From IMG/VR virus record IMGVR_UViG_3300032268_001078, positions 1-64,000 of that record: a stretch of DNA of 64,000 nucleotides. One strand, written 5' to 3'. Below, one piece after another: positions 1 to 64,000 of the stretch (position 1 is the first letter of the stretch; the number at the start of each line of letters is the position of its first letter). Position numbers and translations under genes: made by a program. The notes beneath the pieces are model-generated. The model was not told the DNA's origin. It saw only the letters and a list, made by a program, of their open reading frames with translations, and did not search any database. The stretch is from a virus.

Positions 1-96
1 TAGTGGATCAGTTGGTTTTACTTCAACTGGGTTGAGTTTGTTTAATAGTGTTTGTAACTGTGTTACTTCTTCCTGTGTTAAATTTTCTATTTTCAT
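1..96 (-). CDS. hypothetical protein, N-terminal part (runs off the window)
   Basis: The reading frame opens with ATG at 96 and stays open to the window edge, giving MKIENLTQEEVTQLQTLL and continuing for 32 codons. The start has the AAAAGTTATG context seen at many genes here, and a promoter-like element lies just upstream. The visible part looks like a short acidic helical protein. No function can be assigned. Confidence 0.7.
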   Translation of the reverse strand, partial: MKIENLTQEEVTQLQTLLNKLNPVEVKPTDPL

Positions 97-106
97 AACT
101 TTTTCT

Positions 107-142
107 TATACTTATTACACAAAATCTTTTATAAAAAACCCC
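107..142 (-). promoter_or_regulatory. recurrent intergenic promoter-like element (GGGG...TTTTGTGTAATA type)
   Basis: Read on the minus strand: GGGG, a TTTT-A-TAAAA core, then TTTTGTGTAATAAG. About 14 near copies lie between genes in the first 28 kb, always in the sense direction. The TTTG part resembles the end of the Bacteroidota -7 box (TAnnTTTG). Promoter activity is inferred. Confidence 0.55.
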
Positions 143-143
143 T

Positions 144-278
144 TTAAAGGTCCCAATCATAAATAATTTGTCCATTTTGATTTATTTTAAGTTTTTTATT
201 TGTTTTTAGTTTTATTAAATACTCAATTATGAGTTTTGATTCAACAGAAATTATACATTCTATATTATAAAGTGTCAT
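144..278 (-). CDS. micro-gene array 1, member 16 (44 aa)
   Basis: Last gene of the array. Starts MTLYNIECIISVESK and ends IIYDWDL. Its ATG overlaps the stop of the previous gene (ATGA). The tail is a weak version of the array's aromatic-Leu-Asp-Leu ending. Lys/Ile rich; function unknown. Confidence 0.6.
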   Translation of the reverse strand: MTLYNIECIISVESKLIIEYLIKLKTNKKLKINQNGQIIYDWDL

Positions 279-394
279 AAATCTAAATATTTCATTAATC
301 GATAATACTTCTCACTATTGAATTCTTTACGTAGTCCAATAATAACACCTACTTCATGTTTCCACAACATAAATTCCATATTAATTGGTTTCAT
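275..394 (-). CDS. micro-gene array 1, member 15 (39 aa)
   Basis: Starts MKPINMEFMLWKHEV and ends RLMKYLDL. Both ends overlap neighbours by ATGA. Carries the canonical YLDL tail. Function unknown. Confidence 0.65.
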   Translation of the reverse strand: MKPINMEFMLWKHEVGVIIGLRKEFNSEKYYRLMKYLDL

Positions 395-540
395 AAGTCT
401 AATAAATTAATTATTTCATTTACCATTGCATCTGTGTATTTTTTGTTTTTAGCATAATTGAGTTTTACCCATAATGAATAACCCATTGAGTTGTGAGGTA
501 TTACTTGCATCCATCTTGCTTTAATTTCAGTTAACCACAT
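391..540 (-). CDS. micro-gene array 1, member 14 (49 aa)
   Basis: Starts MWLTEIKARWMQVIP and ends EIINLLDL. The start lies 14 nt inside the preceding gene, a longer overlap than the usual 4 nt. LLDL is a variant of the array tail. Function unknown. Confidence 0.6.
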   Translation of the reverse strand: MWLTEIKARWMQVIPHNSMGYSLWVKLNYAKNKKYTDAMVNEIINLLDL

Positions 541-706
541 CTAAATCTAAAAACTTAAATAAATCTTCATTTATATTTTTTTCTATTTCATAAAACAAAT
601 CATTGTTATCAACATCCACATATAAAAAATACATTTCTATGTATAGATAATTAGCGTAGTCTTTAACAACATCGTCTATTGTCCATTCAATTACTCTTCT
701 TATCAT
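527..706 (-). CDS. micro-gene array 1, member 13 (59 aa)
   Basis: Starts MIRRVIEWTIDDVVKDYANY and ends FKFLDLDVVN. The KDYANY stretch is close to HDYANYDYMNVY in the next gene upstream (703-879), so the two look like duplicates. The FLDL motif is followed by four extra residues. Acidic; function unknown. Confidence 0.65.
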   Translation of the reverse strand: MIRRVIEWTIDDVVKDYANYLYIEMYFLYVDVDNNDLFYEIEKNINEDLFKFLDLDVVN

Positions 707-879
707 ATGTTTAAATCTAAAAAATAATACAAATCTTCACTTTTATTTTTTGAATCTTTATTAAATAATCCACCCGTACTAACATCACCAAACCCATATC
801 TTAAATATACATTCATATAATCATAGTTTGCATAGTCGTGTATACTATCTTTCATACTCCATTTATAATTCCATTTCAT
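703..879 (-). CDS. micro-gene array 1, member 12 (58 aa)
   Basis: Starts MKWNYKWSMKDSIHDYANYD and ends YYFLDLNI. Paralogue of the 527-706 product by the shared DYANY core. ATGA overlaps at both ends. Function unknown. Confidence 0.65.
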   Translation of the reverse strand: MKWNYKWSMKDSIHDYANYDYMNVYLRYGFGDVSTGGLFNKDSKNKSEDLYYFLDLNI

Positions 880-1004
880 AAGTACAAATAATTTACTAAT
901 ACTTTTATTTTATGTTTAATTGGGTAATCAACAAAAAAATCATACATTACATATAACTCATATTTAGATTTAGTCATATCTTCTATTTGTTCTTTAGTCA
1001 TCAT
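876..1004 (-). CDS. micro-gene array 1, member 11 (42 aa)
   Basis: Starts MMTKEQIEDMTKSKYELYVM and ends VLVNYLYL. It has the N-terminal pattern I-x-D-M/I-A/T-x-x-x-Y/F shared with several neighbours. YLYL replaces YLDL. Function unknown. Confidence 0.65.
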   Translation of the reverse strand: MMTKEQIEDMTKSKYELYVMYDFFVDYPIKHKIKVLVNYLYL

Positions 1005-1141
1005 AAGTACAAATAATTACACATTACAATATTTCTTACTAAATAAATTCCATGATAATAATTATCATTAAAATGGCTATAAATACCTATTGGTGGGTAT
1101 TTTACATAAGCCATATCATATACTTTACTGTATTCCATCAT
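1001..1141 (-). CDS. micro-gene array 1, member 10 (46 aa)
   Basis: Starts MMEYSKVYDMAYVKYPPIGI and ends MCNYLYL. It shares the D-M-A-x-x-x-Y core and has a YLYL tail like the next gene, so these two are probably sister copies. Function unknown. Confidence 0.65.
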   Translation of the reverse strand: MMEYSKVYDMAYVKYPPIGIYSHFNDNYYHGIYLVRNIVMCNYLYL

Positions 1142-1275
1142 AAGTCTAAATAAGTTATTATTATGTTTGTAAATATTCCATGATGTTTTTTGTATTTGTT
1201 TTTATAGTAAATTAAATTACCTATATTATAATCCCATTTACTCATTAAATTTATATTATTCTTTTTATTCATCAT
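1138..1275 (-). CDS. micro-gene array 1, member 9 (45 aa)
   Basis: Starts MMNKKNNINLMSKWDYNIG and ends IIITYLDL. Basic and Asn/Tyr rich, with the canonical YLDL tail and ATGA overlaps. Function unknown. Confidence 0.65.
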   Translation of the reverse strand: MMNKKNNINLMSKWDYNIGNLIYYKNKYKKHHGIFTNIIITYLDL

Positions 1276-1421
1276 ATATCTAAATAATCTAATAAATCAT
1301 CAATGTATTGTGGTTTATTTATAATTGTTTTTTTATAACGTATAATATGTTGTATACTATTTATAACATAATGTGTTTTATAATCATAAAGTCTTCTTAA
1401 CATTAAATCTCGATTTGTCAT
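1272..1421 (-). CDS. micro-gene array 1, member 8 (49 aa)
   Basis: Starts MTNRDLMLRRLYDYKTHYVI and ends DDLLDYLDI. Its N-terminus resembles array-2 products that start MTRDYYSMLRI and MTREYRMMLRI, which links the two arrays. Function unknown. Confidence 0.65.
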   Translation of the reverse strand: MTNRDLMLRRLYDYKTHYVINSIQHIIRYKKTIINKPQYIDDLLDYLDI

Positions 1422-1549
1422 AAGTCTAAATAATATACTGTTGAGTATATATAGTCGGTGTAATATTTACGTGTTTTTTGAATGTGAATTAATACACTAC
1501 AATAAAACTCATCATATGCTATATCTTCTATCTGTAATTCATTCATCAT
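1418..1549 (-). CDS. micro-gene array 1, member 7 (43 aa)
   Basis: Starts MMNELQIEDIAYDEFYCSVL and ends STVYYLDL. It has the I-E-D-I-A-x-x-x-F core and YLDL tail. ATGA overlaps at both ends. Function unknown. Confidence 0.65.
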   Translation of the reverse strand: MMNELQIEDIAYDEFYCSVLIHIQKTRKYYTDYIYSTVYYLDL

Positions 1550-1677
1550 AAGTCTAAATAATCTATTAATTCAATATGTTTTAACCGAATATCAAACCAA
1601 TTCATAACATTAATAGTTGTTGTAAAACCATATTTGTGATGTGCCATACTACTTATTTTAAATGGAACAATTTTCAT
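1546..1677 (-). CDS. micro-gene array 1, member 6 (43 aa)
   Basis: Starts MKIVPFKISSMAHHKYGFTT and ends ELIDYLDL. It has an S-M-A-x-x-x-Y core. The last 15 nt (TATTTAGACTTATGA) are identical to those of several other members. Function unknown. Confidence 0.65.
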   Translation of the reverse strand: MKIVPFKISSMAHHKYGFTTTINVMNWFDIRLKHIELIDYLDL

Positions 1678-1802
1678 AAGTCTAAATAATTTGAAAAGTA
1701 TGTTTGTATTTCATAATAATTTGGTTCTTTTGATATTTTCAATAATATTTTTACATTATACTCATAACTTGATATAATATATATTGAATATTTTCCTGTC
1801 AT
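1674..1802 (-). CDS. micro-gene array 1, member 5 (42 aa)
   Basis: Starts MTGKYSIYIISSYEYNVKIL and ends YFSNYLDL. Canonical tail and coupling. The S-S-Y-E-Y-N-V stretch matches the aromatic core of other members. Function unknown. Confidence 0.65.
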   Translation of the reverse strand: MTGKYSIYIISSYEYNVKILLKISKEPNYYEIQTYFSNYLDL

Positions 1803-1960
1803 ATGTCTAAATATACTGATAAATTATGAATAAGCCATTCTACATTTTGACCACCTAAATTAAATGCTTGAGCATGATCAGTATAATGACGATACACACT
1901 ACTTAAAAGTAATGCAGGTCTGTGTCTGTTTGCTATTGATGTTAATTTATTTTCATTCAT
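1799..1960 (-). CDS. micro-gene array 1, member 4 (53 aa)
   Basis: Starts MNENKLTSIANRHRPALLLS and ends LSVYLDI. A second ATG four nt downstream leads to an immediate stop, so the start at 1960 is preferred. His/Arg richer than its neighbours. Function unknown. Confidence 0.65.
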   Translation of the reverse strand: MNENKLTSIANRHRPALLLSSVYRHYTDHAQAFNLGGQNVEWLIHNLSVYLDI

Positions 1961-2088
1961 AAGTCTAAATAATCTATTAATCTATAATATGAATAATCAA
2001 ATCCCTCACTAAAATCTCTACACATTCCAGCAATACTATTCATTTTATACTCATATTTTGCCATATCCGATACTGTAATGCGATTCAT
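1957..2088 (-). CDS. micro-gene array 1, member 3 (43 aa)
   Basis: Starts MNRITVSDMAKYEYKMNSIA and ends RLIDYLDL. It is the clearest example of the family core S/E-D-M-A-x-x-E-Y-x-x and YLDL tail. Function unknown. Confidence 0.65.
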   Translation of the reverse strand: MNRITVSDMAKYEYKMNSIAGMCRDFSEGFDYSYYRLIDYLDL

Positions 2089-2252
2089 TATATGTCTAAA
2101 TATATTATCATATCACTTACAAAATATTTACGACTTTTATTATAAGTGGGATATTCTTTGTCTTGAAAAGAACTAAATACTTTGTTTATTACAAACACAC
2201 TGTGTTTGTGTGTACCAATGTATTCTATTCTTTCAATTATATTAAATTTCAT
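2088..2252 (-). CDS. micro-gene array 1, member 2 (54 aa)
   Basis: Starts MKFNIIERIEYIGTHKHSVF and ends MIIYLDI. Its TAA overlaps the next ATG as TAATG, another tight coupling. Basic middle section. Function unknown. Confidence 0.65.
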   Translation of the reverse strand: MKFNIIERIEYIGTHKHSVFVINKVFSSFQDKEYPTYNKSRKYFVSDMIIYLDI

Positions 2253-2359
2253 ATATCAAACCACTCACCTAAACTATTTCTATTAAAATACTTAAATTTC
2301 AAAAAACCATGTGATATATACTCCATGTTTTTGTATGTTGCTATTTGAAACCAACTCAT
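2249..2359 (-). CDS. micro-gene array 1, member 1 (36 aa)
   Basis: First micro-gene. Starts MSWFQIATYKNMEYISHGF and ends GEWFDI. Its ATG overlaps the TAA of the 85-aa gene upstream (TAATG), so the array appears to be co-translated with that gene. Function unknown. Confidence 0.6.
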   Translation of the reverse strand: MSWFQIATYKNMEYISHGFLKFKYFNRNSLGEWFDI

Positions 2360-2616
2360 TACAATCTATTTGCAATAGTTTTGATAAATTCTTCTTCAGC
2401 TGGTGTTAGTTGAATTCTATTTGAATGAAGTTTATCAATTGCTTTGTCCCATTCTAAGTCCATTAAGTTTTTACTGCGTTCATTAATAGATGAAGCACGT
2501 AAATAATCATTATAATTTAACCATTTAATAACTTCTTCGATTTCATAATCATTACATTCCTCTAGAAAATCATCTACATCAACGTCTACGTCTGTGTCTA
2601 TGTATACTCTTGCCAT
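2359..2616 (-). CDS. acidic 85-aa hypothetical protein heading the micro-gene array
   Basis: The product has a repetitive Asp/Val N-terminus (residues 6-16, DTDVDVDVDD) followed by predicted helices and a basic end. It is strongly acidic. It overlaps the first micro-gene by one base and follows two small membrane proteins. It may belong to the same early operon. No family is recognised. Confidence 0.75.
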   Translation of the reverse strand: MARVYIDTDVDVDVDDFLEECNDYEIEEVIKWLNYNDYLRASSINERSKNLMDLEWDKAIDKLHSNRIQLTPAEEEFIKTIANRL

Positions 2617-2617
2617 A

Positions 2618-2743
2618 TTATTTAAATATAAAATTTGCTAATCCAAATATAACTCTTAAAATTACTACTGCGGCTACTAATGCTGTGATTCCAATTCCTA
2701 AACCAACAGCGATTATGTATAAAACTTTATTTAACTTTTCCAT
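2618..2743 (-). CDS. small single-pass membrane protein (41 aa)
   Basis: Starts MEKLNKVLYIIAVGLGIGI. Residues about 7-37 form one long hydrophobic helix rich in Gly/Ala/Val/Ile, followed by NFIFK. It ends one base before the ATG of the acidic 85-aa gene. Function unknown; small phage inner-membrane proteins often act on host physiology, but nothing here shows that. Confidence 0.65.
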   Translation of the reverse strand: MEKLNKVLYIIAVGLGIGITALVAAVVILRVIFGLANFIFK

Positions 2744-2744
2744 A

Positions 2745-2855
2745 TTATTTACTTAAATCTATTAAATTATATTTAACTAAAATACTTACTACTAATACTA
2801 TAATACATAATACTATAATACCTAAACCATAACTTGAATTTATTACTTTTTTCAT
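2745..2855 (-). CDS. small single-pass membrane protein (36 aa)
   Basis: Starts MKKVINSSYGLGIIVLC. A positively charged start precedes one hydrophobic helix (residues 9-28) and a short tail. It is the first gene after the promoter-like element at 2870-2902, so it probably leads the transcript running into micro-gene array 1. Function unknown. Confidence 0.6.
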   Translation of the reverse strand: MKKVINSSYGLGIIVLCIIVLVVSILVKYNLIDLSK

Positions 2856-2869
2856 ATTTTTATCTTTTA

Positions 2870-2902
2870 TAATTATTACACAAAAACTTTTATTAAATCC
2901 CC
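2870..2902 (-). promoter_or_regulatory. promoter-like element (GGGG...TTTTTGTGTAAT type)
   Basis: Minus-strand GGGGG-ATTT-AATAAAAG-TTTTTGTGTAATAATT, overlapping the 3' end of the ECF sigma gene. It precedes the transcript for the small membrane proteins and the array. Promoter role inferred from recurrence. Confidence 0.5.
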
Positions 2903-3411
2903 CTTAATAAGAGTTGTTTTTTTAAAAATTTTCTTGCTTTAGCTAATTGTGAACGCGATGTTCCTTCAGTTATATTTAACTCTTTACTAATTAATTTATG
3001 TGATTTTCCTTCAAATACATATGAAGTAAATACTGTTTTATATCCACTAGGTAGTTTTTCTATTTCATTAACAATGTCTTGAAATTCAAGATTATTAAAT
3101 CCGTAGTCGACACATCCAAATATATCTCTATAATCAGTTATGTCGACTTCCGAATTTGATTTGTTGGTTCGAATTTTATTTATGCTATAATTTTTAACTA
3201 TAGAATATAAGTATGAATGAATACTATTATTTGTAATATTAGAACAATTGTTAAATAAAGACATAAACGATTCAACCAACACATCTTCTGTATCTTCAAT
3301 GTTTTTGGTATATCTAATACTCAACTTATACATTGATTCGTAGTAGGTTTTATATACTTGAGCTTGTGCTCGCGAATCGTTTTTAATTAAGTCTTTAATT
3401 AGTTGTTCCAT
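2893..3411 (-). CDS. ECF-like RNA polymerase sigma factor (sigma-70 family, 172 aa)
   Basis: Length and layout match extracytoplasmic-function sigma factors. Region 2 lies at about residues 10-75 (TEDTEDVLVESFMSLF, the core-binding and -10 recognition part). Region 4 lies at about 115-165 (LPSGYKTVFTSYVFEG ... ISKELNITEGTSRSQLAKAR, a helix-turn-helix). No anti-sigma gene is adjacent. It is one of three sigma-like proteins in the window. The likely role is to redirect host RNA polymerase to phage promoters; which promoter class it reads is not shown. Confidence 0.85.
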   Translation of the reverse strand: MEQLIKDLIKNDSRAQAQVYKTYYESMYKLSIRYTKNIEDTEDVLVESFMSLFNNCSNITNNSIHSYLYSIVKNYSINKIRTNKSNSEVDITDYRDIFGCVDYGFNNLEFQDIVNEIEKLPSGYKTVFTSYVFEGKSHKLISKELNITEGTSRSQLAKARKFLKKQLLLRGI

Positions 3412-3413
3412 AG

Positions 3414-3671
3414 TTAAAATGTGTGTGTTATTCCTATAGTTTTAACTGTTTGTACAGTATCAACATTTACTGATCTAAATTGACGTTTTTTCATATCATA
3501 AACAGTAATGAGTCCTTTTTCAGCAGCATCATATGGTAAACCTACTCCTGTTACACCTTTTTTAACACCACGTCTAGCATTCATTACTCTAACTGTTCCA
3601 TCTTTTTTAGTAAATGTAACTGTGAAGATTTTATTCCCCATTGCTTTAATAATTTTTTCTCTTTTATTCAT
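3414..3671 (-). CDS. SH3-like beta-barrel protein, DUF2693/WYL_2-type
   Basis: The 85-aa product has the FTVTFTKKDGTVRVMNARRGVKKG beginning and a closing VYDMKKRQFRSVNVDTVQTV, as in small SH3/Sm-like barrel proteins common in Bacteroidota phages and mobile elements. These are thought to bind nucleic acid or regulate, but the biochemical role is unsettled. It lies directly upstream of the ECF sigma gene and overlaps the preceding small gene (ATGAATAA). Confidence 0.65.
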   Translation of the reverse strand: MNKREKIIKAMGNKIFTVTFTKKDGTVRVMNARRGVKKGVTGVGLPYDAAEKGLITVYDMKKRQFRSVNVDTVQTVKTIGITHTF

Positions 3672-3840
3672 TGTTGTCTATTTTTATAGTGTATTTTACT
3701 TTAATGTCACCACCAAACAATAAATTCATTATGTCATCAAATGTTATGAGTTTTTGTTTTGGTGTAGATATTGGCCCAACAAACAATTCAGTTGATTGTT
3801 GAGGTTGTGTTTCGCCTGTTACTCTGTGAGGTTGTTCCAT
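3664..3840 (-). CDS. hypothetical protein (58 aa)
   Basis: Starts MEQPHRVTGETQPQQSTEL and ends KVKYTIKIDNNE, with a Gln/Thr-rich first half and a short strand-rich end. Its stop overlaps the ATG of the SH3-like gene, which supports it being real. No family recognised. Confidence 0.6.
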   Translation of the reverse strand: MEQPHRVTGETQPQQSTELFVGPISTPKQKLITFDDIMNLLFGGDIKVKYTIKIDNNE

Positions 3841-3841
3841 A

Positions 3842-3973
3842 TTAATCAGTTGTTGTAAATTTATTTAGTGAAGAATTATCCCAGTTATTAGATAATTCTA
3901 TCATTTCTTCATATTCACTAGCACTTACCCAAGTACTGTGGAAGTCATTCCAAACATAATCATCATAAATCAT
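3842..3973 (-). CDS. acidic hypothetical micro-protein (43 aa)
   Basis: Starts MIYDDYVWNDFHSTWVSASE and ends LNKFTTTD. Acidic and aromatic-rich, overlapping the 3' end of the gene upstream. Composition resembles the micro-gene arrays but the YLDL tail is missing. Function unknown. Confidence 0.55.
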   Translation of the reverse strand: MIYDDYVWNDFHSTWVSASEYEEMIELSNNWDNSSLNKFTTTD

Positions 3974-4100
3974 TGTTTTTGTCCTTTCTATTATATATTT
4001 TTTTACTTGGTTTTACTTTTTGCAACATATTTCTTCGAATGAGTTGTCTTAAATGACGTTGTTCTTTACTTTGTCTATTCTTTTTAATCTCACTTTTCAT
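3963..4100 (-). CDS. very basic hypothetical protein (45 aa)
   Basis: Starts MKSEIKKNRQSKEQRHLRQL and continues with many Lys/Arg (IRRNMLQKVKPSKK). Likely nucleic-acid or RNA-polymerase binding by charge alone. It follows a promoter-like element and overlaps the next ORF by 11 nt. No family recognised. Confidence 0.6.
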   Translation of the reverse strand: MKSEIKKNRQSKEQRHLRQLIRRNMLQKVKPSKKIYNRKDKNNDL

Positions 4101-4133
4101 ACTTATTACACAAAATAATTTTTAAAATCCCCC
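4101..4133 (-). promoter_or_regulatory. promoter-like element (GGGG...TTTTGTGTAATA type)
   Basis: Minus-strand GGGGGATTTTAAAAATTATT then TTTTGTGTAATAAGT and ATG. Here the element abuts the start codon of the basic 45-aa gene almost directly. Confidence 0.5.
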
Positions 4134-4137
4134 TTTA

Positions 4138-4326
4138 TTAGAAATTATAAAAATACAAAAACGCAATTATACCACCAATAAGCTGAATGACAACAACATT
4201 AACATCACTACTCCATATTGATTTAGATTCTCTTGTGCTAACTTTATAGCGTTTCTGACCTGTAATTGTAGGTACTTCATACCATTCAATGTCTCTTTGT
4301 TTCCACTTTGTATTCTTATTTGTCAT
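4138..4326 (-). CDS. small C-terminal-anchored membrane protein (62 aa)
   Basis: Residues 1-42 are hydrophilic and basic (KWKQRDIEWYEVPTITGQKR). Residues about 43-62 form a hydrophobic helix (VNVVVIQLIGGIIAFLYF). It starts two bases after the sigma gene stop. Function unknown. Confidence 0.6.
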   Translation of the reverse strand: MTNKNTKWKQRDIEWYEVPTITGQKRYKVSTRESKSIWSSDVNVVVIQLIGGIIAFLYFYNF

Positions 4327-4328
4327 AT

Positions 4329-5081
4329 TTACTGTTTCATAATCTCAATTGCTTTAACTTTTATTGTTCTAACAGACTCTTTAGACATTTTCATTTTTTC
4401 TGCTACTTCTTTTAGTTCTAATTGTTCACAGTCCAACCCAAATAACATATTGACTACTTTCATTTGTTTTTCATCTAATTTAGATGTAAGTCGTTTCATT
4501 ATTAGTTTTTGTTCAAGTTGGTCTTCAGGACTGTCTGCATTTGAATTTTTAACTATATCAATCAACATTCCATCATCACCTATTTTATCATATAAATCAT
4601 ATGTTGATGGTAAACTAGCATACTCATCATCTATATCTATATTTTTTTCATTTTGTAATTTTATTTGTCTGTGTAATTCTTTAGACACATTTTCAGGTAA
4701 TCGAATTAATCTTGAATTAGTGTAAATATTACTGTATAATTCAGCCATCACAAGCCATTTAGCATGTGTTATAAATTTAATATCACGTGTAAAATCAAAT
4801 GAATTCATTGCTTTTACTAGTCCTAAATTACCACTTGAAATCAAGTCTTCTAATTCAATTCCTAATCCAACAAATTTATGTGCTTGTTGAATTACATATC
4901 GTAAGTGACCTTCAATCAATTCATTTTTTAATTTTAATTTTTCACTTTCACTTACATTAGGATCTAATATTAATTTTTTAATTTGATTTTCACGTTTTAA
5001 ATCTACAATTGATGTTTCTCTTACATCTCGTGAATAATTTTGATAACTTTTACTTGTACTAAATATTTTCTTTCCTGCCAT
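4329..5081 (-). CDS. sigma-70 family RNA polymerase sigma factor, primary/group-2 type (250 aa)
   Basis: Conserved region 2 lies at about residues 50-125. ELEDLISSGNLGLVKAMNSF is the core-binding helix of RpoD-type factors, and FITHAKWLVMAEL then SRLIRLPENV match regions 2.3-2.4 and 3.0. Region 4 is at about 195-250 (LDEKQMKVVNMLFGLD ... LKEVAEKMKMSKESVRTIKVKA). This is the layout of a shortened host primary sigma factor without region 1. It probably steers host polymerase to phage promoters. A structured 140-nt leader precedes it. Confidence 0.9.
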   Translation of the reverse strand: MAGKKIFSTSKSYQNYSRDVRETSIVDLKRENQIKKLILDPNVSESEKLKLKNELIEGHLRYVIQQAHKFVGLGIELEDLISSGNLGLVKAMNSFDFTRDIKFITHAKWLVMAELYSNIYTNSRLIRLPENVSKELHRQIKLQNEKNIDIDDEYASLPSTYDLYDKIGDDGMLIDIVKNSNADSPEDQLEQKLIMKRLTSKLDEKQMKVVNMLFGLDCEQLELKEVAEKMKMSKESVRTIKVKAIEIMKQ

Positions 5082-5107
5082 ACTTGTTCGCTTGATTCGC
5101 CTACGAA

Positions 5108-5215
5108 AGCCGAGTTAAAACCCGGCTGACGTAAGATAAAAAATAAAAATTAAAACAAAAGCATTTCAACACCTAAAGCCCGTAACTTGTTAGTTACGAG
5201 CTGTTGTTTAGGTGT
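5108..5215 (-). promoter_or_regulatory. structured leader with nested inverted repeats before the sigma gene
   Basis: Perfect 9-bp arms at 5169-5177 and 5207-5215 enclose an inner 6-bp hairpin (5181-5186 with 5193-5198). A second hairpin (AGCCG/CGGCT, 5108-5112 with 5123-5127) lies closer to the start. The region is more G+C rich than its surroundings. It could be a terminator/attenuator after the MoxR gene or a regulatory leader for the sigma factor. Confidence 0.5.
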
Positions 5216-5224
5216 AAATTTAAC

Positions 5225-6397
5225 TTATTTCAAAATATATGTAGCTAAATCTTTGTCTAACAACATCATTTGATATTTCTTTTGGTCTGCATTGTAAATG
5301 CCTTTAACCATATTAAAACAAATATCTGTAGTGAATATGTCTGATTTTACTACTGCTTTGATTCGTTCAATTATTGACTTTTCTACTTTATTTTCTTTAG
5401 AGTATTTGTCTAAGTAGTTAACAAAACGTGTACTAATAGTACTTGCGATATCAGCTCTGTATTTTTCTTTAGTTCCAATTATTTCCTTCAATGTTTTAAG
5501 TACATACTCTTCATTTGATTCAATAATTGATTGTGGTGAAATAATTTTGTCTAATTTGTTATTAATAAACATTGTAAACATACTACTAAATTCACTACCA
5601 ACACTACCTTCACCAATCATTTGGATCAATGGCAAACTATCTTCAAACGATTTAATTGAACTGATTGAATTAAAGAACATAACTGCACTACGACTATTTA
5701 CTTCTTTATTAATTAGTTCTGGATTCATCAACATAAAGTTAATACAACGACCATCAATATTACTATTCTCAGCCCATTTAGACCAGCAATCCATATCGAA
5801 TTTTAATTGTACACTAATGAAACGTGTTTTCTGTGCATTATCAATAGTATTAACTAAATAATCACCATTATCCGGGTTAGCAGTTAATATGATATGCCAA
5901 TCTTTAGGTAATGTCCAACTGATATACTGTTGTCTATCAATTAATTCCATTACAGCTTGAATAAATCTTGTATCAGCTCTGTTCCAGTCATCTAATAACA
6001 AAATTCCGCCTTGTTCTTTGTTTGCAATCCACTCAGGTGGGCAATAACTCATTCGGTTCAATCCAGTTGTTTTAAAACCTTCAGTTCTAGTGTCTTCTAA
6101 TGCTGACTCATCAACATACTTTGTTGTTGTTCCATCAGTAACTTCGAATTGACGAATTGGAAAACCAACTAAATCACCAATTTCTTCAATTTGAGCTAAG
6201 TTCAACTTAACAAAGTTCAAACCTAATTCATCAGCTAACTGAATGATACTTGACGTTTTACCAATTCCCGATTCACCAATTACTTCAATTGATACAGGAC
6301 CTTTACCGTTGTCTTGTAAGTGACGGTTGTTTGAGATTATATGTCCCAAAAACTCTTTTAACTCACTCTGATTGATCGATACTAATTCTTTTTTCAT
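5225..6397 (-). CDS. MoxR-type AAA+ ATPase (390 aa)
   Basis: AAA+ core: Walker A GESGIGKTSS at about residues 41-50, Walker B GGILLLDDWNRAD at about 131-143, sensor ILTANPDNGDY at about 170. The remodelling ATPases of the MoxR class normally pair with a von Willebrand A (VWA) domain protein. A suitable partner lies at 11753-13105. The pair may remodel or insert a cofactor into a target complex; the target is unknown. The start at 6397 has the AAAAGTTATG context, and the upstream promoter-like element supports a separate transcript. Confidence 0.8.
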   Translation of the reverse strand: MKKELVSINQSELKEFLGHIISNNRHLQDNGKGPVSIEVIGESGIGKTSSIIQLADELGLNFVKLNLAQIEEIGDLVGFPIRQFEVTDGTTTKYVDESALEDTRTEGFKTTGLNRMSYCPPEWIANKEQGGILLLDDWNRADTRFIQAVMELIDRQQYISWTLPKDWHIILTANPDNGDYLVNTIDNAQKTRFISVQLKFDMDCWSKWAENSNIDGRCINFMLMNPELINKEVNSRSAVMFFNSISSIKSFEDSLPLIQMIGEGSVGSEFSSMFTMFINNKLDKIISPQSIIESNEEYVLKTLKEIIGTKEKYRADIASTISTRFVNYLDKYSKENKVEKSIIERIKAVVKSDIFTTDICFNMVKGIYNADQKKYQMMLLDKDLATYILK

Positions 6398-6433
6398 AAC
6401 TTTTATTTTTTCTTAAATGTTTTTTTAATATAT

Positions 6434-6465
6434 TGTATTACACAAAATTTTTTATAAAATCCCCC
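6434..6465 (-). promoter_or_regulatory. promoter-like element (GGGG...TTTTGTGTAATA type)
   Basis: Minus-strand GGGGGATTTTATAAAAAA then TTTTGTGTAATACAATA, 37 nt before the MoxR start. One of the closest matches to the consensus. Confidence 0.55.
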
Positions 6466-6481
6466 TTTAAAAGGAAAAATT

Positions 6482-7096
6482 TTAAAAAATTTTATTTGAT
6501 TTTTTTATATTTTCTAAATGCCACATTGGTTGGAGATTAGTGTAATTATTTAATAAATACACATCTTCTTCTGTTTTAGCAGAACTAATAGGTATGATAT
6601 GGTCAATACTCCAACACCCAGGTTTATTACCATAATTATCCCAATTCATACCTTTAGTAAATTGAGATTCAATGTGTTTTCTTAATTCATCCCAACTACC
6701 TAACCCAACAATATTTAATGTTGCTTTACTTTTATTTGTTCCAATTTGCTTTAAACGTTCATTTATTCTACTTCTAATAGAATGATGTAACTTTACTTTA
6801 TTATCTTGTCTTCTTTTTTTCTGATGAAGTTTTGCTATTTCATTTATTTTATCTTGATTATCAATTCTATATTGTTTTTGATAATCATCATGTTTTTCTT
6901 TATTATTAGAAACCCAGTTAGATATACATTTATTAACTTTATCTCTATTATTTTCAGCCCATGATTTATCTTTTTTTGCTTTACAAGATTTACAATAAGA
7001 ATTCAATCCATCCTTTTTATGTTTATCTTTATTAAATTCAGCAATTGATTTTGTCTGTTTACATTTAATACAGACTTTAGTCATATTTATACCCAT
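6482..7096 (-). CDS. HNH homing endonuclease with N-terminal zinc-binding motif
   Basis: Four cysteines (CIKC at about residue 9 and CKSC at about 36) form an N-terminal zinc-binding unit. A long basic linker of Asn/Lys-rich repeats follows. The HNH nuclease motif is WSIDHIIPISSAK with a downstream TNLQPMWHLENIKKSNK. The same layout recurs at 23572 and 49492. Such genes are mobile and cut DNA at specific sites to spread. A second in-frame ATG at 7084 (MTKVC) could be the true start. An ATATTTATTA element and a hairpin precede it. Confidence 0.85.
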   Translation of the reverse strand: MGINMTKVCIKCKQTKSIAEFNKDKHKKDGLNSYCKSCKAKKDKSWAENNRDKVNKCISNWVSNNKEKHDDYQKQYRIDNQDKINEIAKLHQKKRRQDNKVKLHHSIRSRINERLKQIGTNKSKATLNIVGLGSWDELRKHIESQFTKGMNWDNYGNKPGCWSIDHIIPISSAKTEEDVYLLNNYTNLQPMWHLENIKKSNKIF

Positions 7097-7118
7097 AATA
7101 TTATTATTTTCGTCGATA

Positions 7119-7152
7119 ATAAATATTATTTAGAGCGTCTTTATGACGCTCT
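7119..7152 (-). promoter_or_regulatory. ATATTTAT element next to a GAGCGTC hairpin
   Basis: The ATATTTAT element lies at 7119-7126, 23 nt before the HNH gene. Just upstream on the minus strand is a perfect 8-bp hairpin (AGAGCGTC/GACGCTCT, about 7132-7152). The hairpin probably ends the preceding transcript and the element starts the next. Confidence 0.5.
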
Positions 7153-7159
7153 TTTTCTA

Positions 7160-7267
7160 TCATTTATTATCTCTGTGGTACTTCACTTTTACCTTATCGC
7201 ATTTAGTGCAATAAACAATAGACCTTTCTCCATCGTAGTCGAATGTTTCCCAATTGTGTTTACACAT
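7160..7267 (-). CDS. small zinc-ribbon-like protein (35 aa)
   Basis: Starts MCKHNWETFDYDGE and contains CTKC; with C2 and H4 this gives a possible four-ligand zinc site. It overlaps the end of the 177-aa gene upstream by 8 nt. Function unknown. Confidence 0.6.
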   Translation of the reverse strand: MCKHNWETFDYDGERSIVYCTKCDKVKVKYHRDNK

Positions 7268-7793
7268 CTCCGTTATTTTTTTCTAAATTTATCAAAATAT
7301 TATTTAGGGTATTTTCATCTCCATTTTTATATGTGATTTCATCAAAATAATCCATATGTGCTTCAAAATTTTCCCATTGTATAAGTCTAGACATACCTCC
7401 ATCAAGAATTTTAGTTTCTACATTTTTTAAAATGTAACCATTCCCTAATTCATTTACTTCCCCTTTGTTTTTAACTAGGTTAAATACATCCATAAATTTT
7501 TTATAAGATGTAGTTTGGGTTGGTGATTCTTCATTTGTTAATTTAGAATTAGTAGTTACTTTGTTTTCTACTAAGTACTTTTTTAAATTAAAATTATCCA
7601 TGTTAATAAATATTCCTTTACTTTGTTTATTGTTGCTCATTTGCTTCTCCTCTATTTCTAATAAGATCTCTGCAAGTTCAATAGATGTTTCAAGTGTAGC
7701 TACAGATTCATACATTTCAGCCTTTTGATAAACATCTCGTTTGTATAATAAATGATTATACATTTGCCTCATTGCCGTTTGTTGTTTATTCAT
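7260..7793 (-). CDS. hypothetical protein (177 aa)
   Basis: Residues 1-55 are predicted helical (MRQMYNHLLYKRDVYQKAEM ... LEIEEKQ). The rest is mixed, with a strand-rich centre near GNGYILKNVETKIL. Overlapping starts and stops place it in an operon with five genes upstream. No family recognised. Confidence 0.7.
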   Translation of the reverse strand: MNKQQTAMRQMYNHLLYKRDVYQKAEMYESVATLETSIELAEILLEIEEKQMSNNKQSKGIFINMDNFNLKKYLVENKVTTNSKLTNEESPTQTTSYKKFMDVFNLVKNKGEVNELGNGYILKNVETKILDGGMSRLIQWENFEAHMDYFDEITYKNGDENTLNNILINLEKNNGDV

Positions 7794-7954
7794 TTGTTAA
7801 CTCCGTTTAATTTTATTAAATTTTCTGTTATTTCCTTCAATAAATTAATTATATAATCTTTATTAAAATAAATTAAACTATTGTTTGTGTCCGTTCTTGG
7901 AGCATCATCCTCAACAATAAATTCAGTTTCTTTATGTTTTACTCTTATTTTCAT
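7790..7954 (-). CDS. hypothetical protein (54 aa)
   Basis: Starts MKIRVKHKETEFIVEDDAPR and ends LIKLNGVNK. ATGA overlaps with both neighbours support it. Function unknown. Confidence 0.65.
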   Translation of the reverse strand: MKIRVKHKETEFIVEDDAPRTDTNNSLIYFNKDYIINLLKEITENLIKLNGVNK

Positions 7955-8319
7955 TTGTTACCTCCGTATTTTTTTTCGTAGTAATCTTGCCCATCATTAA
8001 ATTCTTGATAGTGTTCTTGCCCATCATCCAAATCATTACCCGTTTGGATCGAACAATAGTAGTTGTAATCACCATCATCAAACGCTTTGGCAATTGTATT
8101 CCTTTCAATTTCTTCTAATGAATTTTTATTCTCCCATAGCCATTCAGTAAAACCGCTTCTTCCGCTTTTTGTGAATGCTTCGTAAATTAACCCAACTGCT
8201 GTTTTTTGTTTACTGTTTGTCATTCTTTTATCGTTTAAAAATTTGGTTAGTGTTTCACTTGTTTCATTGCGTAATGCTTTATCAAGTTTGCTTTCAAGTT
8301 TGTTTAAGTCAAGGCTCAT
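7951..8319 (-). CDS. acidic hypothetical protein (122 aa)
   Basis: Helical N-terminal half (LNKLESKLDKALRNETSETL). The C-terminal half is acidic and repetitive (DLDDGQEHYQEFNDGQDYYE), with a GQxxYxE-FNDGQ-YYE duplication. Operonic with the genes on either side. Function unknown. Confidence 0.7.
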   Translation of the reverse strand: MSLDLNKLESKLDKALRNETSETLTKFLNDKRMTNSKQKTAVGLIYEAFTKSGRSGFTEWLWENKNSLEEIERNTIAKAFDDGDYNYYCSIQTGNDLDDGQEHYQEFNDGQDYYEKKYGGNK

Positions 8320-8573
8320 TGTGTATCTCCTTGTATTTTATCACGCATCCATTTTGCACCGTCAATGAATTGTTCATCACAAAAATCATCAAATGCCTTT
8401 TTGCCTATCTCCTCATCACTTGGTAGTTCAATGTTTTTAGTCGGTTTGAGAGATGCAATAAATTCTATCATTTCTATCATTTCTTTATTAAATGGTGCTC
8501 TATCTTCTTTGTGACATACTCCAAAACCAAAAGCAATTGCTTTAATTAAGTCTTCTTCTGTGTATAGTTTCAT
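8316..8573 (-). CDS. hypothetical protein, copy A of a duplicated pair (85 aa)
   Basis: Begins MKLYTEEDLIKAIAFGFGV and ends FIDGAKWMRDKIQGDTQ. It is nearly identical to the 80-aa product at 19431-19673, from which it differs by a five-residue duplication (MIEMIEF), a few substitutions and the tail. Short proteins with an AFxFG start and a GAKWMRDK end are common in Bacteroidota phages. Function unknown. Confidence 0.75.
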   Translation of the reverse strand: MKLYTEEDLIKAIAFGFGVCHKEDRAPFNKEMIEMIEFIASLKPTKNIELPSDEEIGKKAFDDFCDEQFIDGAKWMRDKIQGDTQ

Positions 8574-8962
8574 TTATGTTTGTTGTTTATTGTTTTTTTT
8601 TGTATTTGAATTAGTTTTTTAAGACAAATAAGTTCAGCTTCTTCGTAAGTTCCGGATCCAATTGAAACCCAAGCCACTCCTGACCAGTAAAATCCAATGT
8701 AGAATTCTTTGGATTCCATTTCGATTTTTACGTCACAGTTGTGGTTCTCTCTAAACCATCTAAATGCTTGAGAATATGATGGTGCTGATACCCGTGATTC
8801 TAATATGTTATGATTTTGACCAAATGGTGTAAGCATTTCAAATGTGGGGTTAGAAGAATGTTTACCTTCATTGTTCTTTTTGTAATGGTAAATACACTCT
8901 TCATCAAATTGAAGTTGCTTTAACTCTAAAGCAGGTTCATATGGTACAAATTCTTTTTTCAT
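8570..8962 (-). CDS. hypothetical phage protein with APSYSQAFRWFREN motif (130 aa)
   Basis: The central APSYSQAFRWFRENHN motif (about residues 60-75) and following strand/helix pattern recall small phage proteins of unknown function that begin by pairing a WFR helix with a compact alpha/beta fold. It opens an operon of small genes with the AAAAGTTATG context at its start. Confidence 0.7.
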   Translation of the reverse strand: MKKEFVPYEPALELKQLQFDEECIYHYKKNNEGKHSSNPTFEMLTPFGQNHNILESRVSAPSYSQAFRWFRENHNCDVKIEMESKEFYIGFYWSGVAWVSIGSGTYEEAELICLKKLIQIQKKTINNKHK

Positions 8963-9000
8963 AACTTTTGTTTTATATTTTTCTTAATTTTTCTTATTAT

Positions 9001-9034
9001 ACTTATTACACAAACTTTTATTTAAAATTCCCCT
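9001..9034 (-). promoter_or_regulatory. promoter-like element (GGGG...TTTGTGTAATA type)
   Basis: Minus-strand GGGGAATTTTAAATAAAAG then TTTGTGTAATAAGTATAAT, upstream of the 130-aa gene operon. Confidence 0.55.
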
Positions 9035-9036
9035 TT

Positions 9037-10047
9037 TTATTTAAAGAGAATGTCTTGAACTAATGCTACATCGTCTTTAGCTAGTTTCTTAAAGTGCTCA
9101 TTCATATTAGCAATAAAGTATGTTTTAATACTATCAGCGTGTTCAGTGTCTTTGAACTTATTCCACATACTCATTCCATATATTTCCCACTTTTTATTCC
9201 ATCTAATTCTATTAGCGTCTAGATATGCAAGCAATGATTTAAAGTTTTTATTATTATACTGTGACATAGCATTGAATCTACCTGTTTGGTTGAATACTGT
9301 ATTCATCAATAAACTAATTTTAAACAAATTGTTTTCAACATTAATATTACTTAACATTTCAATTCCTAAATTAAATGTAGCTGTGTCTTTAGCTAGTAAC
9401 ATTCCTTGTAGTGTTTCATAAATTTCCTCATCTAAATCTAGTCCATCTTTATTTAATGTACTAACTAAGGCATCATCATATACTATAGTAGCATTTATTC
9501 CTACTAATGAATAAAGAAACTCTAATGATTCGTTTTGTTTTTTATTTCTATAACCACGTAATGACCAACCTTGCATTGTTGTACAACGACTTTTTACATC
9601 GAAGTATTCTTGATCCATGTTTTGTTCATAAGGTGCATAATCAGCATTATATAATGTAGTGTTTTCATTGCCATTAGCTAATGTTTTAGCATCATTTTTA
9701 TCAAGTAAATATACTTGTGTAAGTTCTTCTTTCAATAAAGACTGAATTGTGTCTCTTCTAATAACAATTACATCTGCTTTACTTAGTAAAGTAACTTTTT
9801 TTAATTTATTATCTTCAATAAATTCTTTTAATTTAGGTCTGGGTACATCACTAGTTTTATCAATCAAAATACCTGCGTTTGGTTTTAGTGTAGGCATTTT
9901 GTCTTTGATATTACCAATAAAAGTTAGTAATGTGTTAACGTCTGTTTCTTCGATGAAATCTACTTGATTCCAAGTACTGTTTTGATACCTCCAAGCTAAA
10001 GTGTTCCATCCATTTCTTGATACTGATGATAATGTTGTTGTTTTCAT
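9037..10047 (-). CDS. hypothetical protein sharing a helical module with the 19983-20258 product (336 aa)
   Basis: No known family recognised. The first half is mixed alpha/beta with a repeated KxTxLSKADVIVIRR-like strand. Residues about 210-245 (EEIYETLQGMLLAKDTATFNLGIEML) match the 91-aa protein encoded at 19983-20258 at most positions. It has its own promoter-like element at both ends and lies close to the MoxR/VWA genes. Confidence 0.7.
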   Translation of the reverse strand: MKTTTLSSVSRNGWNTLAWRYQNSTWNQVDFIEETDVNTLLTFIGNIKDKMPTLKPNAGILIDKTSDVPRPKLKEFIEDNKLKKVTLLSKADVIVIRRDTIQSLLKEELTQVYLLDKNDAKTLANGNENTTLYNADYAPYEQNMDQEYFDVKSRCTTMQGWSLRGYRNKKQNESLEFLYSLVGINATIVYDDALVSTLNKDGLDLDEEIYETLQGMLLAKDTATFNLGIEMLSNINVENNLFKISLLMNTVFNQTGRFNAMSQYNNKNFKSLLAYLDANRIRWNKKWEIYGMSMWNKFKDTEHADSIKTYFIANMNEHFKKLAKDDVALVQDILFK

Positions 10048-10060
10048 AACTTTATTTTTT

Positions 10061-10096
10061 ATACTTATTACACAAATTTATAATTAAAATTCCCCT
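10061..10096 (-). promoter_or_regulatory. promoter-like element with perfect TAnnTTTG
   Basis: Minus-strand GGGGAATTTTAATTATAAA then TTTGTGTAATAAGTATAA. TAAATTTG fits the Bacteroidota -7 consensus TAnnTTTG exactly, which supports the promoter reading for the whole set. Confidence 0.6.
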
Positions 10097-10097
10097 T

Positions 10098-10796
10098 TTA
10101 AACAAAATACTTTATTAAGTTTCTTAAGGTTTCTTCACTTGCTCTTGATGATTGAGCTTTAATTGTTTTATCACTATTTAAAAGTTGAATTGAATATGTT
10201 CCTGTTGTGTTTTTAGTAAAACTCAATCCATAAACACCTACTTCCTTGTAATCAAATGATTGAACATAAATTATATTTGGACCGTGAAAGTGTCCTTTAT
10301 AGAATATTTCATCTTGTTTTGTTTCTCTATCAACTTCCTTCAACAAATTATAAACCCATTCTAGTGTTTTACATAGTTGTTTTTTACTTAGAACACTAAC
10401 AAGATGTTCATTTACATTATTTTGATAAGTAAGAAAAATATCACTTTGATTTTTCATAACTTCATAAATCATTTGATTAATACTAAAGCAATACATATCA
10501 TTTTTTAGACTTGAATTACTATGGTCTACAACTAAAGTCATACTTCTAAATTGAAAGCCTTGAAATAAATAATCATTAATTATTACATCACCAATTGCCA
10601 TACCACTAGATCTATGCATAAAAATAATATTACCATAGTAATTATCAATATAAATATCCTTTGTGTCTACATCAAACATTTTACCTAAATCATCTATAAA
10701 AGTTTTTGTTAGTGATATTATTTTATCATAGTAACCATCCATACCTTTAGTTAGAGTATTTAGGTGTTTTTCTACTTCTTGAATTTTTTCAACCAT
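10098..10796 (-). CDS. hypothetical protein (232 aa)
   Basis: An N-terminal helical part (residues 1-40) precedes an alternating strand/helix region. No catalytic motif or family is recognised. It is flanked by promoter-like elements on both sides, so it seems to be a single-gene transcript. Confidence 0.7.
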   Translation of the reverse strand: MVEKIQEVEKHLNTLTKGMDGYYDKIISLTKTFIDDLGKMFDVDTKDIYIDNYYGNIIFMHRSSGMAIGDVIINDYLFQGFQFRSMTLVVDHSNSSLKNDMYCFSINQMIYEVMKNQSDIFLTYQNNVNEHLVSVLSKKQLCKTLEWVYNLLKEVDRETKQDEIFYKGHFHGPNIIYVQSFDYKEVGVYGLSFTKNTTGTYSIQLLNSDKTIKAQSSRASEETLRNLIKYFV

Positions 10797-10804
10797 TGTT
10801 TTTA

Positions 10805-10837
10805 TATTATTACACAGAAGATTTATTAAGATTCCCC
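10805..10837 (-). promoter_or_regulatory. promoter-like element, diverged copy
   Basis: Minus-strand GGGGAATCTTAATAAAT then CTTCTGTGTAATAATATA. The TTTG is changed to TCTG, so it may be weaker. It overlaps the end of the 60-aa gene. Confidence 0.4.
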
Positions 10838-10992
10838 TTCTTTTTAATATTTTCTTTTAAAAGTTGTTGTTCTAAAGATAATACGTAACATACTCGACCT
10901 ATTGCCCCTTTAGACATTGCTTCTAACATAAGTAGTTCCTCGTCTTTGCAGTTAATAAACCACTTACTCAATTTACCTTCACCTATACGCAT
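10810..10992 (-). CDS. hypothetical protein (60 aa)
   Basis: Starts MRIGEGKLSKWFINCKDEEL, mostly helical, ending KKKGNLNKSSV. It sits just downstream of the GIY-YIG gene. Function unknown. Confidence 0.55.
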   Translation of the reverse strand: MRIGEGKLSKWFINCKDEELLMLEAMSKGAIGRVCYVLSLEQQLLKENIKKKGNLNKSSV

Positions 10993-10999
10993 TATTTTA

Positions 11000-11740
11000 T
11001 TATTTGCATTTCCAAATAAATTTATTAGCTGATTTTGATTTTCCTTTTAAACACATACTGATTCCACCATGATTTGTTCCTGTTTGTCTAGAAGCTTCTG
11101 CTCCTGATGGCCACTCTTTAATAAATTTACCATTAATATCATATTGTTGTACTGGTGTACTATTTTTATCTCCTATTTTCTTTCCACGTTCTGGATCTTT
11201 ATAACATATATGTCCTATTTTTTTGTTTGTTATTTTATTACCCCACTCATGTTTTGCTTCTTTAGTCATATTATTATGATTTTCACTTATTTTAGCACCC
11301 CATTGTTCTTTTTCTTCTCTGGTCATGTTAGCGTGACCAATACTGATGTTATTACTTATTTCTTGTCTTTGTTCATCAGTCATTGATTGTTTAGCTTTTT
11401 TTATACCTACAGACATTTTATCTTTAGTATGTTGTTCTCTAGGTCCACCCCCACTATCATATAAACCTAAAAATAATACTTTATTCCAATCACCATCCAC
11501 TTGATCTAAATAGTACTGTTTCCAGTGTGTTTCTCTTTCGTCTAATAATTCAACACTACATTCTTCAATTATTTCAAAATTATGTTTATCCCATCCATAT
11601 TTGTTTAATGAGTTAAATATTTTTACTTGCTTTTTAACAGCGTTTATGTTTATGTAATGTTTTTTTCTTTCATTAATATCAAGAGATTGGCCTATATATA
11701 CCTTACCGCTTGGTGATGTTATTTTATATATGCCAATCAT
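11000..11740 (-). CDS. GIY-YIG homing endonuclease with NUMOD repeats and IENR1-type DNA-binding end (246 aa)
   Basis: The catalytic GIY-YIG domain is at residues 1-90 (IGIYKITSPSGKVYIGQS, then KYGWDKHNFEIIEE and ERETHWKQYYL). Several short repeats in the centre (AKQSMTDEQRQEIS, NMTREEKEQWG, NMTKEAKHEWG) are typical nuclease-associated modules. The end (VQQYDINGKFIKEWPSGAEA ... GISMCLKGKSKSA) is an IENR1-like helix-turn-helix. An ATATTTAT element is 6 nt before the start. A mobile gene, likely inserted after the VWA gene. Confidence 0.9.
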   Translation of the reverse strand: MIGIYKITSPSGKVYIGQSLDINERKKHYININAVKKQVKIFNSLNKYGWDKHNFEIIEECSVELLDERETHWKQYYLDQVDGDWNKVLFLGLYDSGGGPREQHTKDKMSVGIKKAKQSMTDEQRQEISNNISIGHANMTREEKEQWGAKISENHNNMTKEAKHEWGNKITNKKIGHICYKDPERGKKIGDKNSTPVQQYDINGKFIKEWPSGAEASRQTGTNHGGISMCLKGKSKSANKFIWKCK

Positions 11741-11745
11741 CTTAT

Positions 11746-11753
11746 ATAAATAT
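11746..11753 (-). promoter_or_regulatory. ATATTTAT element before the GIY-YIG gene
   Basis: ATATTTAT lies 6 nt upstream of the start and touches the VWA gene stop codon. Confidence 0.5.
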
Positions 11754-13105
11754 TATTTATTGTTATTTTTGATTTGAATAACAGTACCTGGAAAATTCTC
11801 ACTATTAGCAGTTGTTCCATTACTACAAACAACAAATAACATTGGAATTAATGGTGTTCTAACTGGAGGTGGAACATAAAGGTCAGTTAAATAAATTAAA
11901 TTTTGATATTTGCCTGGTGTTTTAAATATTTCTTCCATTACTGGGTCCATACTTGTTCCTCCACGACCTTGAACCCTTAGAGCTTCTTCTTTTAGTCCTT
12001 TATATTCATAAGTTCTGTGTACATAGCTATCACATTCCATAATAGTCACTTCAGTACCTGATTTAAAAATATGTTCAATTTCATGAAAAAACTCAACTAA
12101 ATCTTGATCACTTACTGACCCTGATGTGTCAATGGCTACTAAGGTTTTACGTTTAGGATTAATTTTAATTGCAGGTCCTGAACCGAAACGAATATTTGGT
12201 TTTTTACGAGTCTTTTTAGTTTCGATTTTACTTGCTCTAGCTCCAAAACGTCTTAGATATGACTTCCAATCAATTACAGCTTCGGTTTTTTCAAATAACT
12301 TATTAATATAAGTACTCAATTCACCAGGTATTGTTCCTCTTGAACGTTGTACTTGTTCAGCCACTTCTTTCATTTGGTGGTCGATTTGTTTCTTAATAAG
12401 TTTCTTTTCTGCTTCAGACATGTTTTCAAATTCTTCCCACAATGAATGCTCATCAGCGTGTCCCTGACCTCTGAACCACTCAGCGAAGTTCTCACTATTT
12501 GAACCAGATCCACCCATACCATCCTCTCCATTTCCCTCATCATTCTCTCCAGAGCCATTTTCTCCATTATTTCCATTACCATTTCCAGATCCAGATCCAC
12601 CTGTTCCTTGACCTTGACCTTGTCCTTGACCTTGTTGTTGTTGCTGTTTATCATATTCATCAAGTTCTTTTTGTAATAAGTTGTAATATACTCTTGTTCC
12701 TGCTTTAGGTGGTAATTTAACACCTTTAAACTCACCATTTTCAATTTCTAATCCTTCCCACGTTTCACCTTTCCAATGATCTTCAATGTATTGATTAATT
12801 TCTAAGTCAGCAGCTACGTTTAGTAGTTGTTTATCTTTAAAATCATCAAACATTCCTAAATGTTCAAATGCAACGTGTAGTAATTCGTGTTTCAAAATAG
12901 CTACTTTAGTATTAGTGTCTTGTTTGTCATAATACTCTGGGTTAACTACTAATTTAATGTTAATTCCATCTTTAGCTACACAGGCGGTAGGTATTGATTT
13001 GCTAAATTCTTTGTTTAGTCCTACTAAAAAGTAACCATAAAATGGTTCTTTCAACATTAATGTACGACCTGCTTTTGCTACGTCTTGTTGTGTGTTTGTG
13101 CTCAT
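11753..13105 (-). CDS. VWA-domain protein with metallopeptidase-like N-terminus, MoxR partner (450 aa)
   Basis: The N-terminal part has a zincin-like HELLHVAFEHL motif (as in DUF2201 proteins). Then comes a long low-complexity Gln/Gly/Asn/Glu linker (about residues 145-200). The C-terminal VWA domain contains the MIDAS signature DTSGSVSD and later GGTSMDP. VWA proteins of this build act with MoxR ATPases; one is encoded at 5225-6397. The start MSTNTQQD at 13105 is preferred over 13138 because of the conserved AAAGTTATG-like context and the promoter-like element just upstream. Confidence 0.85.
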   Translation of the reverse strand: MSTNTQQDVAKAGRTLMLKEPFYGYFLVGLNKEFSKSIPTACVAKDGINIKLVVNPEYYDKQDTNTKVAILKHELLHVAFEHLGMFDDFKDKQLLNVAADLEINQYIEDHWKGETWEGLEIENGEFKGVKLPPKAGTRVYYNLLQKELDEYDKQQQQQGQGQGQGQGTGGSGSGNGNGNNGENGSGENDEGNGEDGMGGSGSNSENFAEWFRGQGHADEHSLWEEFENMSEAEKKLIKKQIDHQMKEVAEQVQRSRGTIPGELSTYINKLFEKTEAVIDWKSYLRRFGARASKIETKKTRKKPNIRFGSGPAIKINPKRKTLVAIDTSGSVSDQDLVEFFHEIEHIFKSGTEVTIMECDSYVHRTYEYKGLKEEALRVQGRGGTSMDPVMEEIFKTPGKYQNLIYLTDLYVPPPVRTPLIPMLFVVCSNGTTANSENFPGTVIQIKNNNK

Positions 13106-13120
13106 AACTTTGTCTTTTTT

Positions 13121-13158
13121 ATTATACTTATTACACAAACTAAAGTAAACTTCCCCCC
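13121..13158 (-). promoter_or_regulatory. promoter-like element (GGGG...TTTGTGTAATA type)
   Basis: Minus-strand GGGGGGAAGTTTACTTTAG then TTTGTGTAATAAGTATAAT, 16 nt before the VWA gene start. Confidence 0.55.
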
Positions 13159-13608
13159 TTAAACTTGGGAGAAAGCTTCTAAAGTTTGTTTTAGTTTATT
13201 ATACTGTTGTGTATTAATAGATAATGATTCGTGTTTACGTTTGATAAAGTCTAATGCTTTATCTAAACCTAATAAATCTAATTTTAACATTGCATCATAT
13301 CCAACTCGTTCAAACATTTGTTGTGAACCAACAAATGATGTTGAACAACCCACATCAATTTTACGACTAAATTCAGTGTGTCCACCTTTACCTATTTGAC
13401 CTAAATTAGACCCATAAGTATTTCTTCGTGCAGCTTTATTGATGTTTTTTGCTGTAGCTTTGTCTACGTGTTGTACTGTGTTTCCGGTTTTATGGTATGT
13501 AATATCAACCGTTCCATACGCGTCTTCTGTGCTGCAATCAACACAGTGCTTGAATCCTAATTCAATGCGTTTTTGTGGTAACTTATTATAACAACTTTTA
13601 CAATTCAT
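13159..13608 (-). CDS. zinc-finger hypothetical protein (149 aa)
   Basis: The N-terminus has two cysteine pairs (CKSC at about residue 3, CVDC at about 24), like a DksA-type or ribbon zinc site. A His/Thr/Gly middle and a helical end follow (LDLLGLDKALDFIKRKHES). The start at 13608 (MNCKSCYNK) is preferred, because the longer frame would read through the ATATTTAT element at 13609-13616. Confidence 0.65.
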   Translation of the reverse strand: MNCKSCYNKLPQKRIELGFKHCVDCSTEDAYGTVDITYHKTGNTVQHVDKATAKNINKAARRNTYGSNLGQIGKGGHTEFSRKIDVGCSTSFVGSQQMFERVGYDAMLKLDLLGLDKALDFIKRKHESLSINTQQYNKLKQTLEAFSQV

Positions 13609-13650
13609 ATAAATATGACACAAAAGGGGATTTAAAATCCCCCTTTTTTT
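13609..13650 (-). terminator. GGGGGATTTTAAATCCCC hairpin followed by ATATTTAT element
   Basis: Minus-strand AAAAAAAGGGGGATTTTAAA then TCCCCTTTTGTGTC: a G+C stem flanked by A and T tracts, likely acting as an intrinsic terminator in either direction. ATATTTAT (13609-13616) follows immediately and abuts the next ATG. The hairpin also preserves part of the GGGG/TTTTGTG promoter-like element. Confidence 0.6.
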
Positions 13651-13652
13651 AA

Positions 13653-13763
13653 TTAATCTTCTTCTTCAACTACAACAACCTTTTTCTTTGGTCGTTTAGT
13701 TGCTAACTCAGCTAACCATACTTTAAGTACAGCTAGTTTTTGTTGATTAGTTGTTTTGCTCAT
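13653..13763 (-). CDS. hypothetical micro-protein with acidic tail (36 aa)
   Basis: Starts MSKTTNQQKLAVLKVWLAEL and ends KKKVVVVEEED. It overlaps the 3' end of the upstream 85-aa gene by 17 nt and ends just before the terminator hairpin. Function unknown. Confidence 0.55.
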   Translation of the reverse strand: MSKTTNQQKLAVLKVWLAELATKRPKKKVVVVEEED

Positions 13764-14004
13764 CTGTAATTTCTCCTGTGTTGATGTTTAATTTACCTAA
13801 ACCATATTTACTTTGTAAATCGGCTTGAATCGTTTCACGTAGTGTTAATGCTTGTTCTGCTTTTTCAAGCCATACACGACGTTCTTTCTTCATGTTTTCA
13901 ATTTCCAATGTGAATTGACCCACATTGAATGATGCTTGTTCGTACTCGCCTACTGATTTTTGTAGTGCTGCGAGTTCTTCCTGTGTGATTTGTTTATTTG
14001 ACAT
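13747..14004 (-). CDS. coiled-coil hypothetical protein (85 aa)
   Basis: Two helical stretches (ELAALQKSVGEYEQASF and FTLEIENMKKERRVWLEKAE) make a probable coiled-coil hairpin. The end YGLGKLNINTGEITDEQ is an ending seen in small coiled-coil proteins of many large phages. Function unknown. Confidence 0.7.
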   Translation of the reverse strand: MSNKQITQEELAALQKSVGEYEQASFNVGQFTLEIENMKKERRVWLEKAEQALTLRETIQADLQSKYGLGKLNINTGEITDEQNN

Positions 14005-14006
14005 TA

Positions 14007-14378
14007 TTAATTTCTGTTATTTCCTTCATATAATCCATAAAACCAATTATTAAACCAATTTTTAAATTTTCTAATTGATTTAGTAATTTCAATTTTAGTT
14101 TTACGTTTAGCACAACTGATTAAAATAAAATCATCAGTTTCTTCTTTAGATCTCCAATATGCTTTAAATGCTCTGTGGAATGATTTTGAATCCATTTTTA
14201 ACATAGTAAAGAATGCTGTGCGTTGAATATCATCTTCAAATTTCCACTTATAGTTTTCATAATTGGCTATTTTGATTTCTTTGCTTGCTTCGCCTTTACT
14301 AAACAATTCAAATCCATTTTTAAATGGTTTAAATATTAAACTGTCGTCTTCATTAATGTGATAGTAAAAATTATTCAT
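14007..14378 (-). CDS. hypothetical protein (123 aa)
   Basis: Aromatic-rich and basic toward the end (KFKNWFNNWFYGLYEG). No family recognised. Starts two bases before the coiled-coil gene's upstream boundary and is preceded by a promoter-like element. Confidence 0.65.
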   Translation of the reverse strand: MNNFYYHINEDDSLIFKPFKNGFELFSKGEASKEIKIANYENYKWKFEDDIQRTAFFTMLKMDSKSFHRAFKAYWRSKEETDDFILISCAKRKTKIEITKSIRKFKNWFNNWFYGLYEGNNRN

Positions 14379-14390
14379 ATTTTTTTATAT

Positions 14391-14423
14391 AATATTACAC
14401 AAAATCTTTTTTTAAAAACCCCT
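14391..14423 (-). promoter_or_regulatory. promoter-like element (GGGG...TTTTGTGTAATA type)
   Basis: Minus-strand GGGGTTTTTAAAAAAAGA then TTTTGTGTAATATTATAT, 13 nt before the start of the 123-aa gene. Confidence 0.55.
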
Positions 14424-15080
14424 TAAATTAAGATCTTTAATTACTTTATTAGCGATTTTTTTATGACCTGTTGGATTCATATGACATAAACCATCCCAAC
14501 AATCAGTTCTTGCTACTACTCTAGTGTCAATTACTTGAGCAAATTCCATAGGTTCAGTTAGTAGTAGTCTTTGAAACGTAGCATACCTGCCAGCATAGTA
14601 TTTATTAGGTGTTCTTGTACAAGTTACAGGATCAAATCCAGTTATAACAACACATTTAACTCCTAACCCATTACACATCTTAGCAATACCTTTAATATTG
14701 TCTACAGCTTCTTTAGGTGTAATTGAACTTATATACATATCATTTGCTCCACCATACACAAAACAATAGTCTATTTTATTATTTAGTTTAAGATGTGCTT
14801 GTTCTAACATCCAATAAGTTGTTTTACCTAATACAGATACATTAATCATATTAAAACCAACTTTATTACTTAATTGTGTTTGCCAACCATTTCTGTAATT
14901 GGCTGTATGTGAATCACCTATAAATAATGCTGTTTTACCTTTAACATTAATTATTACTGGAGTATCTACTACAGTTGAATCAGTTTGTGATTGAATAGGT
15001 GTTGGAGTTGTAGCCGAAACTACAACCCAACCTAAACCTAAACTTAATACAGTTAATATTAAACCGTCTTTTAAGATCAT
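14412..15080 (-). CDS. SGNH/GDSL-family hydrolase, membrane-anchored or exported (222 aa)
   Basis: A hydrophobic segment at residues 5-23 (GLILTVLSLGLGWVVVSA) serves as signal or anchor. Block I is FIGDSHTAN (nucleophile Ser), block III YGGANDMY, and block V DGLCHMNPTGH supplies the Asp/His. SGNH enzymes are esterases or lipases that often remove acetyl groups from envelope polysaccharides. It overlaps the secreted 296-aa gene by 4 nt, so the two probably act together outside the cytoplasm. Confidence 0.8.
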   Translation of the reverse strand: MILKDGLILTVLSLGLGWVVVSATTPTPIQSQTDSTVVDTPVIINVKGKTALFIGDSHTANYRNGWQTQLSNKVGFNMINVSVLGKTTYWMLEQAHLKLNNKIDYCFVYGGANDMYISSITPKEAVDNIKGIAKMCNGLGVKCVVITGFDPVTCTRTPNKYYAGRYATFQRLLLTEPMEFAQVIDTRVVARTDCWDGLCHMNPTGHKKIANKVIKDLNLRGF

Positions 15081-15967
15081 TTTGTTCTAATTATTTTTTT
15101 ACGTTGTCCATTATCATATAAAAATATGTATGGAACATTGTCTTCAACATGATTGACAGGTCTACCTAACATATCATATGTTCCAATTAATTTAGGTTCA
15201 CGATAAGTTACAATTAAGTCTTCTACTTTAAGAGTTACACAAGGGTCAATAGTTAATCTTATATACATTGTAGTATCATTGCCAATACAATAATGTTGCC
15301 AAAATACTCTTAATACATATCTACCAGGCTTTCTGAATTTATAGTTTAGTTTTCTAGCAAAATCTAAAGTATCTGACTTTCTATAAACAACATCTTTCGT
15401 GTCATAACTAAAACCACCATTAAACAATGTAGGATCATTTTTCCATCGGTCTTCACTAATACTATCTAAATTAACATTACCAATTGAAATATTTTTAATT
15501 AAGTCAAATCCATACCACCAACACCAATTGGCAGGTTCTGCTGTCATTTTAGTTAATTCACCAGCTAAACTATCTATACAACTAGAGTCGTAAGTTGATA
15601 ACATTCTATAATTAAGAACACATTTGTTAAAGTAATGGTAGTCAACATAGTCATAGATAGTTGTATCACAACCGGTACAAGTGTTTCTTAATTTAAGATT
15701 GAATCGATATTTACCTTTATGTGGAAGATAAATTCGTGGGAAAAGATCAGTTCTTTGTAAGTTGGTTAGAACTTTATTTGTTGATAGGTCGATAACGTTG
15801 TATTCGTATTTAACGCAAGTGTCTTTGAACGTATTTCCGGTTATTCTCCACAGGTAGTAATTTTCACTACTCATTTGTTCAATGTTAACTGAAGCCCATG
15901 TACATTTTGCATTTGCTGTTGCTAAGGAGGCCAAAAGCATTAACAGCGTTAGTATTTTTTTCATCAT
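15077..15967 (-). CDS. secreted Cys-rich protein with T9SS-like C-terminal end (296 aa)
   Basis: A clear signal peptide (MMKKILTLLMLLASLATANA) precedes a Cys-containing, strand-rich body. Its two halves have similar spacing (FPRIYLPHKGKYRFNLKLRN and RKPGRYVLRVFWQHYC), like PKD-type beta-sandwich repeats. The end GTYDMLGRPVNH ... YIFLYDNGQRKKIIRTK resembles type A sorting domains of the Bacteroidota type IX secretion system. The start at 15967 has the AAAAGTTATG context. It may be displayed on the host surface or exported with the adjacent SGNH hydrolase. Confidence 0.7.
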   Translation of the reverse strand: MMKKILTLLMLLASLATANAKCTWASVNIEQMSSENYYLWRITGNTFKDTCVKYEYNVIDLSTNKVLTNLQRTDLFPRIYLPHKGKYRFNLKLRNTCTGCDTTIYDYVDYHYFNKCVLNYRMLSTYDSSCIDSLAGELTKMTAEPANWCWWYGFDLIKNISIGNVNLDSISEDRWKNDPTLFNGGFSYDTKDVVYRKSDTLDFARKLNYKFRKPGRYVLRVFWQHYCIGNDTTMYIRLTIDPCVTLKVEDLIVTYREPKLIGTYDMLGRPVNHVEDNVPYIFLYDNGQRKKIIRTK

Positions 15968-15977
15968 AACTTTTTGT

Positions 15978-16202
15978 TTAATCAAATTTTAATCCTTGTT
16001 CAGACATTTGTTCGTGTAAGAAATCTCTAATTTCGTGTAATGCTTTATATGTTTCTTCTGACATAGTGTCTGGAGCGTATTTGGTTTTAGCTCTTAATTC
16101 TTGATCTACTTTCCACATTGCAAATGACCATTTACCTCCATTAACAGCATCGTTAAATTCTGGTTGTTCTTCTGGTAAGTTAAATTCTAATATTGCTTTC
16201 AT
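15978..16202 (-). CDS. conserved small phage protein (74 aa)
   Basis: The start MKAILEFNLPEEQPEFNDAV and the end IRDFLHEQMSEQGLKFD match a short protein type found in many phages (NLPEEQ-EF ... LRxxxKY). Function unknown. Confidence 0.7.
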   Translation of the reverse strand: MKAILEFNLPEEQPEFNDAVNGGKWSFAMWKVDQELRAKTKYAPDTMSEETYKALHEIRDFLHEQMSEQGLKFD

Positions 16203-16211
16203 ATTTTTATT

Positions 16212-16712
16212 TTATGGTTGTACTTGGTATGATGTACCATATGGTGTAGGTACATTGTGTATAAAACTATTAGTAATATTAGTAATAGTACCTGTTGTAG
16301 CATATATATTTGAACCAACTGCAATACTATTACTAGTTCCTGCCATTAAGTTAATTTTATGTTCTTTTATTTTAAAACACTTAACATTTTTAGGATGAAT
16401 TACTTGTTTAATAGTTAAGTTATTGCTTGATAGTGCGAGTGTTTTTTTTTGTCTATTCCAATCTCTAATCTTCCTTTTGTCGTCGTGTTTTTCTTTAACA
16501 TTATTCCATATTAGTCTTGTGATTACATGTAAATCAGCTTTATCTATATAACCACTTATGAAATCAGTAACAGAATAGTATATACCTGCTTCATTTGTTT
16601 TTTTATTAAAAACTCTAATGTTAACACTTCCCATATCCCAGTTTGTTTGAGGTGTAATGCGCCAATAATAATCGTAACGTTGTCTAATTTTTTTCAATAG
16701 TTTTACTTTCAT
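16212..16712 (-). CDS. hypothetical protein (166 aa)
   Basis: Start MKVKLLKKIRQRYDYYWRI at 16712 is preferred to 16748, which would overlap the AAA+ gene by 11 nt and add a hydrophobic stretch. The first half contains RITPQTNWDMGSVNIRVFNK and a WNNVKEKHDDKRK helix; the second half is a Thr/Asn/Ser-rich tail. Function unknown. Confidence 0.65.
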   Translation of the reverse strand: MKVKLLKKIRQRYDYYWRITPQTNWDMGSVNIRVFNKKTNEAGIYYSVTDFISGYIDKADLHVITRLIWNNVKEKHDDKRKIRDWNRQKKTLALSSNNLTIKQVIHPKNVKCFKIKEHKINLMAGTSNSIAVGSNIYATTGTITNITNSFIHNVPTPYGTSYQVQP

Positions 16713-16737
16713 CTTATATAATATAATAAAGTTTAAA

Positions 16738-17889
16738 TTAAAAGCCAATCTTTTTAGTAGAAGGAGCTAAATACTCTTCTTCGTCAATGTTGTAGATTTG
16801 AGCTAATGTTAATGGTTTATCTGTAGTTGATTTACTTCCCAATTTACTTAACAGTTTATTGCTGTGTTCAATGTCTAAGGCATCAAACTTATGTTCAGCA
16901 ATCAATCTACCTTTACGTAGTAATGCTGAGTCGATTTTGTTTCGGTTCATATTGAAACTACAAATGATTTGGATTTTCATAATGTCACCCATAATACCAT
17001 CAGTCATATTCAAAATATTACTTACACCAACTGCACTTCCACCATTGCCTCTTTCACTTACTACTCGTTCTGCGTCTTCAATGACTAATACACTGTTACT
17101 GTTTTGAGCTAAAAACGGAATAAATTCAGGTGATGTAATAGCTTCAGTCAAAAATGGTGGAACAAAAATAACATTCTTGTCTTTGATTTGACTTACTAGC
17201 CACTTGATATATGTTGTTTTACCTGTTCCCGGTTCACCGTGTAATAATACTAAACCTCTGTTATTGTTTTTATTTAGTTCTTCAACAATCTTTTCACTTA
17301 CAGGAACAAACTCACTACCATAATTTGATTCTAGTTCAAGTTCGGGATTATTAATGTCAAATTCTTCTAAGTCAAAACCATTACGATCTTGTGACACTAA
17401 GTAAATTTGAGACATAGTAACATCTTCATTTTTGTATTCATATTGATTCAACGATTCCATCAATTCAAATACTTCACTTTCATTACTACTGTCATATGTA
17501 ACCATAATACCTACTGAACCTAAAATTTTAGGATTTTCAAGAATTTCATCAATTTTATCACTACTTATGTTTCCTTTTCCTTTAGGCCATTGCACTTCAG
17601 TATTAGTACTTAATGTTAAACAAATTGCTCCTTCATTTTGAAACTTAATAAAGTGTTTTTCACGAACACTTAATTTTTTATCACTGTCTATTCTGTGTGA
17701 TTGAGTAACTAATTCATAGTCCTTTTCAAATATTTCAAGTATTTTAGTGTCATATGTTAAACTTGACTTAAATGTATGTGGAACAACTCCAAATGTCATT
17801 TGAATTAAGTGGTCCGGTTTAAAATTACCTCCATCTAAAACACCGTCTGTGTTGTGTTTAATAATTTCTTTTATATTTTCTAATTTCAT
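16738..17889 (-). CDS. AAA+ ATPase, BCS1-like core (383 aa)
   Basis: Residues about 205-330 form a compact ATPase: Walker A LLHGEPGTGKTTYIK, Walker B VLVIEDAERV, sensor region ICSFNMNRNKID and arginine finger ALLRKGRLIAEH. The arrangement is close to the BCS1/FtsH-like clade found in phages. The first 200 residues are a non-homologous substrate domain. Likely a protein or complex remodeller; target unknown. It receives transcription from the micro-gene array 2 above it. Confidence 0.8.
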   Translation of the reverse strand: MKLENIKEIIKHNTDGVLDGGNFKPDHLIQMTFGVVPHTFKSSLTYDTKILEIFEKDYELVTQSHRIDSDKKLSVREKHFIKFQNEGAICLTLSTNTEVQWPKGKGNISSDKIDEILENPKILGSVGIMVTYDSSNESEVFELMESLNQYEYKNEDVTMSQIYLVSQDRNGFDLEEFDINNPELELESNYGSEFVPVSEKIVEELNKNNNRGLVLLHGEPGTGKTTYIKWLVSQIKDKNVIFVPPFLTEAITSPEFIPFLAQNSNSVLVIEDAERVVSERGNGGSAVGVSNILNMTDGIMGDIMKIQIICSFNMNRNKIDSALLRKGRLIAEHKFDALDIEHSNKLLSKLGSKSTTDKPLTLAQIYNIDEEEYLAPSTKKIGF

Positions 17890-17900
17890 ATTTTTTGTTT

Positions 17901-18068
17901 TTAATAAAGTTCATAGTAATTTAATAACATTCTAAATGTTGATTCATCTATCTTCGTTTTTTTAGCAGTATCTATAAACTCAATAATTCGACCTATAGGG
18001 CGGATATAAGCATCGTTACTATAATTTTTTATATCATGAATGAATTCTTTAATATCTTTTTCTACCAT
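17901..18068 (-). CDS. micro-gene array 2, member 10 (55 aa)
   Basis: Starts MVEKDIKEFIHDIKNYSNDA and ends LNYYELY. The YYEL tail is shared with three more members. It precedes the AAA+ gene by 11 nt. Function unknown. Confidence 0.6.
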   Translation of the reverse strand: MVEKDIKEFIHDIKNYSNDAYIRPIGRIIEFIDTAKKTKIDESTFRMLLNYYELY

Positions 18069-18073
18069 ATTTT

Positions 18074-18244
18074 TTAAAGTTCATAATAATGAAGTATTTC
18101 CTCTAATTCAATGATTTTGGTGGATTGTTGTTGGTATTTACTAATTTTGTTTATATTAAAAATAATACTACGTACATTACTAATATACGTGCCATTAGTA
18201 TAATACCTCATATCTGTACATTTTTGGTAAAAATTATAGTTCAT
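18074..18244 (-). CDS. micro-gene array 2, member 9 (56 aa)
   Basis: Starts MNYNFYQKCTDMRYYTNGTY and ends ILHYYEL. The N-Y-(I/N)-x-(V/F) start and N-(R/G)-(Y/T)-Y-I core match the next gene upstream. Function unknown. Confidence 0.6.
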   Translation of the reverse strand: MNYNFYQKCTDMRYYTNGTYISNVRSIIFNINKISKYQQQSTKIIELEEILHYYEL

Positions 18245-18392
18245 AATAGTCTAATATCCAATCATAATTTATTTGTGGTGAGTCGCTATTTTTGATAGCA
18301 TCTATTGATTCAATAATATTATTTATATGTTCGATGTAAATATACCTGTTGTATTTTACTATTTGTTGTATTTGTACTTCAATATAGTTCAT
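18234..18392 (-). CDS. micro-gene array 2, member 8 (52 aa)
   Basis: Starts MNYIEVQIQQIVKYNRYIYI and ends ILDYYEL. Close paralogue of the two neighbours by the YYEL tail and a -YN-x-x-YI- core. Function unknown. Confidence 0.6.
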   Translation of the reverse strand: MNYIEVQIQQIVKYNRYIYIEHINNIIESIDAIKNSDSPQINYDWILDYYEL

Positions 18393-18531
18393 AATAATCT
18401 AATAAATCATCAACAGCATCCTTATCTTTGTCTTGTTTAATATCATTTATTAAATCAATAACATTATGTCTAAATTTGATATAAACATCATTGTTGTATT
18501 CTAATATATCTAATATTTCATATATAGTCAT
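18379..18531 (-). CDS. micro-gene array 2, member 7 (50 aa)
   Basis: Starts MTIYEILDILEYNNDVYIKF and ends LLDYYELY. The EYNND-VYI core aligns with KYNRYIYI of the next gene. Function unknown. Confidence 0.6.
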   Translation of the reverse strand: MTIYEILDILEYNNDVYIKFRHNVIDLINDIKQDKDKDAVDDLLDYYELY

Positions 18532-18674
18532 AATACTAATCTATTTGATAATAGAGTTAAATAAAATCTATAACCACGAACTACATCAGATGGAGTGAAA
18601 TTTTTTAGATGTTCTACATGATCATTTTGATGTAATCTTACTATTCTTAACATCATACGGTATTCTCTAGTCAT
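18528..18674 (-). CDS. micro-gene array 2, member 6 (48 aa)
   Basis: Starts MTREYRMMLRIVRLHQNDHV and ends LSNRLVL. The first 11 residues nearly match the next member (MTRDYYSMLRI), indicating tandem duplication. ATGA overlaps. Function unknown. Confidence 0.6.
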   Translation of the reverse strand: MTREYRMMLRIVRLHQNDHVEHLKNFTPSDVVRGYRFYLTLLSNRLVL

Positions 18675-18823
18675 AATTGTAACCTTAATACTAATCCGTT
18701 TAAATAAGTTTTTAAATCACAATCTAAATCATATGGATAATAGTTTATCATATAATTCAAGTAATAGTTATTGTCTTGATAACAATTTAATATTCTTAAC
18801 ATTGAATAATAGTCTCTAGTCAT
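18671..18823 (-). CDS. micro-gene array 2, member 5 (50 aa)
   Basis: Starts MTRDYYSMLRILNCYQDNNY and ends VLRLQL. Paralogue of member 6 and similar to array-1 member 8 (MTNRDLMLRRLYDY). Function unknown. Confidence 0.6.
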   Translation of the reverse strand: MTRDYYSMLRILNCYQDNNYYLNYMINYYPYDLDCDLKTYLNGLVLRLQL

Positions 18824-18957
18824 ATTCTCATCCAAATTTTTATCCAAGTGTTTATATCTGACGATTTACGATTGAAAGGACATATTATTTCATGTGAACG
18901 TTCTACAAGTTTGTTTACTGTACATTTGTGAATATATGATTCCATCCTATATTTCAT
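18820..18957 (-). CDS. micro-gene array 2, member 4 (45 aa)
   Basis: Starts MKYRMESYIHKCTVNKLVER and ends KIWMRI. Basic. Coupled by ATGA on both sides. Function unknown. Confidence 0.55.
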   Translation of the reverse strand: MKYRMESYIHKCTVNKLVERSHEIICPFNRKSSDINTWIKIWMRI

Positions 18958-19127
18958 AATATAAATCTACTTATTAATGCGGTATTCATTTGACCACTGA
19001 GTGTTATACCATTTGTTAATGCGTTTCTCCACATAACAATTTCTATAATATTCTTATATCCTATTCCATAAGTAGAACAACATTTCATTTTAATCATATT
19101 ATGATATTTTAAGTTGTAGTCTGTCAT
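18954..19127 (-). CDS. micro-gene array 2, member 3 (57 aa)
   Basis: Starts MTDYNLKYHNMIKMKCCSTY and ends ALISRFIL. Coupled by overlap on both sides. Function unknown. Confidence 0.55.
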   Translation of the reverse strand: MTDYNLKYHNMIKMKCCSTYGIGYKNIIEIVMWRNALTNGITLSGQMNTALISRFIL

Positions 19128-19291
19128 TATAGTTCCATTACATCACGTAAACTCGCATTAGCACTATTTGACATAATAATAAATCTTCTATTATCTATAA
19201 TATTTCTAACTCTCATCATTCTAAAATGATTTGCTTGAAATGAAAAACTAGCCAACCTTACTATATAAAGTGTCGTATTATGTTTACCCAT
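19127..19291 (-). CDS. micro-gene array 2, member 2 (54 aa)
   Basis: Starts MGKHNTTLYIVRLASFSFQA and ends LRDVMEL. TAATG overlap with the next gene. Function unknown. Confidence 0.55.
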   Translation of the reverse strand: MGKHNTTLYIVRLASFSFQANHFRMMRVRNIIDNRRFIIMSNSANASLRDVMEL

Positions 19292-19431
19292 TATTTTACC
19301 ACAAACACTCTTAATCTAAATAATAAATGGTCTTTAACATTAAACATACTAATATTTGGATTTACTAAATAAATATAATATTCAGTAAAATCTGTATATG
19401 CCATTATTCTAGCATTAAAACTATTCAGCAT
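19291..19431 (-). CDS. micro-gene array 2, member 1 (46 aa)
   Basis: Starts MLNSFNARIMAYTDFTEYYI and ends VFVVK. The R-I-M-A-Y-x-x-F core resembles the D-M-A-x-x-x-Y core of array 1. Its ATG overlaps the stop of the duplicated 80-aa gene. Function unknown. Confidence 0.55.
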   Translation of the reverse strand: MLNSFNARIMAYTDFTEYYIYLVNPNISMFNVKDHLLFRLRVFVVK

Positions 19432-19673
19432 CATCTCCTTTGTATTTTATCACGCATCCATTTTGCACCGTCAATAAATTGTCCATCACAAAAATCATCA
19501 AATGCCTTTTTACCTATCTCCTCATCACTTGGTAGTTCGATAAGGGTAGTCGGTTCGAGAGATGCAATAAATTCTATCATTTCTATATTGAATGGTGCTC
19601 TATCTTCTTTGTGACAGACCCCAAATCCAAAAGCAATTGCTTTAATTAAATCTTCTTCTGTGTATAGTTTCAT
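19431..19673 (-). CDS. hypothetical protein, copy B of a duplicated pair (80 aa)
   Basis: Almost the same protein as 8316-8573. It lacks the small internal duplication and carries a few changes (EPTTLIEL for KPTKNIEL, DGQF for DEQF). It heads micro-gene array 2 and has the AAAAGTTATG start context. Copies 11 kb apart with this similarity imply recent duplication or gene conversion. Confidence 0.75.
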   Translation of the reverse strand: MKLYTEEDLIKAIAFGFGVCHKEDRAPFNIEMIEFIASLEPTTLIELPSDEEIGKKAFDDFCDGQFIDGAKWMRDKIQRR

Positions 19674-19698
19674 AACTTTTATTTTTTTATCTTATAAA

Positions 19699-19731
19699 AT
19701 AAATATTATATTGGAGCGTCTAAGACGCTCC
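19699..19731 (-). promoter_or_regulatory. ATATTTAT element after a GGAGCGTC hairpin
   Basis: A perfect 8-bp stem (19713-19720 with 19724-19731, loop TAA) follows the 19736 gene. ATATTTAT at 19699-19706 lies 26 nt before the copy-B gene. Same hairpin-plus-element layout as at 7119. Confidence 0.5.
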
Positions 19732-19735
19732 TTTT

Positions 19736-19981
19736 TTATTCAGCATCGTAAGGTATTAATAGTAAAGCAGCAATAGCAGCATTGTGTTTCATAATCTGTT
19801 TTTCTAACTCAGTTTTACGTTCGTCAGTAGTAGTGTCTTCTAACCATTCAATAGCTAATAAGCGTCTTGCATCTAACTCAATTTCAATTAAAACTAAGAT
19901 TTTAATAGTTAATTCATAGTCAGCATACTTTGCTGCTAATTCTTCTAATTCTGCGTCTGTTAAATCTCTTCTACCTGCCAT
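19736..19981 (-). CDS. helical hypothetical protein (81 aa)
   Basis: Almost wholly alpha-helical with many Ala/Leu/Glu (DAELEELAAKYADYELTIKI, TELEKQIMKHNAAIAALLL), suggesting a coiled-coil oligomer. Codon and residue composition are less Asn/Tyr rich than its neighbours. Function unknown. Confidence 0.7.
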   Translation of the reverse strand: MAGRRDLTDAELEELAAKYADYELTIKILVLIEIELDARRLLAIEWLEDTTTDERKTELEKQIMKHNAAIAALLLIPYDAE

Positions 19982-19982
19982 A

Positions 19983-20258
19983 TTACAACTTAATTAAACC
20001 GTTAGACATAAGACCTTTATAAAAGTCCAAAATACTTCTCATTGTTTCAGTAGGCAATTCACTCAAATTACTTACACTACTATTAGCTAGTTGATCTAAA
20101 TAATCTAAAGTTTGTTTGTCACTAGTATCACAATTTACTAGCAATGCAATTCCTAAATTCACAGACGACTCATCTTTAGATGTAATCATACCTTTTAATG
20201 TTTCAAATGACTCCGCGTCTAATTGATGTACATTTTGATTTTTAACTAATTCTTCCAT
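19983..20258 (-). CDS. hypothetical protein with the ETL-GM-NLGI helical module (91 aa)
   Basis: Residues 15-45 (AESFETLKGMITSKDESSVN then LGIALL) closely match residues about 210-245 of the 336-aa protein at 9037-10047. This protein is essentially the module plus a short helical extension. The role is unknown; the module may bind a common partner. Confidence 0.7.
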   Translation of the reverse strand: MEELVKNQNVHQLDAESFETLKGMITSKDESSVNLGIALLVNCDTSDKQTLDYLDQLANSSVSNLSELPTETMRSILDFYKGLMSNGLIKL

Positions 20259-20302
20259 AACTTTTATTTTATATATTATAATAATTTTCTTTTTTAAAAC
20301 CC

Positions 20303-20344
20303 TTTTTATACTTATTTCACAAAATCTTTTATAAAATTCCCCTC
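20303..20344 (-). promoter_or_regulatory. promoter-like element overlapping the 3' end of the 75-aa gene
   Basis: Minus-strand GGGGAATTTTATAAAAGA then TTTTGTGAAATAAGTATAAA. The core is a perfect consensus match but lies inside the last codons (GNFIKDFVK) of the 20312-20539 gene rather than after its stop. Confidence 0.55.
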
Positions 20345-20539
20345 TTTTCTTAATTCTCTTAAATCTTCTAAATCAAACCTACTTACTAGTTCATCTAACT
20401 GATATCTTTTTTCAAAACATGTAGGTTTACTAATAATTTTATCAGTAGTAATATAGTATTCTAATACAGCACTACAAACACCACAATACCATTTACTTAC
20501 GTGGTATCCTATTATTTCATCTTTTGAAAAACACGACAT
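20312..20539 (-). CDS. micro-gene family member with LDE...DLEDL motif (75 aa)
   Basis: Starts MSCFSKDEIIGYHVSKWYCG. The stretch YQLDELVSRFDLEDL matches YWLDEVICSMDLENL (20575) and FWLDEMCIYLDLEEL (20762). Two CxxC-like Cys may bind metal. Its last nine residues are encoded by a promoter-like element. Function unknown. Confidence 0.65.
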   Translation of the reverse strand: MSCFSKDEIIGYHVSKWYCGVCSAVLEYYITTDKIISKPTCFEKRYQLDELVSRFDLEDLRELRKEGNFIKDFVK

Positions 20540-20540
20540 A

Positions 20541-20573
20541 TTATATTACACAAAACCTTTTTTTTAAAACCCT
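20541..20573 (-). promoter_or_regulatory. promoter-like element (variant GGG...TTTTGTGTAATA)
   Basis: Minus-strand GGGTTTTAAAAAAAAAGG then TTTTGTGTAATATAATATG, with ATG of the 75-aa gene at the end. Confidence 0.5.
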
Positions 20574-20574
20574 T

Positions 20575-20778
20575 TTATCTCATTTTAAATAAATTTTCTA
20601 AATCCATAGAACAAATTACTTCATCTAACCAATACATACAAGGATCATTTTTAAAATCAACAATATCATTTTTAATAGTGTAAAAAATATCAAAATCAAT
20701 ATATTCCTTTTCATCAAGATAAATATACCATTTGTCTCTATAGTATTCCATCATTTCTTCTTTAGTGTATGCTGCCAT
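20575..20778 (-). CDS. micro-gene family member with LDE...DLENL motif (67 aa)
   Basis: Starts MAAYTKEEMMEYYRDKWYIY and ends MDLENLFKMR. The N-terminal x-(K)-(D/E)-E-(I/M)-(I/M)-x-Y-x-x-x-K-W-Y pattern also matches the 75-aa gene. Overlaps its upstream neighbour by 17 nt. Function unknown. Confidence 0.65.
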   Translation of the reverse strand: MAAYTKEEMMEYYRDKWYIYLDEKEYIDFDIFYTIKNDIVDFKNDPCMYWLDEVICSMDLENLFKMR

Positions 20779-20941
20779 TTTCTAATTCCTCTAAATCTAA
20801 ATAAATACACATTTCATCTAACCAAAAATTACATCTATCATCTAAAAAACTATTTATGTCTTCTGTTAATTTTAAAATATCATTGTATTTATCAGTTGCT
20901 TGATAATCAATTATCGTTTTTTTAATATTGGATATCATCAT
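20762..20941 (-). CDS. micro-gene array 3, member 7 (59 aa)
   Basis: Starts MMISNIKKTIIDYQATDKYN and ends YLDLEELENGSIH. Carries the FWLDEMCIYLDLEEL version of the family motif. Function unknown. Confidence 0.6.
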   Translation of the reverse strand: MMISNIKKTIIDYQATDKYNDILKLTEDINSFLDDRCNFWLDEMCIYLDLEELENGSIH

Positions 20942-21114
20942 AATAAATTGTCTAAGTCTAAGTCTCTAACTGCTGAATTAAGTGCGAATTCGTTCATTGA
21001 GTAACTGTATCTTGGATGATGAATTTTATACATAAACCAAATTATTTGTCCAATATAATGATCATTACCTGCGACTTGACTCATAATAATTATTGCCTTA
21101 TTATTATCTTCCAT
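20938..21114 (-). CDS. micro-gene array 3, member 6 (58 aa)
   Basis: Starts MEDNNKAIIIMSQVAGNDHY and ends VRDLDLDNLL. Coupled by overlap on both sides. Function unknown. Confidence 0.6.
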   Translation of the reverse strand: MEDNNKAIIIMSQVAGNDHYIGQIIWFMYKIHHPRYSYSMNEFALNSAVRDLDLDNLL

Positions 21115-21280
21115 TTATGTATATAGGCGTTTTAATCTCATCTAAGCCAAAATAGTTTAAAAACATAGGTGATCTGTATCTTGATTTGTTCCACATATCT
21201 ACTACTGATAGTATTTCTTTTATATTGTATCCTCTTCTTGAATAAAACTCTATAAATGATGTTATTTCAAAATTTTTCAT
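21104..21280 (-). CDS. micro-gene array 3, member 5 (58 aa)
   Basis: Starts MKNFEITSFIEFYSRRGYNI and contains LNYFGLDEIKTP, a diverged form of the L-D-x-x tail. Function unknown. Confidence 0.55.
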   Translation of the reverse strand: MKNFEITSFIEFYSRRGYNIKEILSVVDMWNKSRYRSPMFLNYFGLDEIKTPIYINGR

Positions 21281-21281
21281 C

Positions 21282-21461
21282 TTAATTTTTATACTTTCCT
21301 ATTCTTACCTCATCTTCAAATTCTTCTAAGTCTAAATATTCTTCCACCATATCCACATAACTCTCAACATCTAAATAAAGTCTACGATATTTTAGTACTT
21401 TTTGCATATTATATGCAAAATGTGCATGGTCTTTAATTAAAAATTCTCTAAGTACTTTCAT
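21282..21461 (-). CDS. micro-gene array 3, member 4 (59 aa)
   Basis: Starts MKVLREFLIKDHAHFAYNMQ, contains VEEYLDLEEFEDE and ends RIGKYKN. KDHAHFAYNM resembles VKDHKYFILWL of the next gene upstream. Function unknown. Confidence 0.6.
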   Translation of the reverse strand: MKVLREFLIKDHAHFAYNMQKVLKYRRLYLDVESYVDMVEEYLDLEEFEDEVRIGKYKN

Positions 21462-21649
21462 AATAGTTTATCTAAATCTAAATAGGACGATGCTCTACGT
21501 TGAAATGTTTTTATTGTATCTGTACTACACGAAGTAGGAGTTGATTGTTTGTAAACATCTAATAACCACAGTATAAAATACTTATGGTCTTTCACTGTGT
21601 CTTCCATACGCATTTTACGTATACCTAAATCTATTGGTTTTTGTCTCAT
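21458..21649 (-). CDS. micro-gene array 3, member 3 (63 aa)
   Basis: Starts MRQKPIDLGIRKMRMEDTVK and ends ASSYLDLDKLL. YLDLDKL is the array-3 form of the tail. ATGA overlaps on both sides. Function unknown. Confidence 0.65.
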   Translation of the reverse strand: MRQKPIDLGIRKMRMEDTVKDHKYFILWLLDVYKQSTPTSCSTDTIKTFQRRASSYLDLDKLL

Positions 21650-21843
21650 AGTGGTTCTAAGTCTAACATAGCTTCACATCTATTTATGTACTTCAATGTG
21701 GTTACAATAGTACTTTCTCCTTTAGAAAACTGTATACCTCTCACAAGTAAAAGAAAATATTTTACATAATTACCATTTATTGTTTGACCATCTTGTAGTC
21801 TAACCATATTTCCAATCAACTCAGTTTTTTCGATGTACATCAT
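21646..21843 (-). CDS. micro-gene array 3, member 2 (65 aa)
   Basis: Starts MMYIEKTELIGNMVRLQDGQ, ends CEAMLDLEPL. The N-V-K-Y-F-L-L-L-V stretch aligns with K-Y-F-I-L-W-L-L of the next gene. Function unknown. Confidence 0.65.
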   Translation of the reverse strand: MMYIEKTELIGNMVRLQDGQTINGNYVKYFLLLVRGIQFSKGESTIVTTLKYINRCEAMLDLEPL

Positions 21844-21860
21844 TGAAATTTTATTTTATC

Positions 21861-22055
21861 TTATGCAAAATGTAAATCTAATTTATGATATGGATTAACG
21901 TGTCTAATAGCAACTCTATTAGGCATACTTAGTTTAGGTGAATTTTCTACTTTTATAACATAAAGTTCTTCATCCATTACTACTAAGTCTTTAATAGTAA
22001 ACAAATCAGTTACATATGTTTCTATAAAGTAGGGTTCGTATTCTCTTGGTTCCAT
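21861..22055 (-). CDS. hypothetical protein heading micro-gene array 3 (64 aa)
   Basis: Starts MEPREYEPYFIETYVTDLFT, strand-rich (IKDLVVMDEELYVIKVENS), ends HKLDLHFA. Its start lies inside the 3' end of the metallophosphoesterase gene (34-nt overlap). Function unknown. Confidence 0.6.
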   Translation of the reverse strand: MEPREYEPYFIETYVTDLFTIKDLVVMDEELYVIKVENSPKLSMPNRVAIRHVNPYHKLDLHFA

Positions 22056-22744
22056 ATAAATTCTACTGGTTTGTTTAATGGTTCGTAGTTTAAGTTACAC
22101 GTTGCTGCGTTGATATATGTTATTTTACCATCTGTAGAATATCCATAACCTTCGTGGATATGACCACATAAAAACAACTTACACGTCGTTTCATTGAGTT
22201 TATTATATAATTGAATATCACCAACGTTTTCACCGCGAGCTACATAATCATTGTGTCCGTGTGCTGGACCGTGAGTAATAACTATATCTACATCATTTGG
22301 TATTTGAGACCAATGTTCATATGCAGCGGAGCCTCGATCAACATTAAATGCCCATCGAGTTCCAAATCGTGCTGACTGTGGACTACCAAAAAACTTAATA
22401 CCTTCTAATGTGATTGAATTATTCTCTAAATAAAATACATCTAATGGTAAGTTGTTTAACATATTAACTAACCAATATGGTTTTGAACCTTCAACATACT
22501 TGTCTTTATCAACTTCTTTGATGTATTCGTTTTGAAATTTAGGGTCAAAACTGCGATCGTGATTACCAGCAATGAATATTTTGTGTTTGTGAGGATGTTT
22601 TGAAAACCAATCGATAAATGATTTTACTTCATCTTTGTAACCATAAGATGTAAGGTCTCCACAGTGAATAAGAATATCACCATCCGGCACTTCTACTCGT
22701 TTGTGTTTGTTGTGAGTGTCACTAATAACAATTATTTTTTTCAT
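22022..22744 (-). CDS. calcineurin-like metallophosphoesterase (240 aa)
   Basis: All di-metal motifs are visible: ISDTHNKH (D-x-H), HCGDL (G-D), IFIAGNHDRSFD (GNHD), ITHGPAHGHND (GH-like) and CGHIHEGYG (GHxH). The C-terminal end is short. Members act on phosphodiesters or phosphomonoesters, including nucleotides; the substrate here is unknown. A promoter-like element precedes it. Other phages encode similar enzymes involved in nucleic-acid or nucleotide turnover. Confidence 0.85.
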   Translation of the reverse strand: MKKIIVISDTHNKHKRVEVPDGDILIHCGDLTSYGYKDEVKSFIDWFSKHPHKHKIFIAGNHDRSFDPKFQNEYIKEVDKDKYVEGSKPYWLVNMLNNLPLDVFYLENNSITLEGIKFFGSPQSARFGTRWAFNVDRGSAAYEHWSQIPNDVDIVITHGPAHGHNDYVARGENVGDIQLYNKLNETTCKLFLCGHIHEGYGYSTDGKITYINAATCNLNYEPLNKPVEFIWNQENTNPTL

Positions 22745-22757
22745 AACCTATCTTATA

Positions 22758-22789
22758 ATAATATCACAAAAGGTTTTTTAAAAACCCCC
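22758..22789 (-). promoter_or_regulatory. promoter-like element (diverged)
   Basis: Minus-strand GGGGGTTTTTAAAAAACC then TTTTGTGATATTATTATAAG, 14 nt before the metallophosphoesterase ATG. Confidence 0.5.
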
Positions 22790-22797
22790 TTTAAAAA

Positions 22798-23556
22798 TTA
22801 ACCTTTATTAATAATTTCTTTCAACTTAGCTTCAATAATGGCTTTGGCTTTTCTAACCCATTCTTGAGACTTTCCTAAGGCCGTTGCTATTTCTGAATTA
22901 GTTACTTTAACCTTTTGGTATCTTTCATCAGTCATAAATGTAAATACAGCACCTGCTAATTCTTTAATTTTTGGATCTTTGATGTCTCTAATATAACTTT
23001 TCATTTTATCTAAGTAAAACTTAGAGTCTTGTACATTACTTATATCAAATTCAGGTGTAGAAAAGTCTAAACTGGTATCTGCTACTGATTGGGCATCATC
23101 ATCATCTCCACCAGCTGGTTGGTTTATACTAGTAAATTTTTGTTTAACTTTACGTTCTTTCTTAGTTAAATTAGAAAGATGATTTCTCATTGCTCCTTGA
23201 ACGAAAGAATTAAATGTTGCTCTTCTATCATTGAAATCAAATCTATCAAACAATACATCTAAATATGCTAAACCTTCTTGAAATAAATCAGGTGCAGCAC
23301 TGTCAGCGCCTACATTACCAAATTGTTTTGCTAATGTCCAAACTGTTCTCCAACTAGCATTTTTGATTTTTTCTTTTACTTCGTCTTTTCTGTCTTCAGA
23401 CGCATCTGAATCTGTAAATTCATCTGCTAATGAGTCATACTCAGCTCTAGTAAGTGGGTTGTATTTTGGGTTACGAATATATTGATCAATTACTCTTAAT
23501 GATTCGTAGTCTTCATTTAATAATGATTCTAATAGTATAAATTTTAGAGATAACAT
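22798..23556 (-). CDS. sigma-70-like factor, third in the window (252 aa)
   Basis: A helical N-terminal segment carries DRKDEVKEKIKNASWRTVWT. The region 2-like part is DLFQEGLAYLDVLFDRFDFN ... TFNSFVQGAMRNHLSNLTKK at about residues 88-140. An acidic linker (GGDDDDAQ) follows. The end is a region 4-like helix-turn-helix (VTNSEIATALGKSQEWVRKA). It is more diverged than the other two. An ATATTTAT element sits 7 nt before its start, so it may be expressed late or feed back on its own class. Confidence 0.75.
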   Translation of the reverse strand: MLSLKFILLESLLNEDYESLRVIDQYIRNPKYNPLTRAEYDSLADEFTDSDASEDRKDEVKEKIKNASWRTVWTLAKQFGNVGADSAAPDLFQEGLAYLDVLFDRFDFNDRRATFNSFVQGAMRNHLSNLTKKERKVKQKFTSINQPAGGDDDDAQSVADTSLDFSTPEFDISNVQDSKFYLDKMKSYIRDIKDPKIKELAGAVFTFMTDERYQKVKVTNSEIATALGKSQEWVRKAKAIIEAKLKEIINKG

Positions 23557-23562
23557 GTGACG

Positions 23563-23570
23563 ATAAATAT
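23563..23570 (-). promoter_or_regulatory. ATATTTAT element before the third sigma gene
   Basis: ATATTTATCGTCAC then ATG: the element is 7 nt from the start codon. Confidence 0.5.
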
Positions 23571-23571
23571 G

Positions 23572-24315
23572 TTAATTTAATTTATTTCTAAATTCTTCTT
23601 TAAGATATTCTATACTTAGAATATAATATTCCTCATCAACCTTATCAGCCCATTTGTTATTTTTGGTTTTATTGTATATAGGTTCCACAGGTTGGAGATT
23701 TCTCAAATCACTAACAATATGAGGAGGTGTATTTTCACTAAACCATGTTACTGGTATTTTGTGGTCTATTTCATGGTTAAACCAATCCATACCTTGTTTG
23801 TCTAAATGTTCTTTTAGTTGTAATGCTGAATATCCTAGCATCAATGTAGTAGAATTTTCTTTATTTTTTCCTAATCTTTTAAGAGTATTTTCTAGCAATA
23901 TTCTCCATTTTACTATATGTTTATTGTTTTCTCTATATTGTGTTTGGTTTAAATTTCTTTTTTTTCTTCTTGTTTCTTTTGTTTTATTAAAATAATCTTT
24001 TTGATAATCTTTCATATAATTAGGATTACTTTGATTCCATTTTTGAATATTATCTTTAACTCTTTCTTTATTATTTAAATACCATTCTTTTGTTTTTTGA
24101 GCAATTATATCTTTATTATTTTCTCTGTATTTAATATTACTTTGTTTATTTTTTTCTAAATTATTTAATTTCCATTTTTTAGAAGCAGCTAATATACAAC
24201 TTTTGCACCAAAATGTTAAACCATCTTTTGTAGTTTTTCTTTTATTAAATTCAGTAATTGATTTTTCTTGTTTACAATTTGTATTACTACAAGTCTTAGT
24301 CATATTTATATTCAT
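23572..24315 (-). CDS. HNH homing endonuclease with N-terminal zinc motif (247 aa)
   Basis: Same plan as the 6482 gene: N-terminal Cys sites (CSNTNC, CKSC), an Asn/Lys-rich linker, then HEIDHKIPVTWFSE and SDLRNLQPVEPIYNKTKNNKW. The upstream sequence (ATATTTATTAT ... ATATAAATATGACTAA) is also closely related, suggesting the two genes and their leaders descend from one mobile unit. MTKTC at 24303 is an alternative start. Confidence 0.85.
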   Translation of the reverse strand: MNINMTKTCSNTNCKQEKSITEFNKRKTTKDGLTFWCKSCILAASKKWKLNNLEKNKQSNIKYRENNKDIIAQKTKEWYLNNKERVKDNIQKWNQSNPNYMKDYQKDYFNKTKETRRKKRNLNQTQYRENNKHIVKWRILLENTLKRLGKNKENSTTLMLGYSALQLKEHLDKQGMDWFNHEIDHKIPVTWFSENTPPHIVSDLRNLQPVEPIYNKTKNNKWADKVDEEYYILSIEYLKEEFRNKLN

Positions 24316-24337
24316 ATTATTATTGTTTTGGTTAATA

Positions 24338-24369
24338 ATAAATATTATGTAGTGGGCGCTTTAGCGCCC
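24338..24369 (-). promoter_or_regulatory. GGGCGCT hairpin plus ATATTTAT element
   Basis: A perfect 7-bp stem (24354-24360 with 24363-24369) overlaps the stop codon of the UV endonuclease gene. ATATTTAT (24338-24345) follows, 23 nt before the HNH gene. Terminator-plus-start boundary by layout. Confidence 0.55.
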
Positions 24370-25272
24370 ATCTTTATCAAAGTCTTCTCTATATTTTAAC
24401 AATGCTAATTCCTTAGCTTTACATTCCATCATAATATCTACATCAAGACCATATGTCTCTATTTTATTTTTAAAATAATCACTATGTGCTTGCATTTTAA
24501 CCTTTAGACCCTCATTTAAAGCCTTAGATTCGCTATAATGAATTACAGGTTTTATATTATCCCATGTTGTAGCTGCTAACTTCATAGCATCCTCATCAGT
24601 TAGATCACCTGTACAGAATTGGTGATGATGAATATCATATACGATAGGAATTCCTATTTCACTGTAGATCATATTATATAAATCGTTTGTTGAATACATA
24701 ACCGATTTATCATCATTTTCAATAGTAAGTCTGTTCTTGATTTCATTTGGCAGTGTTTTAAAGTTTTTAATAAATGTTTTAACAGCAGATTCTTTGTCTC
24801 CATAAGCAGCACCCATATGAATGTTGATTTTATTGTATGGTGTTTCACTCAATCCCATCCAATCCATCATATCACTGTGCATTTTCAAATCTGCTACTGA
24901 GTTGTCAATAACGTGTTGGTGTGGACTAGTCAAAATACAGTATTGTCCAGGATGCATAGTTAAACGCATATCATTTTGCTTTGCATACGTTCCACATCTT
25001 TGAAGTATTTCTTTAATTTCATCAACGTCTTTCAACGAATTTGTGTCAATTTTATTACCCCACGGAATAATGTTTGATGACATTCTAAAAAACATAATGT
25101 TGTTTTCTAAATTCCATTTCAAGTATTTTTCTAAGTCTCTAACATTTTCCAATGCTAATTCACTTACATACTCTAGTCCTTTTTTGTCTAAAGTTGCTTT
25201 TTTCAAACTACGATTTGTAGTTATTCCGTCTTTTTTTAACGTTTCGTTGATGCATGCATATCCTAAGTTCAT
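24361..25272 (-). CDS. uvsE: UV-damage endonuclease (UvdE/UvsE family, 303 aa)
   Basis: The TIM-barrel motifs of UvdE are present: start NLGYACINETLKK, FFRMSSNIIPWGN, RLTMHPGQYCILTSP, INIHMGAAYGDK, RLTIENDDKSV, PIVYDIHHHQFC and VIHYSESK. These hold the metal-binding His, Glu and Asp residues. The enzyme nicks DNA 5' to UV photoproducts, starting light-independent repair. Length fits the family (about 300 aa). It is next to a DNA ligase gene, so the phage encodes both the incision and sealing steps. Confidence 0.92.
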   Translation of the reverse strand: MNLGYACINETLKKDGITTNRSLKKATLDKKGLEYVSELALENVRDLEKYLKWNLENNIMFFRMSSNIIPWGNKIDTNSLKDVDEIKEILQRCGTYAKQNDMRLTMHPGQYCILTSPHQHVIDNSVADLKMHSDMMDWMGLSETPYNKINIHMGAAYGDKESAVKTFIKNFKTLPNEIKNRLTIENDDKSVMYSTNDLYNMIYSEIGIPIVYDIHHHQFCTGDLTDEDAMKLAATTWDNIKPVIHYSESKALNEGLKVKMQAHSDYFKNKIETYGLDVDIMMECKAKELALLKYREDFDKDGR

Positions 25273-25288
25273 AACCTTTATTTTTATA

Positions 25289-26377
25289 TTATTCGTAATC
25301 TCTAATTCCTACAACTTTTGGAAATCTTGGTATTCCATCAGCTGTTAGTTCAAAGTACTTTACTGTTGCTTTTTTACCTATTAATTCTTGTTTTTGTGAC
25401 CATAACTCAGTTAAATACTCTTGAGTACCATTTACTGTACTAAAGAACATATCACCATTTTTATTTTTAAATAACATTTGGCCTACCATACCAGTTAATC
25501 GACCTTGACCTTCATATACATCTAAAATTTCAAATTCATCGTCTTCAAATGTTTTGTATTTCAATAATGTTTTACTTCGTTTATTTTCATAGTCACCTGT
25601 TATAGTACGAATCATTAAACCTTCATAACCATTTTCAATATATTCACTATACTTTTTTAACATATCAGCTTCACTTTGAGCTAAATGTGTTTCAACCATT
25701 ACAATATGTTCGTCATGAAAGTATTTATATAATTCAATCTTTCTAACATCAAATCGGCCGACACTTGAGGGTACATCGTAGATCCAGTATTGTATGAGTT
25801 TTTTAGATTCTTCCAAGTCTTGGCTAGTTGGCTTCGTTTTTTTAACGAGACTACATATTGTGTTGAAATTATTTCTGTCTTTGTAATATAATTCTCCATC
25901 TAATACTAAATCCGGATTTGCTAAAAAATGATGTTTTAATGATTCAAAAATATGAGGTGCACTAACAATTTGCTTTCCATTACGAGTCCACATTCCATCA
26001 CTTTTTACAATACATCTAATTCCATCTAATTTTGGTTGTACATTTACTGGGTATGTTAATTTTGATTTATAGTCTTCATACTTGTGAGCTAACATTGGTT
26101 TGAATGGGGTTGGATTATCAATATCATTAATATTTTCAACATTTCCAACTTCCATACGTTTGCGTTTCATAGCAGTTGCTTCAGCCAATGCTTGTTCTTC
26201 AGCTGTAGTTGCGTTTTTCTTACCAGTATTTTTAGGATAACAAACAGTCCATTCACTTGTTGTTTTAATTCCATCTGTGTAGCCAGTAATAGTACGGTAT
26301 TTATTACCTTCTACTTCAATGGTCCACTCAAGCGCTTTTCCGCTTACGGCCTTTTTGTACAGTGTGTTTAACTTCAT
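25289..26377 (-). CDS. ATP-dependent DNA ligase (362 aa)
   Basis: Motif I is QPKLDGIRCIV (the nucleotidylated Lys). Motif III-like LDGELYYKD, motif IV EGLMIRT, motif V LLKYK and an OB-fold end (GRLTGMVGQMLFKNKNGDMF) complete the nucleotidyltransferase. It joins nicks during phage replication and repair. Its 3' end is 17 bases upstream of the UvdE start. The 5' end overlaps the 95-aa gene by 50 nt; the ATG at 26377 gives a plausible N-terminus (MKLNTLYKKAVSGK). Confidence 0.92.
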   Translation of the reverse strand: MKLNTLYKKAVSGKALEWTIEVEGNKYRTITGYTDGIKTTSEWTVCYPKNTGKKNATTAEEQALAEATAMKRKRMEVGNVENINDIDNPTPFKPMLAHKYEDYKSKLTYPVNVQPKLDGIRCIVKSDGMWTRNGKQIVSAPHIFESLKHHFLANPDLVLDGELYYKDRNNFNTICSLVKKTKPTSQDLEESKKLIQYWIYDVPSSVGRFDVRKIELYKYFHDEHIVMVETHLAQSEADMLKKYSEYIENGYEGLMIRTITGDYENKRSKTLLKYKTFEDDEFEILDVYEGQGRLTGMVGQMLFKNKNGDMFFSTVNGTQEYLTELWSQKQELIGKKATVKYFELTADGIPRFPKVVGIRDYE

Positions 26378-26615
26378 CTTTATCTTTAAAAAATTTATTT
26401 TGACTTTTTTCTTGTTTATTTATATCTTTAGCTGCTTTTGCTTCTTGTTCAAATTGTTTTTCTGTTTTATGGTATTTAATACTTACAGATATAGGTCCAG
26501 TTGTTGTAACATCTAAATCATATGTCCAAGTTGTATCTAAATCTTCACCTTTAAATACTCTTGTAAATCTACGTAATAATTCTTCTTTTGGGATTTCTTT
26601 AGGTCTACCTCTCAT
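26328..26615 (-). CDS. basic hypothetical protein with AT-hook-like start (95 aa)
   Basis: Begins MRGRPKEIPKEELLRRF, an RGRP motif as in DNA-minor-groove binders. A strand-rich centre (TTWTYDLDVTTTGPISVSIK) precedes a basic helical end. Short proteins of this build occur in other large phages; no function is known. Confidence 0.65.
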   Translation of the reverse strand: MRGRPKEIPKEELLRRFTRVFKGEDLDTTWTYDLDVTTTGPISVSIKYHKTEKQFEQEAKAAKDINKQEKSQNKFFKDKDEVKHTVQKGRKRKSA

Positions 26616-26650
26616 ATAATATTACACAAAATCTTTTATAAAATTCCCCT
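26616..26650 (-). promoter_or_regulatory. promoter-like element, best consensus match
   Basis: Minus-strand GGGGAATTTTATAAAAGA then TTTTGTGTAATATTATATG. It precedes the 95-aa gene, ligase and UV endonuclease, which could form one transcript. Confidence 0.6.
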
Positions 26651-26811
26651 TAAAATAATTTTTTGAATTTATCAATGTCAACATTTTTACCCATTTGTTT
26701 TAATTTTTGGGCTTCTTCGTCTTTACGAAGCATTTCGTCAGCTAAACGTTCTAATTTACGTTGTGTGGCGTTAATTTGTTTTTGGTGTTTTTTGAGTTCT
26801 TTATTGTTCAT
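26650..26811 (-). CDS. coiled-coil hypothetical protein (53 aa)
   Basis: Starts MNNKELKKHQKQINATQRKL; nearly all helical and Lys/Glu/Gln rich. The start at 26811 is chosen because the longer frame begins inside the hairpin upstream and would add a short hydrophobic lead. Confidence 0.65.
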   Translation of the reverse strand: MNNKELKKHQKQINATQRKLERLADEMLRKDEEAQKLKQMGKNVDIDKFKKLF

Positions 26812-26818
26812 AATAAAG

Positions 26819-26846
26819 ATAAATATGGGCTCTTTCGAGCCCATAT
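26819..26846 (-). promoter_or_regulatory. ATATGGGCTC hairpin merged with ATATTTAT element
   Basis: A perfect 10-bp inverted repeat (26823-26832 with 26837-26846, loop TTTC on the plus strand) ends the preceding transcript. ATATTTAT at 26819-26826 overlaps its arm, 8 nt before the coiled-coil gene. Confidence 0.55.
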
Positions 26847-26849
26847 CAA

Positions 26850-27134
26850 TTACTTAGTCGTAGTTGGTGTTTTTGGTTTTGGTTTACGATAAGGTTTTTT
26901 CTTAGCAGGAGCTTTAGGTGCCGGTGTTTCAGCAACTGGCTCTGCTTTTGGAGTTTCAGTTTTAGTTTCTACAACTACGTTGTTTACTACTACAACTGGT
27001 TCTTCTTCAATTACTGGTGTTTGTTCAACAACTACATGTGAATCGTCATTCACATCTTCATTCTTTTCAGTTAAGAAGCGATAAACGCCTACTACTAGTA
27101 GAATGGCACCGATGATTATAATTATATTAGTCAT
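26850..27134 (-). CDS. membrane-anchored Pro/Lys-rich protein (94 aa)
   Basis: One hydrophobic helix at residues 3-20 (NIIIIIGAILLVVGVYRFL). The rest is low complexity: acidic Val/Glu/Pro then basic KAPAKKKPYRKPKPK, a TonB-like periplasm-spanning composition. It is next to a cell-wall hydrolase gene, so it could be an envelope-spanning lysis helper (spanin-like), but this is inference. Confidence 0.65.
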   Translation of the reverse strand: MTNIIIIIGAILLVVGVYRFLTEKNEDVNDDSHVVVEQTPVIEEEPVVVVNNVVVETKTETPKAEPVAETPAPKAPAKKKPYRKPKPKTPTTTK

Positions 27135-27135
27135 G

Positions 27136-27702
27136 TTAAAATTTAGATTTTAAATTATAGTTATTTACGATTTGTTTTATTTTTTGTGAATATGTATTAT
27201 TTCCTTCACAGTAAATTTTATCTAATATTGCATAGTATTGTTGTTCAGTAACATTAACATTATTACCAAATACTGATTCTTGCCATAGTTTATAGTCTAA
27301 TGTTGATTCTTTCCAAGACTCAAATACGGCAAATCCATTTTCTTCACCTAATGCTAAAGTACTGCGTGTGTGTGCATATCTCATTCCATATAAATTTTTA
27401 TTTGATTTACCAACACCACTACGACCTAAATTAGTTTCAGCATATGCTTGTGCTGCTACAATATATGGATATTTAATATCATAACATTTAAGTAAATTAA
27501 TTAAATTATCTTGTGTTAATATTGAGTCTTGTCTTTTATATTCTAAGTACTTAACTTCAATATTATCTAAAATAGTTGATTGAACATATCTTCCTAAGAT
27601 AAAACTACCAATAATAATTAATAAAATTGATCCAGATAGTAGTCTCATTTTACGTTTATCTTTGACAAATTGTAATGTATTTCTATCAAATTTATATATC
27701 AT
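27136..27702 (-). CDS. glucosaminidase-like cell-wall hydrolase with N-terminal membrane anchor (188 aa)
   Basis: A membrane segment at about residues 22-40 (GSILLIIIGSFILGRYV) precedes a glucosaminidase/LYZ2-type domain. The catalytic Glu is in VAAQAYAETNLGRSGVG, followed by NLYGMRYAHTRS and FAVFESWKESTLDYKLW. Such enzymes cut the peptidoglycan glycan chain. Being anchored and early in the map, it may be virion-associated or act during infection, distinct from the GH19 endolysin at 53030. Confidence 0.8.
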   Translation of the reverse strand: MIYKFDRNTLQFVKDKRKMRLLSGSILLIIIGSFILGRYVQSTILDNIEVKYLEYKRQDSILTQDNLINLLKCYDIKYPYIVAAQAYAETNLGRSGVGKSNKNLYGMRYAHTRSTLALGEENGFAVFESWKESTLDYKLWQESVFGNNVNVTEQQYYAILDKIYCEGNNTYSQKIKQIVNNYNLKSKF

Positions 27703-27735
27703 ACTTTATTACACAAACTTTTTTTAAAATCCCCC
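27703..27735 (-). promoter_or_regulatory. promoter-like element (GGGG...TTTGTGTAATA type)
   Basis: Minus-strand GGGGGATTTTAAAAAAAG then TTTGTGTAATAAAGTATG, abutting the start of the glucosaminidase gene. Confidence 0.55.
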
Positions 27736-27744
27736 TTAAAAAAC

Positions 27745-28101
27745 TTATTTAATTTGGTCAATCCAATAATTTTTCATCACATTAACATCAAATGTTACTT
27801 CTTTTCCTAAATTAGACATAGTCCAATCTAACAACGCTCCATAACATTCGTCTCTGTTTTGAATTTTAGCTTCAAGTGTTTTTACATCTTTGTTTGCTTC
27901 TATTTGTTTATGTAATTTAGTAATATCATTAGTTAATTTATAAACTTGTCTAACTAACTGATCATTACCATCATTACTTAACCTTAATTTAGCTTCTAAA
28001 TCAGATATTTTTATCAGTAGATTGCTTTGATTTACGACCTCGTTTTGTTTCTGTGGTTTTAGAAGTTGATTGATTTGATTCCAATAGTTTTTTAATTTCA
28101 T
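27745..28101 (-). CDS. coiled-coil hypothetical protein with long 5' overlap (about 118 aa)
   Basis: The clear coding part is helical (ISDLEAKLRLSNDGNDQLVR ... DITKLHKQIEANKDVKTLE) and ends MKNYWIDQIK. After the stop of the upstream gene there is no ATG, GTG or TTG in frame, so translation must start inside that gene (ATG at 28101 chosen) or at a rare codon. Confidence 0.55.
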   Translation of the reverse strand: MKLKNYWNQINQLLKPQKQNEVVNQSNLLIKISDLEAKLRLSNDGNDQLVRQVYKLTNDITKLHKQIEANKDVKTLEAKIQNRDECYGALLDWTMSNLGKEVTFDVNVMKNYWIDQIK

Positions 28102-28387
28102 AATCATGACTAATTTTTTGTATTTCAGAACATTTTTCATATTGTTCGGTTTTAATAAATGCTTTCATACAGCCTTGTAATGCTGTGGGCCAATCTTCTT
28201 GTGTTGAATAGAGTCTAAATACTTCTTGCTCTTCTTTTATCATCACATCACATACTGCTACTTTTTTAGTATTTTTAGCTATACCTTTTTTAATTGCTTC
28301 AAATAAGGCATCTGCTAATTCTGTTGCTTCACTATCCGCTAAACGTTTAGTGAAATCAGCCATTGATTTAACAGTTATTGTTTTCAT
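28001..28387 (-). CDS. hypothetical protein (128 aa)
   Basis: Helical N-terminal domain (SMADFTKRLADSEATELADA), then a WPTALQGCMKAFIKTEQYEK segment and a basic tail with KRGRKSK, an AT-hook-like motif. Start at 28387 overlaps the upstream stop by 4 nt. Function unknown. Confidence 0.7.
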   Translation of the reverse strand: MKTITVKSMADFTKRLADSEATELADALFEAIKKGIAKNTKKVAVCDVMIKEEQEVFRLYSTQEDWPTALQGCMKAFIKTEQYEKCSEIQKISHDYEIKKLLESNQSTSKTTETKRGRKSKQSTDKNI

Positions 28388-28656
28388 TTCTTTTTTCTTT
28401 CTGCTTTAAGTTGAGCTTCTTTTTCTCGTTGTTCAATCGCAAATTTAGCTCCGGCCATAGGTGAGAAACGTTTTTTATTATCTTCTTCTCTAGCTTTAAA
28501 ACGTTCTTGTCTTTGTTTTTCTTCTAAAATATCAACCTGAGCAATTTGTTCAGCTAATGTTAGTGTTCGAGTTTGAGTTTTGTTTTGACGATTTAACTTG
28601 TCAAATTTTTTCATTGCTCTATCGAATTCATCTTGTGCACACGTTTTAAATCCCAT
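28384..28656 (-). CDS. charged helical hypothetical protein (90 aa)
   Basis: Arg/Lys/Glu/Gln rich and almost entirely helical (ALEQIAQVDILEEKQRQERF-type composition), with SPMAGAKFA in the middle. Probably a coiled coil. Weakly related promoter-like sequence lies upstream at about 28660-28697. Function unknown. Confidence 0.65.
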   Translation of the reverse strand: MGFKTCAQDEFDRAMKKFDKLNRQNKTQTRTLTLAEQIAQVDILEEKQRQERFKAREEDNKKRFSPMAGAKFAIEQREKEAQLKAERKKK

Positions 28657-28697
28657 ATTCTATAATATTATAATAAACAAAATTTAAAAAACCCTTT

Positions 28698-29330
28698 TTA
28701 AAGTCGAGAAATATACTGATTTTCATCTGTATCATCCTCAAATAATCCCAAGTCTTTAAAGTGATCTAACTGCCATCCTTCTAAGTCCCAAGTTGGTTCT
28801 TGATTTTCAGTTGGTTGATAATCATCTTCAATAAATTGAATTTGTTTAGCATTGAATACTTCATCTACATGTAAATAAAAACAATTATAACAAAGAACTT
28901 CTAGATTTTCAAGTTTCCAATTACTTTTATTTTTATCTTTAAAATTAAGTAATAATGGTTGTTTCATGTCAGATGCTCTACGTTCGTGAAATCCACATTT
29001 ATAACATTCTGATTTTAACAGTACTTCATTAAGTAATCTTGATTTAAGTTTTTCTACTGAGAATGATTTGCGAGGAATCCTTCCTTCTAATAAATCAATT
29101 AATGGTGGATTTTTACCTTTATTAGGTAAAAACTTACTAATTCCTTTTCCTGATGGATTTAAGTGTTTGTCAAACAATGTTTGGCCTGTAATTTCATCAG
29201 TATACATCATTGCGTAACGCTTATAGTGTTGATAACAACAACTTAAATATCTAGCAGCAGCTCTATTTGAACGCGTAGCGTTTTGTGCGTTAATAATTTG
29301 TTGTTTGGTAAAAGGTTTGGCTAATGGCAT
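28698..29330 (-). CDS. HNH-fold zinc protein lacking the usual catalytic His (210 aa)
   Basis: The centre has CYKCGFHERR, then MKQPLLLNFKDKNKSNWKLE, then NLEVLCYNCFYLHV: two CxxC pairs spaced as in HNH endonucleases. The position normally holding the His-His pair reads LLLNF, so nuclease activity is doubtful. The N-terminal part (NAQNATRSNRAAARYL) looks like a DNA-binding helix-turn-helix. It may be a DNA-binding derivative of an HNH nuclease. Confidence 0.65.
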   Translation of the reverse strand: MPLAKPFTKQQIINAQNATRSNRAAARYLSCCYQHYKRYAMMYTDEITGQTLFDKHLNPSGKGISKFLPNKGKNPPLIDLLEGRIPRKSFSVEKLKSRLLNEVLLKSECYKCGFHERRASDMKQPLLLNFKDKNKSNWKLENLEVLCYNCFYLHVDEVFNAKQIQFIEDDYQPTENQEPTWDLEGWQLDHFKDLGLFEDDTDENQYISRL

Positions 29331-29331
29331 G

Positions 29332-29709
29332 TTACGAATTAATTAAATTCCACAAGTCTTCAGGTGTATTACAAAGTATTATTTTACCATCATTATCCAT
29401 AAGTTGGTTTTCAGTTCCATCTGGATTTAATCTGCCATAAATGTAAAAATCAATTAAATCCATTCCACCATCTCCAAATTGCATTAACATTAAGTCTTCT
29501 ATTATTTTATAATAAAGTTCATTGTATGTTGAATAATCTAGTCTTAAATCACTAAATAATTTTTCTTGGCGTTCTAGTGCTTCTTCTAAATTAGTAATAA
29601 TACTAATAAAAATTGCCTTTTTGTTTGAAGAAATAGTTCTGGTTTTACGTTTTATTTCAACGTTACCAAACGTTTTATTCTTCACCGGGTTTAGTTTCTT
29701 CTGTGTCAT
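29332..29709 (-). CDS. conserved hypothetical phage protein (125 aa)
   Basis: A basic start (MTQKKLNPVKNKTFGNVEIK) precedes a helical domain with FSDLRLDYSTYNELYYKIIE and FYIYGRLNPDGTENQL. The pattern resembles a short conserved protein in T4-like phages of aquatic bacteria. Start at 29709 is chosen to limit overlap with the gene upstream. Function unknown. Confidence 0.65.
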   Translation of the reverse strand: MTQKKLNPVKNKTFGNVEIKRKTRTISSNKKAIFISIITNLEEALERQEKLFSDLRLDYSTYNELYYKIIEDLMLMQFGDGGMDLIDFYIYGRLNPDGTENQLMDNDGKIILCNTPEDLWNLINS

Positions 29710-30076
29710 TTGTAACCTTTGTTTGTTTTTTATTTCCAATTAAATCACTCATAACCCATTGTGATAGAGAATCAAGTGGAACAATAAATCCAATTGCTGT
29801 GAGTTTATCTTTAAAGTCCTTATCACGATCAATAACAATATCGTAATTAGAAAATCGTTTTTGTAAAAAGGCGGCTAATTGATTTCCAACATCATTCAAA
29901 CGAGTTCCATCCACTTGAGAACTATCCTTAGGAATAAATTGAATTTTAACGCCTACCTTTGTTGGGTTTTTATTTACATCAAATTTTACTGACCAATCAA
30001 CACCGCCAAATTTTGTTGAGTATCTTACTGGACCAGTAATGTTTGAAACTTCTAATATAGTGTTTAGGTTGATCAT
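29675..30076 (-). CDS. hypothetical protein (133 aa)
   Basis: Strand-rich first half (TGPVRYSTKFGGVDWSVKFD) followed by a helix and an acidic/basic tail (EETKPGEE). An ATATTTATTA element 7 nt before its start makes it the head of a unit separate from the glycan operon that ends 4 bases earlier. Function unknown. Confidence 0.65.
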   Translation of the reverse strand: MINLNTILEVSNITGPVRYSTKFGGVDWSVKFDVNKNPTKVGVKIQFIPKDSSQVDGTRLNDVGNQLAAFLQKRFSNYDIVIDRDKDFKDKLTAIGFIVPLDSLSQWVMSDLIGNKKQTKVTNDTEETKPGEE

Positions 30077-30079
30077 TTA

Positions 30080-31345
30080 TTAATAAATATGATAAAGATC
30101 TTGTTCTTTAATAGTTGGATTTACTACTATGATTTTACTAGAACTAATATCTTCTAATTTATTTACTGTAATTTTAAATATATCATATTCATAATTACCT
30201 TCTTCGTCTATTGATGTTGAAATAATATCTTGTAAGTTAATAAGAAAACTACTAAAATTGTTATGATTGATTTTACTTATATCAAACTCAACAACAATAT
30301 CATCTTCTACTTCATCAACAAATTGTGGTAGCTCTTGTCTAAACATATAACTGTATTTATTCCAATCTTCATTTGTTATGTTATATAATTCATTGGCAAC
30401 ATTATGTTGTTTATTTAAATTATCTAAAAATGGTATTACTAGTCCAATTGGTGCTGATATTTTATTAAAACACATTTGAACTGAATCAAATATGTCTAAA
30501 CTATTTGTTCCTGTAATTTTGGCTGATATGTTATAATATTTTATTTTGTCAGTTGAATGATTAAATTTACCCCACTTTTTAATAAATCTAGACATTTCAA
30601 TACTATCAGCTTGTTGTTGTAACTGTACTCTCAATTGTGCTTCTTTATTATTTTTATCAAACCAATTTTTACCTCTACTTGATGTACAAGTAAAATGATA
30701 AACTAATGCTTCCCATGTTTGAATAATTTGAGTATCATTCAATACTAAACGAGTCAATACATCACTGTCTTCTCTAGACCGTCTAAATTGAGTATCGTGA
30801 CCACCTATTGAATTCCAAGTTTGTTTATATAAAGTAAATGGGGCAAAGAAATAATTAGTTTCTGTGTTTTTCTTTAGAGTTTGCGCGTAATTTGTGAATG
30901 CCTCTAAGTCAAACGTGTTTGGGTCCAAACCAAAATCGGCTGTGTGTTTTTCGCCACTAGATGGATGAAGTGGTGGTTCAATTCTAGTTGAACATAAAAT
31001 CATATTCGGTTCAACATGTTTAAGTACTTCTAAATCATAGTCCTTACATACAACCATGTCTGATTGTAAGTAAGAAACTATTTCATTAGTAGCTTGAAGA
31101 AACATTTCATTAATATTTCTTTGATAACCATAAGGAATAGGTAAATGATTTTTAAGTATTTTTAGGTTATTAAATACTTGTTTTTGAGTCATTAACCATT
31201 CAAATGTGTTTTCATTGTCACTATCAATAAACACTAGTACTTCGTGAGTTAGTGTAGATAAGTTTTGTTCTAATGATTTAAATAATAGTTTTAAATTATC
31301 TAATTCATTACGTGACGTATTAATGCAAAACGTTAAATTTTTCAT
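30080..31345 (-). CDS. family 2-like glycosyltransferase (421 aa)
   Basis: The GT-A fold start LTFCINTSRNELDNLKLLFK, acceptor-side YGYQRNINEMFLQATNEIVS and the metal-binding SYLQSDMVVCKDYD (QSD/DxD position) are visible. Later GGHDTQFRRSREDSDVLTRL resembles the C-terminal part of the GT2 catalytic core. The remainder (residues about 240-421) is unassigned. Last gene of the glycan operon; its start lies 26 nt inside the gene upstream. Confidence 0.75.
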   Translation of the reverse strand: MKNLTFCINTSRNELDNLKLLFKSLEQNLSTLTHEVLVFIDSDNENTFEWLMTQKQVFNNLKILKNHLPIPYGYQRNINEMFLQATNEIVSYLQSDMVVCKDYDLEVLKHVEPNMILCSTRIEPPLHPSSGEKHTADFGLDPNTFDLEAFTNYAQTLKKNTETNYFFAPFTLYKQTWNSIGGHDTQFRRSREDSDVLTRLVLNDTQIIQTWEALVYHFTCTSSRGKNWFDKNNKEAQLRVQLQQQADSIEMSRFIKKWGKFNHSTDKIKYYNISAKITGTNSLDIFDSVQMCFNKISAPIGLVIPFLDNLNKQHNVANELYNITNEDWNKYSYMFRQELPQFVDEVEDDIVVEFDISKINHNNFSSFLINLQDIISTSIDEEGNYEYDIFKITVNKLEDISSSKIIVVNPTIKEQDLYHIY

Positions 31346-32141
31346 ATGTTTCTTTAATTCCTTGTTTTAAACCAATTAAATCAATTTTAAGTACTTCTAA
31401 TGGCATTTTACTACCAAAATAAGCATAATCATTGTCTTTACCTACTTTTACTTCTACTTTATGAGTGTCTAAACTATTAATAATATCAGCAATTTCACTT
31501 AACATCAATGTATTTTCATAAGTACAATCAAGTGTTTTAGGTAAGTTTTTATTTGTTAAATAGTATTTTATCACTTCAATAAAGTCTTTCATATAAAAGA
31601 AATCCATTAAACGATCTTTATGAACTGACATTGGTTCGTTATTGATATAGCGTTGAATGTTTGATTTAATAAATCTTGTGTCTAACTCATTTTCATCAAA
31701 TACAGCAAATACTCTAATATTATAAAAATTTTCTTCTTGTTCTACTAGTTTACTGATGATACTTTTACTCATTCCATATGGGTCTGTAGGAAATCGTTTT
31801 CCATCTTCAGTCCATATAGGTGCTATGTTTTGACTTCTGTCAAACTCAGCTCCAGAAGCAATGTTTATTAGTTTATTAAAGCGACTTTTGTTTCTTAGTA
31901 AGTTATAAAACATTTGTAGATTCTGATGAGTCACATTTGCTCCGTCAGCTTGTGTTCTTGATCCACCTGTTGTTGCACAATGAATTACTACATCAAATCG
32001 TTTGTCTTTGAACCATTCATCTACTTTTGTTTGATTTGTTAAATCTACTACATCACGAGTTAACTTAACTGTGTTGTATGGTAATTGTTTACAAATTGTT
32101 GAACCAATATAACCATTTGCTCCTGTAACTAGAATTTTCAT
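31320..32141 (-). CDS. NAD(P)-dependent sugar epimerase/reductase, SDR family (273 aa)
   Basis: Rossmann start MKILVTGANGYIGSTI (TGxxGxxG), catalytic YGMSK (YxxxK), with SGAEFDRS before it. Shorter than a full 4,6-dehydratase and lacking its Asp-Glu pair, so probably a 4-ketoreductase or epimerase acting on a nucleotide sugar. Start at 32141 (TAATATG with the gene upstream) rather than 32174. Confidence 0.8.
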   Translation of the reverse strand: MKILVTGANGYIGSTICKQLPYNTVKLTRDVVDLTNQTKVDEWFKDKRFDVVIHCATTGGSRTQADGANVTHQNLQMFYNLLRNKSRFNKLINIASGAEFDRSQNIAPIWTEDGKRFPTDPYGMSKSIISKLVEQEENFYNIRVFAVFDENELDTRFIKSNIQRYINNEPMSVHKDRLMDFFYMKDFIEVIKYYLTNKNLPKTLDCTYENTLMLSEIADIINSLDTHKVEVKVGKDNDYAYFGSKMPLEVLKIDLIGLKQGIKETYEKFNVLH

Positions 32142-32142
32142 A

Positions 32143-32679
32143 TTATTTTTCTTTTGCGAAATCTCCAAACTCAACTAAAATTGTACTTCTACCATCTGTT
32201 CTATTCAATGCTTTTTCATAAGCAGGAACAATGTCTTCTGGTTTGTGAAGTTCAATTACTTCTATTGTTTTACACATAGATCTAAAAGCATCACTAAAAT
32301 TTCCTTTATGTTGATCTTGGGGATCTACTGGTCTTTCACTACCTACTGCTACTCTAATGATTACTTTAGGAGTACATCTTCCATCAGACATTAATGGATA
32401 TTTATCTAAGTGATTTACTATTTGATCAGTTCCCATCAATAAAAAATTCCAACGTGGAATCACAGATACAGGAATCCAACCTTGAATAGCTAATCCATTT
32501 ACTACTCCACTTTGTAGATACTCAGCTACAGGAAATTCCATTCTTTTTTCTGATGGGATATGTTCCAATGTATCATATAATCCCGTTCCAGCAAATTCAA
32601 CGGCTTGACCTATAAAGATAACCTTTTCGTTTTCAGCTAAAAGAGACATTGCTCTTTGTAATTCTTCAAAATATTTCAT
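32143..32679 (-). CDS. thiamine-diphosphate enzyme, E1-beta/transketolase pyrimidine-binding subunit (178 aa)
   Basis: The fold and key stretch RMEFPVAEYLQSGVVNGLAI match the pyrimidine-binding half of E1-beta/transketolase, with the conserved Glu that activates thiamine diphosphate. VIIRVAVGSERP and a helix at the end complete the domain. The third, C-terminal transketolase domain is absent. It pairs with the 217-aa subunit encoded next to it. In sugar pathways such split enzymes can add a two-carbon unit. Confidence 0.8.
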   Translation of the reverse strand: MKYFEELQRAMSLLAENEKVIFIGQAVEFAGTGLYDTLEHIPSEKRMEFPVAEYLQSGVVNGLAIQGWIPVSVIPRWNFLLMGTDQIVNHLDKYPLMSDGRCTPKVIIRVAVGSERPVDPQDQHKGNFSDAFRSMCKTIEVIELHKPEDIVPAYEKALNRTDGRSTILVEFGDFAKEK

Positions 32680-32683
32680 AAAA

Positions 32684-33337
32684 TTAAAATTGAACTCTCA
32701 TACCAGCACCTGCGTGAGGGTATTTTGTGTTTTTATATTGGTAATACATTAAATTAGGTTGAGTGTAAATTTCTTTATTTTCCATTTTTTGTTTCCACAT
32801 TTCTTTATCATCTATAAAATATGGAATTGTTCTTTTCCAAATATCATTAGTAGGTGTTAATACTGATAACTCATTACTTTCTACTACAAATGTTATTGGT
32901 AATTCACTATTTCTAGCATACTTATATGCTTCATGGAAATGACCCGTTTCAGCAGACATATCACCGACAAAACACCAAACGTGATTATTAGTACCTGCTA
33001 ATTTTTCACCTAAAGCTAATCCTGTAGCTATAGATGGAATACCACCAACAATTGAACTACAAATAAATTTATACTCAGGCATCGTTTGTACCATAGATTT
33101 ACCTTTAAGAATTTCAGCTTCTAAAATATCTGCTGGAATGCCTTTTAATAAGGCTTGGTAATGATTTCTCCACGTGCAACAAATCCAATCATTTGTATTA
33201 TCTACTTGTTCAAAGATTTCTATCATCTTTTCTTCATTATTATGATAAAGATGAATAGGTGCTTTGATGTGTTTTTGATTGAATAATTCACCAATTCTGG
33301 TTTCAAATTCTATTAGTTGTTCTTTATTCATTACCAT
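32684..33337 (-). CDS. thiamine-diphosphate enzyme, E1-alpha/pyrophosphate-binding subunit (217 aa)
   Basis: The ThDP-binding motif is CFVGDMSAETGHFHEAYKYA ... VVESNEL (GD-x~26-N), preceded by SSIVGGIPSIATGLALGEKL as in E1-alpha/transketolase. Much shorter than pyruvate dehydrogenase E1-alpha (about 360 aa). Four bases separate it from the beta subunit gene, so the two probably form a heterodimer or heterotetramer. The donor may be pyruvate or a ketose; this is inference. Confidence 0.8.
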   Translation of the reverse strand: MVMNKEQLIEFETRIGELFNQKHIKAPIHLYHNNEEKMIEIFEQVDNTNDWICCTWRNHYQALLKGIPADILEAEILKGKSMVQTMPEYKFICSSIVGGIPSIATGLALGEKLAGTNNHVWCFVGDMSAETGHFHEAYKYARNSELPITFVVESNELSVLTPTNDIWKRTIPYFIDDKEMWKQKMENKEIYTQPNLMYYQYKNTKYPHAGAGMRVQF

Positions 33338-34281
33338 ATAAATCTATTTCTGTAGTATTCTACTATATTTGGAAGTGCATCATCAAAATTCATTTGTGGT
33401 TTCCATCCTAATGCTCTTAATTTATTATCATTTAAAGCATAACGAACATCTTGACCAGGTCTAGAATAAGATAAATCTAAATACTTTTCAAAATTTTCTT
33501 CTTTCGTATATAATGTAATAATTTTTTTTACAGTAGCCAAATTTGATTGTTCAAACCCTCCACAAATGTTGTAAATTTCATTTTTTACTCCTGCTTCAAT
33601 AATTATAATAACAGCTTGAGCAGTATCATAAGCGTGTAACCAGTTTCTAACTGGAGTTCCATTATTGTGAAGTGGAATTTGTCTTCCTAATTCTAAATAT
33701 TTTAATGTTTTAGGAATTAATTTTTCTACATATTGACCACTCCCATAATTATTAGTTGGTCTAATAATGATATATGGTAAATTATAAGTACGACCCCAAG
33801 CAGTAATCAATTGATCTGCTGCTGCTTTTGTTGCGGAGTATGGATTACTTGGTTTTAATAAATCAGTTTCAATGTGTTCACCTTCATTAATGTCTCCATA
33901 TACTTCATCAGTACTAAAGTGTAATAATACTGGTACGTGTTGACCTTCTTGTCTGTGGTTGCGAATTAATTCTAATAAGTTGTGAACACCATTAATATTT
34001 GAATGAATAAAGTCATCACTTCCTACAATACTGTTTCCAACGTGAGTTTCAGCAGCTGTGTTGATAACATAATCACAATCATACAAAAAATCAATATCAT
34101 AAATATCTTTTTCTTCAAAAATGAAATTGTTATAACCTAAAAATTCATCTAATAAATCTTTATTAGCAGCATAAGTCATTTTATCAATTCCTCTAACTTG
34201 CCAACCTTTCTTTAAACACTCTCGTGTTACATAGGATCCAATAAATCCTAAACAACCTGTTATATATACTACTTTTGTCAT
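33331..34281 (-). CDS. NDP-glucose 4,6-dehydratase, RmlB/RfbG-like (316 aa)
   Basis: Start VVYITGCLGFIGSYVTRECL and KMTYAANKDLL fit RmlB, which binds NAD. The active-site stretch FSTDEVYGD holds Thr-Asp-Glu, and NPYSATKAA is the YxxxK motif. RPTNNYGSGQYVEKLIPKTL follows as in RmlB. It would convert an NDP-glucose to the 4-keto-6-deoxy form, the starting point for deoxyhexoses. No nucleotidyltransferase (RmlA/RfbF) gene is in the window, so the activated sugar may come from the host. Confidence 0.88.
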   Translation of the reverse strand: MTKVVYITGCLGFIGSYVTRECLKKGWQVRGIDKMTYAANKDLLDEFLGYNNFIFEEKDIYDIDFLYDCDYVINTAAETHVGNSIVGSDDFIHSNINGVHNLLELIRNHRQEGQHVPVLLHFSTDEVYGDINEGEHIETDLLKPSNPYSATKAAADQLITAWGRTYNLPYIIIRPTNNYGSGQYVEKLIPKTLKYLELGRQIPLHNNGTPVRNWLHAYDTAQAVIIIIEAGVKNEIYNICGGFEQSNLATVKKIITLYTKEENFEKYLDLSYSRPGQDVRYALNDNKLRALGWKPQMNFDDALPNIVEYYRNRFIW

Positions 34282-34284
34282 ATT

Positions 34285-34953
34285 CTATTTATATAAATTT
34301 TCATCATAACTTACAGCGGTTAAAAAATCATCATATACATTAAATACACTTTTATATTTTGATTCATTATTTGATCCTATCCAAAATTCACATTTGTGTC
34401 TCACATCATAAATTACAGGTAACATTTGTGGATCTTGTAATGTATTAATATGACTAGCTCTAGCCCACCAGAAATTATTAGAATAGTGTCTCACTGGATT
34501 GTAAATAAGTTCTGCTCCACATACATCAAATTCTTCTAACCATTTTAAACTGTCTTTGTATTTAGTAATATTCCAATATGATTGATATTTTCTAATATCC
34601 TCAATATATTTAAATTCTTTAACATATTTACTACTACTTGAACCTTTAGTATGTAAATATAAAATATTATCGTTTGGATTATTTTTACAATGTTCTATTA
34701 TTTTATATAAAGTTGGAAATTCCCACTGATATATATCTTCACCATTATAATTTAATTTACCTTTAGGTACATCAAATTTTATATTAGGGTCTCCAATTAA
34801 TTCTAGATTAATTTGATCAACATCTTCATATAATTTAGAATCAAGTATATTTTTAGAAATTTCATCAATTATAGATTGACATCTATCTTCATTAGGGGTA
34901 CCAAATTTATCTATAATTAAATTACCCGCGTGTATAAATACTACATTTCCCAT
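34285..34953 (-). CDS. glycosyltransferase-like protein with YLHTKG motif (222 aa)
   Basis: ILYLHTKGSSSSKYVKEFKY, then WLEEFDVCGAELIYNPVRHY and FWWARASHINTL, form a pattern found in small putative transferases in surface-polysaccharide clusters. Position in the operon supports this. No experimentally defined family can be claimed from sequence alone. Confidence 0.65.
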   Translation of the reverse strand: MGNVVFIHAGNLIIDKFGTPNEDRCQSIIDEISKNILDSKLYEDVDQINLELIGDPNIKFDVPKGKLNYNGEDIYQWEFPTLYKIIEHCKNNPNDNILYLHTKGSSSSKYVKEFKYIEDIRKYQSYWNITKYKDSLKWLEEFDVCGAELIYNPVRHYSNNFWWARASHINTLQDPQMLPVIYDVRHKCEFWIGSNNESKYKSVFNVYDDFLTAVSYDENLYK

Positions 34954-34954
34954 A

Positions 34955-35803
34955 TTAATTGTTTTTATAATAATTTACTAATTTTTTAACAGCGTCTTCA
35001 GCACTGTATTTATTTTGGAATCCATATGATTTCAATTTAGTTATGTCTAGCCACGAATGTTCTACCTGAACTACATTGTGAAAATGAGGAGGATCCATTT
35101 TGGTTATGATTGATGTTGAATTAGATTCTTTTACAGCTAATTCTATCGCATCTATCAAAGCAGTTGGAGTACCAGTTCCAATATTAATGATTTCATTTGT
35201 TGGAGCTTTATCAATACAATGGATTATTGCATCACATACATCATCTACATAAATGTAATCACGTTTAGCAGTTCCACCATTATACAATAACAATTCTTCT
35301 CCTTCAACTGATTGTTTTAGTAAAAATTGCATAGCATTTTTCTTTCTAGATATTTTATTATCACCTTCTCCAATAACATTAGCTAATCTAAATATTCTGT
35401 ATTTAATTCCAAATGTTTCACAGTAACTGATTAACATTTGTTCAGCACAACGTTTTGTAATACTATAGAATCCTGTTGGGTTACAGTGAGTTGTGTCTTC
35501 ACTAAATGGTACATTTTCATTTTTACCATAAACAAACCAACTACTAACAAAGTTAAATACTAAATTAGGATCATTTTTATCTATGTTTTTTAATACATCC
35601 ATCAATACATTTAAATTAGTATTAATATCAATATGTAAATTATTATGTATATTATAATTATCTACTGTACTAATAAAATACAGTATATTATTTGATTTAG
35701 GGATATAATCATCCCTATCAATTTTGATAATTTGATCTTGATTCATTTCACAAAATCTACTACCTATAAAACCTGTTCCTCCAAAAATTGATATTTTATT
35801 CAT
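34955..35803 (-). CDS. NAD(P)-dependent epimerase/reductase, SDR family (282 aa)
   Basis: Start KISIFGGTGFIGSRFCEM, later FVSSWFVYGKN and GFYSITKRCAEQML (YxxxK). RLANVIGEGDN and YNGGTAKRDYIYVDDVCDAI resemble nucleotide-sugar epimerases/4-ketoreductases. The second SDR of the operon besides the dehydratase. The final stereochemistry of the sugar would depend on it. Confidence 0.8.
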   Translation of the reverse strand: MNKISIFGGTGFIGSRFCEMNQDQIIKIDRDDYIPKSNNILYFISTVDNYNIHNNLHIDINTNLNVLMDVLKNIDKNDPNLVFNFVSSWFVYGKNENVPFSEDTTHCNPTGFYSITKRCAEQMLISYCETFGIKYRIFRLANVIGEGDNKISRKKNAMQFLLKQSVEGEELLLYNGGTAKRDYIYVDDVCDAIIHCIDKAPTNEIINIGTGTPTALIDAIELAVKESNSTSIITKMDPPHFHNVVQVEHSWLDITKLKSYGFQNKYSAEDAVKKLVNYYKNN

Positions 35804-36468
35804 TATATTGTTTTTAATAATTTTATTTTATCTTTAAATTGTTGTCCTTCTCCTTGGAATATCCAAGCGTCTCCTTTACCATGAAAACCAAAACAATTAT
35901 CTAAGTTGTATTCACATTCTGGTATTTTTGATTCTAATGAAAAATTCATAGCTACATCTACTGGTGCGTATTTACATCCATTTGATATAAAATAATCATA
36001 GTGAGTATTAGTTACATATATATCATCATGTTGATTATTAATAGGTAAGTTTAAAGCTAAATCTAAAAACTTTTTACTTTTAAGTACAAATCCACCATTT
36101 CCTACTCTATTATTAGGACACCAAGTTGCTTCTAATGGCCATGGTGCCCCAATATAATCATATTCAAACCACTCATCATCCCATAAATGTGGATTAATAA
36201 TAAATCCATCATCGTGTATAGTAATACAATAGTCATTATTAACATATTTAACTAGTTCAAAAACCATAAAACTGTTAATACTATCGTGAGTTTGATTTCC
36301 TATATTATGAAATTCAATATGATCAGGACAATTATCTGGTTTATAGTGTGCTAATAATTTAATACTACCAAACTCAATGTCTTTAGAACTATACAACAAT
36401 GCTTTAACAGACTGTTCTGGATTAACACAATTAATTGATATTAAATCTATATTTTTTAATTGTTTCAT
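35803..36468 (-). CDS. DUF5672-type putative glycosyltransferase (221 aa)
   Basis: Diagnostic stretch: YCITIHDDGFIINPHLWDDE, YDYIGAPWPLEAT, then RVGNGGFVLKSKKFLDLAL, as in DUF5672 proteins, which occur in glycan clusters and adopt a GT-A-like fold. Asp pair HDDG may bind the metal. The start overlaps the neighbour's stop by 4 nt. Confidence 0.7.
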   Translation of the reverse strand: MKQLKNIDLISINCVNPEQSVKALLYSSKDIEFGSIKLLAHYKPDNCPDHIEFHNIGNQTHDSINSFMVFELVKYVNNDYCITIHDDGFIINPHLWDDEWFEYDYIGAPWPLEATWCPNNRVGNGGFVLKSKKFLDLALNLPINNQHDDIYVTNTHYDYFISNGCKYAPVDVAMNFSLESKIPECEYNLDNCFGFHGKGDAWIFQGEGQQFKDKIKLLKTI

Positions 36469-37436
36469 AGTTTGTTAAAAAAATTATTTATGTAGTAATC
36501 TTCAATATGTTTTTGATTTTCAGTACAACCATAAGCCATATGAATTCCATAACAGTTTCTAACATAAATTGGAGATTTATTTGTATTATTTGCTAACTTT
36601 GTTAATTGACCTTCATCCCAATGATCAAAAAATAGTGTTTGTGCTTCTTTATAAAATTCAGTTGTTGAAATAAATAAATTATTACAAACATAAGGAGTAG
36701 TGTATTTTTCTAAATAACAATTACTATTATTTAATACTAAATGTTTATTGTTTATCGCATGGTTAGCTATATACATATTATAATCATATGAAAATCTAGC
36801 TGGGTGGACACCTTTGACAATATCAAAATACCAAGGCAAATTTCTATTTTCAGTTGGATCAACCGAATTAACAAACTCCCAATATTTGTCTCCATCCCAA
36901 CTATCTAATTGATTAATATAATTAATAATTTTAGTGTAATTACAACCCCAAATATCTGGTGTTATATTATCTTTCATAAAGATATTATTTACAATTTCTT
37001 TTTCGCTTTTATTTAAGAAATCTTTAATAAATAATTCAACAGTTGGAATACCGTTAGATAATGTAGGTACTAAAATAGATACTGATGAGTCTTTTAATAC
37101 ATCAACATTTTCAATCATGTAATCCCACACATATCTATTTATAAAAACATCATCATCCCATTTACATAAATACTCAGAATCTAAATTTTTAGTAATTTCC
37201 ATTTTTTCTGAGTATTCGTCTGTTTTCAATGGTGCTAAAAATACTTCAATGTTTTTATTTGATACTTGTTTTAACATTTCAATCCATACATCTTCATTAG
37301 AATGATGAATACATGCTACTAAACGTACTTTAGATTTATTTTCTTCTTTTATATTAGAAAATTCATTTAAAGCTGCTTTTACTAAAGATAGTCTATATTG
37401 ATTTGTTGAACTATTAAATAGATTGATTTGTATCAT
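36465..37436 (-). CDS. putative GT-A glycosyltransferase (323 aa)
   Basis: Begins MIQINLFNSSTNQYRLSLVK, with LDSEYLCKWDDDVFINRYVW in the GT-A metal-binding position (DDD) at about residues 85-100. Substrate unknown. Operonic, 4-nt overlaps. Confidence 0.65.
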   Translation of the reverse strand: MIQINLFNSSTNQYRLSLVKAALNEFSNIKEENKSKVRLVACIHHSNEDVWIEMLKQVSNKNIEVFLAPLKTDEYSEKMEITKNLDSEYLCKWDDDVFINRYVWDYMIENVDVLKDSSVSILVPTLSNGIPTVELFIKDFLNKSEKEIVNNIFMKDNITPDIWGCNYTKIINYINQLDSWDGDKYWEFVNSVDPTENRNLPWYFDIVKGVHPARFSYDYNMYIANHAINNKHLVLNNSNCYLEKYTTPYVCNNLFISTTEFYKEAQTLFFDHWDEGQLTKLANNTNKSPIYVRNCYGIHMAYGCTENQKHIEDYYINNFFNKL

Positions 37437-38212
37437 AGGTATGAGTATGGTAAATTTAAATTTAATGCTCGTACAAAATAATTAACATTAGATCCTGTGC
37501 AACAAAGTAACATATCAACTTTAGATAATAAATACGCTTCAATTATAACATCTTCTCCAATATAATATTTACTACATTGATATGAATTTTGATAATGTAA
37601 TGGAGATTCTGAAGTACTTCTAAATGTTACATCATATTCTATAACTTTGTCTCCATATGCTTGTTTGATACAATCAACACGATATTGTTCATCCGACGCA
37701 ATAAAGATATAATCATAATCATTGACATATTTTGAAATTTGTTCAATATAATATGACATATTTTTTTTATCTGGATGATCTGTGCCACGAGCATGAATTC
37801 CTAATATTTTTTTATCTTTAAAATATTGTTTGTGAAAATTATCAATCTTTTCTGTTACATGTGGTAATAGTTGTACATGTTGTTTAATAATCTCATGATA
37901 TTCTATTCTTCGTTGTTCGTATAATTCTGGTGTTAGATATATATCTCTGAATTCACTCCATTCATCATATAATAATCCAACTTCTGATAATATTTCAGTT
38001 GGCATTTTATTAATATGAGGTTGTTCAAAATAATAATCCCACACATTTTCGATACCTTGTTGAAGATACATTTCTTCATCGAAATAACAAGATTCTCTAC
38101 CAAAATATACATAATATTTATCGTTGGGAAAATGGTACATTGCTCTAATTGTTTGCCATATAAATGCAAACATTCCAGAATTAGGTTGGGTTGGGTGTAA
38201 ATATCTATACAT
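37433..38212 (-). CDS. fucosyltransferase-superfamily protein with HARGTD motif (259 aa)
   Basis: ILGIHARGTDHPDKK resembles the H-x-R-x-(T/D)-D GDP-binding motif of NodZ/alpha-1,6 and O-fucosyltransferases (GT23-like superfamily). Downstream YDYIFIASDEQYRVD and EDVIIEAYLLSKVDMLLCCT fit the second half of that fold. Probably transfers a deoxyhexose from a nucleotide donor. Confidence 0.7.
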   Translation of the reverse strand: MYRYLHPTQPNSGMFAFIWQTIRAMYHFPNDKYYVYFGRESCYFDEEMYLQQGIENVWDYYFEQPHINKMPTEILSEVGLLYDEWSEFRDIYLTPELYEQRRIEYHEIIKQHVQLLPHVTEKIDNFHKQYFKDKKILGIHARGTDHPDKKNMSYYIEQISKYVNDYDYIFIASDEQYRVDCIKQAYGDKVIEYDVTFRSTSESPLHYQNSYQCSKYYIGEDVIIEAYLLSKVDMLLCCTGSNVNYFVRALNLNLPYSYL

Positions 38213-39860
38213 TGTTATTAAAAATTAAATCTTTTAAAAATTTGTTAAATAATATATCATTATTATAATAATAATCTTTAGCTTTGCCAAAATTACTTTT
38301 AATAAATTCTAAACGAGAGTTATAGTCTTCCTCAGTTAAATTATCTAATATATTAACTAATTCTTCACTTGTATTGAAAATAATAAAACCTCGTGTATCA
38401 AAGAATTCTATTATATTTTGACAACCTTTATAAATTGGTACCGTACCGGTTAAAAAACAATCTAAGATTTTTTCTGTAAAGTAATTATCGTATATACCAT
38501 TTTCAATTGCTACTGAAAATCTATAGTCTTTTAAACCTTCAATTTTACCTTTAATTTCACGAATGCCAACTCCATAAAAATCAACATTATCATAGTTTTT
38601 ACTATGAACAGCATTAGCACATTCTAATCTAACTCTGTGTCCTTCAGTCATTACTTTATTAGATGTAATAAATGAAACTTGTTTGGATTTAGTGTAGATT
38701 TGTTGTAATGAATCATCTTGCAAAATTGGATATTCTTGCTTATGTATGTTTTTATTAAGTACTACTTCATATCCTCCATTTCTAAACACAGCATTTGGTA
38801 ATTTCAATAGTTCTGGGTCAAATGTAAGTATTCTATCAAATTTAGTATAATTATCTTTAACAGCTTTATAAACTTCATTTTGACTTAATAAATGTGGTGC
38901 TTCGTGAATATCAGCTATTATTTTACCTCGTTTGATTGGAATTTCACCATTAATAAATCTTATAATGTCCATATCTTGAATTAAGGTAATATCAAATTCG
39001 CCATCTAATTGATTGTAAACATATGAAAATTCTTTAGGAATACTATTACGTTCTCTAAAGTCTCCAATTACATTTACTTGAGGTAATTTTTCACCACTTA
39101 AACCTTCTTTATAGTGTTTACGATTTCTAACTTCTTCCTCAAATTTAGAATTGTCAACATGTTCACGTTCTTGTGTTCTAGTAGCGTTTTTAGGTGCTTG
39201 GTTGTAAATACAAGTTGGAAAATCAACTGCTCCTACTTTATTTTTAGGACACATTTCTAAATAAGGATACTGAAATGCTAAATCAACAGCGTGCCAATAT
39301 AATTTATTATCTAATTTTGATATTAAATCATTTGTATCAAGTTTTTTAAATAAGAATGTTCTGTATGTTCTCATATGAGAAGCACGCCAAGTATCTTGTC
39401 TAAACAATTTATGTTCTAAAACAAAATCTGGATGTGGTGTACTTTGAGGGTAACCTAATGTTAGGTTATCAGTCCCATCATAGCAATAAAACTTACCATA
39501 TGTCATCCATACATCTTTTTCATTGTAATAATCATTTAAATTTTTTAAAACGTTGTTATCAAATAACCAATCGTCTCCATCTAAATGAACAATAATATCA
39601 TTGTCATTGTCTAAATACTCGTCTAATTCAAAAAAGTAGTTGTATGCTGCTCCTTTATTTTCAGTTCTATTGATTAATTTGAACTGTGGATTGTTTCCTA
39701 CAATACTTTCAACTTTACTGAATGTATTATCTGTTGAATTATCATTAATATATAATACTTCATAGTTAGTATATGTTTGATTTAATATACTAGCTAAGTT
39801 GTATTCTACAAATTCTTCATTATTATATGAAGGTGTAATTATTTTAAATTTGTTTTCCAT
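38205..39860 (-). CDS. two-domain glycosyltransferase: GT2 N-terminus fused to GT10-like C-terminus (551 aa)
   Basis: Residues 1-110: GT2 start FKIITPSYNNEEFVEYNLAS, then YINDNSTDNT and DNDIIVHLDGDDWLFDN (DxD). Residues about 440-490: YRFSVAIENGIYDNYFTEKI then LTGTVPIYKG, the family 10 alpha-1,3-fucosyltransferase signature. A middle section (DRILTFDPELLKL) would be the N-terminal half of the GT-B domain. Two linkages could be made by one protein; a fusion of this kind is unusual. Confidence 0.8.
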   Translation of the reverse strand: MENKFKIITPSYNNEEFVEYNLASILNQTYTNYEVLYINDNSTDNTFSKVESIVGNNPQFKLINRTENKGAAYNYFFELDEYLDNDNDIIVHLDGDDWLFDNNVLKNLNDYYNEKDVWMTYGKFYCYDGTDNLTLGYPQSTPHPDFVLEHKLFRQDTWRASHMRTYRTFLFKKLDTNDLISKLDNKLYWHAVDLAFQYPYLEMCPKNKVGAVDFPTCIYNQAPKNATRTQEREHVDNSKFEEEVRNRKHYKEGLSGEKLPQVNVIGDFRERNSIPKEFSYVYNQLDGEFDITLIQDMDIIRFINGEIPIKRGKIIADIHEAPHLLSQNEVYKAVKDNYTKFDRILTFDPELLKLPNAVFRNGGYEVVLNKNIHKQEYPILQDDSLQQIYTKSKQVSFITSNKVMTEGHRVRLECANAVHSKNYDNVDFYGVGIREIKGKIEGLKDYRFSVAIENGIYDNYFTEKILDCFLTGTVPIYKGCQNIIEFFDTRGFIIFNTSEELVNILDNLTEEDYNSRLEFIKSNFGKAKDYYYNNDILFNKFLKDLIFNNNV

Positions 39861-40798
39861 TTTTCTATATCGTAATATCTTCTATAATTTTCTTTTGCGT
39901 GTTCACTGCAAGTTTTATAAAATAACTCATCTGTTTTTAGTCTTTTTGCTAAGTACACAGCTTGTTCAACATCGTCTACATCTACAGACAAATAAGGATG
40001 ACATATTATTTGTGTATCAACTTTTTTATTACCTATACAAGGTATTCCAAAATATGCACAATTCAAACTAAATGTTCCTGCTGCTATTGTAGGCATTAAA
40101 TGAACTGCGTATTTAAATTCACTTAGTTGTTTCATCCAATCAGTCCACATAACTCTAGGTAAATGATGAATTATTTGTTCTTCTTGTTCACGTTGAGCAT
40201 GAGAACTAATAGTATAACAAATGTTATTAAATTCTTGAGCAACCATATAAGAAGACATTCCTCCATACCAACGACTAAAATTACCACCAATAATAGTTTT
40301 ATCTTGGGGTTTCCACTCAATTCCTTGAATAGGTTCTTCAATCATTAAAGTAGGTATTACAAATACTTTATCTGTGTAACCTTTCCAAAATTTAGTATCA
40401 TATTCATTATGAGCGTAAATTCCATCTGATTGTCTAATCATATTAATAAAGTTAATTTGATCAGCCATTTCATAGTTATGAAACCACCAAGTAGGACCTT
40501 CTTGAATTATAAATACTTCAGTATTATATTTTTTTAATACAGCGATAAAATTTGAAGTTAATAAATCAGAAACAGGATTTGAGTCATTAATTAATTTACT
40601 TCCAGCGGAATCTAAAAATACTCTACCTTTAGGAAAAATAACAAATACCTTGTCATATTGTAATACATGATTAGTATTTCTAATGTTGAAATGATCTGCA
40701 TCTAGTGCGTACATCCAAGCGAATTCAGTTCGCATATTATGGTGGTTTGAAGGTATTTTACCCTCAAACCCCATTTCTGTCAAAAATGCTATTTTCAT
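39839..40798 (-). CDS. putative GT-B glycosyltransferase (319 aa)
   Basis: Begins MKIAFLTEMGFEGKIPSNHH. The second half (HLMPTIAAGTFSLNCAYFGI then PCIGNKKVD) resembles the nucleotide-sugar domain of GT-B enzymes. No close family is recognised. Overlaps the downstream GT gene by 22 nt. Confidence 0.65.
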   Translation of the reverse strand: MKIAFLTEMGFEGKIPSNHHNMRTEFAWMYALDADHFNIRNTNHVLQYDKVFVIFPKGRVFLDSAGSKLINDSNPVSDLLTSNFIAVLKKYNTEVFIIQEGPTWWFHNYEMADQINFINMIRQSDGIYAHNEYDTKFWKGYTDKVFVIPTLMIEEPIQGIEWKPQDKTIIGGNFSRWYGGMSSYMVAQEFNNICYTISSHAQREQEEQIIHHLPRVMWTDWMKQLSEFKYAVHLMPTIAAGTFSLNCAYFGIPCIGNKKVDTQIICHPYLSVDVDDVEQAVYLAKRLKTDELFYKTCSEHAKENYRRYYDIEKWKTNLK

Positions 40799-41943
40799 TT
40801 ACTAAAGAATTCTTTGATTTTATCGCAAACGTAATCTACGTCTTCAATTGTCATTCCGTGATGTGCTCCTAATAAGAAACCATTTTTCATAATAGTATCG
40901 GAATTTTCGAATTCTTGTAAGTATTCCCTGTAAACAGGATGGCGAGTCACGTTACCGGCAAACGTTACACGGGTCTGCACATTGTTTTCTTCTAAGAAGT
41001 TTAATAATTCAAAACGACTTTCAGATTGTAGAGGAATTGCTAACCAATTTGGTTTAATTGAATCATCTGGTAATACAATATCACCTACACCTTGAAGATT
41101 TGTGATGTATCTTTCAGCATTAGCTCTTCTAATTCCTTCAAAGTCTTTAAATCTTTCTAATTGAACTAAACCAAATGCTGCATTCATTTCACTTGATTTA
41201 AAGTTGTAACCTAACACATCATATAAAAACTTATGATCGTATGGTATACCGTCAACTACATGATTAAAACGATCAGCCATGATTTCTGAATTATCACCCA
41301 TTCTTCCCCAATCTCTGAATTGTAAAATAATGTCTCTTAATTTAATATCATTTACCATCACCATTCCACCAGCTCCACCTGCTGTAATAACATGTGATGC
41401 ATAGAAACTAGTAGTTGCTATATCTGTCTCAGGTGTATTAGTCACTGTGTCAGCACTATCTTCAATAATAACGATATCTGCACGACCCATTGCTACTAAA
41501 CCTTCTTTCAATGCTTTCCAATCTGGTTTATTGCCAATCAAATTAGGAACCATAATTGCTTTTACTTCATCAGTAACTGCTGTTAACATATCTTCTACTT
41601 TAGCTACATAAGTATCTAATCCAACATCTACAAATACAGGTCTTAAACCTAATTGAATAATTGGTGCTAATGTAGTTGAAAATGTGCACGCTGGAGTAAT
41701 TACTTTAGTTCCTTTAGGTAATTTTAAACAAGCTAAAGCTAATAAACACGCAGATGAACCTGAGTTGACGAATACGCCATATTTTTTACCGAAGAATTTA
41801 GCTACTTTTTCTTCAAACTCGATTGACTTAGGTCCAAAACCAGCCAACCACCCTGAACGCAAACAGTCTACAACTGCTTGGATTTCTTCCTCACCATAAG
41901 ATTCAAACTTATTAGGAGCATACCAAACTTTTTTATTTGTCAT
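40795..41943 (-). CDS. DegT-fold PLP/PMP sugar 3-dehydrase-like enzyme with His184 for the catalytic Lys (382 aa)
   Basis: The DegT/DnrJ/EryC1/StrS fold is clear (VNSGSSACLLALACLKLP, ITPACTFSTTLAPI, VIIEDSAD). In aminotransferases the stretch before TxGxGG carries Lys; here it is SFYASHVITAGGAGGM with His184. That is the hallmark of the 3-dehydrases E1/RfbH and ColD. RDWGR and YDHKFLYDVLGYNFKSSEMN AA then GLVQLERF also match RfbH. The Fe-S cysteines of E1/RfbH are absent, as in ColD. It should remove the C3 hydroxyl of an NDP-4-keto-6-deoxyhexose. Confidence 0.85.
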   Translation of the reverse strand: MTNKKVWYAPNKFESYGEEEIQAVVDCLRSGWLAGFGPKSIEFEEKVAKFFGKKYGVFVNSGSSACLLALACLKLPKGTKVITPACTFSTTLAPIIQLGLRPVFVDVGLDTYVAKVEDMLTAVTDEVKAIMVPNLIGNKPDWKALKEGLVAMGRADIVIIEDSADTVTNTPETDIATTSFYASHVITAGGAGGMVMVNDIKLRDIILQFRDWGRMGDNSEIMADRFNHVVDGIPYDHKFLYDVLGYNFKSSEMNAAFGLVQLERFKDFEGIRRANAERYITNLQGVGDIVLPDDSIKPNWLAIPLQSESRFELLNFLEENNVQTRVTFAGNVTRHPVYREYLQEFENSDTIMKNGFLLGAHHGMTIEDVDYVCDKIKEFFSK

Positions 41944-42557
41944 AATGTATTATAAAAATTATTTTGTTTTTCTTGTTTTTGAATTGTTTTGTGGTGACCT
42001 AAAGCATAAACATCTTCAGATGGAAGTTTTGTTACGGTTTCATATCCCACTAAACGTTCATGTACTTTATTTACCCAATGAATTTCAGGTTTGTTTTTAC
42101 AAACTCTAAATTGATAATCAGGCCAATTTACTCTTTGGTGTTGATCTACTCTCCAACCCCATTGTGCTATATGTTTTTGTGTTAAACCAGTTACTGTATT
42201 GATACGTGGTACTAAGAAACATTCAATTTTTGGGTTAAGTCTTAAAACTTCACGAATCATATAAATTTGATCTTCATTTACTTCTTCATCAGCATCAATA
42301 AAAAAAATATATTTTTTCTTACAGTGTTTTTTTAAGTTATTTTTAAAAGTAGAAAAGTCACCATTTAATTCACTAAATACTCTTTCAATTTTTTCAAAAC
42401 TACTTATTAAATCTAACATTTCTTGAGAAGCATTGGGTGTATCAATTTGAATAATGATTTCATCACCATCAACTTTACATTTATTAAGCTGATCTATTAA
42501 ACGTTTTAATTCTGCTGTTTCATTGCAGGCGGTGATGGCAAAACTAATGTTTATCAT
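41940..42557 (-). CDS. family 2 glycosyltransferase, short form (205 aa)
   Basis: GT-A start INISFAITACNETAELKRLI with DGDEIIIQID, then KKYIFFIDADEEVNEDQIYM (DAD metal site) and VHERLVGYETV. Close to bacterial GT2 enzymes of WaaE/KdtX type, which add the first outer sugar to lipopolysaccharide, by the DADE and NKVHE stretches. Acceptor unknown. Confidence 0.78.
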   Translation of the reverse strand: MINISFAITACNETAELKRLIDQLNKCKVDGDEIIIQIDTPNASQEMLDLISSFEKIERVFSELNGDFSTFKNNLKKHCKKKYIFFIDADEEVNEDQIYMIREVLRLNPKIECFLVPRINTVTGLTQKHIAQWGWRVDQHQRVNWPDYQFRVCKNKPEIHWVNKVHERLVGYETVTKLPSEDVYALGHHKTIQKQEKQNNFYNTL

Positions 42558-42997
42558 ACAGCATTAATATAAGAAATTGCCTCAAGAAAACCAACTTTTC
42601 CAAAATTTCTTTTAGTTGTCGTGTCTGATTTATGTTTAGGTATTTCTTTATTTTGCTCAACATAAATTTTCTTTTCTTCTTCTGTTAGTACTCTATTTTT
42701 GATTGCTGACCAAGTCCAATTGTCTTTAGTTGCACCATCAATGAATACAATACCTTCTTCATTTTCAATAACAAGTGGATACCATACTCTACCTTCAGTG
42801 TCTATTGATTTTAGATCTTTATAAAGTTCAGGCATTGTTTCTTCAAACTTTTCTACATCATACTCACCGTCTTTGATAAAATCATTAGCGGTAAATCCAC
42901 AACTTGGGCAGTTGTATGCCCAAGCTGTTTCATTTATTGGAGTAGCGTAACACATTTCACTTTCACAGTGACTACATTTTACTAATTTATCTTCCAT
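42554..42997 (-). CDS. zinc-ribbon protein embedded in the glycan operon (147 aa)
   Basis: CSHCESEMCY and YNCPSCGFTAND give two cysteine pairs for a zinc ribbon at residues 8-35. An acidic helical part and a WTWSAIKNRVLTEEEKKIYV segment follow. No link to sugar chemistry is evident; similar proteins occur in aquatic T4-like phages. Start and stop overlap both neighbours. Confidence 0.7.
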   Translation of the reverse strand: MEDKLVKCSHCESEMCYATPINETAWAYNCPSCGFTANDFIKDGEYDVEKFEETMPELYKDLKSIDTEGRVWYPLVIENEEGIVFIDGATKDNWTWSAIKNRVLTEEEKKIYVEQNKEIPKHKSDTTTKRNFGKVGFLEAISYINAV

Positions 42998-44286
42998 TAT
43001 ATTTTCTTTAATTTAGGTAATTGTGGTAATACTAGTTTAGGTTGTTCTTTAACATATTGTTTATAATACTCACCTAATTTTTCTGTCATTTTTTCAAAAC
43101 TAAAATTAGTTTTACTGTAAAATGATTGACGATTTGCTTTATCTATGTATTTTTTATAATTAATATGAATATCAACTAATAACTGTCCAGCTTGAACATA
43201 ATCAGCAGTGTACCAACTACTTTCAGCTAAAATAATATTAGGAACAACAGCTGATGGATGAATTTGAGTTAATCTACCTCCAATTAAATTTGTAAATTCA
43301 GGATTTAAAAAGTCTATTTGGCCTGACCATCCTGAACAAATAATTGGTTTTTTAGTCATACTAAATTCTAATAGTGGGCGGCCAAATCCTTCACCTTTAG
43401 TTAAATTAACCATCGCTTTAATTTTTGGATGATTATAAAGATAATTAATTTCTTTTTCTTCTAAATCACCATGAATTAAATAAATGTTAGGTAATGTACC
43501 TTTTACTGTTTTTCTAACTTCATTGATTTTATTTAAAATACTATTTTTATCTAAAATACTTCCACCAGCACTTGATGTTTTTAAAATTAAACAAGGAGCA
43601 TTTTTCTTATTTTTAAATGTTTCTAAAAATACTTTAATTGTCATTCCTACATTTTTACGATCTTCACCTAAAACTCCACCTAACCAATGACCAACAAATA
43701 AATACGCAAAATTCTCGGGGATTTCATCGAGATACGTTACTAAATCATTTTCAGGTATGTCTTTATCATCCATGTGAAAGTATGTGTTTAAATCAACACC
43801 TTCAAAAATAACTTCAATTGGTTTTTCAATTTTAATTATTCTAACAACATTACCTTGTTGATCACGTTGTTCTGCTTGAGTTTGTAAAAATACTTGTTTT
43901 GAATGTTCTGATGAAATTAAATTCAAATCCATTCGATTACAACCATCAATCCAAGATGGATCACAAATAGTTGTTTCAATACCCGCTGTTACACCAATGT
44001 TGTATTTTCCTATAGGTTGAAATTCATTTGGAATTGTAATTTGCATCCAAACATCAGGCTGTTGTGTTAATTGGTTACCTTGAATCAAATGTTTTTTCAT
44101 CCAATTCCATTCTTCATGATCATCTAAATAACCATAAGGTGTGTTTCCCCAACGTTGAGATAAAATCCACACATCCCACTCGTCTTTTTTTGCTTCTATT
44201 GTTGCTTTAACAAAATCTCTTGCTCTAGCACCATACCCACTATATGTTTCTACTGGGCAACTTATAACTACATATTGTTTACTCAT
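42997..44286 (-). CDS. family 4-type glycosyltransferase (429 aa)
   Basis: GT-B fold with the donor-site stretch MVNLTKGEGFGRPLLEFSMT then KKPIICSGWSGQIDFL, as in GT4 enzymes (E-x7-E region). First half: VISCPVETYSGYGARARDFV. It lies second in the operon. Adds a sugar from an NDP donor to an unknown acceptor. Confidence 0.8.
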   Translation of the reverse strand: MSKQYVVISCPVETYSGYGARARDFVKATIEAKKDEWDVWILSQRWGNTPYGYLDDHEEWNWMKKHLIQGNQLTQQPDVWMQITIPNEFQPIGKYNIGVTAGIETTICDPSWIDGCNRMDLNLISSEHSKQVFLQTQAEQRDQQGNVVRIIKIEKPIEVIFEGVDLNTYFHMDDKDIPENDLVTYLDEIPENFAYLFVGHWLGGVLGEDRKNVGMTIKVFLETFKNKKNAPCLILKTSSAGGSILDKNSILNKINEVRKTVKGTLPNIYLIHGDLEEKEINYLYNHPKIKAMVNLTKGEGFGRPLLEFSMTKKPIICSGWSGQIDFLNPEFTNLIGGRLTQIHPSAVVPNIILAESSWYTADYVQAGQLLVDIHINYKKYIDKANRQSFYSKTNFSFEKMTEKLGEYYKQYVKEQPKLVLPQLPKLKKI

Positions 44287-44289
44287 AAC

Positions 44290-45735
44290 TTAATATACTA
44301 ATTTGTGTCTTAATTTTTTAACTGGTAGTTCTTCTACTTTGGTAAATGTAAATGGTTTTTTAGGTGTCCATTTTTCTAATGTAGCTTCAATTCCTTCAAT
44401 AATATTTTTACTCATATTATCAGCAGTCATCATAGCTTCAGTTGATGTAACCCACTCACGAGCTAATTCACCTCTACGTTTTCTTTCATCTGCTCCCATT
44501 TCATAACATTCTACTAAACGTTTAGCTACATCTCTAAAATCACAACGATCATCAAAAATATATGGAGTTAATGGAGAACCTTGTATACTCATATTTGTAG
44601 GCCAAACAGGTAAAGCCCATTCACCACATTTTTTATATGTTCCAAAATGATTAGAACAAAAATCTGAGTCAAATTTAATCCAATTTCCATCTTCGTCTTC
44701 AAAACGCATTTGATCTTGCATACCACCAGTTGAATTAGCAATAATCATTTTACCACACATCATAGCTTCTGTTAAACTTAAACCCCATCCTTCATTAGAT
44801 GAAATTAAAGCAGTCACATCACACATATTATATAGTCTTCTCATATCATCTACTGATACTAATTTATCCCAGTAAATAATATTCATATAATCTTCACTGC
44901 ACAATAAATCTTCTACAGCTTTCATGTCTGTTCCATTATCATCCACAATTTGAGTATGCATTAAAAAAGCACAATTTTTAGCTTTTTCTTCACCAATTTG
45001 TTCACAAAACAATCTGTAAGCAGCCATTAAATCAGGCAATGATTTACGACGAATATTACGAGCATTATAATAAACAACATACTCATATTCTTTACCTCCA
45101 AAAACTTCACTTTTTAAACGTTTGAATTCAATGTAATCTGGATCTGTAGGTGTAATAGGTCTAAAATTATTTTCATTAATACCATGAGGTACATATTTAA
45201 TAACTTTGTTGTGAGCTTTGTCACCTAATACAATTTTGTTAATATTCTCTGTTTGTTTAGAAATAGCCAATAATCCATCACAAGAATCATAATAATCTTC
45301 ATTATACATTGGTGCTGGATAATCATCCCAAATGTTTAAATAAATCATTGGTATTTTACGACGAACTTCATTTTCAATATCAAACAACCAAATCCAATAA
45401 CGTGGATCTGTAAAAAACATTAAAGCGTCTGGTTTCTCGTATTTTAAAAGATCTCTAATTAATTGAGCATCTCCATATCCATTAATAGGTAATAATTCAA
45501 CTTTAGCATCATCAATGTCTAATAATTTATTAGTTTCTGGTGATAAATCAAATTTTTTACCTTGATCTGGATGTTGAATAGCTCCTCCAATATTTAACCA
45601 ATTAAATCGATGAGCTGATCCTATTACAAATTCACGAGCCATAGTAGCAATACCACTATGCATTCTCATATCATCTGATAATAGAATAATTTTTTTACGT
45701 TTGTTTTGTGGAATATAACCTTCTTTTGTATTCAT
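44290..45735 (-). CDS. family 4-type glycosyltransferase (481 aa)
   Basis: GT-B fold with NARNIRRKSLPDLMAAYRLF and the donor-site motif ALISSNEGWGLSLTEAMMCG then KMIIANSTGGMQDQM. The N-terminus LSDDMRMHSGIATMAREFV is the acceptor half. First gene of the 15.6-kb glycan operon. The C-terminal 40 residues are basic. Confidence 0.8.
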   Translation of the reverse strand: MNTKEGYIPQNKRKKIILLSDDMRMHSGIATMAREFVIGSAHRFNWLNIGGAIQHPDQGKKFDLSPETNKLLDIDDAKVELLPINGYGDAQLIRDLLKYEKPDALMFFTDPRYWIWLFDIENEVRRKIPMIYLNIWDDYPAPMYNEDYYDSCDGLLAISKQTENINKIVLGDKAHNKVIKYVPHGINENNFRPITPTDPDYIEFKRLKSEVFGGKEYEYVVYYNARNIRRKSLPDLMAAYRLFCEQIGEEKAKNCAFLMHTQIVDDNGTDMKAVEDLLCSEDYMNIIYWDKLVSVDDMRRLYNMCDVTALISSNEGWGLSLTEAMMCGKMIIANSTGGMQDQMRFEDEDGNWIKFDSDFCSNHFGTYKKCGEWALPVWPTNMSIQGSPLTPYIFDDRCDFRDVAKRLVECYEMGADERKRRGELAREWVTSTEAMMTADNMSKNIIEGIEATLEKWTPKKPFTFTKVEELPVKKLRHKLVY

Positions 45736-45744
45736 AAATCTAAT

Positions 45745-45945
45745 TTAAATTGATCCTGTTAATTCATGTTTATAATTATGCATTGTTTTTCTGAAATCTT
45801 CATTATTAATATAATAATGCATTGCACGATCTACCAACTTTGATAAACTAAATTTTGTTCTTACACACATAACTTTGAAATCTTCAAACATTTGTGGTTC
45901 GAGTTTTAAACTTGTTAAACTCTTGTCTTTACTTGCTGTTGTCAT
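45745..45945 (-). CDS. ribbon-helix-helix type DNA-binding regulator (66 aa)
   Basis: A short strand (SLTSLKLEPQMFEDFKVMC) followed by two helices (FSLSKLVDRAMHYYI) gives the Arc/MetJ-like ribbon-helix-helix pattern. It is placed directly upstream of the glycan operon, with an ATATTTATTA element 17 nt before its start. It may regulate that operon or itself. Confidence 0.7.
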   Translation of the reverse strand: MTTASKDKSLTSLKLEPQMFEDFKVMCVRTKFSLSKLVDRAMHYYINNEDFRKTMHNYKHELTGSI

Positions 45946-45961
45946 AATTTTATTGTCGATA

Positions 45962-45969
45962 ATAAATAT
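45962..45969 (-). promoter_or_regulatory. ATATTTAT element before the RHH regulator and glycan operon
   Basis: ATATTTATTATCGACAATAA, 17 nt before the ATG at 45945. No other recurrent element lies between here and 30.1 kb, so this could drive the whole operon. Confidence 0.5.
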
Positions 45970-45995
45970 GTATATATTATATAAAAATATACGTA

Positions 45996-46937
45996 TTATG
46001 AAAAAAATGTTGTTTTACTTTCACCTTTAGTACATAGTCCGTTATTATATGGACACCATGTGCAAGATTCTTTACTAATATTCATTGGGTATTCTTTATG
46101 AATATAAATTCCATCTTCAGTAAAACAAGTATTTAAAAAATCATTAAATTGATCTTCAGCTTGTTTCATTTTAATTTTTCCAGCAGCTGGTTTTACACTT
46201 TGTGTTCTAGGAATAACAAAGTCTGCATTTTCATAGAGTTTGCGTTTTACTACAATAAATTCAACTTCTATTTTTTCTAGAGGAATATTATATAATTCAC
46301 TAAAGTATTTTTTATATAATAAAATTTGTTGTAATTTAGTATCGTTTTTCTTTTCTTTATCACCCCAACCTCTAGTTGATGTTTTGAAATCATAAATATA
46401 ATAAGTGTCGTATGTTTTATCATAAACAACGACATCAATAAATCCTTTCATATAAAGATTTTGTTTTTGTGATAATTTAGCTATAATAGGAACTTCAATT
46501 CCTACTAATTCCCAATTTCTAACACCAAACCATTTTACTTTGTCTTTTTTAAAAGCTTTAATGATTTCTAATCCATCTTGGTGGAACTCTCTCATTTCAT
46601 CTGGTGATGAAAAGTGAATATCTTTATTTTGGTTTAAGGTTTTCTTATATTCTTCTGTAAATTGAATTTTAAAAAAAGCTTCCCAATCTTCTTCATCTGC
46701 TTTTTTATTAGAAACATTGTATACTTTGTCTAAGTATGTTTGTAAAGTAGTATGAATCGCTGTTCCAAAAACAGCATGAATAGAAGGAGAAAAAACATAA
46801 TTACCTAAGGCATAATTAAGATACCATTGGTGTTGACAACTTCTCCAAGTTGAGTACTGAGAATAAGATACTGTTTTGTCTGTAGCGTAATTTATCTCAT
46901 GTAATTTAATCTTGGTTGGATTTTTAAATTTTGCCAC
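45996..46937 (-). CDS. PD-(D/E)XK nuclease, RecB/Cas4-like (313 aa)
   Basis: Motifs: SYSQYSTWRSCQHQWYLNYA (first helix and Cys), FGTAIHTTLQTYL (His), MKGFIDVVVYDK (Asp), YYIYDFKTSTRGW (D-x-K) and TKLQQILLYKKYF (QxxxY). The end has CTWCPYNNGLC, which with the early Cys suits the 4Fe-4S cluster of Cas4/AddB-type nucleases. Likely a DNA exonuclease in replication or recombination; not part of a CRISPR locus. Confidence 0.85.
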   Translation of the reverse strand: MAKFKNPTKIKLHEINYATDKTVSYSQYSTWRSCQHQWYLNYALGNYVFSPSIHAVFGTAIHTTLQTYLDKVYNVSNKKADEEDWEAFFKIQFTEEYKKTLNQNKDIHFSSPDEMREFHQDGLEIIKAFKKDKVKWFGVRNWELVGIEVPIIAKLSQKQNLYMKGFIDVVVYDKTYDTYYIYDFKTSTRGWGDKEKKNDTKLQQILLYKKYFSELYNIPLEKIEVEFIVVKRKLYENADFVIPRTQSVKPAAGKIKMKQAEDQFNDFLNTCFTEDGIYIHKEYPMNISKESCTWCPYNNGLCTKGESKTTFFS

Positions 46938-47268
46938 TTAGTTCTTTTTTAATTTTGTTTAAGTATAAAATAGCATCCATATGTTCTTCAATAGCGTGTT
47001 CTAACCATTGTTCAATAGTTAAATCAGTTCTATCCATATCATTGTTGTATTTTTGCTTACCAAAACTAGCTCTACTAATAAATTTATCTACTACACCATC
47101 TACAATTGAGTCTGTTTTACGAACTAAACGATGAGTGTCTTCACCACTCATAATACGCTCATATTCTTCATAACTTTTCCTAAAAGCTTTTTCTGTTCTT
47201 TCTTGAATATAACTATAATCAACTTGATCAGTTGGGTGTGGTTCGTATTTATTTTTTTCGTTTTCCAT
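46924..47268 (-). CDS. MazG-like all-alpha nucleotide pyrophosphohydrolase-type protein (114 aa)
   Basis: The stretch ISRASFGKQKYNNDMDRTDL then TIEQWLEHAIEEHMDAILYL resembles phage all-alpha NTP pyrophosphohydrolases (DUF5664-like), with EE..D metal ligands. Such enzymes trim the nucleotide pool. Start MENEKNKYE at 47268 is preferred to 47286. Confidence 0.65.
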   Translation of the reverse strand: MENEKNKYEPHPTDQVDYSYIQERTEKAFRKSYEEYERIMSGEDTHRLVRKTDSIVDGVVDKFISRASFGKQKYNNDMDRTDLTIEQWLEHAIEEHMDAILYLNKIKKELSGKI

Positions 47269-47683
47269 TTTTCTTTTTCTTTTCAAAACCTTTTATCTCA
47301 TTTAATATAATAACCTTATCGTCTAAAGCCAAAAGATCTAGTAAGTCTTTTGCTTCACGAGTTCCACATTCAAAATAAGTGGCTATTGATTGTAATTCTT
47401 CTTCATCCCATTTTACGTTCGATTTTACCCATTTATTCCACATTGGTTTTTTAGGAATAACATCTTTGTAAAAATCATAAAGTTTATTTGGAGGCATTGG
47501 GTACAACATAGCCATTTCAACTACCTGAATGTATTCTTTATTGAAACTCAATGCCTTATTAATAATAAAACTATTAAAACCAGACTGTTCTTCTTCAGTA
47601 AAAGATGACCAATCACGTTTTTCAACCGTGATCTGTTTTAACCAATCGAATGGTGTGAGTGTCTTTTTTATTTGTTTTTCCAT
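47249..47683 (-). CDS. probable clamp-loader small subunit, T4 gp62-like (144 aa)
   Basis: LTPFDWLKQITVEKRDWSSF TEEEQ, FIINKALSFNKEYIQVVEMA and YDFYKDVIPKKPMWNKWVKS follow the plan of gp62 homologues in T4-like phages of aquatic bacteria. It lies downstream of the gp44-like gene as in T4, with a homing endonuclease in between. The start at 47683 has a GGAGG seven bases ahead, one of few Shine-Dalgarno-like sites here (it also lies in the C-terminal codons of the endonuclease). Confidence 0.6.
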   Translation of the reverse strand: MEKQIKKTLTPFDWLKQITVEKRDWSSFTEEEQSGFNSFIINKALSFNKEYIQVVEMAMLYPMPPNKLYDFYKDVIPKKPMWNKWVKSNVKWDEEELQSIATYFECGTREAKDLLDLLALDDKVIILNEIKGFEKKKKNGKRKK

Positions 47684-48327
47684 ATATAACCTCCTGCTGT
47701 TTTTGTTTTTCCTTCTAAACATGCTCTAATGTCTCCTTTACTAATGGATCTTTTAGCATTAGATATACTATCCCATTCCTTAATAAAATTTCCTTCTAAA
47801 TCATACTGAATTATGGGTTTTGGTGTTTTACCAGCATTTTTTGCTCTTGGTCTGCCTTTAATGCTTTTTCTTGTTGTATAATTAATTCCTGTAGGTTTAC
47901 CTTTTCTAGATTTAGCTATTTTATTTCCCCAAGTGACTTTTCTTCCTTTTAAGACTTCACTTTGTTTTTGCTTTGACTCTTCATTCCATCCACTATTAGG
48001 TTTTCTAGTATTGATTGATTTATCCCACCATGTGTTTTTTCTACCTTTATGGACATCTTTTGGACATCCATAACTAACATTATGACAATTATAAAAATTA
48101 GTATTATTAGCGGCGTCATAATAATTTAACCAATATTCTTCTCTTTCTCTTAGATGGATTTCATTATTACAATACTCTAATATTTCCTTTTTAAAATTTT
48201 CTTTTCCGTATTTAACAATAGCCTGTTTTAAGAATTTTCCACTTCCTAAATAAGAATTTTTATTTTTAGTATCTTTTCCAATATACTTCTTCCCATTAAT
48301 GACATTAGTAGTCAAGTAAATAACCAT
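47668..48327 (-). CDS. GIY-YIG homing endonuclease with IENR1-type end (219 aa)
   Basis: VIYLTTNVINGKKYIGKDTK is the GIY-YIG motif (IYL...YIG), followed by AIVKYGKENFKKEILEYC and REREEYWLNYYDA (catalytic Glu). The basic centre has NUMOD-like stretches and the end YDLEGNFIKEWDSISNAKRS is an IENR1-like helix-turn-helix. An ATATTTAT element lies 7 nt ahead. It interrupts the clamp-loader gene pair. Confidence 0.9.
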   Translation of the reverse strand: MVIYLTTNVINGKKYIGKDTKNKNSYLGSGKFLKQAIVKYGKENFKKEILEYCNNEIHLREREEYWLNYYDAANNTNFYNCHNVSYGCPKDVHKGRKNTWWDKSINTRKPNSGWNEESKQKQSEVLKGRKVTWGNKIAKSRKGKPTGINYTTRKSIKGRPRAKNAGKTPKPIIQYDLEGNFIKEWDSISNAKRSISKGDIRACLEGKTKTAGGYIWKNK

Positions 48328-48333
48328 ACGCTA

Positions 48334-48341
48334 ATAAATAT
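48334..48341 (-). promoter_or_regulatory. ATATTTAT element before the GIY-YIG gene
   Basis: ATATTTATTAGCGT then ATG; 7 nt before the start. Confidence 0.5.
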
Positions 48342-48368
48342 TAGTGTAGTCACATAAATGATGAAGAT

Positions 48369-48593
48369 TTAATCCTTCTTTTTTAATTCAGCTGGGAGAA
48401 ATTCCTCGTTAACATTTCCGCATTTTTGACAAGAAAATACTGGAATTGGTACTAGTCCATCTTGAGCATTACCTGTTAAAAATTTACTTACTTTTCTTAA
48501 CATCATTCCTTCTTGGAATACTTCATGTCCACACTCATCACAAGTCATGGCAACTGTTTTATCTAACGAAACGTTTAATTTTGGTGCTTGCAT
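48369..48593 (-). CDS. conserved zinc-ribbon phage protein (74 aa)
   Basis: CDEC and CQKC pairs around RKVSKFLTGNAQDGLVPIPV. Small proteins with the same plan lie near replication genes in T4-like phages of marine bacteria. Function unknown. Starts with an ATATTTAT element 5 nt ahead. Confidence 0.75.
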   Translation of the reverse strand: MQAPKLNVSLDKTVAMTCDECGHEVFQEGMMLRKVSKFLTGNAQDGLVPIPVFSCQKCGNVNEEFLPAELKKKD

Positions 48594-48597
48594 ATAT

Positions 48598-48605
48598 ATA
48601 AATAT
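48598..48605 (-). promoter_or_regulatory. ATATTTAT element before the zinc-ribbon gene
   Basis: ATATTTATATATATG: 5 nt from the start, and overlapping the clamp-loader stop codon by one base. Confidence 0.5.
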
Positions 48606-49495
48606 TAAATTAATTTAGCTATTGTACTCATAAATGTAATTTCTTTATCTGGTGAATTCATTGAGTTGTGAATTCCTTCAGCAATTGTAATAATAGATTT
48701 AGCATCAGTTGTATTATCATATAATGCTTTATAAATTTCAGTGAAATCTTTTACTCCATTATCTGCTACAATTTGTCTAATTTCAATAAACGCGTCTTTA
48801 GTTTGTAATTTATCAATAATGTCTTGAACATAATTTGACTTAGTAAAACTTTTACCTTGAATACTCAATTTTCCATTTTTAACACACGCTTGTAAGTTGT
48901 TAAGAGTTTTACGAATATCAGGATGAAATGTTTTTACAATTGATACTACTTCTTTTTTATCATATTCAACTGTTTCTTGGTCGAGTATACTCAAACAATG
49001 TTCATAAAGTTGTTTGGGAGTAAGCGAATTTAACGCATAACTTGCTAGTCTCGAATGGAGTGGTGAAATAATTCTATCTGCAAAATTACACGTAAATACA
49101 AAACGAGTTTGTAAACTAAATGTTTCAATAATATTACGTAAAGCAGCTTGAGCATTTAATGTCAAGAAATCAGCTTCATCTAAAATAACTACTTTAAGTT
49201 TTCTAAAGGTAGCAGCACTTGCAAATTGTTTTACTTTATCACGAATAGCATCAATTCCATTTTCATCACTACAATTCAAATACAAATAATCACAGTCAAT
49301 GTTAGATGTAATGATTTTAGCAGCAGTTGTTTTACCTGTACCTGGACCACCGTGAAGTAGTAAGTTAGGAAAGTCTTGATGTGAAATCCATTCTTCTAAG
49401 TCTTCTACCAATGCTTCATTTCCAATATATGTGTCTAAGTTTTTAGGTCTGTACTTCTCTACGTATAGAGTGTGTTTTTTATTTGTTTTTATCAT
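48605..49495 (-). CDS. sliding-clamp loader ATPase subunit, T4 gp44/RFC-small-like (296 aa)
   Basis: Start VEKYRPKNLDTYIGNEALVE, Walker A LLLHGGPGTGKTTAAKI at about residue 50, Walker B VVILDEADFLT at about 105, sensor 1 RFVFTCNFADRII and the SRLASYAL region that follows. All are typical of gp44 and archaeal/eukaryal RFC small subunits. It would load the processivity clamp onto primed DNA with gp62. Length matches gp44 (about 320) and relatives. Confidence 0.92.
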   Translation of the reverse strand: MIKTNKKHTLYVEKYRPKNLDTYIGNEALVEDLEEWISHQDFPNLLLHGGPGTGKTTAAKIITSNIDCDYLYLNCSDENGIDAIRDKVKQFASAATFRKLKVVILDEADFLTLNAQAALRNIIETFSLQTRFVFTCNFADRIISPLHSRLASYALNSLTPKQLYEHCLSILDQETVEYDKKEVVSIVKTFHPDIRKTLNNLQACVKNGKLSIQGKSFTKSNYVQDIIDKLQTKDAFIEIRQIVADNGVKDFTEIYKALYDNTTDAKSIITIAEGIHNSMNSPDKEITFMSTIAKLI

Positions 49496-50058
49496 AACTT
49501 ATTACTTTTTCTTATATTATCACTACACCACATTGGTCTCAAATTGGTATAGTGATTTAGTTTATAAACTTCTTCTTCTGTTGTTGCAGAGCTAGCAGGT
49601 ATGATGTGGTCAATATGCCAAGTTGAATTGTCTTTTCCTATACCCCAATTATCCCAATTCATACCTTCTGTAAATTGTTTTTCTAAATGTTCTTTTAATA
49701 GTTCCCAATTTTCTAAACCAACTATTTTTAATGAATTTTTATTTTTTATAAAGTTTTGTTTATTTAAATAAGTATTAATTTGAGTTGATAAATGATGTTG
49801 AATTTGAAATATTTTATTGTTTTTTCTTTTTTCTTTCATCCAGTTATTCATATAATTTGGGTTAGTTTTGAACCATTCTTGGACTTGCTTTTTTTGTTTT
49901 TCAACAAACTCAGGATTATTTTCTTTATATTGTTTTGAATATAATAATCTTTTTTCTTTGTTTTTATGGTAACTTTTTAAATCAATAGCATTTTTACAAT
50001 CAGTACAATATATTCGATGGTTAGTTATTTCGTTTGTTTTACATTTTGAACATTTCAT
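49492..50058 (-). CDS. HNH homing endonuclease with zinc motif (188 aa)
   Basis: CSKC and CTDC N-terminal pairs, Lys/Asn-rich linker with KQYKENNPEFV, and WHIDHIIPASSATTEEEVYK then LNHYTNLRPMWCSDNIRKSN. The last 60 residues are very close to those of the 6482-7096 endonuclease. It overlaps the clamp-loader start by 4 nt, a typical site for such mobile genes. Confidence 0.88.
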   Translation of the reverse strand: MKCSKCKTNEITNHRIYCTDCKNAIDLKSYHKNKEKRLLYSKQYKENNPEFVEKQKKQVQEWFKTNPNYMNNWMKEKRKNNKIFQIQHHLSTQINTYLNKQNFIKNKNSLKIVGLENWELLKEHLEKQFTEGMNWDNWGIGKDNSTWHIDHIIPASSATTEEEVYKLNHYTNLRPMWCSDNIRKSNKL

Positions 50059-50076
50059 AGGTCGGTATTTTTTCTA

Positions 50077-50084
50077 ATAAATAT
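50077..50084 (-). promoter_or_regulatory. ATATTTAT element before the HNH gene
   Basis: ATATTTATTAGAAAAAA, 19 nt before the start at 50058. Confidence 0.5.
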
Positions 50085-50111
50085 TAACCTAAGTTTATTT
50101 TCTTACTCATA

Positions 50112-50870
50112 TTAGTCTATATCTAAATTTAAACTTAAATCGTTTGAAATATATCTCAAATCTTCTAATTTTGCTGATTTTACTCGTAATGCTTGTTGAA
50201 ATTTTCTTTTAATTCCACTCAACTGTTGTAAACGTTTCATTATTTTATCGTGGTTTTTACATAAGAAATCAATACAATCGTCTTTATGTTTTTTATTTTT
50301 CCTATAACTTTCATAAAATGCATAACGTACTTTATATGAAATTGTTTTAGATGGATGTTGAACATAAATAATATGAGGATCATCGTGTGATCTAAAATTA
50401 AGTGGATATAAATTTTCTTGTTTTGAATCAAAGTTATTATCATATTGTGAATTGAAAATATCAATATGAATTTTCAACTTATAATCATATAATCTAATTA
50501 AATTCAGTTTAAGTATATCTTTAGTTGGTATTTTAGCCATATCATCAACTGAAATAATTTCATCATCCGCATATACATCACATACTACTTCTAATTCAAA
50601 TAATGACTTCATAATGTCAAATTCTTCTTCAGTTAATGGTTCTGTTAAAGCAAAGTCTAAATCAGCACTTCTAGTTTTAAAGTCTAATTTAACTAAATCC
50701 AATGCGTGTAATGAAACTGAACCTGCTAATACTAATTTAGGACAAACACTAGTCATTGTAATAAGTCTATTATATAGATCTTCGTTATCAATAAATTGAT
50801 GCGTAGTTGCATAAGCACTTTGTGCTTTTTTTGAATATGATCTTAAATCATAATTAAATTTTTCTTCCAT
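50112..50870 (-). CDS. nucleotidyltransferase-fold protein, AbiEii-like (252 aa)
   Basis: LVLAGSVSLHALDLVKLDFK then TRSADLDFAL gives the GS...(S/T)xDxD core of polymerase-beta-type nucleotidyltransferases. The rest (KIHIDIFNSQYD, KVRYAFYESYRKNKKHKDDC) resembles the AbiEii/type IV toxin family, some of which modify host tRNA or nucleotides. No partner antitoxin gene is adjacent. It could be a host-takeover enzyme or a tRNA modifier, fitting the neighbouring tRNA island; this is inference. Confidence 0.65.
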   Translation of the reverse strand: MEEKFNYDLRSYSKKAQSAYATTHQFIDNEDLYNRLITMTSVCPKLVLAGSVSLHALDLVKLDFKTRSADLDFALTEPLTEEEFDIMKSLFELEVVCDVYADDEIISVDDMAKIPTKDILKLNLIRLYDYKLKIHIDIFNSQYDNNFDSKQENLYPLNFRSHDDPHIIYVQHPSKTISYKVRYAFYESYRKNKKHKDDCIDFLCKNHDKIMKRLQQLSGIKRKFQQALRVKSAKLEDLRYISNDLSLNLDID

Positions 50871-50898
50871 AACCTTTTATTTTGAATAATATAAGAAA

Positions 50899-50920
50899 AA
50901 AAGCTTGGAAAACCAAGCTT
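50899..50920 (-). terminator. intrinsic terminator after the tRNA island
   Basis: Minus-strand AAGCTTGG-TTTT-CCAAGCTT followed by TTTTTCTT: perfect 8-bp stem (50901-50908 with 50913-50920) and T tract. A nearly identical stem occurs at 52609-52630. Confidence 0.85.
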
Positions 50921-50933
50921 CTTTAAATTTTAG

Positions 50934-51008
50934 TGGGCCCTACAGGGATCGAACCTGTGTATCTCTTCGTTATGAGCGAAGTGCCTTTACCTACTTGGCG
51001 AAAGGCCC
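50934..51008 (-). tRNA. tRNA-Met (CAT)
   Basis: Acceptor GGGCCTT/AGGGCCC, anticodon stem CTTCG/CGAAG with loop CTCATAA (anticodon CAT), T arm ACAGG-TTCGATC-CCTGT, discriminator A. No encoded CCA. Could be elongator Met, or Ile if the C34 is modified to lysidine. Confidence 0.9.
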
Positions 51009-51013
51009 AGAAG

Positions 51014-51085
51014 TACTCCCAACGGGATTCGAACCCGTGACTTGTCCGTGAAAGGGACATGACTTAACCGCTTGTCGATAGGAGC
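51014..51085 (-). tRNA. tRNA-Glu (TTC)
   Basis: Acceptor GCTCCTA/TGGGAGT, anticodon stem TGTCC/GGACA with loop CTTTCAC (TTC), T arm ACGGG-TTCGAAT-CCCGT. All stems pair. A damaged copy lies directly upstream. Confidence 0.9.
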
Positions 51086-51166
51086 GTGGTAGGTGCACCC
51101 TCCCGGGATTCGAACCCGTGACTTGTCCGTGAAAGGGACATGACTTAACCGCTTGTCGATAGGAGC
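51023..51166. repeat. 63-bp perfect direct repeat in tandem tRNA-Glu genes
   Basis: 51023-51085 is identical to 51104-51166, an 81-bp period. The repeat covers the tRNA body but stops before the 3' acceptor strand. Confidence 0.9.
51095..51166 (-). pseudogene. tRNA-Glu (TTC)-like copy with mismatched acceptor stem
   Basis: The 5' 63 nt equal the intact tRNA-Glu. The 3' end reads GGGAGGGTGCACC and cannot pair properly with GCTCCTA, leaving only a few acceptor pairs. Probably a recombination remnant, or a chimera with another tRNA's 3' end. Confidence 0.7.
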
Positions 51167-51171
51167 AATTG

Positions 51172-51242
51172 TTACCTCCCAAGGATTCGAACCTCAATTA
51201 ATTGGACCAAAACCAATTGTCCTGCCGTTAGACGAGGAGGTA
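51172..51242 (-). tRNA. tRNA-Gln (TTG)
   Basis: Acceptor TACCTCC/GGAGGTA, D arm GTCTAACGGCAGGAC, anticodon stem ATTGG/CCAAT with loop TTTTGGT (TTG), T loop TTCGAAT. Matches the common Bacteroidota tRNA-Gln plan. Confidence 0.88.
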
Positions 51243-51254
51243 ATTTATTTTTTG

Positions 51255-51400
51255 TAGTCAGGACAGGACTCGAACCTGTATGGTCTACATTTCTCCTAGC
51301 TGGCCCAATTACCGGGACTCGAACCCGAATGTGTGTGACCTCAATCCAGCTCTAGCGTCTACCACGTCAGGGGACACCCCTAACCTTCCGCCACCTGACT
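51255..51400 (-). tRNA. interrupted Leu-type tRNA-like gene with two insertions
   Basis: Perfect 7-bp acceptor AGTCAGG/CCTGACT and T arm ACAGG-TTCGAGT-CCTGT enclose 146 nt instead of about 85. The D loop carries about 20 extra nt with GGGGTGTCCCC. The anticodon stem AGCTGG/CCAGCT encloses about 42 nt that include a second T-arm-like TCGGG-TTCGAGT-CCCGG. It may be an intron-bearing tRNA, a nested pair of fragments, or a relic. Confidence 0.5.
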
Positions 51401-51406
51401 AATTTT

Positions 51407-51604
51407 AAACCAAAGTAGAGTAGAGTTAAACTTTTGCTGAAAAGTCTTAAGTGTTGAGTTTTTCTGGTTTTGAATCTTGGATTTTGAATCTTAAGGCGTT
51501 CATCAATATCAATATCAAAGCATCATGTTATCGTTAGATAGTAATCTCTATCAGAGACGTCCGAAGACGGTGCTACTCATTCAACTCTACTCTTTAAATT
51601 GGTT
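51407..51604 (-). ncRNA. structured RNA candidate within the tRNA island
   Basis: About 195 nt closed by a perfect 11-bp inverted repeat (51417-51427 with 51583-51593) plus outer AACC/GGTT pairing. Inside are CGTC-TTCG-GACG (a UUCG tetraloop hairpin, 51558-51569), TCTCT-GAT-AGAGA (51545-51557) and ACTTTT-CAGC-AAAAGT. No ORF of note. Strand inferred from the tRNA genes on both sides. It matches no RNA family I know. Confidence 0.5.
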
Positions 51605-52028
51605 ATATCATTGTGAGAGCATTATATGCCTCAATTTCTTCTTGAAGAGTTTCAATCTGCTCTTCTATTTCTTTTATTTTAGAATCCTTAGTGAATAAGT
51701 TCATATGAGCTACATACTCAGAAGTAGTATCAGCATAACGATCCTTAATGGTCCCTTCCTGAGTTGATACAATGCGAAGTTTTGCAGCTATACTTTTCAA
51801 TTCTCCTAATTTAAAAATTTTATCAGCAATACCCACATTAGCAATATGAATCTTAGTTTTCAAATCAACCAATTGGTCTGTTAAATTAATCCAACTTTCA
51901 AATGCTTCGCCTGCATCATATCCTACACTTCCTTTTTCTGTTGAGTTGAATTTGCTGAAACGGATGTACATTTCATCGATTTGCTTTACAAGTTTCTTTT
52001 TGTGCTTTAATGCTTTAGTTAAGTTCAT
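51603..52028 (-). CDS. DIP1984-like helical protein between tRNA genes (141 aa)
   Basis: MNLTKALKHKKKLVKQIDEM and later VDLKTKIHIANVGIADKIFK, SIAAKLRIVS and KIKEIEEQIETLQEEIEAYN resemble the DIP1984 (septicolysin-like) family of bundle-forming proteins. Start at 52028 is used because longer frames run into the tRNA gene at 52049. Role unknown. Confidence 0.65.
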   Translation of the reverse strand: MNLTKALKHKKKLVKQIDEMYIRFSKFNSTEKGSVGYDAGEAFESWINLTDQLVDLKTKIHIANVGIADKIFKLGELKSIAAKLRIVSTQEGTIKDRYADTTSEYVAHMNLFTKDSKIKEIEEQIETLQEEIEAYNALTMI

Positions 52029-52048
52029 ATACTTTATTTTTATTTTAG

Positions 52049-52123
52049 TAATCAGGACAGGACTCGAACCTGTAAATGCGCTCCACTTGCTGTGGGTGTG
52101 TCTATCCATTCCACCACCTGATT
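52049..52123 (-). tRNA. Leu-like tRNA with atypical anticodon arm
   Basis: Acceptor AATCAGG/CCTGATT, D arm GTGG-AATGGATAGACAC-type and T arm ACAGG-TTCGAGT-CCTGT are good and match the tRNA at 51255. The anticodon arm reads CCAC-AGCAA-GTGG, giving no 7-nt loop with T33. The anticodon (GCA, CAA or other) is therefore uncertain. Confidence 0.55.
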
Positions 52124-52208
52124 ATTTTTTGCTCTTTATTCTATTACCCTTTTATTTCAGAGCTAACCTGCTTTACTTAAACGAGTTTTTCAAGGGTACA
52201 GGTTTTGG

Positions 52209-52277
52209 GAGCGGACCACGACTCGAACGTGAATTAAAGGTTATGAGCCTTTTGTGTTACCATTACACTAATCCGCT
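52209..52277 (-). tRNA. tRNA with CAT anticodon (second Met/Ile type)
   Basis: Acceptor AGCGGAT/GTCCGCT, anticodon stem AAAGG/CCTTT with loop CTCATAA (CAT), T arm TCACG-TTCGAGT-CGTGG. Different body from the tRNA at 50934. The A1-T72 pair argues against initiator; tRNA-Ile(CAT) or a second tRNA-Met are both possible. Confidence 0.85.
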
Positions 52278-52279
52278 AG

Positions 52280-52352
52280 AGCCACCTGCAAGACTCGAAC
52301 TTGCGACCATCTGATTACAAATCAGAAGCTCTACCAACTGAGCTAAGGGGGC
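52280..52352 (-). tRNA. tRNA-Thr (TGT)
   Basis: Acceptor GCCCCCT/AGGTGGC with one C-T mismatch, D arm GCTCAGTTGGTAGAGC, anticodon stem TCTGA/TCAGA with loop TTTGTAA (TGT), T arm GCAAG-TTCGAGT-CTTGC. Confidence 0.88.
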
Positions 52353-52399
52353 TTTTGTGCTCTTATAATATAAGAAAAAATATTATAAAAGCCAATTTT

Positions 52400-52588
52400 T
52401 TAGTATCTTTCTGGATGTTTATCCATTTCGACTACTTGTCTAACTCCAATTGAATCATTTAAAGTTAATGAATCTTTACATTGTGTTGAATCACATTTTG
52501 TTGAATCACAAGCTGAAGTTGAAGTTGTTTGGTTTGAGGTACAAGCTATAAAACCTACGATTGCTAAAACAATAAATATTTTTTTCAT
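52400..52588 (-). CDS. small Cys/Asp-rich lipoprotein (62 aa)
   Basis: A signal sequence (KKIFIVLAIVGFIAC) ends in a lipobox-like GFIAC with the lipidated Cys at 16. The mature part has the repeat ACDSTKCDSTQCKDS. Might be an outer-membrane lipoprotein of the superinfection-exclusion or spanin sort, but nothing specific shows this. Confidence 0.75.
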   Translation of the reverse strand: MKKIFIVLAIVGFIACTSNQTTSTSACDSTKCDSTQCKDSLTLNDSIGVRQVVEMDKHPERY

Positions 52589-52608
52589 ATATTCATATTA
52601 TAAGAAAA

Positions 52609-52630
52609 AGAGCTTGGAAAACCAAGCTCT
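52609..52630 (-). terminator. intrinsic terminator after the lysis gene cluster
   Basis: Minus-strand AGAGCTTGG-TTTT-CCAAGCTCT then TTTTCTTATAAT: perfect 9-bp stem (52609-52617 with 52622-52630) and T tract. Separates the 125-aa gene from the lipoprotein. Confidence 0.85.
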
Positions 52631-52652
52631 CTTATTTAAAGTCTTTAGTTTT

Positions 52653-53030
52653 TTACCCAATATGATCATCTAAGTGATCAGGAATGCCATCACCATCTAT
52701 ATCTGCTATTTCATTATAACCTAATGCTTTAAAGAAATTAGCTACTCTAGCTTTTAAATCTCCATCAGTATCAGCAAACCAATCTTCTTTGATATTGTCG
52801 TGACTTAATAACACTGTTAGTGCTTCATAAAAAACATCAACATCATTGACAAGATAAATGTCTGGTGTATGAAAATCTAAACTAAATGCAAAATCATCGA
52901 TTTGAGGTATTTTTAACAAATCATCTGTTTTACCTATTTTCTTTTCAGTAGGTACTATACCTCCGAATTTATGGAAATACTCACCAACGTAAATATAACC
53001 TTGTTTTTCTTTTAATTGAAACTCACTCAT
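52653..53030 (-). CDS. hypothetical protein with EF-hand/dockerin-like calcium motifs (125 aa)
   Basis: The second half has DTDGDLKARVANFFKALGYN and DIDGDGIPDHLDDHIG, typical of calcium loops in thrombospondin type 3 or dockerin-like repeats. The first half (QGYIYVGEYFHKFGGIVPTE) is unassigned. It overlaps the endolysin stop by one base. It might stabilise an extracellular or lytic protein. Confidence 0.7.
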   Translation of the reverse strand: MSEFQLKEKQGYIYVGEYFHKFGGIVPTEKKIGKTDDLLKIPQIDDFAFSLDFHTPDIYLVNDVDVFYEALTVLLSHDNIKEDWFADTDGDLKARVANFFKALGYNEIADIDGDGIPDHLDDHIG

Positions 53031-53872
53031 TATTTTAATAAATTATAGTATTCATTGAAATGTTTAATACGATCAGGTAGTCCAATTGTTCCACCATTAA
53101 CTCTTTTAGTTACTGCTGTTATTGTAGCTTGATCTGCTCCTTTGTCACAAATACTCCAAAGTTTATTTTTATCAAAAAACCAAGCAGCACTTGCTAAAGC
53201 ATACTTAGTTGATACTAAATCTGGGTTAGATAGAATATCTTCTAGAACTGTTTTATCAAATTGAGTATAGTTGTCTTTACCTGTTAATTGAATATAGCCT
53301 CTACCTCTGAATTTAAAACCGTCGCCTGTAGCTTCAGCGCCATTACCCATTCTTCCACCATAAACTCTATTAGCTATTTTTTGAGGTTGACGAGCATAAG
53401 ATTCTGCTAAAGCTGGAGTGAAGTATTTTGGAAAAATACCTAATAAGCCTTTTGAACTGTAGTTTAAATTTTCACTAGTTGCTTTGAATTGACCTGATTC
53501 ATGTCCTGCTTGTGCGAGGAAATGAGCTAAGCGCAATGTATTTGTGATGTTGAATTTAGCTGCGGTGTCAGGAATTGCTGCGATTACCGCATCTGGGATG
53601 TGACCTTTTAGTTTGTCTAACTTGAATGAGGTTGTAGAAATTGGCGCAGGTATCGTAGCTACAGCTGGAACAGCTACTACAGGAGTTACTGTTGGAAATA
53701 ATTTCTTCCAAGTATCATCACTTATTACACCATCATCGTTTAATCCATTTGCTTTTTGCCAAGCTTTTACAGCTATTTCAGTTTTAGGACCAAATGTTCC
53801 TATTGCTTCTACGCCTAACTTGATTTGTAATTTTTTGACGTCTTCACTTACGTCACCTCTTTTTAATAACAT
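53030..53872 (-). CDS. endolysin: peptidoglycan-binding domain plus GH19 lysozyme (280 aa)
   Basis: Residues 1-60 form a PG_binding_1 domain (LKRGDVSEDVKKLQIKLGVE ... VKAWQKANGLNDDGVISDDT). A Pro/Ala/Val linker follows. The GH19 chitinase/lysozyme domain has the catalytic HFLAQAGHESGQFKATSENL and later FKFRGRGYIQLTGKDNYTQF. No signal peptide, so it needs the adjacent holin for release. Start at 53872 (TAATATG) rather than 53896. Confidence 0.9.
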   Translation of the reverse strand: MLLKRGDVSEDVKKLQIKLGVEAIGTFGPKTEIAVKAWQKANGLNDDGVISDDTWKKLFPTVTPVVAVPAVATIPAPISTTSFKLDKLKGHIPDAVIAAIPDTAAKFNITNTLRLAHFLAQAGHESGQFKATSENLNYSSKGLLGIFPKYFTPALAESYARQPQKIANRVYGGRMGNGAEATGDGFKFRGRGYIQLTGKDNYTQFDKTVLEDILSNPDLVSTKYALASAAWFFDKNKLWSICDKGADQATITAVTKRVNGGTIGLPDRIKHFNEYYNLLK

Positions 53873-53873
53873 A

Positions 53874-54281
53874 TTATTTTTCTTTATGATTGTCAATTTT
53901 GCTAAGAAGCATTGTCAATAACTCATTTTGTACTAACCCTGCTCTATTTGCATTTTTTAAGGCACTTATTAATTGAAATACAATAAATGGTGCCATTATA
54001 GTTTCACTTAACCAACTTGTTCCTTTAAATCCTATTTCAATCATAAGAATACAAGTTAACATTATAGTCCAAACTACTAATGTTTGAATAACTTTAATAG
54101 CTTTTCTAGTTTGAAATCCTTCTGTTTTAGTACCAGCCCACACTCCTAAAAAACCATCAGCAAATATTACTGCGACTAATGCTAAATACTGTTCAACATT
54201 GTCTGCTGTTAATTTCATGAAATATGTGCCTATAAAAGCACATACAGTGGTAAGCGATATTACTAATAAACTAGATTTCAT
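53874..54281 (-). CDS. holin, phage_holin_4-like (135 aa)
   Basis: Membrane helices at about residues 5-22, 32-50, 68-88 and a hydrophobic end. The stretch FADGFLGVWAGTKTEGFQTR K resembles class-II/holin_4 proteins (DGFLGIW-K...F-SRK). A charged, hydrophilic tail follows. It would form pores in the inner membrane to release the GH19 endolysin. Stop and start overlap both neighbours. Confidence 0.8.
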   Translation of the reverse strand: MKSSLLVISLTTVCAFIGTYFMKLTADNVEQYLALVAVIFADGFLGVWAGTKTEGFQTRKAIKVIQTLVVWTIMLTCILMIEIGFKGTSWLSETIMAPFIVFQLISALKNANRAGLVQNELLTMLLSKIDNHKEK

Positions 54282-54544
54282 CCTTTTTCTTCTTTGTCTT
54301 CAGGTTTATCTGTTGGTTTGTTTTTATGAACAAATTTATCTACAGAACCAATAGCAAAACTTCCCAACACAATTACCATAAATCCATCAAATATCATTCT
54401 GTTAATAACTAATTCTTTTCCCATGTAGCCAGTTATAATATCTACAAGAAATGCAATACACATTAATGAAAAAGCCACAAATCCAACTACTGATTTCTCA
54501 TTAATTGAATTACTATCATCAAATAAATTTTTAAACCAGCTCAT
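54278..54544 (-). CDS. two-helix membrane protein, holin-associated (88 aa)
   Basis: Helices at about residues 18-38 (SVVGFVAFSLMCIAFLVDII) and 48-66 (MIFDGFMVIVLGSFAIGSV), then a charged tail (KNKPTDKPEDKEEKG). Probably the second lysis membrane protein (antiholin or second holin) by position. Confidence 0.7.
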   Translation of the reverse strand: MSWFKNLFDDSNSINEKSVVGFVAFSLMCIAFLVDIITGYMGKELVINRMIFDGFMVIVLGSFAIGSVDKFVHKNKPTDKPEDKEEKG

Positions 54545-54546
54545 AC

Positions 54547-55014
54547 TTACTTATTTAATAATAAATATGTATTTTCAAATGACTTTTGTAGTGTTTTAGA
54601 AAATGTTTTTCTATTTAATGGAACCTCATTATTAGTCACATCTAAAAAAGCAGCAAATACATACGCTGTTTTCTTAGCTTTTCCTTTAAAACACTTTGTT
54701 CCAATACAAATACTTGTTTCTATAATATAGTCTTTCTTAAACCACTTTAAACCAAATATATTTAATTCTTGAGCTGGAGAATAAATACTGTCTATACTCA
54801 CTTGTACATCCATTCCATTTGAGTCTAAAAAATATCCATCATTTACAAATATTTCTTCTATATTTTCTTTTACTCCAAAAGTAACATCTCTGTCTTCTAC
54901 TTTTTTAATAGTTGAGTAATTTGAAACCTCATTTATTTTAATATGAATAGGTTCATTTTGTGGTGATAACAGCATTGCCGCTGCTATGTAAATTGTTTTT
55001 ATGTCAAATATCAT
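54547..55014 (-). CDS. hypothetical exported-type protein (155 aa)
   Basis: The first 14 residues are hydrophobic (IFDIKTIYIAAAMLL) and may be a weak signal. The body is strand-rich with a disulphide-like CIGTKC and YIIETSICIG. The end KTLQKSFENTYLLLNK is helical. It precedes the lysis genes in transcription and follows the secreted dockerin-like gene. No family recognised. Confidence 0.65.
   Translation of the reverse strand: MIFDIKTIYIAAAMLLSPQNEPIHIKINEVSNYSTIKKVEDRDVTFGVKENIEEIFVNDGYFLDSNGMDVQVSIDSIYSPAQELNIFGLKWFKKDYIIETSICIGTKCFKGKAKKTAYVFAAFLDVTNNEVPLNRKTFSKTLQKSFENTYLLLNK
54561..54568 (-). promoter_or_regulatory. ATATTTAT element before the lysis genes
   Basis: ATATTTATTATTAAATAA, 17 nt before the ATG at 54544; it lies in the 3' end of the 155-aa gene and could drive the lysis cluster. 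Confidence 0.5.
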
Positions 55015-55018
55015 GTTT

Positions 55019-55026
55019 ATAAATAT
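55019..55026 (-). promoter_or_regulatory. ATATTTAT element before the 155-aa gene
   Basis: ATATTTATAAAC then ATG, 5 nt before the start. Confidence 0.5.
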
Positions 55027-56090
55027 TAATTGTTAAATCCAGTTCTTATTAAATAATAATTTGATGATCCTTTATTTGTTAATCCAGTTATTGTTATTGA
55101 TTGTGTCCCTACATAAGTTGTTTTTAAATTTATTGTAGATGAATTTATTGTAGTATATTCTGTTGGACTAAATATTCTATAATACAATGTACCATTTTTC
55201 CAAGAATTTCCCAAAACTCTTCTGTAAGTTAAGTAAACGTCTGTTATTGTAAAATTGTTATCTCCATTTATGTCCATTCTATAATAATCTTTTGATACAA
55301 TAGATGGGTATAGTATTTTTTGATTAAATGTTTGAGCGTCACTTACTAATGGAGATGTAATAGTTAGTGCGTCTATTGTCATTTGAAAATCATAAGTATT
55401 AGCGTCTTGTGAAGATGTTAAAGAGTATTTTCCAGTAGCGTCTGTATTATTTGTACTTAGTAAAGTATATGTTGTAGCTGATTTTAACTTACTGTAAAGT
55501 TTTACAGGTATATTAGATATTCCTATTCCATTTGCTCCATAAATATAACCTGTGTAACTGAATGGATCTTGAGCTCCTGTAATAGTTGTTGAAAAATCAA
55601 ATGTATTTCCGTAAGCATATGTTCCACAAATAACAGGACTTCCTGAATACTGCATAACAAATCTCATATAAACTTTTCCATTATAAACTGATGTTGGTAC
55701 TGTAAATGTTGCCGTCATTGTTTTTGTTCCTGTCCAAGCAACATTGTAACTATGAACTAATTCACCAGCATCTGTTAAACTACCATTTCCATTAAAATCA
55801 ATCCACAGTTTAAAATACTCCATATAGTTTCCATTTGTAACTCCAGTATATGAAATAGAAATATTTTGACCTGCTGTAATTGTAGGAACTGCATTACTTG
55901 TGTAGTCATAGTATCCTGCTGGACTTCCTCCTGATGATGCCGCATATCCTGTTGAACCACCATATGTTTTTCCATTTATTGTAACACTATTAACATATTC
56001 ACAACAAAAATTTGTTGGTCTACTAGCACATAAAGGAGACTGAGCCTTTAATGTATTAAAAAATAATAATATAATCGTAATCCACCTCAT
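55026..56090 (-). CDS. secreted protein: GEVED-like domain plus dockerin-like module (354 aa)
   Basis: Signal peptide (RWITIILLFFNTLKAQS). The GEVED-like part (FKLWIDFNGNGSLTDAGELV ... VYMRFVMQYSG) spans about residues 30-160. A carboxypeptidase-regulatory-like domain follows (VKLYSKLKSATTYTLLS). At about residues 245-290 YRMDINGDNNFTITDVYLTY is a dockerin-type calcium loop. The same SDAQ-NQ ... DVY-x-R-LG block recurs in the 58775-60676 product. No sorting domain is evident at its end. Confidence 0.75.
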   Translation of the reverse strand: MRWITIILLFFNTLKAQSPLCASRPTNFCCEYVNSVTINGKTYGGSTGYAASSGGSPAGYYDYTSNAVPTITAGQNISISYTGVTNGNYMEYFKLWIDFNGNGSLTDAGELVHSYNVAWTGTKTMTATFTVPTSVYNGKVYMRFVMQYSGSPVICGTYAYGNTFDFSTTITGAQDPFSYTGYIYGANGIGISNIPVKLYSKLKSATTYTLLSTNNTDATGKYSLTSSQDANTYDFQMTIDALTITSPLVSDAQTFNQKILYPSIVSKDYYRMDINGDNNFTITDVYLTYRRVLGNSWKNGTLYYRIFSPTEYTTINSSTINLKTTYVGTQSITITGLTNKGSSNYYLIRTGFNN

Positions 56091-57439
56091 AATAACAACT
56101 TAGCTCCTAGTAAGATTTGAAAGTTTAAAATGTCTTGTTTTGCTACATATGTTCCACCAGCTGTTAAACCCATTCCAAAACTTTTTGTCATTTTATAAGT
56201 TAAATTTAAAAACGGTATAATTATAGGTTTGTTAGTTAAAAAGCTTTCTGTATAGTATTTCATGTAAGGTGCATAAATAGCTGCCATAATAACAGTAGAT
56301 TCTATTTTTTTAGTTAATTTTCCTTTATACATAAAACCACCAATAGCTAATGTTGAAATAAGCGGTTCTTCGTTCATTATTCCGTAAGTTCCTGCACATC
56401 CATATAAAGCGGTGAAAGATTTGATTGAGTTAACTCTAACAAACAAAGCTGTTGTACTCCACGTACCAGGCAATAATGAACCTGAACCAGAAACCACATT
56501 TATATGTTTATTACCTGCTTTATTAGTTCCTATCCAAGAACGCATTACACTTAAATTTCCTATTTTAGCATTTACCATATAATCAGCTGAGAAGCCTAAA
56601 CTAGCCGTTCCATCTCCTTTTACTCTTGTAAAGGACATTGTAGCTCTTGCGTCTTGAGCTCCATCTGCTTTAGATTGTATACCAACTATATCTCCAGTTA
56701 CTAAAATAGCTGGTTTTGCTACTTCTGCTTTTGCTTTACTTGTTGATTTAGCAACTGAATTAGAAGTAGTTTTGTTTTGTTCAGTTTTTTGTTCTTCTAC
56801 TTTTTGTTCATCAGGCTTTTTATCATCGGGTTTAGTTTCTGTTTTAGTTTCACTGCCTTTTCCTGAGTTGCCACCATTAGTTCCACCATTAGACCCAGAA
56901 CTACTAGACCCACTGTTATTAGACCCGCCATTATTATCGGAGTGATTGTCATTTGTATTGTCTCCATTATTTTTTGTTTCTTGTTTTTGTTCACTATTAT
57001 TATCAGATTTACTGTTGTTATCACCCCCAACATTAGTTCCAGAGGATGTTGCTCCTCCTACATTTATGTTACTCCCTACATTTGTTACACTACTAAAGTC
57101 TAAACTGGTTAGATTCATTACATTTCCAACTATATTTAAAGTTTGGTTTGTAGTTGTTGTTGTAGTTGTTGTTATTGCGGCTCCTTGACATGGACTTGTT
57201 GTTCTGTATTTATTATATAAATCATTCATCCAAATTTCTAAATTTCCTGTTTGAAGATCATTATAACTAAATGTTTTTGCTTGTCCATAATAAACTACAA
57301 CTATAGGGCTGTTCATATCAGCATATATAGTCTTCATATCCTTAGTACAAGGATCTACATATGTGTAAGTGAAGGACTGTCCCTTTAAGGACAGTCCCAC
57401 TAACATGAATAAAAATAATATTTTAATTTTTAAATACAC
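56087..57439 (-). CDS. outer-membrane barrel-like protein with low-complexity linker (450 aa)
   Basis: Signal peptide (MYLKIKILFLFMLVGLSLKGQS). Residues about 25-85 carry a small Cys-paired domain. Then Thr-rich (TTTTTTTT) and Asn/Ser/Gly/Glu/Lys-rich low-complexity stretches (about 140-240). The C-terminal 200 residues alternate polar and hydrophobic residues in barrel-like strands and end LNFQILLGAKLLL. It overlaps the CsgG-like gene by 17 nt. Inferred to sit in the host outer membrane. Confidence 0.65.
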   Translation of the reverse strand: MYLKIKILFLFMLVGLSLKGQSFTYTYVDPCTKDMKTIYADMNSPIVVVYYGQAKTFSYNDLQTGNLEIWMNDLYNKYRTTSPCQGAAITTTTTTTTNQTLNIVGNVMNLTSLDFSSVTNVGSNINVGGATSSGTNVGGDNNSKSDNNSEQKQETKNNGDNTNDNHSDNNGGSNNSGSSSSGSNGGTNGGNSGKGSETKTETKPDDKKPDEQKVEEQKTEQNKTTSNSVAKSTSKAKAEVAKPAILVTGDIVGIQSKADGAQDARATMSFTRVKGDGTASLGFSADYMVNAKIGNLSVMRSWIGTNKAGNKHINVVSGSGSLLPGTWSTTALFVRVNSIKSFTALYGCAGTYGIMNEEPLISTLAIGGFMYKGKLTKKIESTVIMAAIYAPYMKYYTESFLTNKPIIIPFLNLTYKMTKSFGMGLTAGGTYVAKQDILNFQILLGAKLLL

Positions 57440-58106
57440 CGGCTTTGATTAAGTTTTCTATAACCTTAACCGTAGCTGTTTCCAGTGATTTACGAGTTGC
57501 TTTACCTACTGTAGATTGACTAAATTTCATATCAAGAGACTTTAAAAAACTTTCTCCTGTTTTTGTTGCTTCACCATCTCCTGAACCTATAAAAATTTGT
57601 CCAGTTTGAGCATTTACAAATCTTACTTGTAATCTAATAAACGTTGTAACAACAACTTTACCTTTGGCACCACTAACTTCCTCGTCTTCATCAACAGCGA
57701 AATCAGCCACAGTGACATAAACAAAATACTGAGCAGCTTTAATTTTACCTTTTCCATCAATTGGTTCTTCAAATATACCTTTTTTAGATGCCTTAAACTG
57801 TGCTGCCATTTTATTTTTTATTTCTGCTTTTTCTTCAGTAAAAATAAAACGACCAGTTTCATCTAAATAATCTAATGTTGATTCAGCAAATCCTAAACCT
57901 ACATTTTTTTCTTGTAATGAAGGATAAAGTTTTAAGATTTTTTCTAAATCAATATTGATTACTTGAACAGTTTTCTTAATACTATCAGTATAGCCAGACA
58001 CTGAAGAAATACTTTTCTTTTCAGTTACTTCTGTTTCAGTAGTAGTTTTCATTGTACCACATCCAACTAACAATACTGTTAATAATAGACTACCAAGGAC
58101 CCTCAT
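57423..58106 (-). CDS. CsgG/HfaB-family lipoprotein (227 aa)
   Basis: A lipobox VLLVGC (Cys 16) marks an outer-membrane lipoprotein. The body matches CsgG-type secretion-channel proteins: GLGFAESTLDYLDETGRFIF, TEEKAEIKNKMAAQF, AAQYFVYVTVADFAV, RLQVRFVNAQTGQIFIGSGD and a C-terminal helix STVGKATRKSLETATVKVIE. CsgG forms the outer-membrane pore for curli export. It is unusual in a phage. Whether this one forms a pore or is a regulatory relative (LpoB-like) is undecided. Confidence 0.75.
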   Translation of the reverse strand: MRVLGSLLLTVLLVGCGTMKTTTETEVTEKKSISSVSGYTDSIKKTVQVINIDLEKILKLYPSLQEKNVGLGFAESTLDYLDETGRFIFTEEKAEIKNKMAAQFKASKKGIFEEPIDGKGKIKAAQYFVYVTVADFAVDEDEEVSGAKGKVVVTTFIRLQVRFVNAQTGQIFIGSGDGEATKTGESFLKSLDMKFSQSTVGKATRKSLETATVKVIENLIKAGVFKN

Positions 58107-58410
58107 CTTCTGGTTTTTCGGTTTTAGCTGGTTTAGATTCTACAGTTGCTGGAGCTGCTTTCTCTTTAATAATAACTGTGTTAGTACCACCTGCTGCTTG
58201 TTGTTTTTGTTGATTTTCATTACTATTAGTAATGTTAATAACAGGAGCAGGAGCTGTAACAGCTGCTGGGGTTTCTACTTTTGGTTCTTCTCCACCACCT
58301 AAGTGGGTAGCAAACCATGCACCACCGGCAGTTACCGCGGTGGTAATAGCTCCGATGATGGCTTTTTTAACAGCGGACATTCCGCCTTCTTCTTTTTGTT
58401 CTTCTGACAT
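58090..58410 (-). CDS. membrane-anchored Pro/Ala/Gln-rich protein (106 aa)
   Basis: An acidic start, then a Gly/Ala-rich hydrophobic segment (AVKKAIIGAITTAVTAGGAW, about residues 13-35), then a PAAVTAPAPVIN...QQKQQAAGG linker and KPAKTEKPEDEGPW. Likely a membrane-spanning tether with a periplasm-reaching tail. Function unknown. Confidence 0.65.
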   Translation of the reverse strand: MSEEQKEEGGMSAVKKAIIGAITTAVTAGGAWFATHLGGGEEPKVETPAAVTAPAPVINITNSNENQQKQQAAGGTNTVIIKEKAAPATVESKPAKTEKPEDEGPW

Positions 58411-58414
58411 GATA

Positions 58415-58771
58415 TTAACCTATTGTGTTTGACATTGATTGACCATCTTCTTCATCAACTTTTTGGATCAACATTTTGTCTCTGTCTTCAGAATTGAACC
58501 AGTAGTCAACTACTTTATTTAAATTTCCTACAAATGCACCTAAAAGAATAAGTAACATTTCTTTCCAGTTTTCAGCAATTTCAATATTAAACATTACTGC
58601 CATATTAATACCAAAAATAATGAAAAAGAATAAAAATAAAACGATGCCCGTAATTTTCCAACGGTTGTTTTGCATTTGTTGTAACATAAAGTAAAAGCGA
58701 TTCTTATCGTCTACTTCTACAAACTCTGATTTTCCACCCACAGCTTGTTTGATTTTGTCTTTTATACTCAT
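58415..58771 (-). CDS. two-helix membrane protein (118 aa)
   Basis: Basic start (MSIKDKIKQAVGG), helices at about 38-60 (ITGIVLFLFFFIIFGINMAV) and 68-88 (WKEMLLILLGAFVGNLNKVV), acidic tail. Holin-like in outline, but no family recognised. Confidence 0.65.
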   Translation of the reverse strand: MSIKDKIKQAVGGKSEFVEVDDKNRFYFMLQQMQNNRWKITGIVLFLFFFIIFGINMAVMFNIEIAENWKEMLLILLGAFVGNLNKVVDYWFNSEDRDKMLIQKVDEEDGQSMSNTIG

Positions 58772-58774
58772 AAT

Positions 58775-60676
58775 TTATTTATTTACTATAATTTTTGTAG
58801 TTGAATTACTATACTCAGTTTTGATTGATAATAAATACAAACCATTATTTAGTTTATGTAAATCAGTAACATATTTATATTTACCAGCAGGTAGTCTTTC
58901 ATTTAATAATTCTTTTATTTTTCTACCAACCATATCATCAATTACTATTAATGTATTAGTTTCTTGTTTAATTCCAAATTCTATTACTATTTCACCTTCT
59001 GTTGGATTTGGAAATATTAGTACTTTACTTAAATCACTAATTGCAATAGGAGATTTTACTTTTCTAACTTCAATAATACCCATAGTTGGAGTAATATTAA
59101 TGTCTCTAGAATCACTTCCACCTACATATTTTTCTGCTGTCCACAATGCTGCTGTTCCCCATTCTGCTTGAGGTTTTTTAGCGATAAATTGAATTGTAAA
59201 AGCTTGATCACCATTATTAATAAAGTTTTGATTAGTTAAATCAGCTGAACCCCAAGTAATATATCCATTTGAAGGATTAATAAATGTAGTCCATTTCATT
59301 ACTTTTTCACTGTTTACAATATTTTTAAATTCTAACAATGAAGTATCGTATTTTAGGTTTAATTGTAAAGCACCAATTGATTGGCCTTGAGTAGTCATTG
59401 ATACTGGAACTTTAACTAAGTTACCATCTTCAACTTTTACTTTAGGCATTGTCATTTCAACTGTTTCTGTTATATTGTCATAACTTACAGTATTATCAAT
59501 AATGTGTTTATTAGCATTTGAAGGATTAATAATTTTAATTGGAGTTAAACGAGCCATTTTAAATCCTGTTCCATTTGCATCACCTTTAACATTTACATAA
59601 TAAGTAATACTATCTTTACCATCTATATAATAGTAAAAGTTTGTAACACCCGGAATAGTAGAAACATTATTTGTTGCTGAACCATTAATTGAATTAAATT
59701 CTGCTACTGTAAAGAATTTTACATCATTTTGTGAATTAGGCCAAGCAGTAAATCTACCTGCTAAACGACCATAAACTGAGTAAACATCTGAAATAGTAAT
59801 TGTTCCATCAGCTCCATTTACATCCATTGAATAAAAATCAAATCCTTTTGGAGTATATTGACCCAATACTGTTTGGTTGATTTTTTGAGCATCTGCTGTT
59901 GAGAATACTGAACCTGGTGTCATTGTATCACCTTTAACAGCCATTCTAACATCCCAATATGATGTATCAATGTTTTTAAAGAAAACTACATGACCTAAGT
60001 TATTTGTTTGTTGAGTTAATACTGTAGTCCAAGATCCACCTGGTGCTTTCTTTTCTAAACTAACCCATAAGTTTTTAGCATTAGTTCCAGTTGTATTAAT
60101 AAATTTACCAGCAAATCTTAACATTTTCTGATTAAAACGACCACCATAAGAATAAACAGTTAAAGTAGTATCGTTACCCATGTTAGTTGAAGCTAAATTA
60201 GGAAAACTATTCACACCTGATACTTTTAAACTTTTAATACTATCTAAACTGTTCCATACAGCGTCACTAGCATGAGTAAAAGTTAAATCAAATGTCGCGC
60301 CATCAGCGTAATTAAAAGAACTATTAGTACCTGTGTAAACTACAGTTACTGTTAAACTTCCACCTGTATTATCATCAACATATTGTAGATACTGATCAGA
60401 AGTAGAAATTTTTAAAGTAGGTACAACCGCTGTAAAAGCAGTTTTATCATAAAATACTCTAAATTGCATACCTGTAATTTTATTTACAGTTGAAGTATTA
60501 TGAAAATAAAGAGGCGCAACTGTTTTTCCTGTTGTTGCTGTAGCTACTTGATATCCAGAGTCAATAACAACCCAATGTCCTGTTCCTGGTGATGTAGCTG
60601 ATTTTTGAGCGAAGGCTGATACTGCAACCATAGCAGTAAAAAGCAATAATATTAGTTTTTTCATTTTATATTCCAA
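58775..60676 (-). CDS. large secreted protein with cohesin-like, dockerin-like and T9SS type A sorting domains (633 aa)
   Basis: Signal peptide MKKLILLLFTAMVAVSAFA. Residues about 28-180: cohesin-like beta-sandwich (GMQFRVFYDKTAFTA ... DLTFTH). About 265-330: dockerin-type block (SMDVNGADGTITISDVYSVY). About 415-540: second cohesin-like domain (VKVPVSMTTQGQSIGALQLN). End: VLIFPNPTEGEIVIEFG ... KLNNGLYLLSIKT, the T9SS type A sorting domain. It looks like host-exported cell-surface protein rather than a virion part. MEYKM at 60676 may be replaced by MKKLIL at 60664. Confidence 0.8.
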   Translation of the reverse strand: MEYKMKKLILLLFTAMVAVSAFAQKSATSPGTGHWVVIDSGYQVATATTGKTVAPLYFHNTSTVNKITGMQFRVFYDKTAFTAVVPTLKISTSDQYLQYVDDNTGGSLTVTVVYTGTNSSFNYADGATFDLTFTHASDAVWNSLDSIKSLKVSGVNSFPNLASTNMGNDTTLTVYSYGGRFNQKMLRFAGKFINTTGTNAKNLWVSLEKKAPGGSWTTVLTQQTNNLGHVVFFKNIDTSYWDVRMAVKGDTMTPGSVFSTADAQKINQTVLGQYTPKGFDFYSMDVNGADGTITISDVYSVYGRLAGRFTAWPNSQNDVKFFTVAEFNSINGSATNNVSTIPGVTNFYYYIDGKDSITYYVNVKGDANGTGFKMARLTPIKIINPSNANKHIIDNTVSYDNITETVEMTMPKVKVEDGNLVKVPVSMTTQGQSIGALQLNLKYDTSLLEFKNIVNSEKVMKWTTFINPSNGYITWGSADLTNQNFINNGDQAFTIQFIAKKPQAEWGTAALWTAEKYVGGSDSRDINITPTMGIIEVRKVKSPIAISDLSKVLIFPNPTEGEIVIEFGIKQETNTLIVIDDMVGRKIKELLNERLPAGKYKYVTDLHKLNNGLYLLSIKTEYSNSTTKIIVNK

Positions 60677-61119
60677 AGTTTTACTTGTTCTTTTGTGAAC
60701 TCAATTAAATCAGGTTCAACATTCGGCAACAATTTTAAAAACTTTAGTTCAAACGAATATGCTTGATACTCTTCTTCATGACCAGATAAAATGTATGGCA
60801 TAGCCATCAAATGTAAATGGTAAGTTTCATGTACTAAAACAGCAGCTATGTTATTTAAACTATTTAGCTTAATGTCTTTTGATGAAACTACTATAACTCC
60901 TTTTCCGTCAACTATATTATTTGATGAATAATCTTCATTCCAAAATTCAATAACATCTACATGATCTACTAACATTTTATAATGTGTAGGAGATGTTTTA
61001 GCTATCAGAAGAATAGCTTGTTTTACTATTGAGTCCCAACCATCTCCAGCTTTATGAATATTAATTTGAGAACATAAAACTTGTGGTAAAAGACACAACA
61101 ATAAAACAAACTTTTTCAT
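60661..61119 (-). CDS. secreted zincin-like metalloprotease candidate (152 aa)
   Basis: Signal peptide (MKKFVLLLCLLPQVLCS). LVHETYHLHL (H97-E98-x-x-H101) is the HExxH zinc motif, and HEEEYQAYSFE (about 114-125) could supply the third ligand Glu. Small exported HExxH proteins of this size are known in Bacteroidota but their substrates are mostly undetermined. It directly follows GroEL and leads the surface module. Confidence 0.7.
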   Translation of the reverse strand: MKKFVLLLCLLPQVLCSQINIHKAGDGWDSIVKQAILLIAKTSPTHYKMLVDHVDVIEFWNEDYSSNNIVDGKGVIVVSSKDIKLNSLNNIAAVLVHETYHLHLMAMPYILSGHEEEYQAYSFELKFLKLLPNVEPDLIEFTKEQVKLWNIK

Positions 61120-61124
61120 CTGTA

Positions 61125-61165
61125 ATAAATATGGGAGGGATTAGTATCCCATTCCCATATCCATC
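61125..61165 (-). promoter_or_regulatory. TATGGGA inverted repeat plus ATATTTAT element
   Basis: ATATTTAT (61125-61132) lies 6 nt before the metalloprotease gene. Just upstream, ATATGGGA and TCCCATAT form an inverted repeat overlapping the GroEL stop. Same hairpin-plus-element layout as elsewhere. Confidence 0.5.
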
Positions 61166-62754
61166 ATTGATTGTGCATCATCTTTCTTTTCTTCAAAAAT
61201 AACACTTTCTGAAGTTAAAATAGTACTAGCTACTGATAATGCATTTTCTAGTGCTACTCTTGTTACTTTAAATGGATCTAAAATTCCAGCTTCATACGCA
61301 TTAACTACTTCTTGTTTTTTAGCATCATAAGTCAATTCAACGGATTTCATTAAATATCCAACTGTTTCAATATCTACGTCTAATCCTGCGTTGTCCATAA
61401 TTTTCATAAATGGACTACTAATAGCTTTAGCAATGATTTTCTTACCCATTGTTTCTTGAGTCATTCCAAGAGCAATGTTATACAATGGCCATCCACCACC
61501 TGGAATGATACCTTCTGCTAAAGCTGCTTTAGTAGCATACAATGCATCTTCAACACGATCTCTTTTTTCTTTAATTTCAAGATCACTGTTTCCACCAACT
61601 GAAATGATAGCAACTCCACCACTTAATTTAGCTAAACGTTCTTGTAGTTTTTCTTTTTCAAACATTGATTGAGCATTATCGATTTGATTTTTTAGTTCTT
61701 CTGCTCTTATTTCTAATGCTTCACTACTTCCTTTACCATCAACAATAGTTGTTGATTCTTTAGTAATAGTTACCATTCTAGCATTACCTAAACACTGTTC
61801 TAATACAGGACCTACAACTTTTTCAAGTTTAATACCTTGTTTTTTAACACTAACAACTTGTCCACCTGTTAATGTAGCCATGTCTTCTAACAATAATGTT
61901 CTACGATCACCATAGTCTGGTGCTTTAATAGCACATGCTTTAACTACACCTCTTGATTTATTAATTAATAATACTGCTAATGCTTCTTCACCAAATTCTT
62001 CAGCTACAATTACTAATGATTTGTTTTCACCACTTGCTTTTTGTAAAACAGGAACTAATTCAGCTGCTGAATTGATAACACCATCTACTAATAAAATCAT
62101 TGGATCATTTAATACTGCTTTCATTGTAGCATTGTCAGTTACAAAATAAGGTGATTTATAACCTCTTTCAAACTGCATACCTTCAACAAAGTCTAATACT
62201 GTCTCACCAGTTTTACTAGATTCAATAGTAACAATTCCATCATATCCAACTTCTTCAATTGCATCTGCTAATAAACGACCAATTTCTTCATCGTTGTTTC
62301 CTGAAATCGTAGCAATGTTAAATAATTGTTCATTTGAAGTAACAGGAACAGATAATGCTTTTAATTCATTAATAACTTCAGTTACTGCTGTTTCCATTTG
62401 TTGTTTTACTTCAACAACATTAGTACCTTTTTCAATTAACTTCATTCCTTCTTCAATCATAACAGTCGCTAAAAGAGTAGAAGTAGTAGTACCATCACCA
62501 GCTTCATTTGCTGATTTTACAGCTACTTGTTTTACTAGTTGTGCACCAATATTTTCAATATCATCATCTAATTTATGAAAACTTTTAGCTACACTAACAC
62601 CATCTTTAGTTGCTTTAATAGTTCCATCTGCTTCATTAATTAATACATTTCTGCCACCTGGGCCTAAAGTTGAACTTACACTAGCATTCAATTTAAGAAT
62701 GCCATCTAGTAATTTTTGTTTTAATTCGGTTCCGAATAATGTTTTTGTGCTCAT
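61141..62754 (-). CDS. groEL: chaperonin GroEL (537 aa)
   Basis: Start ELKQKLLDGILKLNASVSST and LGPGGRNVLINE, the ATP-site GDGTTTSTLLATVMI, and VEDALYATKAALAEGIIPGG G are all standard GroEL. Length is typical (about 540). The last residues (DDAQSMMDMGMGY) replace the usual GGM tail. It would fold phage or host proteins during infection; groES lies directly upstream, overlapping by 4 nt. Its protein is clearly diverged from typical bacterial copies by length of the apical loops, but no key residue appears lost. Confidence 0.93.
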   Translation of the reverse strand: MSTKTLFGTELKQKLLDGILKLNASVSSTLGPGGRNVLINEADGTIKATKDGVSVAKSFHKLDDDIENIGAQLVKQVAVKSANEAGDGTTTSTLLATVMIEEGMKLIEKGTNVVEVKQQMETAVTEVINELKALSVPVTSNEQLFNIATISGNNDEEIGRLLADAIEEVGYDGIVTIESSKTGETVLDFVEGMQFERGYKSPYFVTDNATMKAVLNDPMILLVDGVINSAAELVPVLQKASGENKSLVIVAEEFGEEALAVLLINKSRGVVKACAIKAPDYGDRRTLLLEDMATLTGGQVVSVKKQGIKLEKVVGPVLEQCLGNARMVTITKESTTIVDGKGSSEALEIRAEELKNQIDNAQSMFEKEKLQERLAKLSGGVAIISVGGNSDLEIKEKRDRVEDALYATKAALAEGIIPGGGWPLYNIALGMTQETMGKKIIAKAISSPFMKIMDNAGLDVDIETVGYLMKSVELTYDAKKQEVVNAYEAGILDPFKVTRVALENALSVASTILTSESVIFEEKKDDAQSMMDMGMGY

Positions 62755-63041
62755 TTTACAATTCCTATAATATCTGTTTCTTTACAAATTACATAATCTT
62801 CATTGTCAAGTGAAATAATTTGGCTACCCATTCTTGGTACCAAAACTATGTCTCCTGATTTCAATTCAGAATCTTTTGACTCGCCTCTGTGGAAGTTATA
62901 TGTAGGACTTACATCAATAACCTCACATACCAAAGATTTTTCTTTTCCCAAGTCTGGAAGATAAATAGCTCCGGCCATTTGTTCTTCTTCCTCAACTTGT
63001 TTTAGGACCATATGTCCATTTACTGGTTTTAGTGTTTTCAT
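62751..63041 (-). CDS. groES: co-chaperonin GroES (96 aa)
   Basis: GHMVLKQVEEEEQMAGAIYL then PDLGKEKSLVCEVIDVS gives the mobile loop and barrel of GroES, and LKSGDIVLVPRMGSQIISLD the second half. Length is normal. The phage therefore carries its own complete chaperonin pair. Confidence 0.9.
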   Translation of the reverse strand: MKTLKPVNGHMVLKQVEEEEQMAGAIYLPDLGKEKSLVCEVIDVSPTYNFHRGESKDSELKSGDIVLVPRMGSQIISLDNEDYVICKETDIIGIVK

Positions 63042-63325
63042 ATATCGAATTTATTACTTAATTTTGTCATCATTTCATCATATTGTTTGATAAAATCAGC
63101 TATAGTAGTTGTTTTATTGTTATTTACTAATAATTTAACTATAGATTTTAAAGCATGGCTTAAACTATTATAATAGCCAATATTTTCATCATTACCATTT
63201 TCTTTAGGTTTAACTACTGTGTAGCTCATCCCATCAAAGTAAATTACATAAGGATTGATTGCTTCATCTTCAATTTTTGAACTTGATTCTTCTCGTGATT
63301 TTTTTCTCAAAACTTTATTTTCCAT
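63038..63325 (-). CDS. hypothetical protein (95 aa)
   Basis: Basic/acidic start (RKKSREESSSKIEDEAINPY), a strand pair (VIYFDGMSYTVVKP) and a helical end. ATGA overlap with GroES. Function unknown. Confidence 0.65.
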   Translation of the reverse strand: MENKVLRKKSREESSSKIEDEAINPYVIYFDGMSYTVVKPKENGNDENIGYYNSLSHALKSIVKLLVNNNKTTTIADFIKQYDEMMTKLSNKFDI

Positions 63326-63342
63326 GTTTATAATATAATAAT

Positions 63343-63555
63343 TTACTCAGGAAAAACCAAAGAAAGTTGACCATCGTCTATATGTTCAACGTCTTGAATT
63401 TCATTTACAAAATAGTAAAATCCTTGAGCTTGGAAGACTTTATCATAGTCTCCTTTATATTTAAACCATTTAACGTCAATTTCCTTGTGGTCGGCTATTT
63501 TGCGGCCTACTAGGTATAACTGATCTTGTACTTTGATTATTTCCTTTTGTAGCAT
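63343..63555 (-). CDS. hypothetical protein (70 aa), long overlap with the next gene upstream
   Basis: Begins MLQKEIIKVQDQLYLVGRKI and ends DDGQLSLVFPE; strand-rich and acidic. It shares 80 nt in a different frame with the end of the 63476-63895 gene. Earlier ATGs (63633) would lengthen the overlap further. Function unknown. Confidence 0.6.
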   Translation of the reverse strand: MLQKEIIKVQDQLYLVGRKIADHKEIDVKWFKYKGDYDKVFQAQGFYYFVNEIQDVEHIDDGQLSLVFPE

Positions 63556-63895
63556 AACTTGTTGATTTATTAGATATAACGGGTGTTGGGTTAAATGTTT
63601 TTGTAGGTTCAGGTTTAACAAATGGAGATTCACTCACATTAAATTTTCTTACTCCAGGAATTTCTGTAATTTCAGCAATAACCTTATCATGAACTTCTTG
63701 CGAAAATTTTCCACCATATGGATATGGATCTACTTTTACTACAGCAGCAATTCTATCTTTATCTAAGTGTCGAGTATTTAATGTAACAACACCAGCAATA
63801 CTTCTAATCTCGCTGTTTATTTCACCTTGGGTTTTTTCTGTATTACTTGTACTTAAAAACAGTGTGCCTTTTATACTATATGTAGTTCTAGCCAT
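63476..63895 (-). CDS. hypothetical protein (139 aa)
   Basis: Residues 1-85 look like an ACT/ferredoxin-like alpha/beta fold (YSIKGTLFLSTSNTEKTQGE ... IRSIAGVVTLNTRHLD). The Ser/Asn/Thr/Pro-rich tail is low complexity (TPVISNKSTSYATKGNNQS). An ATATTTAT element is 6 nt before the start. Function unknown. Confidence 0.65.
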   Translation of the reverse strand: MARTTYSIKGTLFLSTSNTEKTQGEINSEIRSIAGVVTLNTRHLDKDRIAAVVKVDPYPYGGKFSQEVHDKVIAEITEIPGVRKFNVSESPFVKPEPTKTFNPTPVISNKSTSYATKGNNQSTRSVIPSRPQNSRPQGN

Positions 63896-63900
63896 TTGTA

Positions 63901-63908
63901 ATAAATAT
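63901..63908 (-). promoter_or_regulatory. ATATTTAT element
   Basis: ATATTTATTACAA then ATG: 6 nt before the start at 63895. Confidence 0.5.
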
Positions 63909-63911
63909 ATA

Positions 63912-64000
63912 CTAATCAGCTAGTTTTACAACAAAATACACAGATGTTGTATTATCTTCAGTAAATTCTAATTTTAGTAAACCAGCTTCATTGATTTTTG
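63912..64000 (-). CDS. hypothetical protein, C-terminal part (continues beyond the window)
   Basis: Open frame from the window edge ending EFTEDNTTSVYFVVKLAD and TAG at 63912. The upstream part is outside the window. Confidence 0.6.
   Translation of the reverse strand, partial: KINEAGLLKLEFTEDNTTSVYFVVKLAD

Follow-up and report, generated by a model that had tools for sequence, protein, structure and literature searches.

Short overlapping reading frames are easily dismissed as chance, and a dense run of them near the start of IMG/VR virus record IMGVR_UViG_3300032268_001078 raises the question of whether they are genes and, if so, what kind of gene family they form. The window analysed here is the first 64 kb (positions 1 to 64,000) of this 179,715-base record and has a G+C content of 29%. 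The initial annotation described 16 consecutive ORFs of 36-59 aa on the minus strand at 144-2359 (array A), and all are present exactly as claimed, most ending in (Y/F/L)L(D/Y)(L/I). As it also claimed, nearly all junctions are of the ATGA or TAATG type: 13 of the 15 are 4-nt overlaps at ATGA, one is a 1-nt overlap at TAATG, and one is a 14-nt overlap. The array is apparent from direct ORF reading, from shuffled sequence (a maximum chain of 4 ORFs in 3000 dinucleotide-preserving shuffles vs the 16 observed) and from a syntenic array in a sister phage; its antisense strand has a chain length of 1. Codon usage favours the proposed frame in 13/16 units, with a preference weaker than that of long genes. 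The operon probably starts upstream, near 2885, adding three small minus-strand ORFs (2359-2855): first a 36-aa probable membrane protein (2745-2855), then at the head of the operon a 41-aa probable membrane protein (2618-2743), both with orthologs in the sister phage, and just upstream of the array an 85-aa gene (2359-2616) of the same presumed operon that shares 1 nt with the first array unit and is conserved in the sister phage, G001 and L119-L121.

The initial annotation recognized this one array. Array A is real, but a scan of the whole record revealed two further arrays that had been missed, both inside the window, and arrays A, B and C together hold about 35 micro-genes. Array B (20312-21843, minus strand) comprises 8 small ORFs of 58-75 aa with an LDL(D/E)xL-type motif near their C-termini, mostly not at them. 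Its last ORF (20312-20539) is set apart by a promoter-like sequence at 20544-20555, and a like-sized ORF upstream (21861-22055) may be a ninth unit. Array C (17901-19434, minus strand) comprises 10 overlapping or abutting micro-genes of 45-57 aa, four of which end in YYEL(Y). The LDL motif is common to arrays A and B, and profile comparison of the two produced a match (E 5e-05, probability 67%) that leans on the tail; array C showed no significant similarity to array A in the same type of comparison.

Using neighbouring conserved genes as anchors, we located a sister phage in two contigs of one metagenome, IMGVR_UViG_3300009180_000041 (G010/L107/L114) and _000080 (L123), likely both from one genome and mostly 75-92% identical to the window phage where DNA is shared. 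All three arrays occur at the same places in the sister, with the same flanks and with every unit intact, and the unit numbers of window phage and sister are 16 vs 8 for array A, 9 vs 3 for array B and 10 vs 9 for array C. Sister array A (L114:2458-3545) has the same flanking genes as in the window. Clear sister orthologs exist for the units at 2249-2359, 2088-2252, 1001-1141, 876-1004 and 527-706; seven units of the window are replaced by two others in the sister, which carries an additional unit towards the front and lacks both the unit at 703-879 and the window's last three. In sister array C (9 units, L123:8842-10202) one inner unit is missing, one is new and the last is absent. No truncated units were seen in either phage. 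Gain and loss of units between the two phages is well supported, and two of the features by which a gene accordion can be recognized, whole-unit copy-number differences between close relatives and short direct repeats at unit boundaries, are found here, the first between the window phage and its sister.

The host is probably a member of the Bacteroidota, given that the window encodes three sigma-like proteins, what we take to be a clamp-loader-type ATPase (48605-49495) and one secreted protein whose end is presumably of the kind typical of type IX secretion substrates. We give about an even chance to the reading that the three tandem arrays, in the accessory region of a T4-like Bacteroidota phage, form an accordion-like, fast-diverging micro-gene family with a putative inhibitory function. 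The broader claim of a tandemly amplified paralogous gene family with a common tail is supported.

The sister arrays bear directly on coding status. Among 12 ortholog pairs of equal length, none contains an internal stop, whereas placing the same substitutions randomly broke a mean of 8.0 of the 12 pairs and at least 3 in each of 2000 trials; ortholog pairs of unequal length stay in register over their whole length. As neutrality predicts 8 broken pairs where none was found, the array ORFs appear to be real genes, a conclusion that this comparison supports well and that we judge all but established. The initial annotation had looked to related phages for intact frames and purifying selection, and the first expectation was borne out by the lack of stops or frame loss in the sister, but purifying selection is weak and the strong amino acid constraint predicted for the core was not found (dN/dS about 0.75). 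Pooled dN/dS amounts to 0.78 for array A, 0.74 for array B and 0.73 for array C, and the intervals of this comparison with a single sister genome span 1; five conserved genes of the same region have values of 0.05-0.20. The 85-aa gene at 2359-2616, beside but outside array A, evolves equally loosely (dN/dS 0.74). Frames that are kept while residues change fast could reflect diversifying selection or weak constraint, and fast protein change is as expected in a virus-host arms race.

These rates also suit the strongest competing explanation, that the genes are translated but under relaxed constraint, being duplicates that accumulate in an accessory region prone to recombination and drift there, each having hardly any function of its own or none. 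Besides the dN/dS near 0.75, array substitutions are spread about equally over the three codon positions, and other relatives are without the arrays, which indicates that these are dispensable in the clade. Against free drift, every unit is open in both phages where 8/12 pairs would be expected to break, and the tail residues of array A are better kept than the remainder (17/20 of the last four residues of orthologs identical vs 127/217 elsewhere). Unused DNA also tends to be lost from compact phage genomes. We consider relaxed constraint rather unlikely, though it is the foremost competitor of the accordion-like family.

The arrangement of paralogs bears on how such an accordion might work. 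Closest paralogs are often neighbours, with z = 14.8 for 527-706 with 703-879, z = 13.3 for sister units 3 and 4, and further neighbouring pairs in array B (z = 8.4) and array C (z = 8.3); permutation of closest-paralog adjacency gave p values of 0.005 and 0.009 in two arrays and 0.07-0.09 in three. One sister unit, a single case chosen by eye, looks chimeric just downstream of its junction: its first 20 nt match the upstream neighbour at 19/20 positions and the ortholog at 11/20, and the rest matches the ortholog at 89/109. The repeated junction DNA reported initially was confirmed in array A, where there are 5 exact copies of the 15-mer TATTTAGACTTATGA and 6 of the 12-mer TTAGACTTATGA; identical 12-15 nt repeats mark 5-6 of the 15 sites and most other sites are similar. 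Given 12-15 nt of identity, recombination between any two of the junctions that share it would be predicted to add or remove whole genes and leave the frames undisturbed.

The junctions coincide with the shared tail, which had been claimed for at least 12 units and indeed ends 12/16 array A units in the form (Y/F/L/I)L(D/Y)(L/I). In the ORFs at 527-706 and 703-879 a further 4 and 2 residues, respectively, come after FLDL, ORF 2249-2359 ends in WFDI and ORF 144-278 in DWDL. The N-terminal core likewise exists, although not in every unit: once the tails were removed, unsupervised motif discovery recovered, around residue 7 of roughly half the sequences, the motif [IV]x[DS][MIY][AT]xx[EK][YF], with a score of 110.7 vs 77.0 +/- 3.3 (maximum 85.8) over 40 shuffles.

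The tail could be mostly a by-product of DNA, the junction being kept as the start signal of the next gene or as a recombination repeat and the YLDL residues merely following. GAC or TAC makes up 11/14 of the penultimate codons vs 19/110 codons in the body of array A (p = 7e-6), and this bias, with the 12-15 nt sequences repeated exactly at five or six junctions, marks the tail as a DNA feature. However, the LDL of array B lies as many as 20 codons ahead of the stop, with no start codon nearby, the terminal array A unit ends in DWDL with other codons and no gene after it, and identical DNA could also remain from recent copying alone. Together with the better-kept last four residues, the first two of these observations mark the tail as a protein feature as well; it looks like both, and we regard a mere by-product as distinctly unlikely. 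Still less probable, and in our view very unlikely, is a T4-type sliding-clamp docking motif. The ATPase at 48605-49495, identified by reading of the sequence as of clamp-loader type, would fit a clamp in this phage, but the C-terminal motif is not shared with the phage's own polymerase (66078-68675), which ends in ERFFSF, or with its sigma-like proteins, and membership of the T4-type clamp-binding proteins is not supported. The likeness lies in the composition and C-terminal position of the clamp-binding motif (PMC2988020). That array A is one long repeat protein read by a -1 frameshift at each TTATGA junction is scarcely credible, as the same -1 relation holds at 13/15 junctions but the TAATG and 14-nt-overlap junctions would need a different shift, every unit starts with ATG, and inspection by eye revealed no slippery heptamer.

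A candidate promoter, recognized by sequence recurrence, lies upstream of the array A operon on the minus strand (core TTTTGTGTAATA, 2874-2885). The core follows GGGG and a T/A-rich stretch, and the element heads gene runs in the accessory region only; here it precedes a 19-gene run ending at 144, and the next copy (113-124) comes after array A. Further copies in the window are at 4104-4115, 6436-6447, 14393-14404, 20544-20555 and 26620-26631, with more at 175-179.7 kb of the record. The sequence TTGTGTAATA has 18 minus-strand copies in the record, all within 175-179.7 kb or 1-28 kb, limits that were set after seeing the matches. These two stretches are continuous according to the sister contig L114, which spans both ends of the record (window 1-138; record 178915-179101). 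The genome is thus probably circularly permuted and array A presumably does not lie at a real genome end.

Under the accordion-like reading, recombination between the short identical stop/start junction repeats would add or remove exact whole genes, preserving the upstream C-terminus and the downstream start, and the copies would diverge afterwards. Expression would be from a single polycistronic mRNA starting at the promoter-like element near 2880, with translation handed from gene to gene via stop-start coupling at ATGA. Translation in Bacteroidota does not depend on Shine-Dalgarno pairing (PMC6847099), which makes such coupling a reasonable candidate route. Each product is predicted to be a small protein, chiefly of helices, with a variable part that would bind and inhibit a particular host or defence factor, and the common C-terminal helix and YLDL-type tail may have a joint role such as folding, pairing or docking. 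That the variable parts bind differing host or defence targets is by itself a tentative step, suggested by analogy with small phage proteins that inhibit host factors, to which we give somewhat less than even weight. A host-takeover role, as first proposed, is plausible for these candidate proteins; nothing favours the decoy role proposed alongside it. Possible, but rather unlikely, is a built-in diversification device in which the junction is start context, coding tail and in-register recombination repeat at once. If true, the device would let the phage expand, delete and shuffle small inhibitors without frame breakage, as a standing library against changing defences. The junction design points to a simple means by which a virus could adjust its number of genes exactly.

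The libraries and papers searched are in agreement with the opinion that no described system has such a design, but tandem amplification of a small phage gene is an evolutionary mode known from phage T4, which amplifies tifA by recombination at 6-10 bp repeats (PMC9391042), shorter than the 12-15 nt junction repeats here. The dmd-tifA case (PMC9391042; SegB-driven, PMC13096335) is similar in that a small anti-defence gene is amplified in tandem at short repeats. It differs in that the T4 copies are identical, laboratory-arisen and of known target, whereas the present arrays are long-standing and diverged, have overlapping stop/start junctions and would act on putative targets. The poxvirus K3L gene accordion (as in PMC9391042) shares the arms-race route in which copy number rises and one copy then changes, but it concerns a eukaryotic virus and transient, near-identical copies, unlike the lasting, diverged arrays here. 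Tandem amplification of small phage genes is thus already known; what is unusual here is the number, packing, divergence and junction design. To our knowledge, the genes of the host-takeover module of phage SPO1 are not one paralogous family with a common tail. That module, a 26-gene cluster (PMC6873191), resembles the arrays in being a dense group of small genes with presumed effects on the host. The roughly 35 unannotated, fast-diverging micro-genes of the window are a natural candidate set of host inhibitors or anti-defence proteins, and such genes are easily overlooked, being small, overlapping and divergent.

Similarity searches returned little. The alignment of the 16 sequences had no stretch of sufficient conservation for searching public collections, and the sister aside, about 50 related viral records held no convincing match. 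There was no convincing match in Pfam or PHROGs (the best single weak ones, E 0.0045-0.09, involved one member each), no match to PDB sequences or in Rfam, and no match for one unit to isolated phages (tblastn) or to bacterial and archaeal genomes. Predicted structures, of modest confidence (pLDDT 67 and 72), consist of a long helix and a short one; for these Foldseek found nothing in PDB and a best E of 3.1 in BFVD. A two-junction DNA pattern had no match in IMG/VR outside its own record, though this pattern would miss most sister junctions. Arrays were found in none of 80 relatives anchored by the ATPase gene at 5225-6397 and in none of the further records anchored by the 85-aa neighbour gene. 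Families A, B and C, sought in about 45 related records each (one search without a positive control in the set), occurred in the sister phage only, and family A was not found in nine large relatives with a working control. Such arrays are also missing from four other large relatives; G003 has a single chain of 4 small, unrelated ORFs. In the next relative, G001, there is a tandem array of about five small ORFs (L098:18895-19573) of an unrelated family (motif IxxMxxYxxWN...F...W..YxWL(Y/F)), with no significant similarity to array A by profile comparison (as array D). It adjoins the counterpart of the gene at 19983-20258, near the site of arrays B and C, hinting that this site favours small-ORF arrays.

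Several other genes of the window were noted by reading of the sequence. HNH- and GIY-YIG-like endonuclease genes (6482-7096, 11000-11740, 23572-24315, 47668-48327 and 49492-50058) lie among the arrays and conserved genes; in T-even phages, homing endonucleases can drive tandem amplification (PMC13096335). A large block of glycosyltransferase and nucleotide-sugar-type genes, unusually big for a phage, occupies 30080-45735, and a GroEL-like chaperonin gene of 537 aa is located at 61141-62754.
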